NCBI RefSeq assembly: GCF_040436345.1
Contig: NC_133230.1
Coordinates: 6,655,297-6,719,296 of the forward strand
From: Pagrus major
Taxonomy: Eukaryota > Chordata > Actinopteri > Spariformes > Sparidae
DNA: 64,000 bases
Direction of reading: 5' to 3'
Position numbers and translations under genes: made by a program. Within the stretch, counting starts at the first letter, position 1, and each line of letters starts with the position of its first letter. The notes under the pieces are model-generated. The model had not been told where the DNA came from and did not search any database. It worked only from the letters and a program-made list of their open reading frames with translations. Positions 1-64,000 of the stretch are shown piece after piece.

Positions 1-1309
1 GATGTCAGACAAAATGTGCACATTAATAATCAACAACTGATGCTTGATACACCGGATGCTTTTGCCACAGTAATACAAACACTGTTGCTATGGAAATCAG
101 TGACTAATGTATGACAATGATTTCCCTGGAAGTCACCGTTTGGACACACAAATCAAAAACCACACAGGCGATGTGGCTGCGTAGAGAAACAATAACCCCA
201 CACAGTGCAAGAATTTCCACAGGCCAGAATAATCAATATGAGAATAATGGAGCAAATCAAGATGTCAAGCAATAAATCAGAACACAGCATGATGAATAAT
301 CATGACATCCGAATGCCTCGAGTACAAAATGTAAATATGAGAAAACGTCAGATTAAGTGCACCCTGTTGAGGCTGATAATATAGCCGCTGCATCACCAGT
401 GAGGCATAACATTTAATTTCAAGCAGAGAGAATCATTCAGGAAAAAGCCCATGTTAATAATTTTATGTGCATTGATGCGACACTGCAGATTAAAGGGGCA
501 GTTCTGAACTGAAAGACATCAGCGAAAGCCACAAAACCGAGGCTATAAAAAGAGTTCAAAGTGAACAGAATAAGCGACACCTCGCAAATGTCACCAGAGT
601 ACAAAGACACTTTGGAGCATTTTATTCAGAGACAGATGATTCAGCCAGCACGTACTGTACAGCTCTAGAAATGTCACTTTTCACTTTTGACTAAACTAAG
701 CCTCAACCGTTTTATAATCTCATCTACATCTGGCACAAAGTTTTGACAAATTGCTCTGCCTTTTCAGCCCGTTAACCTCATTTTCCTGCATTACCCCCCA
801 AAAGTGCTGGAACATGTGAGCCAGTAAACAGGTCCCCGGAAGGCCCACGTAATCACGGAGCTATTTAAATAATTTGAGCAACATTTGGAAATAAGGCCAA
901 CAATCACAGAAAACCCAGATTCACATGATGACGCTCTGTAGAGATGGAGTTCATCTATTATCAGAAACGAGATTTGTGGATTTAGGTTACTCAAAGAGGA
1001 GGACAGTATGAAAACTACAAAGCACACCTGTCATTATGTCAGCAGTTATTGTTGATAAGTAACGAACAGTGTATAAAAGCCAATTCACATAAACTAACGA
1101 AGACAATGAGACGCATCTGAAATCTCAGCTTGTTAGTACAACTACGAAGGACTTTCATTATTAATTAATTTTCCATTTATCTGTTTGATGAATGAAAAGA
1201 TTGAAAAGAAAAGAAAATGAAAATACCAGAAAACTATGAAACCGTACTAAAATGGAAATAAAAACAATCAAAATCTCTGTGAGTGAATGAATGAATGTCT
1301 GTACGAAGG

Positions 1310-1480
1310 TTTGCGCCAATACATCTCGCAAATGTTAAGATATTTCAATGGATACGTGAAAAGGATCTCGAATGTCTGTACCAAATTTCACAGCACTCCA
1401 TCCAGGAGTTGAGATGTTTCAGCCCGGGCTTCAGTGGTGGAGCACTCGATCGACATTGCCATCAAAAAACTATAAACCAC
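1310..1480. repeat. partial copy of the 2970-3440 repeat, opposite sense
   Basis: Words such as AATGTCTGTACCAAATTTCA and GACATTGCCATC match the reverse complement of the left half of the repeat at 2970-3440 and its usual flank. It underlies the open frame that starts at 1295, which is therefore not a gene. Confidence 0.5.
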
Positions 1481-2969
1481 GTTGCTCACTTTGTCAGCAC
1501 TATTGACTTTTACACCCGTTTTTCATACAGATATCTCACTGCCATATTCTTTGAAGTGTTAAGTCAGTGGGCCTTATGTAAGATATCCAGCCTCCTCCAT
1601 CTTGCTGATGCAGCACGTCCTGGAGGACAGACGGGGCAGGACAGGAAAGGGCAGTCGCCTCCTCACACACACATAAACACACATTTGAGATGCTCTGTGA
1701 CTCTGCAGGCGGATCAATTTTGCCTCCAGCTGACTTTTCCTCACGCCTCAGTGCACGCCCAACGCCATGCCTCACTGCCTGCTTTTAGTGGTCCCCGCAG
1801 AATATATTTGATTTTAAGGAACTACTGTTGATAATATCTGCTCAGCTTTTGTTTTAATGCACTTCCTTTCTGCAATGAATTAAACAATGAGTTTAGGAAC
1901 ATGTTCTGTCTCCACAAAAACCAGAAGAACCTGAAAAAAATATTTACATTGAATATAGCCGGTCGACACGAGCTGCAAGAAGGGACAAGGTCATGATAGC
2001 AGCTCCATTCAAAAGTCACGGCCTGAAGCAGTCTGATGGATATCATACAGCACATAAAGTCTAGACATAAACACCAGATTACCATAAATAGCCTGGTTTA
2101 ACTCGGTCTGTTCATGCGTGCAGTTGTTTATTAAGAGACAGCACAGCAGCATAGAAAGAGTTTATCTTGTTTGGGTGAATGAAGGTTATGAAAACTGACT
2201 AAAAATGAGAGACAGGCGTTAAATACCTTTGGGCTCAGGAGCCCAAACTACATTATCGTGCAATATTCTACATGGATCTACAGCGCTGTCATTTTATTAG
2301 CATACCTTCCTCTAATTAAATTCATGCTAATTGGAAAATGGGACAAGCACATGTGCCACTTGAGATACTGAGTGGAGAACGACATTTCCTTTTCATTTCA
2401 GCACGCTCACTTCTTCGAAGGAAATGTCAGCTCTGATGCAGCAGAGCCAAAAAGACCCAGGCCGATTCATATGTCAGTGTAAATGTTCAGTCTGGGGGCA
2501 TAACATCCTCTTCAGTGGGTCTTTTAGTCTAAATAGACCTCGGGGTGACAGAGAGCAGACTAAATGACATCCAGCTGAACCTGACACATGATAAGAACAG
2601 CTTACTGGTGAGACATCAAGCAGGGAATGGCTCAGTAAAATGTTATGCTGCAATGTTTGCTACCGCAGGGACTGATTCATATTTTTATTGTTGTTTCGTC
2701 CTTTAAATGCAGCAAGCCCTGACTGGACTGTGTCAAGAGCATTCAAAATGCAGTTTTTCATCAGTTAAAAGTGCATTCATCAAAATCTTTGTATTCAAAA
2801 TGTATCATCGCTGCCCTCACCCTCACTTTCTGCCAAACCCTCGTATCTTAATGAGGTGGGTTTTAGTCCGGAGGAAAAAATGGTCAGAGAGACCTGGACC
2901 TTTCCTACCCAGAGGATGAATCCAAACAACTCGGGACATCCTTGGACTTTTCATTTTGTACTATCAGCA

Positions 2970-3440
2970 GGTCAGACTTCTCAATTATCCAGTGAAATAT
3001 CTTAAAATTTGCAAGATGGATTGACTTTGGCGATTCCCTGATATTTCCTCCAGCGCCACAGAGTTTGACATTTGTGGTTTTGACAAAGATGTCTCAGCCA
3101 CTATTAAACACATTGCCATTAAATTCGGTACAGCCATTCACGTTGCCCTCAGGATGAGATGTAAATAACTTTTTTGATCCCTCAATTTTTCCTCGAGCTT
3201 TAATTTGCCCAATTATTTGGTGTTTGACTGGTTAACTTCAAGGCGAAAGACATTCAGCCTCAGTTGTTCTCACTAATGAGCAAATGTTATCATACTGGCA
3301 GACTAAACTAAGATGTTGAACATGGTAAACATCATACCCGCTAAACATCTGCACATTAGCATGCTGGTTGTTAGCATTTAGCTCAAAGCACAGCCTCACA
3401 GAGCTGCTGGCGTGGCTGTAGACTCTCAGTCTTATCTAAA
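2970..3440. repeat. percomorph interspersed repeat (near full length)
   Basis: A run of recognisable words includes TCGGTACAGCCATTCACGTT, CCCTCAGGATGAGATGTAA, AAGATGTTGAACATGGTAAAC and AGCATTTAGCTCAAAGCACAG, ending GTGGCTGTAGACTCTCAGTC. This is a common repeat of percomorph genomes. It has no coding frame. A related piece in the opposite sense lies at 1310-1480. Confidence 0.65.
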
Positions 3441-4832
3441 CTCCCAAACATTGGTACAGAACAGGCACTGAGTGCAGGACAACAAGAACAAGAAGGGGAA
3501 CATAAAACAATGAGAGGCTTTAACTGCCTCTCATTCATCCTACTCTAAATTCCCGCAGTGTGAGCATCCCAGGCTGCCAGGGGACAAAAGAGCAAGTGTC
3601 TCGCTGCTGCTCAAAGCGACATCTCAGCACTCTCGCCTCCAACAGGCCCAAATATGACAGCCTACTGGGTCCAGCTGCCACTCGAGGGCCCGTTCAATCC
3701 CGGCTCTGTCTCGGAGATTGGCCCTGTCTCTCGCAGCACTTAGCCTCACGCCTGTGGGTTGATGGCGCAGAAATGCAACTGATGCCCACTTCAAAAATAC
3801 CAAGATGAAACACAGCATCTTGACCTTGGCTCTTAAGAGCAGAGAGGCTTCGTTGGCGACGTCGCCAGCGGATCGAGGGCTGAAGTGGCTCTTGGAAAAG
3901 TCCATCTTTAGGAATAAGCACGCAATTATTGGAAGACATTCAGAGTGATGAAAAGGTGCACTCCGGGCTCATTCAGATGCCTCTCACGAAGAGGTGACAG
4001 AACATAAAAGTGCATTTCACATTCAGGATGACACACAGACACTTGCGCAGGCTGCTGAGGAGTTTAATAAAGACAACCCTCTGTGTGCCCTTCATGTACT
4101 TCATATCCTGACATAACATTACGAGCAGCAGCAGACCAGATCCTCATAAACTCTCTGCTCTGCCTCGTAAAAAGGTGAACGCGACAACATTTACATTCAC
4201 AGCCACTTCACTCGGACATCTGGGTGTCCAGACCACGGGCAATTATCCTTCCACCACCCTCTAAGATAGGTGATTGAGGCCCCTCCCTTAAGTATGATAG
4301 GTGATCATTAAGCATCTCAGCGTGGAGCGGCACGTGTCCTGAAGTGAATCTCGGAAACGTGAGATCAGTGCAGAGGCAGCACTTCTATAAGCCTCCCAGC
4401 CTAATAGCCTTGGGCTTCAGAGACCTCCAAACCACGGCGAGAGGGATTTATGGAGGCATGAAGAAATTGCGGGATAAATTGATAAAATCAGGGCAAGAAT
4501 ACAGTCGACCGGCTCAAATTTAAAAATGCCACTCGGCTCCTTATGATGTGCAGTAGTTTGCCTGAGCGTTAAAACGGTGATGAACCCATGCGAGGTAAAG
4601 GGATTAAGGCACAAACCGTTGATCCTGTATACAGCATGGATCACATATAAACCCATGTTTTGGCAACGAATCAGAATAGGTTGCTATTAGAGTCATGTTT
4701 AGGTCAAAACATGGATCACCACAAGGATGGGAATATGTTATGGAGACCCTACACTGTCAATCTGGTATATATTTATTCATTTCTTCCCATCTGATCATAT
4801 CAGACTCATTTGTGCCTCCACTATCCAGCTAC

Positions 4833-5250
4833 TTAAAGGAGACCTATCATGGTTTTTTGTTTATTTCCTTTCCCTCAATGTGTTTGTGTTCCTGTGCTCC
4901 TTTCTCCCACAGAAAACACGGCCCCTTAAATGCCTCATCAGTAGTCTCGCCTTTATTTCAGTGACTTTGTGACATCACACTACGTCACCATGTCACACGT
5001 TGGCATAATTTATGCCTGGCAGCTAGTTTGGCAGGTAAGAATTAATTTAGCACAGCTGCTCCGTTGTTGCTGGCACAGGCGTGTGTGAGCTGACCAATCA
5101 GAGCAGACTGGGTATCTGGGAGGACGGGACTTAAAGAGACGGGAGTGTTTCAGACAGAGGGGGAATACTCTGCTGCAGCACTGGACATCATGAGAAAACT
5201 GATGTGTTTTTTTAGCCTTAAAGCATGTAAACCTATTCTGGTGCTAGGAG
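4833..5250. repeat. TTAAAGG-type MITE-like element
   Basis: It begins TTAAAGGAGACCTATCATGG and carries known fish-repeat words CCACAGAAAACACGGCCCCTT, GCTGACCAATCAGAGCAGAC, GGGACTTAAAGAGACGGGAG and GCCTTAAAGCATGTAAACC. No open frame. It is followed by a fragment of foldback family A (5251-5360). Confidence 0.6.
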
Positions 5251-6616
5251 ATGGTTAGCTTGACTTAGCATAAAGACTGAAAGCAGTAGGAAACAGCTAG
5301 CATGGCTTGTCTGAAGGTAGAGTCCACCTACCAGCAACTCTAAAGATCATAAAGTTAATTCTTAGGCTTCAAGTTTTGAGAGGCTTTGTAAGCCAAACTA
5401 TCTTCAGCTTCCAGCTTCATAATTAAGAAACAAATAGTAGTATTGATCTTCTCATTTATTTCTTGGCAAGAAAAGGAATCATTATTCCCAAAAATGTCCA
5501 AACTATTCTTTTAACACAACAGCACTTATGTATCAGGGCTGCAGCTGGCACCAAAAACACATCATTTTTTAACATGTTTCCTCACAAACTAAAGAGTCAG
5601 CATGTTGGGGTTGACCTGTTTTTGGTGAGTATCCACTTGGCTGTGGGACACGGTGTGTGAATCACTGACTTTAAACAGATTTTAGAGTAAATTAAGTGTG
5701 TGAAAATCCTGACCGTGCACAATCTTCAAGGGTTTTGCTGAAATCTGCAAAAGAAGGGATCCTCCTGTGCGTCTCCTCTCTACTCCCTCTCTCAGTTTTC
5801 TTCCTATTTCTATTAAAAAATAAGCTAAATATGTATAAAAAAAAAAAAATAGGAGCCCTGTGGACTTTTCTTGTAAACAAACACGTTTACCTTCTCAACA
5901 TAACACACTGTGGTTTTGTCCTTGTGGTTGCTTTCATCCTTGAGGTCTTACAATCGTGTTGACAGCATTTCCTTCCTCGTGAAACATTTGCAGGAGAGAT
6001 TTTTTAAAAACATCTTCAATCCTGTGTCGCTTGCATCCGAAACTAAACATAAACTCTAACAGAGGTCGGAAACTCCACGGGGAACCTTTAAGACAAGATG
6101 TTAAAAGGAAGGGACAAATTGACCTCTGAGGATCGACAGCAGTCAGTTTGCTTCGCCACCTCGAGAGGTTGATATTACCGAAGGAGACGGTTGATTTGAC
6201 ATCTGGTCAACAAGCCGAGTTCCTCCTGTCTGAACTCTGACGGACGCAGGTCAATACAGAGCTGCAGAGATCTTGACTGGCAGTAAATGAGGGGGACTCT
6301 GCCGAGCCTCCATTCAGGAATCTAGCACATTAAATCAGTCAAGCAGCTTCACGTGACGACCTGCACTGTTCGGGGGTCGTGAGGGTTTGAACCTGCGACT
6401 GTTTTAGTTACAGGAACCCTTTTTATCTACTTGTCCACTCAGCTGACTAACATCACAGCTATGCTATTCCTGGAAATGAATTAGTCTTATTTCAGCTAAA
6501 AGCCATGCAATGTAATACGCACTGAAGGTATTAACTTAAGAGGATCAAGAGAGGCTGAGGAGAGACGGTCATCAGTTTGAAATTAAAAAAATAATAAAAT
6601 AAAAACACACACAGAC

Positions 6617-6647
6617 ATATATATATACATATATATATGTATATACA
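6617..6647. repeat. AT palindromic dinucleotide tract
   Basis: Alternating AT with CATATATATATG-type symmetry in pacs2 intron 1, potentially self-pairing. A simple repeat. Confidence 0.85.
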
Positions 6648-8354
6648 TTCTCATATTAGTCACAATGTTATTGAAAATCAGCTTCGATGAAAATAGTAAC
6701 GCCTGCACACTGACTCCAAACCACAAATTGGTTTCAGTGGAAAATGATTCAGTCACGGTCAGATGTTTGTCAGGTCAAAATGTTTAAAAATAGTCACCAG
6801 AGTTTTTTTCCAGTCAAAACATGGTAATGTCGGATTTGTGGCGATGTAACAGGCGTCTCACATCAGAAATACAACTTCTGCCATGACTCCAGTCCACGTG
6901 GTCAAGAAGCCTCATTCATTAACAGATGTTTAAAAATGTTACAGGACAACGTGGCTACAATGTCGTTAGAAGTTTCAAACTAATCTCAGTTATAAAAGTT
7001 TAAATAAAGTAATTGTCTGTGACTTGATTACATGTCCACTTTACAAAGATGCAGAGTATATGAACTAGAGTAAATATTCTCATCATTGATTTACCTGCTG
7101 CTCATTTTTTCTCAATTAATTCATCAAGTGTTTGGACCATAAAACATGAGAACATTGTTCCTGGAGCTCAAGATTACATATTCAGGAAGCTCGTTTTGTC
7201 TGTTCAACAGTCCGAAACCCAAAGATGTTCAATGAACAGCCCGGGTGTCTCTGACACTGGTCACTCTGACATGCAGGTCAGCTTAGAGGTTTGATTTTTA
7301 ACTCATTTTTGCCTCCATGCTTAACTTTTCCAACACAGACAAGAACTTCTTAAATGTGCAATGGATGAGTTGAATGGCCGGTCGATTGACAGGATTTTGA
7401 TAATTGGTTATTTGTAAGGCAATCACTGCTAATAGAGGTGTCGTCATATATTGATATCACGTTGGTTTGCATCTTTGTTTATGAGTTCATCTTGTTGCCT
7501 TTTCACTAGTTATTGAGTGTTGAATTGTTCCTTCAGTACATTTATTTAAAAGTTATGGTCACAGACTCTCTCTCCATCTCCCTACACTTGTATTTTGAGG
7601 GTAATAATTCAAAGATGTCACCTTGAGCTCTTCTTTCTGGACATTTAAAGACCAAACAAGCAATGTACTTGACTATGTTGAAAACAATCTGTAGTTGCAG
7701 CCTGTAAATGGAAATCCTAACAGCCACATCTCCATGATTATGATGACCACAGTGTCATATATTCACAATCCAGAAAAAAGCAACAGAGTAGACCTTGTGT
7801 TTGGGACTGTCTCATCAAATCAACCCAAAGAGTCTAATAATAGAAAACCTATCCTGAGCAGTAAATGAGAATTTGGCATCAGGGGCTTTTAACACAGCCT
7901 CTGAGTCTCTGGGGGTCACTGGAGCCAAATGGTCTCCATGGTGCAGCCTGGCACACGGATCTGGCATAAAGCTGGTTATCTGTCCTGACAGCGGAGGGGA
8001 TGATTATGAGCATTAAAGGCCCCCCCACACCTGCAGAATAAACACCTTGACAGCCTTATTCAAGCCCACACTGAGGCTGGAGCTGGAGGATCTGTTTACG
8101 GGTTGTTTGTGTTGGTGGTTACCTGCCAAATGATGCCACACAGTAGTACACCCTCCTTTATTTTAGTACATCAAAACAATGCGGATGGCTGAATGAGCAC
8201 TACAGGGCCTGCATGGGCATCCAGTTGGCATAATGATACCACTAGCTGGTGGTGCAGCCTGACGGATGACAGCCACTGCACGATGTGGCGCATTGGGAGC
8301 AGCTGGATTTAAAGTTTAAAGGGACACACGGATGACATGCACGCTCAGCCTTAC

Positions 8355-8473
8355 CTCGGGATGCAGTTCGGGGAGGATCCATCTATCTCCCATGTCGCAA
8401 ACAGGTTCATGGGCACGGGTCTGTTGAGAGCCCCGCTCCCGGGGAAGCTCAACCGGCCACTTCTCTCCGCCAT
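8355..8473 (-). CDS. pacs2: pacs2 first coding exon (partial gene)
   Basis: This is the first coding exon of phosphofurin acidic cluster sorting protein 2, a cytosolic adaptor for endosomal sorting and ER-mitochondria contacts. The ATG at 8473 opens 39 codons plus two bases and ends at a GT donor (GTAAGG at 8354-8349). The product starts MAERSGRL and runs through [19 protein letters not shown], which matches the known N-terminus of vertebrate PACS2 closely and PACS1 less well at the start. The split last codon (AG plus next exon) gives the Arg found before the conserved LCSLTLK segment. All later exons lie beyond the left edge, so most of the protein cannot be assessed. The upstream ATG in the same frame (8536) does not match the family, so 8473 is preferred. 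Gene identity is seen from the sequence; PACS2 rather than a teleost paralogue is inference. Confidence 0.88.
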
Positions 8474-8860
8474 GGTCCCTGGCTGCGGGTGGGACTGTCC
8501 GACACCGAGCTGGAGGGTTTGTAAAAAAAACAACAACAGCGGGACCAGTGAAGGTTTTCTGTGTGTGTGTGTGTGTCCGTGAAGTAGAGCCGTGACACGC
8601 TCACGTTAGTGCGATGTGGACGGTGCAGGACGAGCTCATTTCTCCGTCCTTGTCGGGGGCCGGGCAGGTCGGTGCGGTCCGTGCGCGCCGCGGAGGAACT
8701 GCAGTGGGAGAGCCGCGCAGGAGTGAACGGAGCGACCGCTGAGCTTGTTGTGCCTACCACGCTGCTCAGAGGGTATGAGGAGGGATTAGTGCCACACAGA
8801 GGAGAAGGGAGGGGAGGAAGAGACAACACTACACTGTGGTGACACGGGTTCAAAAAACAT
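8474..8860 (-). promoter_or_regulatory. pacs2 5' UTR / promoter region
   Basis: The sequence directly upstream of the pacs2 start is much richer in G+C and CpG than its surroundings (about 8600-8760), as expected of a CpG-type vertebrate promoter. It also holds a GT dinucleotide run at 8561-8576 that would lie in the 5' leader. No TATA box is evident. The transcription start cannot be placed from sequence alone. Confidence 0.5.
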
Positions 8861-11681
8861 CTTGGGGAAAGTGCTCATCCGGCTGTTTTTCGGCCATCTC
8901 CCCGTCTTCATTGCACGCGGCAGAATTACCCACAGACTTATATAGAGGAACTAGATATCAGATGGAAAGATGGCGGCCATTCACCGTGTGTTATTTGCAC
9001 GAGTTTGACCACTGGATCGTTGGTGTTACTTGCCCCAAACAGACAAAATACCATATTATAGATTAGCCGTAAGCCAGCCAGCAACAGCAGGAACAGAGGG
9101 CGTGTGGGTCTGAACTTAGCCTCTGACCAAAGGCAGCATTCCTGTTTATTTCTGTTTTCTTTCCCCATCTCGTCTCTATACATCCGTAAAGTACAGTTCA
9201 TTTCCCCTCCGTTCAGCAGACGAGAGAGAATTACAGTACGTTATGGAGGATTTCAGCATCTCCACGCTCACCTTGGCAGATTTTGAGAAGCGACAGCGAA
9301 GATAAATCCAAACTGGGCGCTCTCCTCGACTCCAGGTGTTTATTCCTCCAGAAGCTCCGTGCTCTGCCCCACTCTGACCCTCAATGTTGTTATGACCTCT
9401 AGAAGTTTTTCCTGACAGTGGCACTAAAGTTTCATTTCATGACCCTGCTCTCTCTCAGTCATCTTCTGCTGGCTTGTCTGTGGCATTAATCACCCTCCGT
9501 ATATTTCTCCCAGGAAAAAACGTCATTGAAGGTCTCTCTGCGCTGACTTAGTCTGCAGGTGCAGCTGGTGCAGGTCTGGGCGGATCCGTGTCGCCAGATC
9601 GATTCCCAAATTGTCCCTGCAGAGAGTGAACCACCTTTACATGTCACAGTGCTGCCTGTTAAAGGTAAAATCCGCAGAGAAATGCAGTGAAGGACTTTTA
9701 CTCACGTTGTTCTGCAGATTGAAGCATTTTTAATCACCCACAAGTTTATTTGTGTTGTTTTATGACTACATATTATTTTATATTTTTACTTTCACACCTG
9801 TTCTACATATGTGAGCATGTCACAGGCCTTTTTTTAAAATAAAAGTATATTCATATCTATTATAATATATCATAATAATTGCATCATACTGAATATTGAT
9901 CACTGCCATGTCTTCTCTTTAATCTCCTTAATCTAGTGTGATGTCATCTTACTACAAGCAGCTGCTGCCACCATGTGGTTGAAGCTGCACATGCTGGATG
10001 TCCTCAATGACCCTTTTGTTCTCCAGAACTCAACCTTATATAATTAACTATCTTGTTTTTCTTTTTTAAAGGAGCCTGCAAGCAATCATGTTTAACTTTG
10101 GCTTAATGTATGAGGGAAAATTGCACAGCACCGTGTTCAGGGGCTGTATGTGGAGGACTTGGTCACTTTAAGGATTAGTACGTGTTAATAGATAAACTGT
10201 TATCATAGTAATCCGTGGGAAGCTTATCTGTGAGTATTGTTTTATCAATGGCCACTCCTCTTGTACTATTTATAGTGGTAACCAAATGGAAGAATAAACA
10301 ACTTGAATTTTTACTTTATAACACTGTGACTGTTTACAAGTGTTGTAATAAAGACTGGTTGAACCACACGTACAGTAAAGCCTGCTGCTTACATGGCAAC
10401 AGCAGAGGTGAATCTTCATTTGTTTTCTGTGGGTGTTTTTATGCCAATGTGGATCCTTCAGATCAATTAAAGGGAAGCCTATATTCCACATTTTATTGTG
10501 TGTCATGTGAGTGTGGGACTTGCACTGGTCTGGTCTTGGTCTTGATTTGGTCTCAACCCCTTAAGTCTTGGTCTCAGTGTCTCGTCTTGACTACAACACG
10601 ACAGTGTATTTCTTAAAAGTCACATGTATTATATGTGCATAATTGGAAAAGAAAGACGTTCCAAGTGTGAACAGTTCAAGTCTGAGACCACATTTAAAAT
10701 CTCTAACAATGTCACATAAACCTGGAAATAATCAGAAAGTAAGTGAAAAGTCAAATTGTTATTCTAAGTGAAGAGGGCCCAGGGGGAAGTAACTAATTAC
10801 AGCTACTCACATTAAGTAATTAAGTCATTTTTGTGGGATACTTTTCAAGTCTGTAATTTTACTCCTACTTCAGTATGCATTACACCATGTTATCTTCTTA
10901 GTTACTTTTATAATCATAATCGAGTACTGAGTACAATTGTTACTCATATCTCAAGCTTTCATCTGCATTTCTGTAGCCAGTAAGGCTGTCTGATCACAAA
11001 TGGGCCAATGAAAACATGACATAAGAACAGGAAAACCCAGTTTACGAAGTATCTTGCTCATGGTCCCTGACTTTTATGTATCTAAAGAATGTCAAAACAT
11101 TCCTCTGGATCAGCTCATATTCATTTTAAAGTCCAAACACATTTATAACCAGAATTCCTTTATTTCTCACTGCAGGCTAAGTTCTGATTTTCTGGTACAA
11201 CTTTTCAAAATATCAAAAAGCTCTCACCAGTCATTTTGACTTATGGATCATCCAACAGTGCAAATATTAAACTGCATATCATCTCTTCACATCAGGTATA
11301 ATTCACTGTCCTTTTCATATCCGGCCTTGCCGTGTTTCATATTCTAGTCTACGTGCAGCTCAGTTTTGATGGATAGTTGATATATTTTATAGCAGTTTGA
11401 GTTCTGTGCATTGTTCTGGTTTCGTGGCCGTCTGCCTGTCATATCCATTCAATATCTTAATCGATCATCAGGCTGTAAATATAATATAAATGTGGAAATA
11501 ATCCTGTGAACAAAAGCCACAGAAATCGTAGTTTTATGAAATGTTACCGTTTTGAGAGTTAAAAACAATCCTGCTAAATAAAAGTATGTCACACTTTAAT
11601 CTTAATTATTTGTGTTTGTTCTTGGGGATGAATGCAGGACAGAATTGCACAAAATCAACAGATTTAACAGTTTGTGAAAGC
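8861..11681. other. intergenic, pacs2 to srsf5
   Basis: No gene can be supported here. Short open frames show no family match and no splice context. The region includes a degenerate repeat rich in GGTCTTGGTCT-like words (about 10515-10610) and another common fish repeat with TTAAGTAATTAA-like words (about 10780-10960). The rest is AT-rich sequence with nothing recognisable. Confidence 0.6.
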
Positions 11682-12600
11682 TTTATTCGGTTAAACTGCA
11701 GAGACTTTAGTCAAATATGTAGAGTCTCAACCCACATTCACAACATATTAAAAAAAAGAAGTCACCATTCTTTCTCGACATTACAAAAAAATTAAATGAC
11801 AATATGCAGTGAGTGTTTATTAGTATCAAATCAATAAACTTATTTTAGAGACATTTCTTCCACTTGTGTTCAGACACTCAACACCACAGGCCAAGGCTGG
11901 AGATTAAGTACATAAACACAAAGAAAAAATAAATCACCAACACGAGACAAGGTCCTACAGCAGTGTTTAAAATAAAGAGCCAGTCGAATTAATGCCAGAG
12001 TCCAACATCATTACACTAGAAAGCTGATATAAACCACCGACTGAGATGTTTGCATTTGTATGTTCACATATCAGGGCAGCGAATGCAACACGTGTAGTTT
12101 CACCTTTTACGGTGCCACATCAGAAGCAGAATCACAGTTTCACGGCAATGCCAGGAGCTCGCATTACAAACAAAAACACACTGAACATTTCGGGAATGAA
12201 ACGCATTCCCACCTAACCTTGAACTGCTCGACACTCAGGCGAAGCATAGAGGAGTGGATGGAGTCATGACATGGTAGACAGCTGGGAGAGGCTGCAGGGT
12301 TGTGACAACGATCACTGATCAAAATGTTTTGTCACGCGGTATTTCATCAAAATATGAAGGGGGTTTAAAAGAGGAAAGTGTATTAATCTTGAGATAAGAG
12401 GAAAACAAAACTTTTTCCAGTGGAAGCACATCCAAACTAACAAAAAACAAAAATCAAAGCCAATTTTATTTCAAAAGAACCAATGTAAAAAGGCAATAAT
12501 CTCCCCTTCATTAAAAAAAAGAAAGAAAAATCACCAGCCACCATTCAGGCCTATGGTGAGCTACTATCAGTCTATTTTACGGCCTACAGGTGTACCAATC
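11682..12600 (-). other. srsf5 3' UTR with poly(A) signals
   Basis: Downstream of the srsf5 stop (12603-12601) there is no other gene. The minus strand carries AATAAA hexamers at 11821-11816 and 11687-11682, giving a 3' UTR of roughly 0.8 to 0.9 kb. The segment 11816-12600 has A/T-rich unique sequence, as expected of a vertebrate 3' UTR. Which signal is used is not decided by the sequence. Confidence 0.5.
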
Positions 12601-15230
12601 TCAGTGTTTGCTGTCTGCTGAGGCGGAGCGGGAACGTGAACGGGACCGAGAGCGGGAACGAGAACGGGAACGGGACTGTTTGTTCATAGCAGGAACAGGT
12701 GAACGTGAGCGAGACCTGGAGCGAGACTTGGAGCGGGACTTGGAGCGAGACTTGGAGCGAGACTTGGACCTTGAGGGAGATCTGGTGGTGGCCTTGCCTC
12801 CTCCTGATGACTTCCTCTCTGGAGTGCGACTGGCAGACCTGGAGCGGCTCCTGGAACGGTTGCGGCTCCTGGATCGGCTCTTTGAGCGCGAGTAGCTGCG
12901 GGAACGGGAGCGACTCTTGCTGTGACTCCTGAAAGAAGAGAGGTGATTTTTAAGATTCATCCTGTTCACAACAGATCTTTGCACATGTCCCAAATCATGT
13001 CAAATAGTAAAAACAACTCACCTTCTGCTGTCCTCAAAGATTTTCAGCTTGCGTCCATTCAGTTCAGTCCCATCAAGCTTGGCGATGGCATTCTTCATGT
13101 CACTGCGAGATGCGAACTCAACCACTCTGTATTAAAGCAGAAACATTAATTAGGACCAAACCCTGTAGACAAAATGGCAATTTGAGAAGTTTGACAACAG
13201 ACGAATAACTCACCCTTCATTTTTGTTGGGTCTGTGAGCGTCCACAAAGGTAACTTCACCTGCTTTTCTCATCAGGTCTTTCAGGTCCTGTTTCAAAGCA
13301 TAGAGCAGGCTTAGTTACAAAGAACACAACACGAGGTGCCAGTGAGAGCCTTTTCAGACCTGGAGGGAGAGAAGTGAGCAAGCAGCAAGACACCAGCACA
13401 CACTGAAACTTCGGTTATCTAATGCTGACTTTTGTCACTCTGTGATAAGCTCCCATTTCAGTGGAGGGCATGTAAACAAAAGAGCCACTGAAAAAGCTTT
13501 TCGTGGACAAGTGTTGCCTTAACTCTAACAGCTATAATTTCCCCATTTATTGGCTCCATGAATTCGTTTATTTAAGTTTACTCCATAATGAGACGCCTGA
13601 CAGGTAAAGTAGTGAGAATTTTTGGTGCATTTTTACGTAACAGTGTTGGGTTTTGTGACTAAGTATGTGCAATAAATCTGTACAATTATTGGTGGTTGGA
13701 TGTCAAAAATCCTGTGAATAAGTGGACAAGAAAATTGATCTAGAGTTTTTTTATTTATGTGAACTATGAAAATTAGTTGGCTCAAGACTCAAAGAGTTTA
13801 CTTGGTAAAACTACCCCCTTCCCATTTGAGACTGCAACTCTACACCCCGTTACCACCCGACCCTAAACAAACCCAATCACATGAGTTTTATGCTACTTAC
13901 CGCTCCATACCCAGGAAGATATTAGCATAGAGCCACTTGTCCAAATAGCAAATGGGAACCAATGCAGTGTTAAGCCCTTGAGAAACGACCCCGGCCTTGA
14001 CTCAGCATCCGGCCTCCACAAGTAAGGAACCACCAGAGAGCAAGTAGGGGGAGGGGTGTGTGCCCGACTCAACACCCCCCCCAGCTCCATCAGCAACAGA
14101 AAAAGACCCAAACGGGAGAGTGTAGGGACCGTGGATTTGAGGGGGGTTACAGCAGTCGGGGATGCCAGCCCACAGAACCTCCAGACTGTGGCTACGGACC
14201 TCCTAAGGCTACCGTATCCTGCGCTAGACCACTTTCACCCGCTACGGGGCCCAGCCAAGACTTTAGACCGGCGGCAACTGCGTGTAAGGAGAGGCACCAA
14301 ATGGACACTATTCAGAAAAAAAAACAACCAGGAGAGGGCGCTACACACTTCTGACACCTACGTTGAAGGTGTGCATTCACCTCTGATATAAAGGAAACCA
14401 TATCAGAGCAGCCGTTAAAAAACAACTAAATGTTTTTGGTTAGAATGCCCATCAGCAGCTGTAATGTGCTTTTGTCTGGAAAAAAATGTAGATGAAGCAA
14501 AATTAAAAAAATAAAAATAAAAAAAACACTAGGGGCTTTCTATTGTGATCTGCCAATTAACTATTAAGTATTTTTTGTGAAATCTGAGTAGAGACAAATT
14601 GACCCGAATGCTGCTTCATTTAAAAAAAGAAATGTAACAACAGTGTGATAGGATTATCTTTTAAAGCTTGTGTTGTAAGATACATAAAGATTAGTGATCT
14701 CTTACCTGCCAGCTAATCCGTGAAGAGAGGTTCTCCACGATGAGTCTATGGTCGGTTCGCACAGGAGGTCCATACCTGTCCGGTCAACAGGGAAAAAAAA
14801 TAGAGAGAACTTTTAAACTACATTTTCCTGGAATAATGGATGGACAAATGTTCAACTCTGGTGGTTGTAAATGTGTCCAAATCAAACTGGAAAGTCCTAA
14901 GTGTTAAATACGGGCTGTTAAATCCAGCTGAATACATTCTCACAGACAGTTTTGCGTCATGACAGCGGTTATATTTACCTACTCTGCCAGCCTAAAGGCT
15001 GTTTCAATATTTGAGTTTGACTGAGTGGCGGAACATTGGGTTCACATTAATTACTAAGAGTAACGTCAGACATCTTTTTATGTACATTTTCTTTCACATG
15101 ATGGCAATTATTCCTGTTTAGCAAGCTGTTTTACTTAACTCTTAGCTTCAACCAGTTTGGTGAAACCAGGTTACACAAAAGGCATTATTAAGCAAAGGTA
15201 CCTGGATCCACTGCTGCGAGATGGGCGATA

Positions 15231-15261
<31 letters not shown>

Positions 15262-16100
15262 AAACGTCCCATTCCAGGGCCGCCACCTCTGCCTCTTCTG
15301 GAGCGAGCGTGCTCGATTGTGACTCTGAAAAGAGAAGCAAGAAATACTTAGTTATAATCCTTAGATGAACTACAAATTAAATGTTACAAATATGTCTATG
15401 AAAAAGAAAATGTCAGCTGTTGATTGTTAGAAAATGATAGGTAAGAAGTCGTGTAGACATTTAGAAATCTGTGTGGGCTGACTCAAATAATTTATTGGAT
15501 TAAACACAACACACTGCAACAACATCATGAGTGATTTCAGCACCATGACTTATTTATGTCCTCACAGCTTGGTGGGAGTAACGTGTCTCCCAAGCTCCTC
15601 AATTCAAGATGTTACAAGAGTTACACCAAAGCTGGTTTAAGTGTTTGGGACGTTACCAAAAACAAAACAGTTTTGCATGAGAAAAACCTACTGTGATGGT
15701 CGTCAGCTGCACCCAGTTTCAGTTACACGCCCACCATTCAGTGAGAGTGACCATGTCAGAGTAAAGGACTCAGAACAAAGGAACCATCCAAGACTAGGTC
15801 ATTACCTTTCACTGCATAATTCCTTTCCATTCAACTCGTACACAGCGTCATCTGCATCTCTGTGGTCATCAAATTCCTGAGGAGAGATGAAACCAAAGGT
15901 TTGTTTGTTGTAAAGACGAAAAAACAGGACAGGTTAAAACCCACAATCCACACAAAGTGCTCAGTCACACTCACCACAAAGCCAAATCCATTCTTCAGGT
16001 TGATCTCCCGAATCCGTCCATATCCCTTGAAAAACTTCTCCACGTCTCGCTCTCTGGCGTGTGGGCTCAAGCGGCCGATGAAGACGCGACAACCACTCAT
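12601..16100 (-). CDS. srsf5: SR splicing factor 5 (Srsf5)
   Basis: This is a nuclear SR protein that binds exonic enhancers and regulates splice-site choice. Seven coding exons (minus strand) are 16100-15975, 15876-15806, 15324-15202, 14775-14706, 13287-13214, 13126-13022 and 12928-12601. They join in frame to 298 aa (human about 272). RRM1 has RNP2 VFIGRL (6-11) and RNP1 NGFGFVEF (37-44). A Gly-rich hinge contains ten consecutive Gly (88-97). RRM2 is the SR-type pseudo-RRM with the SWQDLKD signature (128-134). Residues 190-298 are an RS domain of long Arg-Ser and Lys-Ser runs. The [11 protein letters not shown] start and RRM2 sequence separate SRSF5 from SRSF4 and SRSF6. Teleosts have srsf5a and srsf5b and I cannot tell which this is. 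Confidence 0.95.
13288..14705 (-). other. srsf5 long intron with decoy exon candidate
   Basis: This 1.4 kb intron separates the RRM2-part exons ending in SWQ and starting DLKD. It is the longest intron within the srsf5 coding region. On the minus strand it contains a strong donor (GGAGCG then GTAAGTAGC, exon end at 13901) preceded by about 150-200 bases of GC-richer sequence unlike the rest of the intron (13900-14360). Vertebrate SR genes commonly carry poison exons, so this may be one. It may instead be an old unclassified insertion. Confidence 0.3.
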
Positions 16101-17350
16101 TGTAATCTGCTGAAATGGGAAAACACGAGACTTGGTAAACATTAAACCAGAAAGTGGAGTAAAGATAGCTTAATATTTGACGCATGAAGGTCAGTATGTT
16201 GACCTCACATAGCCATTTAGTAAATTTTAGCCAGAGAGGCTTCCAAGCAACATGACTGTATTTGTTCATAAACACTGTAAATTGATTTCTGGTTTGTGAA
16301 ACACTATTTTGAGGTCAGAGAAGTGTTACATTAGCCAAGTATAGACTGAGAATGACAAACATGGTTAGCATGAAAGCCACATTAGGTTTGGTCGAGCCAG
16401 TTTCAGTGCAGTAGTTTACTTTCACTCCGGATTCACCAAAAGCCCGAAACTAATGTCCCAGCTTATCAGGTGCATCTTACATCCAGATACAAAGACTCCT
16501 ACCTAACTAAAGATCTTCAAAACTGATTGTTGGAGCTTTCTAACACGATAGTATTTCAATATATATGTACATTTTAGAGGTAGTAGTGTAATTTGACTAC
16601 ACTTACATTACACTAGGATGTTTTGTCTTACCTTCTTGATGCACATAGGGTGGACATCATTTTAAAAACACTTTTCATAATTTAAAATATCTCAACACCA
16701 CAAACTACAGTAGCAAAGGTTTATTAAGTATTTTTTTTAAAAATACCCCTAACAATAGCCAGCTTACAATCGATGGGACCGTAGTTATTTCGATTGGAAA
16801 TCAACGGTTAAGGCCCAACTTTAGCCAGCTAGTTAGCATTAGCTACGAGGGACACGCTGCGGTAACTAGGCTAATCGGCTACTCCTTAATGCGCTCAATT
16901 ATACCGTAAATTCGCGTCAAAACGTGCTCGATTGAATCTAAATTAGTACCAAATGCCATCCCAGTTAAGCTGTTTGATATTTACTGAAATGTGGCGATCT
17001 TTAACCGGCTTAAAAACGGGTTTCGTGTTTGGCGTGGCGCGTCCACGCCGGCCGCAGCTCGCCTTGAGGTCGACTTCAGCTAGTTAGCTACGCGAGCTAG
17101 CCACCTAGCGTTAGCTTACAAAGACGTTACTGCTCAGAACATTCGAGCACCGCGGCTCGCTAATTGAAAACCCGCAGAGTTAATGCAAATATTTAACATT
17201 AAACAAATGCGATTCTTACCGTGTATGGTTTTCCTCACACCGTCTCCGTTTTTTGTGTTGTTTACGTCGCTGGCGTGCTGCAACTTTGACCGTCTCGTCT
17301 GAGCTCGGCTCGATATTAAAATGGCGAGCGAGTCGAAAGAGCGGGGAACA
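16101..17350 (-). other. srsf5 5' leader: exon 1, intron 1
   Basis: The ATG exon is preceded by an acceptor written CAGCAG (16112-16107), only 4 to 9 bases upstream of the ATG at 16100 depending on which AG is used, so the leader must be spliced. A good donor (ACG then GTAAGAATC) ends a non-coding first exon at 17220, and its 5' end is probably near 17300-17390, where CpG content rises. An ETS-type word (CGGAAGT on the minus strand) lies at 17403-17397. First-exon limits are inference. Confidence 0.6.
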
Positions 17351-17459
17351 GGAAACGCTGCTACACTCACGTTGCCAGTTTGGGGGTTGGTCATTAACTT
17401 CCGCAGTTAATGCGTAACTTGGTTAGAGTAGAAAACTTTGCCCCTTTCGCCGCCCACAC

Positions 17460-20400
17460 ACACACTACAGAGGTTATATTAACCTGTCGTGGTTAAATAC
17501 ACACAAATAAACAAGAATCTGTTTGCCAATGAAGGAAATTGGCGGAGCTTTTTAGATCTACACGAAGAGGGATGCGACACGGATTTGGCAACCCACTCCA
17601 CAGTCTCTAAAGCAAGCAGCAGAGCTGGAAAACATCTGATGTGTTACAGTATTTTAAATCACCTGCTCACAGTCCCATGTTATTATTTATGTTTTTTTAT
17701 GTATTGCTCCTTATTTTAAATCAAAAAACATTAGTATCCTTTTATTTGCTAAAATACTTTTGTCACCACCTACTGTATATTTAGGCATATAGCCCAAATG
17801 AAACAGGATTTTTGAGGGAGACACCGACATTGATATATGAGTTAAGTTAAAAAGAAAACAGATAATGATACATAAGTACGTAACTCAAACAAAATCTTTC
17901 ATCAGGCTCCTATACATTTGTTTTCCAAAGACTTGTGACCAAAATAAGTACAAAGCGAGATGTTTTATGGATAAAAAATAAATGTTTCTGTGCTCTGTTG
18001 TGGACAAAAACTCTCAATTGTTAGACTTATCTTCAGCATTTCTCTACAGCAATTTCTTGTTAATTATTGGCAAACATATACACTAACAATGATACATCTA
18101 TGATTACCTGATATTGGCCCATATGTTGGAACAATTGGCATCTAGAAATTGTTAATATATAAAATGAAATGTCTGGTTTGTAGCTTATCTAGTGCAAGTA
18201 AAACTATTTAAAGTTAAACATCTGACAAATCAAATTAATGTGTCATATTGCTGCTAAAATGTACGTATGAATAGGCCACCTGTTGAACTAATACTCCAAA
18301 CATACAGCTGCTGCTAACTGAGGCTGCCATTAGCCAGTTAGCTCAGTTAGCAGTGCAGCTAGCAGTGTGGGAGCTTGGAAACCACGGGACTGTCTGTGTT
18401 TACACCGGAGCTTTGGAAAAGACAGAGGCCAGGGCTAGCTGGTTTAGCATGCTAACTCCAGTAGATATCTCTGCAACACAGCACATAGACGTCACAACGT
18501 AAAAACTGTTATTTCTTCACATCCTGGCGATAATTTTAGTTATTTTTTTGCCATCTTACGGTATATATTGTTTAATTGCCCACCCCTACCCATCCTTTAG
18601 GTTACAACAGAAGAGGCAAAACATTTCTTTGTTATTCTGTCTCTTTATTCTAGTACTATATCATCATTCTTGAAATTGTCTTGGGTTAGGAAAAGGAAAT
18701 ACAAGGTTAAGGTTGACACAGTACGATAGAAAAAAATACCTGTCTGGTTTGCTCTGTAGAAAGTGCCAAAGACTGGAATACTGGAATACTGATCACTGTA
18801 CAGCTCCCTTCAACTCAAAACGTATACCAAAAGATCTGAACACAATACACTTGGTGAAATGTAAGACTACGTCTAAAATAAATAAGAATATAGCTTATTT
18901 AAGAACACGAGGAAGAAGTCAAATGATTAATTTGCACTTTCAACCCCATTTATGAAGGTGTTCAGCGGGAATGAGACGAATGCCACTATGAGGAGTCGTG
19001 TGAGTTCCTTCCTGAGAGAGGGCAGCTGTTGTTCAGCACACTACAGCAGGAGGGATGGGAGGAGATTCAAATCACACGTGGACCTGTTCACTGAGCGGCA
19101 TGAATTAAAATGAGTAAAACTACAAGGAGCCGATGTTTGTCATCACCATTATAATTACCACCCTCACTAAGGTCAGAGGGGGGTGGTCGCTAATGGGGCT
19201 GTTTACCTGCATGAATGCTGAAACCACGATGACTACAAATAACCTTATGACATCATATTTTCCCTTGATGAGAAACTGATCTCCTCATTGCAACGAACAA
19301 AACTTCAGAAGTAACTTTTAAAAAGGTTCGTTTACGATCAGTAAAATGCTTTGTATCCGTAAACATGTAACGTTTCAGTTCACAGTCGACATAAATCATA
19401 AAAACATTTTTTTAAAAAGTGGTCTTAAAGGAATAGTTTGACATTTTGAGACATACACTGTTTTGACTGACTCCACTCTTGTGCCTCTGGGATAAATACC
19501 TAGCTTTAGGCAGCAGCTGGTTAGCTTAGCTTAGCATAAATACTGGAAACGGGGAAGTAGGGGTGCTGAGGCCTTACAAAAAACAACACACGTCCCCATT
19601 TTTACACACAAAAAAGAAATAACTTCATGTGTACCATAGCCGAATTATCAAAAAGGTCCAAATGATTAAGAATTTGTCGTAGACAGCGTTTCACAAAGTT
19701 TATGAAGTTTCTCCTGACACAACAACAACAAAATTGAGTGATTTTTTTAAGGGAGGCTGGGGAATTTCTCTCCCTCTTCATCTTCTTGCTATTTTTGACT
19801 GCAGTTGCTGGGGCTGCTTTGACCTATAGTATGTCGGTGTTCAAGTTTGCTGTCTGCTGTCGTCATTAGCAACCTGAACTGTGACTGACAAGCATGAGAG
19901 TGGTATCAATCTTCTCATCTAAGTCTCAGCACGAAAGCGAATGAATGTATTTCCCAAAATAAAGAAACTATTGCTTTAAGGACGGCTGTAATTTAAAGGA
20001 GAATACTGATTTTCTTGCTTGCTCTCTCATGGCAGCTCAGTCTTGGTGGAAAAAAAAGTGATAAAACCAGAATCCCCCAGGAAACATTCTCTGGGTGTTA
20101 ATGTACATTTCCTAGCCTGGAAGTTATCGCACCGTTATAATATAAAGACCATTTGGATATAAAAGCGTAGACAAAAATTGTACTGGGTCACAAAGTCAAT
20201 AATTGTCAGTTTAGCAGCTTGACTTTCTTTGTGTTTGTGTCTCTGAGATGTTGACAGATAGTGACTGGGCTGCCCGAGGCCGTGTGAACGGCCACTGTTT
20301 AGATTGAGGAGTGTTTGCCCTTGATTGTTTTTACAACAGCCAGTTTAGTGTTTAAAACAGGTCCCAGGTTTCATCATTTCTTTTTACAAAAGGAAAAGGA

Positions 20401-20960
20401 GAAGAAATACTTGATGATATGATCAGAAGTGTGGCGTCTCAGTTTATGGTTTGTCAAATTCTTTCAACATGCAACATTTTAACGAGCTCAAGCAGAACTC
20501 GAGGGAACAATCGGATCCTCTTCACCTTCTAAAATGGCCCAAAAGTTAAATATTTAGGTTCCACACAAAGAAAGCAGAGTCAACAATATTAACTGAAGGC
20601 CACATAGAGGTTACTGAATGAGAACTTGTTGAAACTGAGCAGATTAGCAGTTCTCTGTCACTATAAGTAGCCTCGGGTGTCTATCTAGTTATTCTACAAA
20701 AGCAGCTCTGAAGGCAGGGCAGGGAACAAGGCTGACAAAGGTTTAAAAGTTCATGGAAAAGACTAACAATAACATACTACAAACTTCAGATCTACAATAG
20801 TTGTTGTCGAGTCTGAGTCACGCTTCGGCGCTCAGGGCTCAGGTCAAAGTCTGCCTTCGTCATCCTGTCATCTGTATAAAGGACGGGCAGGGTCTCTGTG
20901 GGTCTGAAGTCTCTGTTCATGAAGAGGGAACTCTTCTTTTTCCTGCCTCTTTACTCAGAG
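17460..20960. other. intergenic and probable desi2 3' UTR
   Basis: No coding gene can be supported between srsf5 and the desi2 stop. The right part is presumably desi2 3' UTR, which is long in other vertebrates. A minus-strand AATAAA lies at 18649-18644, but nothing shows the transcript reaches it. A 555 bp TTAA-bounded foldback element fills 19425-19979. The stretch 18300-18450 has the GTTAGC/GCTAGC words common in percomorph repeats. Confidence 0.5.
19425..19979. repeat. TTAA-bounded foldback element, family A
   Basis: The left end reads TTAAAGGAATAGTTT and the right end reads AAACTATTGCTTTAA, so the termini are inverted repeats. The similarity extends inward over about 30 bases, and both ends carry TTAA. 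The interior has the percomorph repeat words GGTTAGCTTAGCTTAGCATAAA. Length is 555 bp with no open frame, as in a non-autonomous DNA transposon (MITE). A second partial copy lies at 24268-24560 and a fragment at 5251-5360. Confidence 0.75.
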
Positions 20961-21068
20961 GACAAACAGTATGAGGTCAGGTGGTTGTTCAAGCCTACTA
21001 ATGCCACTTGAGCCACGAGCAGAGGTGGCAGGAAGGTCCAGAGGTCAGCGTATGAATGTGGGGCCCGT

Positions 21069-28773
<7,705 letters not shown>

Positions 28774-29640
28774 GATTTAAACCTGAGCTGGAAAGGCAAA
28801 CGTCCCCACCCTCCACGTTTTACGGTCGTCGGGACCTCCACACCCTCTGAAGTCACAGGGCCACACGGCGGACGCAGGGCGCAGCGGGCAGGCGTCTGCT
28901 GGAGGGATGGAGGCTGCTCATTCCCCCGCAGGGCAGCAACTGTAAAGCGCAGGAAAATGTCCCAAAACAAACAGGTCAGGTGAAGCTCAGAGAGGATGCC
29001 ACAGAGCCATTTCAGAGAGTGAGGTCGGGGGGAGGGAGGGAGAAAGCCTGAAACTCAGATCCCAGCAGGGCAGAGCGAGGTGCAGGACGCGAGGACGCGG
29101 CCCATCTCCAAAAAAAAACCCCTCCAATAATCAGGAGGTGTATTTGTAAAAAATCAGAGCACACACACAGCAGCTCAAACACAAATTCACACGAGACCCT
29201 TCAGAGGTGATAACGCGCTCCGGAGCGGACAGGAGAGGGCCTGCGAGTGTTGAAATCTGAAGCGGGCGCGCTGCTCTCATCGTGGGCGAAAAGGCGACAG
29301 CTAGGGCGGACGGATGTCAGCGATGGAGGCGGAGAGCGGGCCATCCTCACGCGGCAGGATGTTGCAGCAGCTGTGGGAGACGACTCCGGAGCCACGGTGG
29401 TTAATTACAGCTGATGGAGGAGCGGAGGTGGGGTGGAGGGGAGGGAGGGAGTCAGGTTCACCAGCAGCATCCCCGGCCGGTGCTGCCTCTACAGCTGGCC
29501 CGCATCCAGCATCCTCTTCTTCGGCTGGTGGACACAAACCTCCCCGACATGACTCTGATGATCCAAACCCGCTCGATGGAAGGTTTTTCAGATGTGTTTC
29601 ATAAAAAAAAAGTAGTGAAGCAGTGAGATCCCTCCGTGCG
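28774..29640 (-). promoter_or_regulatory. desi2 5' UTR / promoter region
   Basis: Upstream of the desi2 ATG the sequence becomes rich in G+C and CpG, especially 29040-29560, consistent with a CpG-type promoter and leader. The overlapping open frames here on both strands lack splice or family support. No TATA box is evident. The transcription start is not determined. Confidence 0.45.
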
Positions 29641-30284
29641 CTGCGGCTGGTCTCCGGCTCTCTGCCTCTCTCTGTCCGTCTCCCTGTGGTCGGGACTGAA
29701 GCGTTAGATTACATCATATCTGCCTCCGAGGCAGCATCCTCCAACAGCTGATGAGACAACAGAGCTGCTGGTGGGTGTACAGGAGCACATTTTGTTACAA
29801 AACACACCACTTTTACTATTTCTGCCAACCAGGGGCCGTGTTGAGATTCATTTTCACCTCCGTGCTTTGTCTAAAACACCATTACGACTACTCGACAAGA
29901 CAATGCTGAGTGGGTTAGACAATGCACTTTATTTTTTATGAGGATTGTTTTATTCGCCAGTACGCAAATTTGCGACTACCACTCGACTACTACTTTATAT
30001 TTAATGCAACAATAGACGACAACAGGTTGTTATGTGTTTATTCTAACAGCTTAGAATAAGACAAGGGGTCGCTAAAGCAAGTCTGATTCATTTTACTCTC
30101 CAAGACATCTATAATTAAATAGTTTCCCCCCATTGTATTATGATCATAATAATAATAAGTATGATTTATTTATTAATGTATTCAGAAAGAACCCAGTTTT
30201 TGTCAAATTCAAGTGTCCGCTTTTAATTTGAAGGTACTCTGACAACATCCGGTGTTGCGCAATCGTCGCTAACTTTATGTTAGT

Positions 30285-30680
30285 CTGTCCAAAACTGAGA
30301 TTTACCAAAAAAAACTGAGTTTTTCAAACAAAATTTGATGTATTATGTCAAAACTTTGACTTATTGACAACATTATGAGATTAAATAGCCTACTTACTAT
30401 CAATATCTCGTAATTTTGGATTATTAATCTTATTTTTGAGGAACAAAATCAAGATTTTAACTCAGCTTTTCATAATTTAATTTATTTATTATCTCATTTG
30501 AGGTACAAAACAAAGATTTTAACTAAGCTTCTCATTATTTAATTTATTGAATATCTTATTTGACACAGTAAAATATTTAGATTTTGTATCTTTTACTTTC
30601 GACTTCATAGTTCTCGTCTTGATTTGCCAACTCTTTAATTTTTAGACTTTTTGTTGAGTAAATCCCAATTTGGTAACACT
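30285..30680. repeat. degenerate AT-rich tandem stretch
   Basis: Units such as GATTTTAACTCAGCTTTTCAT and its variant with TAAGCTTCTCAT recur, along with TTATCTCATTTGAGGTACAAA-like words. It resembles the minisatellite at 27829-28412 but is more decayed. Confidence 0.5.
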
Positions 30681-31603
30681 TTATTAATATTTATTTAACT
30701 GTTAAAGGTGTAATATGTAAGATAGAGAGTCGAAGTCTCGCCCCCTTCCAGTTTCCCTCATGGCCTTATGTCTGAAAAAATATGTATGGTAGTGAAAAGA
30801 GAGAAACAAATATTATTTTGCCAAATGTTTTGTATATTCTGAAATAAAAAACACGAGACAAAACCAGGTGAATTCAACATGAATTTTAATACAGCAGGTG
30901 CTTCGATGTAAAACACACAGTATTTGCATAATTTATTAGTGCTTCTGATCGACGTTTTTTTCTGGCATAACTGCACATATTCACAATCGCACTCGGCAGA
31001 GCAACATGAAATGTATTTACAGACAATGACGGCCACACAGTCGGAGACAACTGCTTGATAGACGCTCTGCAGACTGAAACATGTGGACAAATACACCCGG
31101 CACACACAATTCACTTATTCATCTGTTACTGGAGGAGCTCCATGATTGTGGCTAGTGCAAAAAATATTCAAAGTTGTCGACGGCTAAAGAAAACGTCACC
31201 TTTTAAAGTGAACTGACTCAAGCTGCTCGTCAGTATTAAGCTGTTGACCCTTCACATAAATGAACGACTCCATCAGAACATGCTTCATATTTCATTTTCA
31301 CCCCACGACAAGCAGAAGGTGCGACGTGACTTTTAAGCACTGGCCTCGATGCTGAATCCTGTTTGAAACGGTCTGAACGAAACATAAACACGGCAGCTGC
31401 GATCGAGTGTTACGTAATGAGCTGCCCAACACGTGACGATGTATTAATCTAAGGAATGATTTGTTTGATACAGATTCAATGGTTCACCCGGAGTGACCAT
31501 GTGACCCTTTAGAAGAAATCCTTCAAAGTGAAACTACTTGGTGATAATCTAGTGAAGTGTGTTTTGTTTTGAAAAGTCTGGTGATAATCTATATTTTCTT
31601 ACA

Positions 31604-32348
31604 GTCGACAGTAGAGCTGCGACGAATAATCGATTAGTTGTCAGCTACTTTGATAATCAATTAATTGTTTTGAGTAATTTTTTAAGAAAAAGTCAAAATT
31701 CTCTGTTCCAGTTTCTTAAATGTGAATATTATCTCCCTCTCTTTTTTTTCCCTTTTTACTCCTCTATGACAATAAACTGAATATATTTGGGTTGTGGACA
31801 AAACAGACATCTGAAGGCGCCATCTTGGGACATTTTCCCCTATTTTCTGACATTTTGTGGACCAAACTAGGGCTGCAACTAACAGTTATTTCATTGTCAA
31901 TTAATGTTATTTTCTTGATTAATTAAAACTACGTGTTTAGTCAAAAAGAGGTCTGCAAATTGTCAAATCAGTGTAGTCTTAGATATTATCGAATATCGCT
32001 TTATTTGCCATCATTTGCAATATTTTTCACAATATCGAACAGCTGTTACGATATCTTTAGGCTTTTGTTTTGAAAGGGAACGGTTATGTTATTATCATTA
32101 TATAAGATGACGTCCACAAGTGTCTTGTTTCATCCATAACCCAATAAAAATATTCAGTTTCCTGTCATAGAGGAGTAAAGAAACCAGAAAATATTCACAT
32201 TTAAGAAGCTGGAATCAGAGAGTTCTGACTTTTTTCCCTTTAAAAATGACTCAAACTGATTAATGGATGATAAAAAGTACTTGCAGATTAATTTAGAAGT
32301 TGACAACTCGTCGATTATTCGCGAAAATAATCATTCAACTAACAGTGG
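31604..32348. repeat. back-to-back pair of one interspersed repeat
   Basis: The left copy (31604-31868) begins GTAGAGCTGCGACGAATAATC and reads inward through TTCTTAAATGTGAATATT and CCTCTATGACAATAAACTGA. The right copy (31869-32348) begins GGGCTGCAACTAACAGTTAT and contains the reverse complements of those words (TCATAGAGGAGTAAAG, AATATTCACATTTAAGAA) near its right end. The two are therefore in opposite orientation. The right copy also has about 120 extra bases near 31970-32090. No coding frame is present. Both belong to a repeat common in percomorph fish, whose own termini are inverted. Confidence 0.7.
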
Positions 32349-32735
32349 ACCCATTAAAAGACCAAAACCAGCAATGAATTGTTTTCACGATCAAGTACTG
32401 TTTGATGTATCTGATTCCTCTGAGCCACAGAGCTCCATTTTTGTCCACAAACTATTAAAAAACGCATCAAGCTGTGTTCCTGCTCCTCGTTAGAGCACCG
32501 AATGTGTTAATCCGCAGCTGAAAATAGTCACCAACTAATACATCACTTCCTGCTGTGTGGGTGATGTTTGCTCAAACCTATAGTGCCCACCAGACTGAGG
32601 AACCCATAGAGGCACTTTTCAAAGTGAATGAATGGGCCTGTGGATGAGGAAGGTACTGAAAGACGGACTAACTCATTACTGGTTTGGGGCTTTTTGTTGA
32701 CGATAAGAAAACACACATCATCAGCAGCCACATCC

Positions 32736-33446
32736 TTTAATTTAATGCTTTAATGGATGTAGTGGGTTGATTTTCATTTTGATCACGGTGAGGAGCAGCA
32801 GGAGCCAAACACCACCAGCACTTGGTACAGACAGAAAAGGCACTCTGGAGTCCATTATACAATTTATCACATTCACTGCAGGCTGCCGCTCCTCCCATGA
32901 TTCTGTGCAACGGTGCAAAATGAAAATCAACCCTGTGAATTTTGAACTCTGACAAACTGAAAGTACAGCGGGTTCCTCTCACGGCGCCCCTCGCACAGAT
33001 CTGCCATTCAGCGATGGAGGTGCAGGGAGGCCCACGACTGGCTGAACACAACACCGTCTTTCAGTTTGTAGAAAAGGACCCTGAAGCTCGAGTCGGTCCG
33101 ATTTGACCCAAAGGATTTGATATTTTTCTGCGTATTCAACCTGTTTTCTGCCTGAGCTCAGCCCAGCTCAGCTCGGCAGCAGGAATGTCATCATGTTTAC
33201 ATTCTTCTTCTTACCATCACAGAGTTAATCTTTGTAGTAAGACAGCATCCTTTTGCATAGGAAGGGTGTCAAGAAGCTACCATTAATCACATAATAACAC
33301 ATGAGCGTGGAGGAAACTCATCAGTGACGCCGACACCGACTAATCAAGAAAATAACATCTACTGTTTCGAGTTTGTTCCCTCTCTCACTTCTTTGGCCTT
33401 TAGCAAAGTTTTTGATCTTAAAAATAATACACAGACGACGGCTCGG
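32736..33446 (-). other. synj2bp 3' UTR (tentative)
   Basis: Downstream of the synj2bp stop (33449-33447) there is no gene. ATTAAA hexamers occur on the minus strand around 32756-32738, which would give a 3' UTR of about 0.7 kb. The end is uncertain. Confidence 0.35.
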
Positions 33447-35946
33447 TTAAAAGGACCTCCTAAGGTGCCGCATGTAAATGAACGCACCGACGGTCGCAAC
33501 TGCCGCTAAAGCCACCAGTAATCCCAGAGAAGACGCAGAGGATTCGTGCTCGGGTTGGGAGCCTGTGGGTCCGTTCATCTGAAGGGCCGTCTGCAAGACA
33601 GATTTAAAAACAGGAGTAAATATCAAAGCATTTTTAGAGGGTATTATTGTTGGTGCCGCTGTTGTTTTTCCTCAGGCTGTCACAATATACTTGTAATGAG
33701 GACAATTGTGAAAATTAAAAATGAAATATTGATTTGATTTATAAAACATAAATCAGGCGTATGCAAAGCTTTATATATCTGCCGAAAAGGAAAGTTGTAA
33801 AAACCAATGTGGTACAGAAGGTGTAGTTGACCTTATTATCACCTCTATTCCTGAGGACAAAGTTGACTCATGTTACATTTCATGATTTCTCACTGTGTTT
33901 TAAGCAGAAACTGGTTAAGCAACAACACAGTTAGTCTGACAGTGAGCCTGAACAGGACCAGGTTATTTTCCCAGCAGACGTTTCCAGAGTTGCTGAGCTT
34001 GAACTTTGCTGAGCTTGTTTCGTGGAAATGAGTCATACTAACGGAAGGAGTCTGGCAGTTCACATCCTATAGCTTCAGAGAGGCACTACAGGGTGCTTTT
34101 TTAAAAGTGCTGTGATTTATACGTTGATGGTTTTGTTACTATATTTGTTTCATCTGTTGCATGTTCTTGTGCTGTGTTTGTGTTTTGGTAATTTTCTGCT
34201 GGACAATGAAGTTGTATTAAAGCTGAAGTTGCACAAATCCAACTGCTAAAGAAACAAACACAAAGCATGAAAATCAACAAAGCACTGGAACATTTGAATA
34301 CTAGGACGAGGTCGTTTTAAAGTACCGTGCCTCCCACCTTTTTCAGAACACGGAGCTCCACGTCCTCTCCTGCTGTCCTGAACAGGTCCACGGCATCTCT
34401 GTGCGTCAGATCCTCAAGCTTCACTCCGTTAATCTACAACCAACAAGAAACAAAAACAACGATGACAACGCTTTTTTAGTTTCATTTTTGAATAATTAGC
34501 CAAGTATTTTCTAGATTACAGGTGTCAATTAATTGTTTGGTATGTAAAATGTCCGACTGTAGACTGAACTAAAGCCCAAAGTGGTTGTTATACCCAGCCA
34601 GCACTGCAAGCACTTAAAGTCATTTTCTTCTCACCCAGTGTCCATAGAGAGCTGTGTGAGGTTTCTGCAAGATCCAAAACGTTTCTGGAGCTTCACATCA
34701 TTCTCCCAAACAAACTGAAATAGATGGGGACTTGTGCACCCACCTTTAGCGAAAAGGGGTGTTAATATTATCTTTTCAAATAAATGTCTGATCTGGGGGC
34801 TTCACAGACTTGGGTTATGCTGGAAGGTGCATGAGCCATTTCGCTTTCGTTTTTGTCCTTATCTACTTCAGCTGTTTTGGGAAGGGCTGCAACCCTGATC
34901 TGCAGTGTTGTTTTGCGGACTTTGAAACTTCACCTGACTGAATTTTCATTTTTCTGGTGTACTTTTCCTTTAAGATGTTCAGGTTTTCACTTTAAGCTGC
35001 AACTCTTTATATTTGTGCTTGAAAAATGACTTGCAAGATGACAAGATTATCAAGAAATACTGTGCTTCTACGCATTAATCCTACCAAATGTTATCGAGAT
35101 GACAAACACCAGCTACTCTGTAGCTTCTGAACATCCTAAACCCTCAATACAAGTCATTTATTACCGCCAGGATCTTGTCCCCCTCTTGAAGTCTCCCATC
35201 CAGGGCTGCAGCTCCATCTTCTTTAATTTTGGACACATATATGCCATTGTCATTCACAACATACTGCTGGTCCACTCCCCCAACTATATTGAATCCCAAG
35301 CCTATGAAAAAAAGACAGACAGTGGCATTAGACAGAGGCATCTGAGTAAAAATCCAATAGGCAATAATCAAATGTTTTCCTGGTGCAAACACAACGTGTA
35401 TCCCAATGGATCAAAGGGCAAGAGGAACCATCCCAACCCTCCTACTATTCACAGACACAAGCAGGTCAGTAAACGTTACATAACAAGTGTAAACCTCACA
35501 TTACTCCACATTTAGCTGAATAAAAGGTCTCTAACTTTCCTGCTGCCTTGGCTTCAATCTGACAGGCCGAGAAGTAACTACACTTTTAAAGCTTTTAACA
35601 CAGCGTCAAAGTGCATAAATCAAAGTTTATTAACTACACTGGGTTGTTAGAGCTCAGATGAGTCCTTCAACCCTGCTCGTACTGAACAATAACACACGCT
35701 GGGATGAGATTTGCATATCTTTGAGTCATTAGCTGTTAGCTTGAGGCAACAAACTGGCTTGACAGCGTTGATTTTTGCTGCTACGCAGCTAGCAAGCTAA
35801 GCTAGCTAAGCTAAGCTAGCTGGCTAGCAACGTCACCGCCATCTGCTCAGCCGCGCGTCAACTTTACACTCAATCTTCTTACCTGCCGGTCCTCGCTTCA
35901 GTTTAATGTCCGCCACGTTGGTTGAGGAGTGCACGGAGCCATTCAT
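33447..35946 (-). CDS. synj2bp: Synaptojanin-2-binding protein (OMP25)
   Basis: This is a tail-anchored PDZ protein of the outer mitochondrial membrane that binds C-terminal motifs, for example of synaptojanin 2. Four coding exons (minus strand) are 35946-35883, 35301-35165, 34433-34338 and 33590-33447, giving 146 aa (human 145), in frame with consensus splice sites. The PDZ domain spans about 13-99. The carboxylate-binding loop is GLGFNIVGG (22-30), followed by [13 protein letters not shown] and [13 protein letters not shown] hydrophobic segment (about 119-139, [19 protein letters not shown]) sits near the end, followed by the basic tail RHLRRSF, as expected for a mitochondrial tail anchor. 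A 40-base run of AGCTAG-type palindromic words lies in intron 1 just after exon 1. Confidence 0.95.
34614..34974. repeat. diverged copy of foldback family B
   Basis: Words shared with 26137-26712 include AACGTTTCTGGAGCTTCACA, CTGAAATAGATGGGGACTTG and the right end CTTTTCCTTTAA. It lies in synj2bp intron 2 between two coding exons and has no coding frame. The left terminus is degenerate (CTTAAAGTCATTTTC). Confidence 0.65.
35788..35829. repeat. AGCTAG palindromic cluster
   Basis: A 42-base run of overlapping GCTAGC, AGCTAG and TAAGCTAG words in synj2bp intron 1, just past the exon 1 donor. It is nearly self-complementary throughout. Confidence 0.7.
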
Positions 35947-36167
35947 TTTGTCCAGACGCCACGGGATTAAAAACAATAAAGAGGAGCGAGGAAGAGGGAC
36001 AAACTATTTATCTGAAGGTGAACTCATTGAGGAGTTTCGATTTGCTTCCTTCGGCGCTGCGGGTGGTTGGTGGTCGTGCTGCCCCCTGGTGGCAGGAAAC
36101 GGAACTGCAGGCCGACCTTTGAATGACACAGCAGCAGGAGAGATACTGCCTGTGGTGCAGCAAAGTA
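35947..36167. promoter_or_regulatory. synj2bp 5' leader / promoter region
   Basis: This is the sequence upstream of the synj2bp ATG. No spliced leader is needed because a short leader directly precedes the start. CpG content is moderate and no TATA box is obvious. The start site cannot be fixed. Confidence 0.35.
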
Positions 36168-36270
36168 ACTAAGTACATCTACTCAAGTACTGTACTTAAG
36201 TACAAGTTTTATGTACTTGCACTTTACTTAAGTATTCCCATTTTCTGCCACATTTTGGAGGCAAATATTG
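36168..36270. repeat. interspersed repeat, TTAAGTACA type
   Basis: CTCAAGTACTGTACTTAAGTA followed by ACTTGCACTTTACTTAAGTA is a common fish interspersed sequence. Related tracts occur near 22720-22860, 26740-26910 and 56480-56720. Confidence 0.6.
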
Positions 36271-36404
36271 TAGTTTTTACCCCACTACATTTGTTATATA
36301 ACTTCAGTTTTTAATTACTTTGCAGTTTGCATTAAAAATAACAAAACAGATTCTGATAATCTGAAAAATTCTGGATATATATCCGATACTTCCACTGTCA
36401 GGTC

Positions 36405-36605
36405 AGTCAGTCAGGGCGGCTGTGGATCAGGGGTAGGAGCCAGCATCTTGTTATTGGAAGGTCGCTGGTCAAAGTGTACTTGGGCAAGATACTGAACCCC
36501 AAACTGCTCCTGATGTGCTGGTCGGCACCGTGCATGGCAGTCACCGCCATCAGTGTATGTATGAATTACTGTAAGTCGCTTTGGACAAAAGTGTCTGCTA
36601 AATGT
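36405..36605 (+). repeat. tRNA-derived SINE relic
   Basis: The 5' part has an A-box-like word (GCTGTGGATCAGGGGTAGGAG) and a decayed B box (GGTCGCTGGTCAAAGTG). It is followed by the typical SINE body GGGCAAGATACTGAACCCCAA and the tail GTCGCTTTGGACAAAAGTGT. It does not fold as an intact tRNA. It lies between synj2bp and lgals3. Confidence 0.75.
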
Positions 36606-37421
36606 AAATTCAGTGTTGTAAATATTACTCTAAATTCATCAGGGTTCCCACTCTTTTCTAGACTTCATTTTCCAGGACTCTTCATTTTCCATGATTTTCC
36701 ATGATTTTCCAGGACTCTTTCCTTAATCAATTTATAACCCCAGTGCCTTTTTCTCTTGTGAATTAGTGTTTTATTCATTGCTGCCTGAACATCAATGACT
36801 GAAAAGCATTCAGTAACCAAGAGTTGCTGGAAGTTTTGCTTTCATCAAGAGCAATAGTAAATATATTTTCTTAAAATCCTGTTATTAATATGACTGTAAT
36901 GTGATGTAATAAGATATAAAAACTAGTATTACTTCATCACCAGTACTGGAAGAAGTATTTAGACTGCAAAAAGCAAAACCACGATATAAAAATACTCGAC
37001 TAACAGCAATTGAAAGGGTCCTGCATTTAAAATGGTACGTTAAGTATAGGTAGTAAAATGTACTCGTCCTTTTGATATACATCTCTAGTATGCATCTCCA
37101 CAGTTCCACTTAAAGCGTGTTTAAAATGTATTTTATTAACTTCTAATTCAGTATTATTAGCAACTTTATTTTTCATCTTCACTACATTTCCTTTTTGTTT
37201 AAAGCACTTGGAGCTAGTCAGTGAATGATCTGTGCTATATAAATAATACACAAACCCTCACATTTTCACCGCTAACAGGATTAGCTTTCTCCACTTTTGT
37301 GTAAAACAACGAATGTGAACAGGGAAACTAGCATTTATTTTGTTTACAGGCAGGCAGCTCATGAAAAGTGTACATCACTCTGAAACAAACAGCATTATCA
37401 GTCATTATTCGTTTGTTGCCC
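36606..37421. other. intergenic, synj2bp to lgals3
   Basis: AT-rich sequence with no supportable gene. It contains fragments of the TACTTTTAC-type interspersed repeat near 36940-37060 and tandem CCATGATTTT words at about 36680-36710. Confidence 0.5.
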
Positions 37422-38218
37422 TTTATTTATGAGCCTCTCATCTCAAAATACTGTACCACTGTTATCTTTGGCAACAAAATCAGAAGCCCCATCCCCTCCC
37501 CGCTTATCAACATTTTTACTTGAGCCTCACTTTTTATGATTAGACTTCAACATGAAATCATAGTTCAGGCTTAGAGCTCAGTCAGGAGAATTAATACTGA
37601 AGAACGGAGGAGCTCAAAGTCAGTATATAAATACGTTTTTTAAAAGAAACTTCATCCTCATCCTATCGTATGTTATCAGGTCAGTGAATCTTGGGGGGTT
37701 CGGCCAGCACTAAATTAAGACAGTGAAAAGGCGATCAAGTTGATTTTCAGCAGCACACTCTCATGCATTACAAAGGCTTATCAAGATTCTGATATAAAGG
37801 ACAGAATAATAAACATGTACTGTATGTACTGTAAACAAAATACAGCATACTAGAGGAAAATCTGACATTTCACACTTTTCCATGTGGTCTACAATCTTTG
37901 CATTAGGTATAAATTAGTATTTCCTTAGTTTTAGATGCACTTTATCTCATTCACTACTTTAATTCTGTTACGTCATAAAATATTCTCGATTTTGAGTTGC
38001 TATAAAATGAGCGGTCAGCCAGTAAAAATAAAGAGAAGGATTATAGTCTGCCGTCTGTTCTGTGTTAAATGAAGAAGCTCCATGTGGGCAAAGATTTGCA
38101 CTTCCTGACTTTTGTGCCTCAAAAACTCCAGCAAGGTGCTTGAAGGGATTTCAAATACAGTGGTAAAGTTTGACCTAGGTCTCCTGTCTGTACACGTGTG
38201 CTTTAGTAGCTCTGAGAT
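37422..38218 (-). other. lgals3 3' UTR (tentative)
   Basis: After the stop (38221-38219) there is no further coding sequence on the minus strand. An AATAAA hexamer on the minus strand at 37427-37422 would give a 3' UTR of about 0.8 kb. Confidence 0.4.
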
Positions 38219-41201
38219 TCAGATCATGTTCGGGGCTACGCTGTGGAGCATGACGTCTCCGACCACCCGCAGCAGGGTCACGTCCTCCAGCCCGCCGACT
38301 CTGTGCTCGTACTCCAGCAGGTGGTTGCCGTCCACCGCCACTTTGAACATGTCGTCCTCCACGAGGATCTTCAGCTGCAGGGAGAGCAAAACACTTAATC
38401 CACAACAAGCCAAGTGATCGCGGGGAATGGAAGTATAGCTGCAATTATTCAGTCAAGCAATAGAAAAACAAGAATAATCCAGGAAATAATCTGCTAGTTA
38501 GTGAAAATGAAAATAATAGCTGGTTGCAGCCCGATACGCAACTCCAAGAAAGATTTTACTGCTGGAAAGACACAAATACTTTTGAACCTGGTGCTACATG
38601 AGCAGAGAAAACAAAGAAAAGAGCTGTGGTATTCACATTTTGTTCTGTTTGGGCCTGTTTATTCTGATTGAGGTGTTTATATGGAGCATTTTTATTCTGT
38701 TTGGGCTTTTAAACAGATCATAAATGCAATATTAGGCTCCATGAAAACACAGCTACTGGCATTGAAAGGCTCAATTATGTTTTCCATTCTTAGGCACAGG
38801 TCTGTTCCTGTAACGCTTTACCTCAAAACGGCGTCCCTGACAAAATGGGAAGCCTCCATCTCGCTCCTCTGGCCCCCAACATCCACCTAGTTGGGAGTTT
38901 CTGACAATAGTTTGCTCATGAAATCGGGGATTGAAGTGAAAGACGACGTCATGGCCTTTAATGAAGTCAACATGGAATCTGCAAGAGAAAGATCAGGACT
39001 GATTTCTCCCGACAGCTGAGGCGTTCAGTAATGTTCCTCAAACAGAAAGCGTCGCTGACATCAGAGTCAGAAGATGAGTGTTGATCGTACCTGTCTGCAC
39101 CAGGAACGGGCTCCCCAACTATTGTGATAACAAGTCGTGGCATAAGTCCAGCATGAAGTGGGAGATCATACGGCATCATCTGGAAGAAAAATGTGTATTT
39201 TAAAAATCACAGAAATACATCTATCGTCCTCTATTGTGAAATTAAGTTAAAAAGAATCATAACAGATTATAATTTACTGTGTTTATTAAGCAAAAATACA
39301 CAAATGGTAACATGTTTACCCTATTTATGAACTCTCCAGGGCAGAAGTACAATTGTCATTAATAGACCACACTTGGTAATAAACAGCTGAGTAGTTGACG
39401 TCATAAAGAGGGAATTTTTAGTCAAACATTAGTCAAAACTTTGACCGTGCCCACATTCCTAATGCAACACCTCGATGAGTCATCATCTCCTTCATTTAGT
39501 TCAGCACTCTTACACAATTCACCATGATTAGTCAAGACAATGTAAAGTAAAACAAAATTTTAAAAAGAAATCTTCAGTTTTCAACACTTTAATACAACAA
39601 GCCATCAAATATACAAACTGACTTCTGAGCAAAATGACAGAAGGCAGAAAAAACATTGAATTTTACCCATGTGACAAGTGGAAATAGTGATGAACATACA
39701 AACTGATTTCTGTCAGAGAATATATGTCTTAATACAGAAACATTTTTCTTTTGTGTAAACGTGTAATTTTAAAGCATATTGCACATAATTAAAAACAACA
39801 CATCCCCCGAAGCAGATGGAAACAAACCCTAACTTCATACTGTGAACAGTATATATTCAGTCTTTGACACATTTCATGCAGCCTAATCAAACCACATGTT
39901 GATTCTGGAGGTGACGTCCTTGTCCGACTGAAAAGTTGAGTTCATTGCTTTCAATTATATGGTGGATTATATCTGGGCTGAAAGACAAGAATACATTTTT
40001 GATAACTCTTTTTTGAATATTCGTTGATTCTGCTTTGTGTTAAAGTGTGCACACCCGCAGAGCCACAGATACAGGAAAAACAGCAGCCGTGACGTCCTGA
40101 AGCAAATCCCAACGAGGCAGGAAACTTTCTTTTTCCACCAGCAGTAATATCAGAGACACTAAACCAGTCACATTAAATATTTAGAAAAACCGCAGTATCA
40201 GTAGAACTGAATACTTATATGACAGCAGGTAACCTGTGTAGATGTACATTTAGCAGGTAGCTGGTTGTATTATTTCCCACCCTGAAACCAAAGAGCCCAA
40301 GAGAGATGCTCCACGGCAAACCAAAGCAACATCAGCAAAGACGTGCAGCAAGCAAGCATATAATATTATTGGTTAACAGTGCTCGTACTCACCAGCATGC
40401 CTCCAGGAGCAGCAGGCCCACCGTATGGACCCATGGGCCCGGGAGCAAAGGGGCTAGGAGCAGGAGGGAAGCCTCCGCCTCCAGGTGGTCCCCATGACCC
40501 AGGGGGCATCGGAGGAAAGCCTCCAGCAGGGAAAGCAGGGAAAGAGCCAGGACCAGCTGGAGGGGGGTATGCACCTGGACCACCTGGTCCGTACATCCCG
40601 TTGCCTCCTCCTGGCTGACCTCCTGGGTAAGGCACATTTGGATAAGGCCCGGGTGGAGCTCCAGGGCCAGAAGCAAATGGTCCTTGTGGGTAAGGGACAG
40701 GGCCTCCTGGTAGCTGTCCCGGAGCTCCTTCAGGCGGGTACTGGCCGGGGAACTGCCCAGGAGCTCCAGGACTGGAGGGGAACTGCCCTGGAGCTCCTGG
40801 CGCAGGATATTGTCCTGGTATCCCAGGACCAGGGGGGAACCCACCAGGTGCTGAAGGAGGTCCCGGATATTGCCCTGGTGCTCCAGGACCGGAGTGAAAC
40901 GGGAACTGCCCTGGAGCCCCCGGGCCAGATGATCCACCAGCGAAGTCACCAGGGGCGGAGGGCTGGGTGGGAGCTCCCGGGGCTGAGCCGGGCCATCCCG
41001 GGTTCGATGGAGGTGGAGGGTTGCTGGCAGGGGCAGAAGGGTTAGTGTTGCCTATTTTCTTTGCCTGGCCTGCGCTGTCCTCTCCTAAGGCATCTGCCAG
41101 CTGGAAGAGAAAGGGACTGTCAGTCTCCACATATCACAAGAAAAACATCAGCATGACGAATAACTGAGGGAAACATGTCAACTCACCGAGAAATCCGACA
41201 T
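38219..41201 (-). CDS. lgals3: Galectin-3 (chimera galectin)
   Basis: Galectin-3 is a beta-galactoside-binding lectin with one C-terminal carbohydrate-recognition domain and a self-associating N-terminus; it leaves cells without a signal peptide. Five coding exons (minus strand) are 41201-41187, 41100-40393, 39179-39091, 38978-38822 and 38374-38219, joining in frame to 374 aa (human 250). The start MSDFSLADAL matches the galectin-3 N-terminus with its phosphorylatable Ser. Residues 21-241 are Pro/Gly/Ala-rich, with PGAPGQ(F/Y)P units repeated several times between 64 and 135. The CRD keeps the ligand residues His285, Asn287 and Arg289 (HFNPRF), Asn298, Trp305, Glu308 and Arg310 (WGPEER). It ends HSVAPNMI. 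The N-terminal half is about twice the mammalian length. Teleost paralogue (a or b) is not decided. Confidence 0.94.
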
Positions 41202-41800
41202 GATCTGAAATCAAAGCAAGAGAGAAGACACGGATTCATTAGTTTTATTATGAAGTTATAACAACAAGCTGTCACAACACAGGAGGGTTTGTCACACACA
41301 GGCTCTGAGTAATAGCAGAGTAAATGTTTCCATCCCGGCTGGTGACCAACAAAATCCGTTTAGGCTGAGTCAAATTAGCTTCACCAAACTTAAACATTAC
41401 GACGACAGCCTATACAGCTGCTTCACTGACTTTATCCGCACATACAGAGAGATACAGTCTCAAAAATATCTAGTTAACTAGTTGGCTACCGAGCTAGCTA
41501 ACAGCAGCTAACTGTTACTCAACATTCAGCTTGTTAGCTCGTCTTTTCTCCGCCGTGTCAAAACACAGGAAGTAGTAAAAACTTGTATTTCGTGCTACCT
41601 CGCCAGAAGATGGACTCCTCTCAAACGATAGCGGGTAAAAGCGGTGATTTATCCAGCTGTGGGAGCCAGTTAGCCCGCTAATTTAGCCTGCCGAGGCTGG
41701 AGAGAACTACAAGCTAACGTTGAGCTGCTCTCTCACAACTACAACTCTGGGAGGGGCGGGGCGCTCCGGTGATGACGTATTCCCTGAAGGGTGGGCGCGA
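41202..41800 (-). promoter_or_regulatory. lgals3 leader, intron 1 and promoter
   Basis: An acceptor just before the ATG (TTTCAG then ATC ATG, exon start 41204) shows the leader is spliced. A plausible donor (GCGAG then GTAGCACG) ends a non-coding exon 1 at 41599. Upstream lie a GC box (GAGGGGCGGGGC, 41751-41762) and a CRE-half-like TGACGTA (41773-41779). Start-site position is inference. Confidence 0.5.
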
Positions 41801-41812
41801 ACACACAAATAG

Positions 41813-41837
41813 ACACACACACACACACACACACACA
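41813..41837. repeat. (AC)n microsatellite
   Basis: An uninterrupted AC dinucleotide run just upstream of lgals3. Similar short runs are at 23656-23674 (AC) and 8561-8576 (GT). Confidence 0.9.
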
Positions 41838-43029
41838 AACCAAACACACACTCACACAAAGGAACTAGAACAAGTTATGTAAAAGTATAACAAAAATAAC
41901 AACTGTGACAACAATGTTTTAAGCAGTCACCAGCAGCTCCCAGCTCTTAAAACCTGCTGTCATATGTGCAAATGTGCAAATGTGCAAGTGAAATGTCTCT
42001 TTTAAGAAAATACAGTGCATGAATTACTTAATTTCTCTGTAAATTAAATCATCTTGGTTTTTATTAAACATGAGATTTCACTAATCTCAGTTGTGGAGAC
42101 ACTGGTATGCTACAGTTGTCTCTATGTAAGATACTAATATTTACTTTCTCCCTCTTTTAAACCATATTTCACTATGTTTGATGCACAATATTTATATCGG
42201 ACAGATCGATCATAGGCCCAATAATGGAACATTTACATTATCGGTTATTGGCAGATAATGATATTATATGGAATTCGATATGTGCCAAAAAGAAATCAAA
42301 CAAAACGTATTCAGTATAAAACAAAGATAAAAATATATCTCACAGAAGCAGAAAAAAGTCATCTTGAAAGAAAGAATAAGCATAATCGTTATCATAATCA
42401 GACTTTTGCTTCCTGCTTTGCACTCTGCATCCTGGCACAAACCTCTCACTGTGGATGGATGGGGGGTTTTTCTAGGCGTGTGTCCACATTAGCTAATGGT
42501 TGCTTGATGACAGCTCAGTGCCCCGGGCCGTGCCATGGACAGCACCGGTTTGGCGGAAGCGCTGGTATTCATTAAAGTTTAGCTCGGTGTTGCTGAACAG
42601 GCAATTGCCAGTTCAAGCGTCAGTGGCAGTGGAATCCTAAATATGACCGGGTTAAACCTGCTCCGAGCAACGACCGTGAGGCCCACGCTGATCCTGAACA
42701 TTGAACACCATCGGCTAAAATGCAGAAAAAATTCACTTATGATATAATGAAATTGCTTGAACGATGTCAATAATGTGTTAAATGTGCATCTTAATGGTTT
42801 TACTGCCCACTGTAGCCCATCATATCCTGTCTGCCCCACAGATTCACAGTTGCAAGAATGTTGTTAAATTTAGTTTTTTATTCGTTTTGAAAAGGTTTGG
42901 TGAGTACACCTCTTTAAAAAACAAAGTAAGCAGGTAGAGTTTTTCCAATAAAGAGGCTATTTTCTTAACTCATCGCGTGTTTTTGTAATTTATCCAATAG
43001 AAGTTGAACTTTTCTCTGCTCATGTCTGA

Positions 43030-43340
43030 AAATTATGTCTGTCTGACATTTGATCTTGACATCTGTCCAACCTTAGAATGACATCATCCAAGTTTCTCAG
43101 TATAAAGATTTTTCTTTTCCAACAAGAACGAAGCTCCGTTAAAAGTTTGACAACAAAATCCATACTGACCAAATTTCTGATTTTGATTTCCAACCAAAAT
43201 TCAATGTCTGTCCAACGTTGGAGGTTGATGGCAACCAATCGTTGGGTTTTGACTTGAACCCAATTTTCATTTCCAACTATAATCTAATGTCTGTCCAACG
43301 TTAGAGTCCAGCGTCTTTCTGACGTTAACCTGACGCCTGG
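43030..43340. repeat. degenerate ACGTT-type tandem repeat
   Basis: The word ATGTCTGTCCAACGTT recurs at about 43203 and 43290, with decayed relatives (TGACATCTGTCCAACCTTAG, TCTTTCTGACGTTAACCTGACG). The units are spaced by tens of bases. This resembles a widespread vertebrate minisatellite-like repeat and abuts the LINE fragment. Confidence 0.6.
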
Positions 43341-43344
43341 TGCC

Positions 43345-43630
43345 AGCTGGACTCAAGGCAACAGGCCTGTAGTTTTCTGGTTTACTAGCACCCAACTTTC
43401 CTTATCAGAATAATTATTCCTTCCTTCCATCTCTCTGGGATTCTTCCTTCTTCCCACACTTTATTAAATAACATCCACAACTTCTTTCATCCCTCTATAC
43501 TTAAGTTTTTCAACATGATGTAGCATATTTCATCTTTCCCTGGTGCAGTCTTCCCAGTTTTAGCCAGCACCTTGCTTATTTCTTTTCCTTATTAGTTACT
43601 GCAACTATATTTCCACTAGTCAAAACAGGA
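43345..43630 (-). mobile_element. decayed non-LTR retrotransposon RT fragment
   Basis: Read on the minus strand, the segment encodes recognisable pieces of a LINE reverse transcriptase with stops between them. A TGKTAPGKDEICYIMLK block (the conserved PGxDxI region) is followed by WEEGRIPERWKEGIIILIRK, then ENYRPVALS (the conserved NYRP motif). Order and spacing match the N-terminal part of the RT domain. Only about 290 bases remain, with stop codons in frame, so it is a dead 5'- and 3'-truncated relic. Confidence 0.8.
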
Positions 43631-44160
43631 TCTGTCCTCAATGTAAGCAACTCAATGTCATTCACTCACAAGCTTTTTATAATAATGTACAAATGATAAC
43701 TGATACAGAAAAGAAGCCCACATGTCAGGGTAAGGTACGAGGGAACATGTTACGGATTGAGCAACATGCCTTGATGCTAATAAAGCTGTGTTTGAACCTT
43801 GTACATGTCATTTCATATCTGCAGCACAGTCGATGGCACTGCTACTAGTTTAAAAATGAATAGAAACTCCTGCTATGATCATGTTTCCATCAGAAGAGGG
43901 ACTTGGATAAAGTTTGTCTACTACCGTTTTCAATTTCACAAATGATTAACCTCTACAACCACCCTATTTTTTTAATACTCCTGCCTACAGTTATATAAAC
44001 ACGCCTGTTGGTCTCATAACAAATTTGAATTTTTAAAAATACTCAGATGTTTCACAGTAGTTTACTCCTTAAATCCTCTTTGAACGGCTGTATGTCCGAC
44101 AGCACCTGAAGGCGGCAGCGAACAAAAGGAACCCGGCTCGACTTCCGGAACGCCCCCTCC

Positions 44161-44318
44161 GTGCCAACCTTCGACCAATCAGCGGCGGAGCCTCAGCTGA
44201 TTGTGTCACATGACCTTCGTTAACATGCAACTAGCCTACTAGCATAACAGCTCAGAAGACAGCAGTAGCTAGGAGTGAATATAAACCCCAATTTTGGGGG
44301 AAACAGCGCAAAGAATGA
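44161..44318 (+). promoter_or_regulatory. zfyve26 promoter and non-coding exon 1
   Basis: A CCAAT box (44175-44179, in GACCAATCAG) is followed by GTCACATGAC (44205-44214), an M-box/CLEAR-like site of the kind bound by MiT/TFE factors at lysosomal genes. About 100 bases further on, a donor (AATGA then GTAAGTAAC) ends the first exon at 44318. The exon start is probably between 44225 and 44285. Factor binding is inference from motifs. Confidence 0.5.
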
Positions 44319-45905
44319 GTAAGTAACTTCACTGGACGCTCGCTAACTTCTAAGCGCTTTAGCACATGTGTTTGTTAGCTGTTACGGAAGTTAGCTAACT
44401 TAATGTTTCAGCTACAGCCAGTCAGCAATATTTTTTAAGCTAATGCTAACGCTAATAGTGACATTTGGGTGGCTGTCAAATCTGAGAGGAGACGAACAGG
44501 GAAGATGGGGTCTTTTTAAAAAGCATAGTTAAAGACGTGTCTCGTCTCTTCGTCTGAACACAACAGCAGCGGATCCGTGTTGTCTTTCTCAACATGCCTG
44601 GTGTGTTTGCACAGACAATTAAAGGTGCAGGTGATGTGATTAAACTGTGTTATACAGTCTCACATCTGTGGTACAGATGTTGCCTCTCAGTGACACGGCG
44701 TGTAATCAGCGAAAACATGCACAGATAATCAGTTGTTAACACGTCAGCTACGCTAAATTCATCATGTCTGGTAATCGTGTGACAAATTTACAAAGCAGAC
44801 TTAAGATAAGTGGTGATAAAATTGACAGAGGGCTTGAAATTGCAGAAAAATTATGCTGTAAACCATATAATGCAAACACATCTATTGCAGTCAACATTAT
44901 GATACTATATTGTTAGTTTAAACTACCATACATGACTTAACTGTGTAGGATAATGAGGAAATACATATAAAACAAATACAAATGCAGTTATTATACTGCA
45001 AAATGTATATGTAAGCTGCTTATAAAGACTCAACTAACCTATTGCTTATCAACTTAAATTAGGGCTGTGCGATACCATGAAAACAATTATATTAAGATAT
45101 GTTTTGACAGATATTGCCATTGTAGTATGATTTATGATTGGATCACTTTTGCATTACAATTTTAGTTATCACAAAAAAAATTTATTGAAAACGTGATGTT
45201 GTGACATTTGTTGGGGTGTGTACCAAACAAACATGTTTTCTTACATCTGGAGAAGAAAGATTTGTTGGCCAGCGCAATTTGGCCAAGTGTTTACAGCAAG
45301 TTAAACAATGAATTATGACCTAGAAAGTATCCAGAATCTATTTAAAGTTAAAGAAGATCGATATGATTTGAGTGTGTGTGCATGTTTACAAAACAAAGGT
45401 TTAGGACTGAATTAAAAAAAAATAAATCAATGCATTTCTGTGAAAGGTGCACGATGTAGCTTTGGGGAAGAAGTTGTAATCAGAAGAGAAAAATCTTCAT
45501 TGATTGATTTTGATGACAACACAATTTCATACTGTTTTCCTTTGTTTGTATTTGCAGGTATCTTCTAAGTAGCCTCCTCTCTAGCTGTTAACATTATTGG
45601 TCAGGACCTTATTCTACTCTGAGACGGCTTATTTAATTAGTTATGGAGATAAAGAAATATTTTGAATTTGTATTACTACCTTATCAATATTTTAAGTATT
45701 ACCTTTCTGAGTTAGAATTTATTTTCCAAAACTTCACCTGCACCTTTAAATAGAAAATGTCTGACACACATTTCAAAAGTTTACCTCCATTTTTTTCTTT
45801 TGTCAAATTGTAAACTCAGACAGTTATTTCATTCTGTTTTCAGGTGAAGAAAGCTCAAGCATCCCCCTCGGCTATATGGCAGTAAAAGTGCCTCTCCAGT
45901 TGTGA
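44315..45905 (+). other. spliced upstream ORF of zfyve26
   Basis: The last four bases of exon 1 are ATGA (44315-44318). Joined to exon 2 at 45844 they open a 21-codon frame (MSEESSSIPLGYM...) that stops at TGA 45903-45905, 36 bases before the main ATG at 45942. This uORF exists only in the spliced transcript and would be expected to lower main-frame translation. Confidence 0.5.
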
Positions 45906-45941
45906 CCACTGAGCAGAGAAGTGTCACAGTTGGAAGTGAAG

Positions 45942-48900
45942 ATGCATCCCTTCGGCTGTGAGTCTGAGACCTCCCTTCAGGAACTGTTTGAGTACTTTAA
46001 GAGGTGCCTGCAGCATGGAGAGTGGGAGCTGGCCAGCGCCTGTGTGCCACAGCTGGTTGACTCAACGGGAGGACTTTCAGAAAAGCTGCAAGACATAATC
46101 AAAGCTATCGTCTGCCATCCTTACAGTTTAAAGTGAGTCACGCAGCAGCATGTTCACAAGACATCAGGGTTCTACTTGCGTTTAAAATGTGAATTGTTAG
46201 AGAATCAAATGTAATGAAGTATTATGAAAATTACTGTGATTGTACGATGGATTTATTGTGTGTTCATTTTGTAGATGGGAGTCTGTGGGCAGTCCACACA
46301 AACTGGCTTGGTTTTGGCTCCAGGTTTTGGAGAAATGGAGAAAAGAGCAGGTAATGCTCTTACTTCTTTCTCTGTTGTGCTTATTTGACTTACGACAAAG
46401 CCACAGGTTTAGTCGAGTCGTCCTCAACCTGCATGTTAGCATTTGAGACCACGTTTGTTTGTGTTTAGTAAAAAACACAAATCTTTGTTGGAACCAGAAC
46501 TCAAAACTGCACTATGTCCGTTAACAAAGCAGACAATATTGTGTTGTGAAATGGGATGAAAAGGAATCTGAAACATCGCCAACAGAGTGACACAATATCT
46601 CTACTCTTGTTTACTCTTCACTTCAGGTTCCTCCTCACATCAGACGAGAGCTGGAGTTCCTGCTGCTCTTGGAGCAGCTGGGGTCAGAGGGCATACCAGA
46701 GACTGGTCTTAAGGTTATTATTATTCTGACTTTGTCTGTAATCGATAGCGAAGTAGTAAAAACGCGATAAGAGAGTTTTTTTGCTGCTTTGATTGAGACA
46801 GATTGTTCCACTGTTGTAAATGTTGAGACAAAATACAGGCCTGAGATAATGATCTTTCAGCAGGAGTTGCATCAGGCCTTCTTGGACACACAGTCTGAAC
46901 AAAAGGCTCCAGATGGTTCAAGAACAACAGAAGCTGCTGTCGAGTCTTGCCTGCGAACCTTGTTGGAGAAAAAGAAGCCCAGACATGCCCAGTCTTTATC
47001 GCATTTCTTACAGGTAGAGCCAAAAATACTATAACAATAGAATAGCACAAAATGAGAACACAAATATGAACTATACAAACATGTAAGAATTTAAATTTAA
47101 GGAATTTGCCTCTTTTAGTATGTGTACATTTTGCCCATCTCCAACAGGACCAGTCATGCACAGAGGACCAAACTCTGCAGCACACGTTCATCCAACACCT
47201 GATGAAGAAACTGGGAAAACCAGAGAGAAGTCTGGAGAAGGTGGAGGAGTGGGTGGAGGAGATATACACCGTGCTGTCTGTGATGCCGTGGAGCTCTCGT
47301 AAAGGCGATGGGCAGTTCGAGGCGCTGTGCGAAGCGCTGTGGGCAGCCAGAGACGGGCCCCTGAGGGAGGAGAGGATCCTCAGCTCGTTGCTTCGCCCTC
47401 GGTGCGACGCTCTCGTCTCTACGTACTGTTCCACCGCTTTGAGGCTTCAGAGGGATCATCTACTGAGGAATGCGCCTGAAACACAAGGTAGTCTGAGTGT
47501 GTTCAGATCTTAAAGTCATCAATAAATGTGATTATTTTTGGTTTTTCAGGCTTTGCCCCATACTAAAAAAAACAGATTAATTCATGAATTTGTTTTATGG
47601 CCCTTTGAGCAATCTTCATGTTAATCATTACGCTTTGTAAATCAGTTTCTGAAATTACTTCCTATAAATCAGTTCCTCCTGTGGGCTGTTTTAGTTTCCA
47701 GTTTTGTTTTATTGTTCTGATGCTGATCATTTATTTATAGCCAGAGATTTGGCTTCCCTTGCATTCAGTTGGCACCACCCCTTTTCCTCTTTCAATCACA
47801 CTTTAATCACACTTCTGCTTCTGTGGCTGCAAAACGGTTACATGTGACAAGCAGCTGCTCTTGTCTTCTGCAGTTGTGTAAGTGTATTATTCTAATGACA
47901 AGCATAAAACAAACAGCATTAGATTTCACATTAAAGAAACAAGCAACAGACTTAAAAACAAGCAGCAAATTACATCAAGTGAAGGAATTTACCAGTGCTC
48001 AGTAACAGGAAATGTACATTAAGTGGTCAAATAGTCCTTTATCCTATTTCTATTATCTTCAGTGCTTATTAAGTAATCAAGTTTAATGTCTCTGCTCACA
48101 CCGAGATGAATGTGCTAGTTGAGTTGTGTGAGGAACGAGTTCGAGGAACGTACATAATTTATCCACGTGATCGAAGGCTGCTGATAGTTTTAGGAGTCAG
48201 TAGAGACCAGAAATAAGGAGGCAGTTTGTGTAATATGGTCCTGAAAAGAAAAACGTAATCAGCAAAAATGGGAACATTTTAAAACTTTTGCATTCCCTCT
48301 CAATATTTTATTTCATTCATTTGTTTTTCTGCTGCCATCTTGTCCAGGACTCCCGCGCAGAAGACAAATTGTATCTCAATTTGACCTTTCTTGGTATATA
48401 AATGGTTATACAAATGAATTCACTCACATAACTTATAGATGACATTTACCTTACTCACAAATTTTTTGCAATCGATTAAAGTTCTAACATTGTTATACTC
48501 GTTGTACTCATCGGCTCGTTTTCACTATTTTCCTCCCAGTGGACCTTCCTGAAGCAGAGAAGCTGGCCCTCAGTTTATGTTTCCACAACGATCGTCCATC
48601 CATTTGGAAGACCATTTATTTCGAGTGCCTTAGTCGTGGAAAGCACTTCCTCGAGCAGGTCTTGGTGAGTGTTCCAGTAAGAAAAATGGAAACATGTTAA
48701 TTTGATTTAAATGTTTTTCAACCAGATTTAAATGTGTGTAGACAATCTAATTCAGTAGCTTTGTAATGCTGCATTTTTGTGTAATTTGTACTAAGTAAAG
48801 CTGGTTTGCAACCTCATGTGAGGAAATTCAATAATGTAATAAGATTGATTTCTTCCTGTAGGTCACTGCTCTGGACCTGATTAAGCACGAGGAGTTCTCT

Positions 48901-51900
48901 CAGCTCAGAGACTTACTGAAGTTGGAGTTTCAGCCGCTGTCCCGTCTGCTGTTGCTCCTGGGATGGACTCAGTGTCGCAGTCTGAGCTCGGCTCAAACGC
49001 TGCTCAGCATCCTTCACCGAGAGCAAGTCAGAACTGAAAACTCATCTACATGAATGTCCTTCTCCATAGCCATTAAACACTATTAAGTGTTTTGTTGATA
49101 TAATCTTTATCTTCTTTTCAGGCACCGGCCAATGACTCTGTTCTGCAGGAGTTTGCCAGTCTTTTGTCCTCTCAGCTTAGAATACTTGAATGGTGTAAAA
49201 ACAACAATCCGTAAGTATTGTTTATTTTCCTTTTTTGGAGTTTGACTGGCGTTTAATCTTTATTTATTTTTGAGCCTTACTACTTTTGTATCTTGTTTCT
49301 TCAGAGAGATTTCTATGGAGGCATTGCTGGCACAGCTTCACACTCTGGACAATCACTCTGCTCTCTATATTCTGCACTCCCTGACTCCTTTGGCTCAGTT
49401 TGAAGAGCGCAAGATACTAGATCTGCTGCAGCAACTGCCAAATTCCCCAGGAGCAGGTCAGCATCTTCTTCATCCTCTCTGTTGTTTGTCAATTAGAGTC
49501 TGAAATTCATTTTGGGGTAAATTGCAAAAAGAATAATGCAATTTTTTTCCCCTGCAGAAGTCACAGAGGCTGTTGGTTCTCTCAGTCCCGGTGTGCAGAG
49601 GAACATAGTTTTGTTCCAGGGTTTCTGTGCCATGAAGTATGCCATCTACGCTCTCTGTGTAAATGCACATAAATACTCAAATTGCACCGAGTGTGAGTCC
49701 ATGCAGCAGCCGCAACACCACCAGCCCACTGAAACAGAAACTGACCAGAACCGAAACTCAACTTCCTCACAAGGTATGAAGGCTGTCTTTCTTTACTGCA
49801 GCAAAGCTTTATTTTGATGGCACACAGGTTGATTTGTGCCTTAAACTGTCCTTTTCTTGTCTTCTTCTCTGGTGTGTTAGTCAGGAAAAAAGTTACTGTA
49901 CAGCACTTGCACACAGAGAACAAATAAAAAGATTCAAACTCTCTCTATATATAATAAACTACAGGGCTATACAGACAGTTAAAAACACTGAGTAGTGTCC
50001 AACATGAACTGAAATGTTTGCACATTATTTCGCTGTCTGCATAGCCCTGTAATATTTGTAATAGAAACATTAAAAATCCAGACTGTAGCCTGAATCTTTT
50101 CTGTTCTCTGTGTGCAAGTCCTCCCTCGCTGCACTAAAGCTTTAATTTGGTGACAGATGACAGATGAAGCTTCCTGTCTGCTAATTTTAGCTGATTATAA
50201 TCACACTTTCAAAAAGAAGTGTGCATTGATGTCAGGGGTGAAATTGATTAAATATACACACATGTCAGTGTGTGGTTAGTTTTGTAGTGTTTTACAGTGA
50301 CTTAAAGGCATTTCTACATTAAACTTTATTGTTTAATTTGTTTTGTTTTTTAAATATACACTTGATGCCGACAACATGAAAAGAACCACAGCGTCCCAAC
50401 ATTTGTGATGTAGTACTAACTAATATTCTGACTTTCCAGGTTGCCATTTGTTGTTCGAGCACTACCTGTCGGAGTGTCAGCTCTATCTGGAGGCCGTGCC
50501 TGCCATGTTCCGCCTGGAGCTCCTGGAGAACATCTTCTCCCTTCTTTTCCTGTCCACTGCTGACTTTTCCCAGCAGATCCCAAAAGACACAAACTCAAAT
50601 CTGAACGCAGGCAATGCTGCTCAGTCAGAATGTTTATCTGACACAAAAAACACAAATGTAGGCTTGGGAACCAAAGCAAAGACAGATGAGACTGAACACA
50701 GCAGGACAGAGAACCAGAAGCAGCGTTCAAGTTCACCAACAGAAGCCCACCGTAGTCACCTGGACCTGGGGCACCTCATCCAGGGCTGCAAGGGGTTTCT
50801 GGTTGATGTGACAGCCATGGAGGGTTTTCTGAAGCTGCTGAAAGAAGGGTTGGAGGGCATGTGTGTGGTGGGCCAGCAGGATGGACAAGAGGCAGGAAGA
50901 GCGCTGCCTAGAGAGGCTGAAGCGGTGGAGAGCCTCGGCTGCTCGGTGACGGCTGACACATTCGGGACTCGCCTGCAGAGGTTATCCAAACGCACTGCAG
51001 AGGTTCAGTGGAGGCTGCAGATTATCAGCAGCAATCAGGGCAGCGGAAACGGTGAGATGGGCGAAGGCTAAGGATGTTTTTTTTAGCTTTTACTTTAGTT
51101 TATTGATTGACCTCTGCATGCAACATCGCAAATGAAAATCAAGAACAACTAAAACATTTGACGAGTGACTCAGATTGGAGTTCAGATTTGAATTTTGGCG
51201 TCCATTCTTTGAGTGTTGATGGTAAATTCACTTGCAGGTTCAGAGAGCCCTCTCAAGATGTCAGCGGTCACCTCTCCCGTCACTTCTCTGGGACGCAGCA
51301 AGAGCTCGAGCCTGAGGAGAAGGAAGAGACCTGGGAGACAAACCTCCGTGGAGAAACACAATGGAGAAGTGAGCACGAGCGCATCAGGTAAGACATAAAT
51401 TACAGCCTGTCGTTTACATATGTACGTGCATTGTTTCTGTATGTTTGTGTTTTCTTTTATCTTCCTTGAGAAAAGATTAACACTAAAAGGGTTTTTTGAC
51501 TTATATGTTTAAGATTTATATTGTTTTTGTGGATTTATGACAGTTTCTTTGTCCTTTGTCAGATGGTGGAGGAGGGACAGCGGGAGGTTGTGTGGAACTG
51601 GAGGTTTGTCCGTGCGGAGGTTCTCACAGCTGGCTGGTCCCCGCCATGTTGTCCCCTCCTGAGTCTCTGCTCATGTCCTGCATCCGCCGAGGGAACTTCA
51701 TGGAGGCACATCAGGTCTGTGTGGCAAAAATATTTTTTACCAGCCTAAAATTGAATGTTAATGTTGTTGTAAATATGTGTCTTTACATCTGATCCAGCAG
51801 CAATTACAAAATATATAAATAATTTGATAATGTCTTAGACGTAAATTGATGCGCTTAGTCTTGTGTTTTCCTCGGCTTCTCTGCAGGTGTCTCTGGTGTT

Positions 51901-54900
51901 TGATCTGGAGGCGTCTGCCTGTTGTGGTGAGCTGGTGTTCATGGAGCACTACAAAGAAGTCCTGGTAGAGTTGGGACGGGTGGAGCAGAAGATGGAGAGC
52001 CAGTCGATGTCTTCATCCTCATCCTCTTCAGAGGGTTTGGGGACAGCAGCTGCGACAGGAACAGGAACTGGGAGGACTCGGCTGGGCAGCAGTGGGCGAT
52101 CGACCCTGCAGGCCATCGGAAGTGCAGCTGCTGCAGGTTGGATTTCTTTTTTTCCTACTTAGGCTTGTTGCTCTTAATTTGCGGAATAAAAATTCATGTT
52201 AAACCACCTGTTTAAGTGGTGAAACACCCTGTATCATGTATTACTCAGGATCTGACTTCTGTGTGTGTTTTCCCGGCAGGTGTGGCTTTCTACTCCATCT
52301 CAGACATAGCAGATCGGCTCCTCAGCACCCCTGCTCACCCAATGCCCACACTGGAGGAAGGCTACTGGCTGAGCCGCTGCTCTTCAGACCCCTCTGGCCT
52401 CCTTTACACACTCTTGGAGGAGCTCAGCCCAGCAGCCATGGCTGCCTTTGACCTGGCCTGCTGCCACTGTCAGCTCTGGAAGACGTCCCGACAGCTGCTG
52501 GACACGGCCGAGCGAAGGCTCAACAGCAGCCTGGAGGCTCAAGGTATGCAGTCTGAATTTTAGGGCTATAGAACAAATTTATTCTACCATGGAGATTGGA
52601 ACAAGACCAACTACAATTGAATGTGTTTATTAGCAGCTTTACACAGGTAATAACTTCAGTTTTCATGTTAAAACCCTTTCTGCCTCCCCAGGAGTAAGAG
52701 TTGACCTTAAAGTACCCCATTCTGAGGGCATCTGTGGATTTCCCATGGTGTTACAACAGATCAACAAGATCCTGAATCATTCTGCCACAAATAAGGGCTC
52801 TATCAAAACAGGTGAGTAAAAGTGCTCAAACATTTTCATGATGGCAATATCACAGAGTGACCAATAGATGCAAAATAAGGGACTGAGCATAAAAAAACGA
52901 GCTGGATGGACGGAGTAGTTTCTGTCTCACTGATCCACTCTTGTTCATAGAAGCTGTCGGGGACGACCCAGTGTATTCCAGCCCATTTGGTTGCTGCATC
53001 CAGGAAGTGCTGCTGTCTTGCCACCCATCACTGAGAGAAGAGTGGATCGCTGCTTGGCTCAGTCGGGCTCAACGTTTGGAGACAACCCTGCACATCCTGA
53101 GCACTGCTCCAGACGGCACAGGTCGGCACAGTGATCATGGCTTTTCAGATGGTTTCATGGCAAATATTTCTTCAACCTGATTAAAATTACAATGACCAGA
53201 TGACATTTTCTTACAGGACTGAAGTGTCCTACCACCTTGAGTGTTTTTAGCATTCTGTGAGAAAGTCTGTCTAAGTTTCCTCTCATTTAACAGAGGGCAG
53301 TGTGGGCAGTGCTCTTCTGGCAGAATTGGTTGAACAGGCCAATCTGAAGCAGTCGGAGCTGGATGCTCATCCTGTGCGGTCCAGCATGAAGCAGCTGCTT
53401 CGTTCTCTGGATGAGCTTTGCCCCTTCGAGCCAGACGGAGATCTTGCCAGACCAGATTATGTGCGCAGTTTCCTTGACTACGTCAACACACTGGCATCTG
53501 TGTTAGTGCGCAGCCTTGGTTCAGAAGGTAAAATCATTTGTCAGATGATATGCTTTTTGTGTCCCTTTGAAAAAGTGTCGCCGAAAGCCTGTTTTTGTTT
53601 TCATTTTCCTCTCTCTTGCTGTTTCTTTTAGACCAGAACAATGAAGTGAAGCTCGGGAATCCACTGCTGGTTTTGCTTCAAGCCCCATTTCAGCTTCTCT
53701 CCCACCTGCTGTTTGACAGACAGGTGTCCCCTGACAGGTAGGTACACTGGTTAAGCCCCATCAGTGTCAACAAGTAAGCCTGTAGGTTGCATGCTATGTT
53801 ATCACTCACCCTGTTAACAAGGTTACCTGAACTGCAGATCTGTGCTTCACTATAGAAATAGTCTTGCAGTGTAGGTAAATAAAAGTTTACTTAAATGAGA
53901 CTGAAATCAAAATATGTATCGGGCATGTCAGGTTATAGATATTAAATCTTCTATTATTTTTAGTGTGAAAGAGTAAATGTATAAAAACATTTGTTTTGTC
54001 TGCAGAGTGCTCTCCTTGCTGCAGCAGGAAGGTCTTCGACTGAGCGTCCAGCAGGTGATTGTCCAGCGATGCTGTGACACTCTGCCTGTGTGGATCTCCT
54101 GTCCGGCTGATGAAAAAGACTCCAGTCAGGCCAAGAAAGATGATGATGATGATGGAGTATTCGGTGTTGCCAGCTTGTCTGTCCTGCTCCAACAGCATGC
54201 GCAGGAGCACCTGTCAACTCTGGGACTCACAGAGCCTCAGTCTGATGTGAGCTCTGAGTCTGAGGCCTCAGCCTCAGAAGACACATCAGCTACAACCACC
54301 ACCCTCTCCACCTCACCCACCTCGTCATCATCTCATTCATCCTCTACATCAACCTCTTTCCTCCTCACACCATCGGCCTTGTCTTTCCTAAAGTCTCGCT
54401 CACCTTTACTGGCCACAATGGCATGTTTAAGCGCCTGCAAAGGAGAAACCGCCCGGACACAACCCTCTGGATGGTCTGGCTATTTCCGTAGCGGCCGTAA
54501 AGAAGTCGTCCTAGATGGAGAGCAAATTTCTCGTGAAGCAGACACCCTCCTGAAGGAGTTTCCAATTCTCCGGGCTTACTTGCACACCATGGCTGAACCA
54601 GTGCTGGGCACTCTGCTAAATGATAGCGAGGAAGGTTCTGCTGGACTGGGGGCTGTTGTCTGTGGGAAACCCTTAGTCAGCCTCCTGCTGTCTGGGCCTC
54701 AAGAAGAGGTTGCACAGGCTGTGGCTGCTGAGGCCTTCCAGAAGGCCCTTTCCTCCAGAGACCTGGGCCGAGCCCTCAGTCTGCTGGAGCTGTATGGGCA
54801 GGGCTGCAGCCAGGAGGGGGCGCTAAGAGACCGTCTGCTTGCCTGTGCTGCACTGGAAGGTAAATGCATTTTGACAAAAGACAACTCGTGGAGGCTCATG

Positions 54901-57900
54901 GGATGGCTTTCATGTGCTTCTATTATGAGATCTGATCTAATTAGATCCTGAGGTGATTATGTGTTGAAACTTTCTTAAACATACTACAAAGAACTTTTGG
55001 TCATAAAACAGTCTCAATTAAATACTGATCTCCCTCTACATGACCTACATACAGTAAGCAAACAAGACAACCAAAGTGTTTGCTGTTTATCTCATTTTTT
55101 ATGTCCAGATGGAGTTGAAGGCATAGGTGAGCTGTTCCGCGTACAGGATGCTAACCTGCGAGCCCGTGTTGCCCTCCAGGCTCTGGAGCGCTGGCCTCTG
55201 TCAGCGTGCCTGGAGCTGCTCGAGTTCTGCCTCAATGACCCGAGCACAGAGACGTCGCTGAGAACAGACTTGGAGCTCAAGAAGAAAGAGCTGGATATCT
55301 ATCACTGGGTAATTCTTAGAGTTTCTCATACCTGTTGGTTGGCATAATTTTAAACTATATTCTTCATTGACATTATTTGACTTTCCATGATGACAAGTGT
55401 GTTTCTTTTCTTCTCAAAGATGTTGAATTTGCGTCCCCCGCTGCCCTGGGCTACTTGGCAGGAGCTGAGGACTGAGTCTAAAACAAACTCTGAGTCCATG
55501 TTATCAATGATGCTGGAGGCAAAGGTGGGTACAACACCACCTGCAACAGTTTACTGAGCAAACAGTTGCACATTGTAAATCAGATGTAAAAAAAACAGCA
55601 AATATTGCCACAACTTAACACACATAAATCTCAAATGTTTGTTTATCTACATGACATAATATTAGAAATCTCTTCATTCTCTGCAGGAGTTTGCTCTTTG
55701 TACACAGTGGGTTGAGCTCTATCCCGTGTCGGACCAGCTGAGACTGCAGCTGAAGACTGAGCATTTGCTTCACCTGCTGGAGAAGGGACAGACAGACGAG
55801 GCTTTCCAGGTCCAAACCACTAAACTTCTGGTTGACTTTAGACTGAAATCAGTTTAATAAAACTAGTAATTTCCCAGGGATGACTCAGTTGATTCCTGAG
55901 CTGACATTAATACTACTGGTTTACCTCTGTACCAGAAAGTACCGGATTTCTGTGCATTTATGTTCCAGAAAACTCAAATGAGAATTATAAACTAATACTT
56001 ATTCTAATTAACGTAACAGGCAGATGCACACAATACACAATGTTTTTGCCTTGGAAAGAAACAAAAACAAACGTTTACCCTTTTCAACTGTGATTTTCTT
56101 AATTCTTACTTGGACAGTTTCTCTCTCTTTTAGTTAATTTCCTTAGTCACTTACTTACTTATTTATTTTGCTTTCTTTTTTTTGTCTTTAGTTACTCGAG
56201 GGCCTCTCAGATTTCGTGGTTGGCCTGGACGTTTGTGAGCGCTCTCTGGACCGTCGCCCCGGGTTGGCTGCCTGTCACTTCCTGGCTGACTACCTCACTT
56301 TGCATTTCCAGAGGCAGGTGTCTCCGGCACGTCGACGACACATCCACGCCCTCCATCTGGGCTCTAAGGTTTGTGAATGTCAAGTGGTGCACTGGTAACA
56401 TATCTGCAGCAGCAGTCTTCTTAGTGTAACATAAGACAACCATATGAAACAGCTATATGAAGGTTGGACTGAAGTTTTTACATATTGTACTTTTTACTCC
56501 ACTACATTTATTTTACACTTATAGTTAGTGGTTATTTTTCCACATTTGACATGCTTATATGAAATGATGCAATATTACAATTCTATTCTACCCAGTAATA
56601 TATAAAGTAGGCTACACATTGACAAACTCCAACATTAACAACATTGCTTGAGACGGGTTGTGGGTACTGTGTGTGTACCGCTTTTACTTTTACTTAGTAA
56701 AGGATCTGAGTCCACCACTGATAATATTTTAGAGATAATTATCTGATTCATTTGTTGAGGGGATTTTTTTTTTAATCTTCAAGTAGTACTGTATCAACAG
56801 AAGTTCACTCACAGTTCACTCCCTTCCAGGAATTGTAATTTTCTTTCTTCCTTTCATGGTTACTTAAGTTATGTCTTGCAGTCACACGCTCAGTTTTGCG
56901 TCATTCTAGAAACCCTGTATTGTCGAAAAAGGCTTTGCAGTTTCATCATACTTAAAATGTTTATCTTTGCACATGAAATTGTTTAGTTTAAACAAATGTA
57001 TTAATATAGTGGTGTAGATTTTTTTTGCTCATTCAAACTTTACTTTAACTTGGAAATACATTGAGATAGAGACATGATCTAGAATATAACCAAGTAAGTG
57101 ATCTGGTCAAAGATGTTGGTTTAACACTATTAAAGCAAAATTCTTCAACAGTTGCTCCATATATTTAGGTTGTTCAGTGGATTTGTTTTCTCCTCCAGGT
57201 GTTGCTGACTCTGCCTCCTGCTGCCAGGCAGGACTATTTCCCCCTGCTGTCAGAGCCCCTGCTGATGCTCGAGCAACTGTTAATGAACCTGAAGGTGGAC
57301 TGGGCAGATGTGGCGGTGCGAACCCTGCGGAGCCTCCTAATTGGTCAGGAGGCTGGCTTCGGTCCGGAGGACATCGATAAGCTTCTGGCAGACTACGCCT
57401 GCAAGGCACTTGACTTCTCCTGCGCTCCCAGGGAGAAGTCTCGATCTGGTCAGTGCTCACTGATACATTTTACAAGTTTGTTTCAGCTTCTCATGTAGAA
57501 AAAGTTTTGGAGCTCATATTTATGTTCCTCAAAGAAAACTATACAAAAAGTATTGTTATGGTATGAGTACTGATATTGAAGTTTTTAAAAACCTAGCCCT
57601 TAAACTGGAACATTTACTCTACTGACACATAACTGACACAAATTCATACCAACTTAAAAACACTTACTTTTCTTCATTAGATTTGTTGGGATCAAAGTGA
57701 AGCAAACAAAATGTTCTTGTGTACCAAGATATACTGTATTGTAACAAAATCGATGTCACATTTTAGCACAGCCAGTGACCGTAGATAACAACATGTTTTT
57801 TCCAGACTCTGTAATCAGCCTCCAGGATGGGCTGATGCAGTGTCCGGCTCAAGACAGCTGCTCCCAATCATCCAGAATTGAATCTCCAACATCCTCCACA

Positions 57901-60900
57901 GGTGAGCATGTTTCACAGTAAGGATATGCTATGTACATTCCTTCATTGATTGATATTTATATAGCACCTAGACCTGCTTTATAATTAAAAAAAGAAATGG
58001 AAATCCCCTTTTCTACGATATTAATTTAAAGAAATGTGAATGAAGATCTTTCTTGAGTGTTGTCTCTGTTGTAAATTTAGTGTTAAGTGTGCTACGATAG
58101 ATGAAGTTCCTGGTTTGAAACATCTTTGATTTGTTTTTCTTTATTGTGTTTGACTACAGGCAGCACCCCTACACACACACCTGCCTCAAACAGCACAGAC
58201 CGGGAGAAGGATCGAACTTCAGCGGGTAGAAAACGCCGCTCGTCTGCCAAATTCCAGCCTCCGGACCAACCCCCAGCCCGCAAAGACTGGGTCCCTGACA
58301 CCCAGCAGCACGTGTGCATGGTCTGCCAGCGTGAGAGGTTCACTATGGTGAGTGGGCAAAATAATGTGAGACTCACTGGTGTCGTCATGAATTAATAAAA
58401 AAGTACTTGCTGACATATAAAATATATTCTATGCGTAAAAATACCATATCAAATTCCCCAATTGGGACAAATAAAGAAGGTCCTTCCTTAAATCACCTTG
58501 AATTCAATAGTCAGGAAGATGAGGAAGGAAACTAATGTGAGAGTAACATGGCAGTTCAACTGGTTTTCAGAATAAAAATAAAATACAATATTTATGTTCT
58601 CTCAGTTAACAATAGTTGTTTGTCTTTTGTGCTTTTTTCTCTGCTTTTAGTTCAACAGACGACATCATTGTCGGAGATGCGGCCGTCTGGTTTGTAACGC
58701 GTGTTCAGAGCACAAGATGCCTGTAGAGGGCTGCCCAGGAGAGGAAGTCAGAGTCTGTGACCAGTGTTACGCCTACTTTCACCCAGAGTAAGACCTCACA
58801 TGTCAAAGGAAATCTTTTTTTAACAACACAGGCACTGCACTCACAATATTCATTGGACACATTGGACCTTGTGTGACTTTTTAAGTTCTGTTTTAAGTGT
58901 GAAAAACAATTGGACTGAATATAATTTGTGGTTTTAAAATGTTCAGTCTTTACGAGAGAAAGTTGTGATAAAGTCTTTTGTAAATTTTGCAAGCAGGCTG
59001 TGATGGGAACCCTTTGAGAAAGTATGTAGATACATCCAAAATCATGTCACTGTGCTTTGAAATTAATTTTGCTGCTTTTTTACATGTGCAGTTCTGACGA
59101 TGAGCTGGAACCAGCTGAAGGTAAACTGTTAACTATTTCCTCTTTGATATATCATAGTGACATAGATGCATTCTGAAAAAGCAAACTTGCCACCTGGAAC
59201 GTCCAAAATGCAGCCATTCTTAGATCGGTACTGTATAGAGGCTGTAATGATGAGCTCTCACTCTCTCTCTCAGTGGCTGGAAGCCCAGTGATCACAGAAG
59301 AAGCTCTAGATGGGATGTTGCATCTGCCTGAAGTGGTCCAACAACAGATCCACCTCAGCACAAACCCCACAGAGAACCAGCTGCTGAGGAGCGAGTTCTA
59401 CTACGAACAGGTCTGACTTTCATGATCACACAGGATCAATCACTACCAGGTCATTACATTGCAGGTCGTAAGACTAATCATGGTCTTTTGCTAAAAACCC
59501 CAAGGCTCCCAGTGCGTATCTCTGCGTGGCGGTCTTGTCTCTGCACAGTGACCAGACGGCCTGTGGCCACCAGCTCATCAGCCACTGCCGCTCTCTGTCA
59601 CGTAAGCTGACCAATCCAGAGGTGGACGCCTGCCTCCTCACTGATATCATGCGACAGCTGCTGTTCAGTGCTAAGCTGATGTTTGTTAAGGTTGGCCGCA
59701 GTCAGGATCTTGCATTATGTGACAGGTAAGATGTAACCCTCGGTCGGTGAGATGTTAAACAGTTTGTAACATTTCTTACACTTGGTTTTTCACAATTTTC
59801 TTGTCTCTTTTTTTGTTTCCGCAGTTACATCAGCAAAGTAGACGTGCTAAAAATCCTCGTGTCGGCCAATTACAAATATGTCCCCTCTCTGGATGACATT
59901 TTGGAGACTTCAGCTGTCACACGTCTCCGTAACCAGCTGTTGGAAGCAGAGTACTACCAGCTAGCAGTGGAGGTGAGGCATTTGGTGGTTTATTATTAAT
60001 TTGTATTTCATTGCTTTGCATTTAAGTATTAACTGTCAGGGAGTGCAAAAAAACATTAATCTCAAACAAAGAGAATAGTTTGCTCTGCAAGATTTAGCTA
60101 CTAGCTGCTCGTCACCTGCAGATGTTGTCATGTTTCAGATGTACATCCAGTGTTATGCAATATGAACACCCTGAAGGCAAATACTACTTTTTTTAGTTTT
60201 TAGTTTCTCTGATAACAAATATTTTGTGCTGCCATTCAGAAAAGTCAAAATGGATTATATTAATGCTAGTTTTGTGTAGAATATTGACCAATAAGTTTGT
60301 GATAGGACCGTAATGTATCCAATTTTCAGAGTGGAAAGCATTCAGACCACCATGGTGCAGAAAGCCAGTTGTTTAAACACTTACCTGTAATATTTGGATA
60401 GTGGAAGTAGCATTTATTAATTATAGTTGAACCCTGACTCCCAGGAAATTAAATTCCATGTTTTTTTGGCTTTTTTTTGTTTTTTGTTTTTGTGTCACTG
60501 GTAATTTAGGTGTCCACCAAGAGTGGCCTGGACCCTGGCGGCGTATGGCAGGCGTGGGGGATGGCATCTCTGAAGGCAGGGAACCTTTCAGTGGCGAGGG
60601 AGAAGTTTACCCGCTGCCTGAAGGCTCCAGTGGACCGCAACCAGCTCAACCTGGGACCCTTACTGCTGCAGGAGGTCATCCAGCACCTGGAGACCAACGT
60701 ACATCCCACTCTGGCCACGGTAGGAAGACACCTCATAGTTGCAGCTTACTCTTACTTGCTGAAGTGGTAGGCATGCTACTGCCTAAGACCTCGATTATAG
60801 CCCTTATTGAAGCGGATAATATGTGCTGGGCTTTGCAAGTTAGACATTTCCCAACTTGCATCAGCCTCACCATCATTCCTAAATGCTATTACATAACGAA

Positions 60901-63900
60901 ATTAGCATTTTAATACAAGCCCTAATGTCTTTCGTGCAGCTAACAACCAAACTGCTCTGACTGGAATTTTGTGTAGAGTGCACTTGAAAACTTGCCAAAC
61001 ACAACAACTTAAATGTCATGTCCTGAAATGATTGGTGAATCTGCCTAATATAAAAGTCTTGGTAAGAAAAATAGATGTGTAGCGACTCTGTAAGTGTGTT
61101 TAACACACAGCAGAAGAAAATTCACATTGCTTCTAAAAAAATTTAAAAAAAGCTATAAAATAGTCATTTTACCGACCATTTATAAATCTTTCTGCAGTAA
61201 AAAGTATTTTGGGAAAACACATTAAATGTCAGGTTTGTACACACTGTCACAGTCAGACTGTACAGAATGTGCAGGACTGCTTCACCCCCCTATTCTGGTA
61301 CATGACACCTTGGGAATGTCTCACGTATTGTTTGATGCCACGGGGTCTTTGCTCCGTCACTTCGAGAGGAATGTGTTGCACTTGTACCAGCGTGTGGTTT
61401 CTATTGGACAGGATTACGTGGGAGTTGCCAGTGAGGAATCATTGTTATGTCTATGTTGTTCTGTATTCTTTAGCAACTTGACCTTATCATACTGTGCTTG
61501 GGATAAAAGCACCACTGCAATAAGATTTACGTTACATTAGGTAAATTGTAATGTCTTACATTATGTGCACATACACATTCTTTGTGTGATGTTTGTGTTG
61601 TCCGTGTGTTCCTGTGCCTGTGTCAGTCTTCTGGGGAGGACATCTTAGCGTCCTTGCGGGAGCTGGAGGACGCCCTGAGCGAGGTCGGTCCGGTTGATCG
61701 ACCAGAGGGTCAGACTCCAAACAGCAGCTTCCACCAGGAGTGTCTCTACTACCTGAACACATATGGCACTCACCTGGCTCTGATCAGTTTCTACATGCGA
61801 CACGACTGCATGACAGAGGCCCTGACATACCTGCTTAACAAGGTGAGATATAGTTTTTTTTGTTTGTTTTTAAATCACCATGAAGACATTCAGTTTCATG
61901 TTGGGAGGTGTTAGTTACATTTCCAGTATGTTTTAATCATTTAGTTTCATTTAATTTGACATTAAATGGCATCGGATGTCTGTCTGAAAATAGAAATTTC
62001 ACGCTTCTTTTGTGGTGTAGTTTGTCAGGATCATCTGACCCAACTTCAGATATGATTTGTCACCCCTCTGTTGCCAAGATCAGTCAGGCTACAAAACGCT
62101 GTCCAATAAACAAAGTCTGTGTGACTTTGGTTTAGACTTCCCTTTTAGGTTCCCTTTTAATGTGACAACAAAGCACACTTAAGATCTAGCAGTACAAGCT
62201 GTAGGTTGATCGGTCCCTTAAAAAGGCTGAACGAGTAGCAGTGTATCGAGTGTATCACAAGTACAGAAATTGAGCCACTGCTGCACATGCCAATACATGT
62301 TTTGTATGACGCATGTTTTTCTACTTGACTACGTGACCATTCTACGTGACTCAGGACTGCCCAGATGAGGTGTTTCTCGAGGGCGTGTTGCAGCCAAGTC
62401 TCGAGCGGGGGCGTCTTGGCTCGCTGCAGGGGATCCTGGAAAAACTTGACCCTGGCCTGGAATCATGCAGCCGCTACCTCATCGCCTCCTGCCAGTTCCT
62501 GCAGCGGCGAGGATACTTCAACACTCTGTACCAACTCCAGCAGTTCATGATGGTCAGAGTCTTTTTAAGAGCATTTTAGATTTTGATAATCATTTTTTCA
62601 AAATGAGAGGTGAGCTTGGTTGAAATACTGGAAATCGATGGAACATGGTCTGTGCCTTAGCCAAGGATTAGAGAAAATTTTGAAAATAAACTATTTATGA
62701 TTTTTTTTTAACATGATCAAATAATAATAATTTATCTAAGTAATATGTAAACTTCTGTTTTCCTGGACAGGATCATGTGCGCGCGGCCATGACCTGTATC
62801 CGATTCTTCACACATGGAGCCAGTTCGTACCTAAAGCTGGGAGAACAGCAGGTATATCTCTTTTTTTCCACAGTTGTGCAGTTGGCAAAACTTAATAAAA
62901 ATAAAACAAACATTTCCTTGCTCATTTGAGAAAGTTGACCATGTCCTTGACCTTGTACAGCGCTGGTTGGTCAGAGCCAAAGAGCACCTGAGGACGTACC
63001 TGCAGGAGCAGCAAGGTCGGGGTGGTGGGAGGAGAAAGTCTCAGGTCAACTCATTCAGGAAGATGATGTCATCCAGTGACGTGTCCAGGTTAATATATCC
63101 TTATATTATTGAAACAGGATGGAAATAAATTTACACTTTGGCCTTTCTGTTTTACCTCTTTCTGTTTTTTTATTTTCATTAGGCACATGAACACAATTGA
63201 GCTTCAGCTGGAGGTGACCCGTTTCCTCCACCGCTGTGAGACTGCAGCCACCTCCAAGGCTCCACAGACCAGCACGCCTTCCTTCAAGTCCTCTGGATCC
63301 AGCTCACCACCTACACTGTTTGGAGGAAGCCCATGAAAGTTGAGGTCGCCTGCAAGGTGAGGTTCTAGTTGTGATCATCCTAGTACTCTATGATCCACTA
63401 AAGATAGATAAAGTTTATTAAAAATGGCCCTCTACCTTACTGCTGACTTTACTCATGTGTTAAACATAACATCTGGATAACATCTTGCTCTTGCTCCCAT
63501 GTTTTTTGCAGGTGATGCTCGGAGGAAAAAACATAGAAGAAGGTTTTGGCATTGCATATAGAGTCATACAGGTATGTTGTGATATTACATGTGTCACCTT
63601 ATATCTAAACAATCTGACACACTGAAGATGCATAGTCAAGTGAATTTGATTTGCTTTGCCTCAGTGGCCTAACAACTTGTTTACTGTTCACTGGTTTTGG
63701 TTTCAAACGTTAACTGTTGTTAATGTTTTCTCTTTCTCCCATTCCTTCCTGCCTCAGGACTTCCAGCTGGAGGCCCAGGCGGTCTACGTGCGGGCGGGCC
63801 AACGGCTGGTCCGACAGAGGCAGTATGGAGCCGTACGGCAGCTGCTTAAATGTGTCGGTGAATCGGGCACTGCCACCAAAAATGACTGCGATGCTCTCAT

Positions 63901-63940
63901 CCTGAGCTGTGTCTCCATCGCAGATAAGGCACCAGCTGAT
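45942..63940 (+). CDS. zfyve26: Zfyve26 / spastizin (partial at 3' end)
   Basis: This is a very large FYVE-domain protein (human 2,539 aa) that works with spatacsin and AP-5 in lysosome and autophagosome maturation and in cytokinesis; human mutations cause spastic paraplegia 15. Forty coding exons can be placed here. They sum to 7,565 bases, and adding one base missing near 63330 gives 2,522 codons. The product starts MHPFGCESETSLQEL, like the human MNHPFG start. It is mostly helical, Leu-rich alpha-solenoid, with a Ser/Thr-rich low-complexity stretch in the 854-base exon (54006-54859). The FYVE zinc finger is at about 1862-1926. The gene ends beyond the right edge, probably by one or two exons. 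An apparent frameshift in exon 63183-63356 puts a TGA at 63334-63336. Exon lists are given in separate entries. Confidence 0.95.
48333..48430. repeat. retroposon tail fragment in a zfyve26 intron
   Basis: The words CTTGTCCAGGACTCCCGCG, GTATCTCAATTTGACC and TTCTTGGTATATAAATGGTT resemble the conserved 3' tail of a common fish retroposon. Only the tail remains. Confidence 0.45.
49903..50119. repeat. foldback sequence in a zfyve26 intron
   Basis: The left arm ACTTGCACACAGAGAACAAA recurs inverted at the right end (GTTCTCTGTGTGCAAGT). Nearer the centre, TACAGGGCTATACAGACAG pairs with CTGTCTGCATAGCCCTGTA. Arms are roughly 80-90 bases with a loop of about 50. It lies wholly in the intron before exon 50440-51051. 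It could be a MITE relic or a transcribed hairpin. Confidence 0.7.
51887..57901 (+). other. zfyve26: zfyve26 exons, residues 836-1818
   Basis: Exons are 51887-52136, 52280-52543, 52692-52811, 52951-53121, 53294-53527, 53632-53737, 54006-54859, 55109-55308, 55420-55524, 55687-55809, 56192-56368, 57199-57448 and 57806-57901, joining in frame. Conserved blocks include GRSTLQAIGSAAAAG, AAFDLACCHCQLWKT, ALSFLKSRSPLLATMACL and LLMNLKVDWADVAVRTL. The 854-base exon also encodes a DDDDD run and a Ser/Thr tract (about 54240-54370) that looks disordered. Intron lengths range from about 100 to 830 bases, short as usual in fish. Confidence 0.9.
58160..59120 (+). other. zfyve26: zfyve26 FYVE zinc-finger exons
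   Basis: Exons 58160-58347, 58651-58787 and 59092-59120 encode a Ser/Pro-rich linker and the FYVE domain (about 1862-1926). All signature parts are present: WVPD (1862-1865), the RRHHCRRCG basic motif (1884-1892) and RVC (1915-1917). The eight zinc-ligand Cys are 1871, 1874, 1888, 1891, 1896, 1899, 1917 and 1920. FYVE domains bind phosphatidylinositol 3-phosphate on endosomal membranes. The zinc finger is split by an intron after the second Cys pair's approach (FTM, FNRR). The 29-base exon (59092-59120) is a microexon coding the DSDDELEPAE segment. Confidence 0.93.
59274..63940 (+). other. zfyve26: zfyve26 C-terminal exons
   Basis: Exons are 59274-59410, 59505-59725, 59825-59972, 60510-60719, 61627-61842, 62355-62552, 62771-62851, 62961-63088, 63183-63356, 63512-63571 and 63758-63940. 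They encode the C-terminal helical region with family blocks LRSEFYYEQAPSA, LTNPEVDACLLTDIM, SYISKVDVLKILV, AAMTCIRFFTHGASSY and VMLGGKNIEEGFGIAYRVIQ. All join in frame except exon 63183-63356, which is one base short of the phase required by the next exon. Confidence 0.88.
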
Positions 63941-64000
63941 GTGAGTGACAGAAACCTTTTGAGTGTACTAATTTAACAAATCTTGATCATGTCTTGGCGT

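Follow-up and report, generated by a model that had tools for sequence, protein, structure and literature searches.

Mutations of ZFYVE26, the gene for spastizin, which is linked to inherited spastic paralysis in humans, are described in systems that closely resemble the locus characterized here. In zebrafish, souffle (suf) mutants missing the last 282 of the 2552 residues of Zfyve26 are reported to be sterile as females, and the Suf domain is placed at residues 2375-2552, i.e., 178 residues (PMC4072560). In humans, the one-base frameshift c.7111dupA, p.(M2371Nfs*51), lies in exon 38 and was reported as homozygous in a patient with SPG15 whose parents were heterozygous (PMC10482258). Apparent frameshifts can also arise in the course of assembly; false ones have been documented in vertebrate genes (PMC9516821), and short frameshifting indels are given as the commonest errors of vertebrate assemblies built from noisy long reads (CLR) before polishing (PMC8081667). 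We analyzed a window of 64,000 nucleotides from Pagrus major (NC_133230.1, positions 6,655,297 to 6,719,296) in which zfyve26 carries a one-base frame break. Like the human duplication, the fish break is a one-base frameshift in exon 38 that affects the same C-terminal segment, and it aligns with human residue 2368, three codons upstream of the reported SPG15 frameshift at M2371. However, the human change is an inherited duplication for which patient and parents were sequenced, whereas the fish case is a missing base in one unvalidated assembly (PMC10482258). The zebrafish allele p96re likewise causes a C-terminal loss that removes the Suf domain, as the fish break would, but it is a splice-donor mutation located further upstream, with 282 residues lost, in a mapped mutant with a phenotype (PMC4072560). 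The documented assembly errors resemble our locus in that a conserved gene is intact except for a lone short indel, but those were assessed with sequencing reads and the fish break is known from the assembly alone (PMC8081667; PMC9516821).

The zfyve26 (spastizin/souffle) gene occupies positions 45939..64000 of the forward strand and continues beyond the window. Its structure was modeled with a custom spliced aligner that allows frameshifts, using window positions 45801-64000 plus a 5-kb continuation as the target and, as the query, a human ZFYVE26 sequence that equals PDB chain 8yad_C in length and was checked against it, with agreement, over residues 2329-2455. The resulting model has 41 exons and 7715 coding bases, with one frameshift and no in-frame stop, and it is colinear with the human protein exon by exon over human residues 1-2524. 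The zebrafish gene is likewise described as having 41 exons (PMC4072560). Translated positions 58651-58785 contain the FYVE zinc finger (PF01363, E 2e-13), while its first part, in the preceding exon, falls below the cut-off by itself. The other characteristic domain, TPR_ZFYVE26 (PF25569), is found in two pieces at 63773-63943 and, past the window, 64303-64464, each of which comes after the premature stop described below; in a Pfam scan of 10 exons or open frames, the C-terminal one alone passed the cut-off. The native stop (64516-64518 in window numbering) also lies past the window end, after ...GRPNAR, and the tail that follows the premature stop (8 + 20 + 61 + 17 + 70 = 176 codons) is open as far as this native stop in the neighboring 10 kb. 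With this tail intact past the window end, the premature stop cuts off 176 codons, including all of TPR_ZFYVE26. Identity to human was 48% before the break (1101/2288 aligned residues) vs. 55% after it (86/156), indicating that the tail has not decayed. Some modeled exon ends are uncertain in poorly conserved parts, e.g., a GC donor was chosen after 63934 with an obvious GTGAGT at 63941, and therefore the position of the premature stop, at about residue 2416, is not exact; residue 2433, given in the original prediction, was not reproduced. Taken as a whole, the locus is an intact teleost zfyve26 gene apart from one base lost between the codons for PTLFG and MKVEVACK, a short C run being the most likely site.

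The break lies in the exon at 63183..63356 of the forward strand, the counterpart of human exon 38, which is bounded by a tag/GCA acceptor and an AAG/GTGAGG donor. The preceding exon (62961..63088) ends in phase 2, its AG/G joining to form the R of RHMNT. From there the upstream frame reads through SSSPPTLFGGSP (the full run being RHMNTIELQLEVTRFLHRCETAATSKAPQTSTPSFKSSGSSSPPTLFGGSP), ends in ...PTLFGGSP and meets a premature TGA at 63334..63336, while MKVEVACK is encoded in another frame from the ATG at 63333 (63333..63356). The next exon (63512..63571; 60 nt, phase 0) encodes VMLGGKNIEEGFGIAYRVIQ and the following one (63758..63940; 183 nt, phase 0) contributes 61 codons that hold the first part of PF25569; both are intact and match human ZFYVE26, as had been proposed. 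A table entry for r.6987_7128del gives human exon 38 a length of 142 nt, or 1 mod 3 (PMC10482258), whereas the fish exon has 174 nt, or 0 mod 3, where 1 mod 3 is needed; the fish exon is thus one base short, in agreement with the original prediction. The linker between FLHRCE and PTLFG (window positions 63262-63309) is 11 residues longer than its human counterpart, and these extra residues, in two inserts (PQ and FKSSGSSSP), explain why the fish exon is longer than human exon 38. When the exon was compared with the human structure 8yad_C, using a query with X at the break (residues 2329-2455, E 7.6e-42), human PTLFG-NN-HMKMDVACK stood opposite fish PTLFG-GSP/MKVEVACK, and the part of the exon before the break also matched 8yad_C as the sole query (E 4.7e-08). 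The columns line up on both sides once a single missing base is allowed for in the fish exon. The frame break itself is therefore confirmed by the sequence and by the human alignment. Its exact position is less sharply defined. Placement of the break after 63324, 63327, 63330, and 63333 scored 61, 61, 62, and 62 against human, respectively, with earlier breaks reaching at most 53 and later ones at most 46; given these near-equal scores, the missing base may fall anywhere in about 63322-63333 (63322..63333 on the forward strand). The top-scoring placements are at or beside the CCC at 63330-63332, and in the spliced alignment human residue 2368 stands opposite just two bases, 63331-63332. A missing C in the CCC run, as originally suggested, is accordingly a likely and favored site, but not a proven one, as the other placements score about equally.

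As a yardstick for frame breaks in this assembly we used long single-exon genes, which were collected by a PF08266 profile search of the genome. This search gave 144 matches (150 of the 173 first-look candidates were scored), 124 of them in one array on contig C18 at 25.53-26.07 Mb, a large protocadherin cluster whose 124 domain-bearing exons lie on a single strand. The 20 matches outside the array were set aside; 16 of them are open for at least 800 codons and the other four for 732, 484, 277, and 200. Outside the array, three matches to the profile lie on contig C13 at 2.37-2.40 Mb. In the array, 123 of the 124 exons are open over 788 codons or more; the control scores the open frame around one domain, and a break past about codon 780 could be missed. 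The exception, at C18:25844961, has 672 open codons followed, past a CT repeat, by family sequence in another frame (best E 4e-23 vs. paralogs). The frame of this exon breaks at about C18:25846817 (within C18:25844501-25848500), and a pseudo-exon, an allele and an error are all possible there. Reading 150 kb of the array base by base revealed 39 full-length exons (at least 700 codons; 32,833 codons in total), all open, together with three further family fragments, namely one cut by the edge, a 478-codon copy missing its 5′ half and, ahead of exon 26006086, a stretch of 27 codons in a different frame that is probably upstream of the translation start. As far as can be told, none of the three is a frameshifted coding exon. 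The 478-codon copy, at C18:26064827, is 97% identical to residues 374-847 of its neighbor and represents a partial duplicate. The frame-break rate in the array, errors and real changes together, is about 1 per 300 kb of open frame, the latter being an estimate obtained by multiplying 123 exons by the mean of the 39 measured ones, and at this rate about 0.025 breaks would be expected in zfyve26. With one broken exon in 124, at a single locus, the assembly is not rich in errors in that array. A generally careless assembly is hard to square with this control, but an isolated error is not, and the limit set by the control applies only to the sum of errors and alleles. The assembly also looks chromosome-level, three other contigs measuring 23 to 38 Mb. 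The contig of 17,031 bases (C25) codes for a mitochondrial COX1, which we judged to be fish-like.

Several explanations of the break are very unlikely. A premature stop is what a decayed pseudogene with a working copy elsewhere would show, but exactly one break occurs in 41 modeled exons, there is no decay after it and no second copy of the exon was found in the genome (785.9 Mb, 25 contigs), where the exon's one match was itself. Similarly, PF25569 had no genome match above the cut-off of 27 outside zfyve26, with one weak match of 17.3 bits on contig C8. Nor does the locus resemble a unitary pseudogene, in which several disruptions or relaxed constraint are looked for, since it has one break, no in-frame stops and an identity that is kept after the break. 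It is just as improbable that the break is spliced out, as would be the case if a 71-base GC-AG intron (63259-63329) joined ...ETAATSK to PMKVEVACK in frame. This is the top model once frameshifts are forbidden, yet it scores 814.2 vs. 842.4 for the frameshift model, a deficit of 28 units although the latter has already paid a penalty of 25; moreover, its splice sites are poor (donor AAG/GCTCCA, acceptor GGAGGAAG/C) and it deletes PTLFG, which is common to human. Thus, splicing around the stop, which the original prediction had left as an alternative, fared badly in the alignment. The part of the exon that precedes the stop contains five GT sites, of which 63214 alone is in phase 0, and this site is weak (6/9) and would remove conserved sequence; none of the 10 GC sites in the same stretch reaches 7/9. 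Skipping of the whole exon was also considered and rejected, because joining phase 2 to phase 0 does not restore the frame. Least credible of all is programmed -1 ribosomal frameshifting at AGC CCA TGA. The two frames do share one base, which is what a -1 shift requires, but such shifts occur on a slippery heptamer of the form X XXY YYZ and the sequence at the site has none. Furthermore, the 100 nt downstream fold ordinarily, whether taken from the genome (z 0.28, partly intron) or spliced (z -0.45, with 57 of 200 shuffles as good), and human reads the region in a single frame.

What is left is the pair of readings that had been proposed at the outset, an error of the assembly or a real truncating allele, and this division holds, except that the run has only three to four C and is not a long homopolymer. 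We consider a one-base consensus error to be the more probable cause, at roughly 55%; a real allele takes most of the remainder and all other explanations a small residue, a division that is a judgement rather than a calculation. By this mechanism, one base would have been lost from the consensus between the PTLFG and MKVEVACK codons, likely in the short C run, and the living gene would keep its open frame since the base would be missing from the assembly only; we infer that the fish itself has it. A consensus error is favored by the single break in 7715 modeled coding bases, the absence of in-frame stops and a tail that is open and free of decay, and also by the failure to find a second copy in the genome together with the probable cost of homozygous loss, as seen in zebrafish suf. 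On the other hand, frame breaks are few where they were tested in the same assembly (1/124, located at a CT repeat), accurate reads do not typically err in a run of three to four bases, and the fish could carry a null allele in heterozygous form without harm. These points lend weight to the reading that the sequenced fish carries a real one-base deletion, probably heterozygous and rare, as a recessive null like those of SPG15 and souffle, which we regard as a serious possibility, if short of an even chance. The accuracy of the assembly in the protocadherin control supports it, and so does the human exon 38 frameshift, whose heterozygous parents demonstrate that carriers of such alleles exist (PMC10482258). 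Predicted loss-of-function variants are reported in all humans (PMC4572071), and fish would be expected to carry them likewise; a literature search on loss-of-function alleles in wild fish returned no fish study by title among the matches listed. The zebrafish phenotype suggests, however, that a real allele would impair female fertility in the homozygous state.

Should the allele be real, its effect would depend on the fate of the mRNA. A stop more than 50-55 nt before the final exon junction generally leads to nonsense-mediated decay; in zfyve26 the premature stop precedes that junction by 317 nt. Decay of the mRNA, and hence a null, would thus be more likely than the truncated protein that was originally envisaged. 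Any protein that escaped decay would be without its last 176 residues, corresponding to the Suf domain or TPR_ZFYVE26 and nearly equal in number to the 178 residues of the zebrafish Suf domain. A zfyve26 null that occurs naturally in a fish would be useful for understanding how the loss of spastizin is tolerated. It is unlikely that the deletion is both real and common or fixed in the species, in which case spastizin would very recently have lost the Suf/TPR domain or the whole protein. A deletion of this kind would be nature's equivalent of SPG15 and souffle, with neurons and egg maturation coping without the domain or the protein. For annotation, an automatic model of the gene would probably be truncated here, provided with a false tiny intron or flagged as low quality.

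Other features of the window lie upstream of zfyve26 on the reverse strand. An RRM exon (PF00076) at 15834-16169 and an RS-rich open frame at 12604-12999 belong perhaps to an SRSF4/5/6-type splicing factor. A PPPDE peptidase domain (PF05903) is encoded at 21686-22162, in what we take to be perhaps a desi gene. A long open frame of proline-glycine-alanine repeats at 40369-41133 had no Pfam match and resembles, in our estimation, the N-terminal part of galectin-3. In the zebrafish suf interval, a galectin is also reported beside zfyve26 (PMC4072560).
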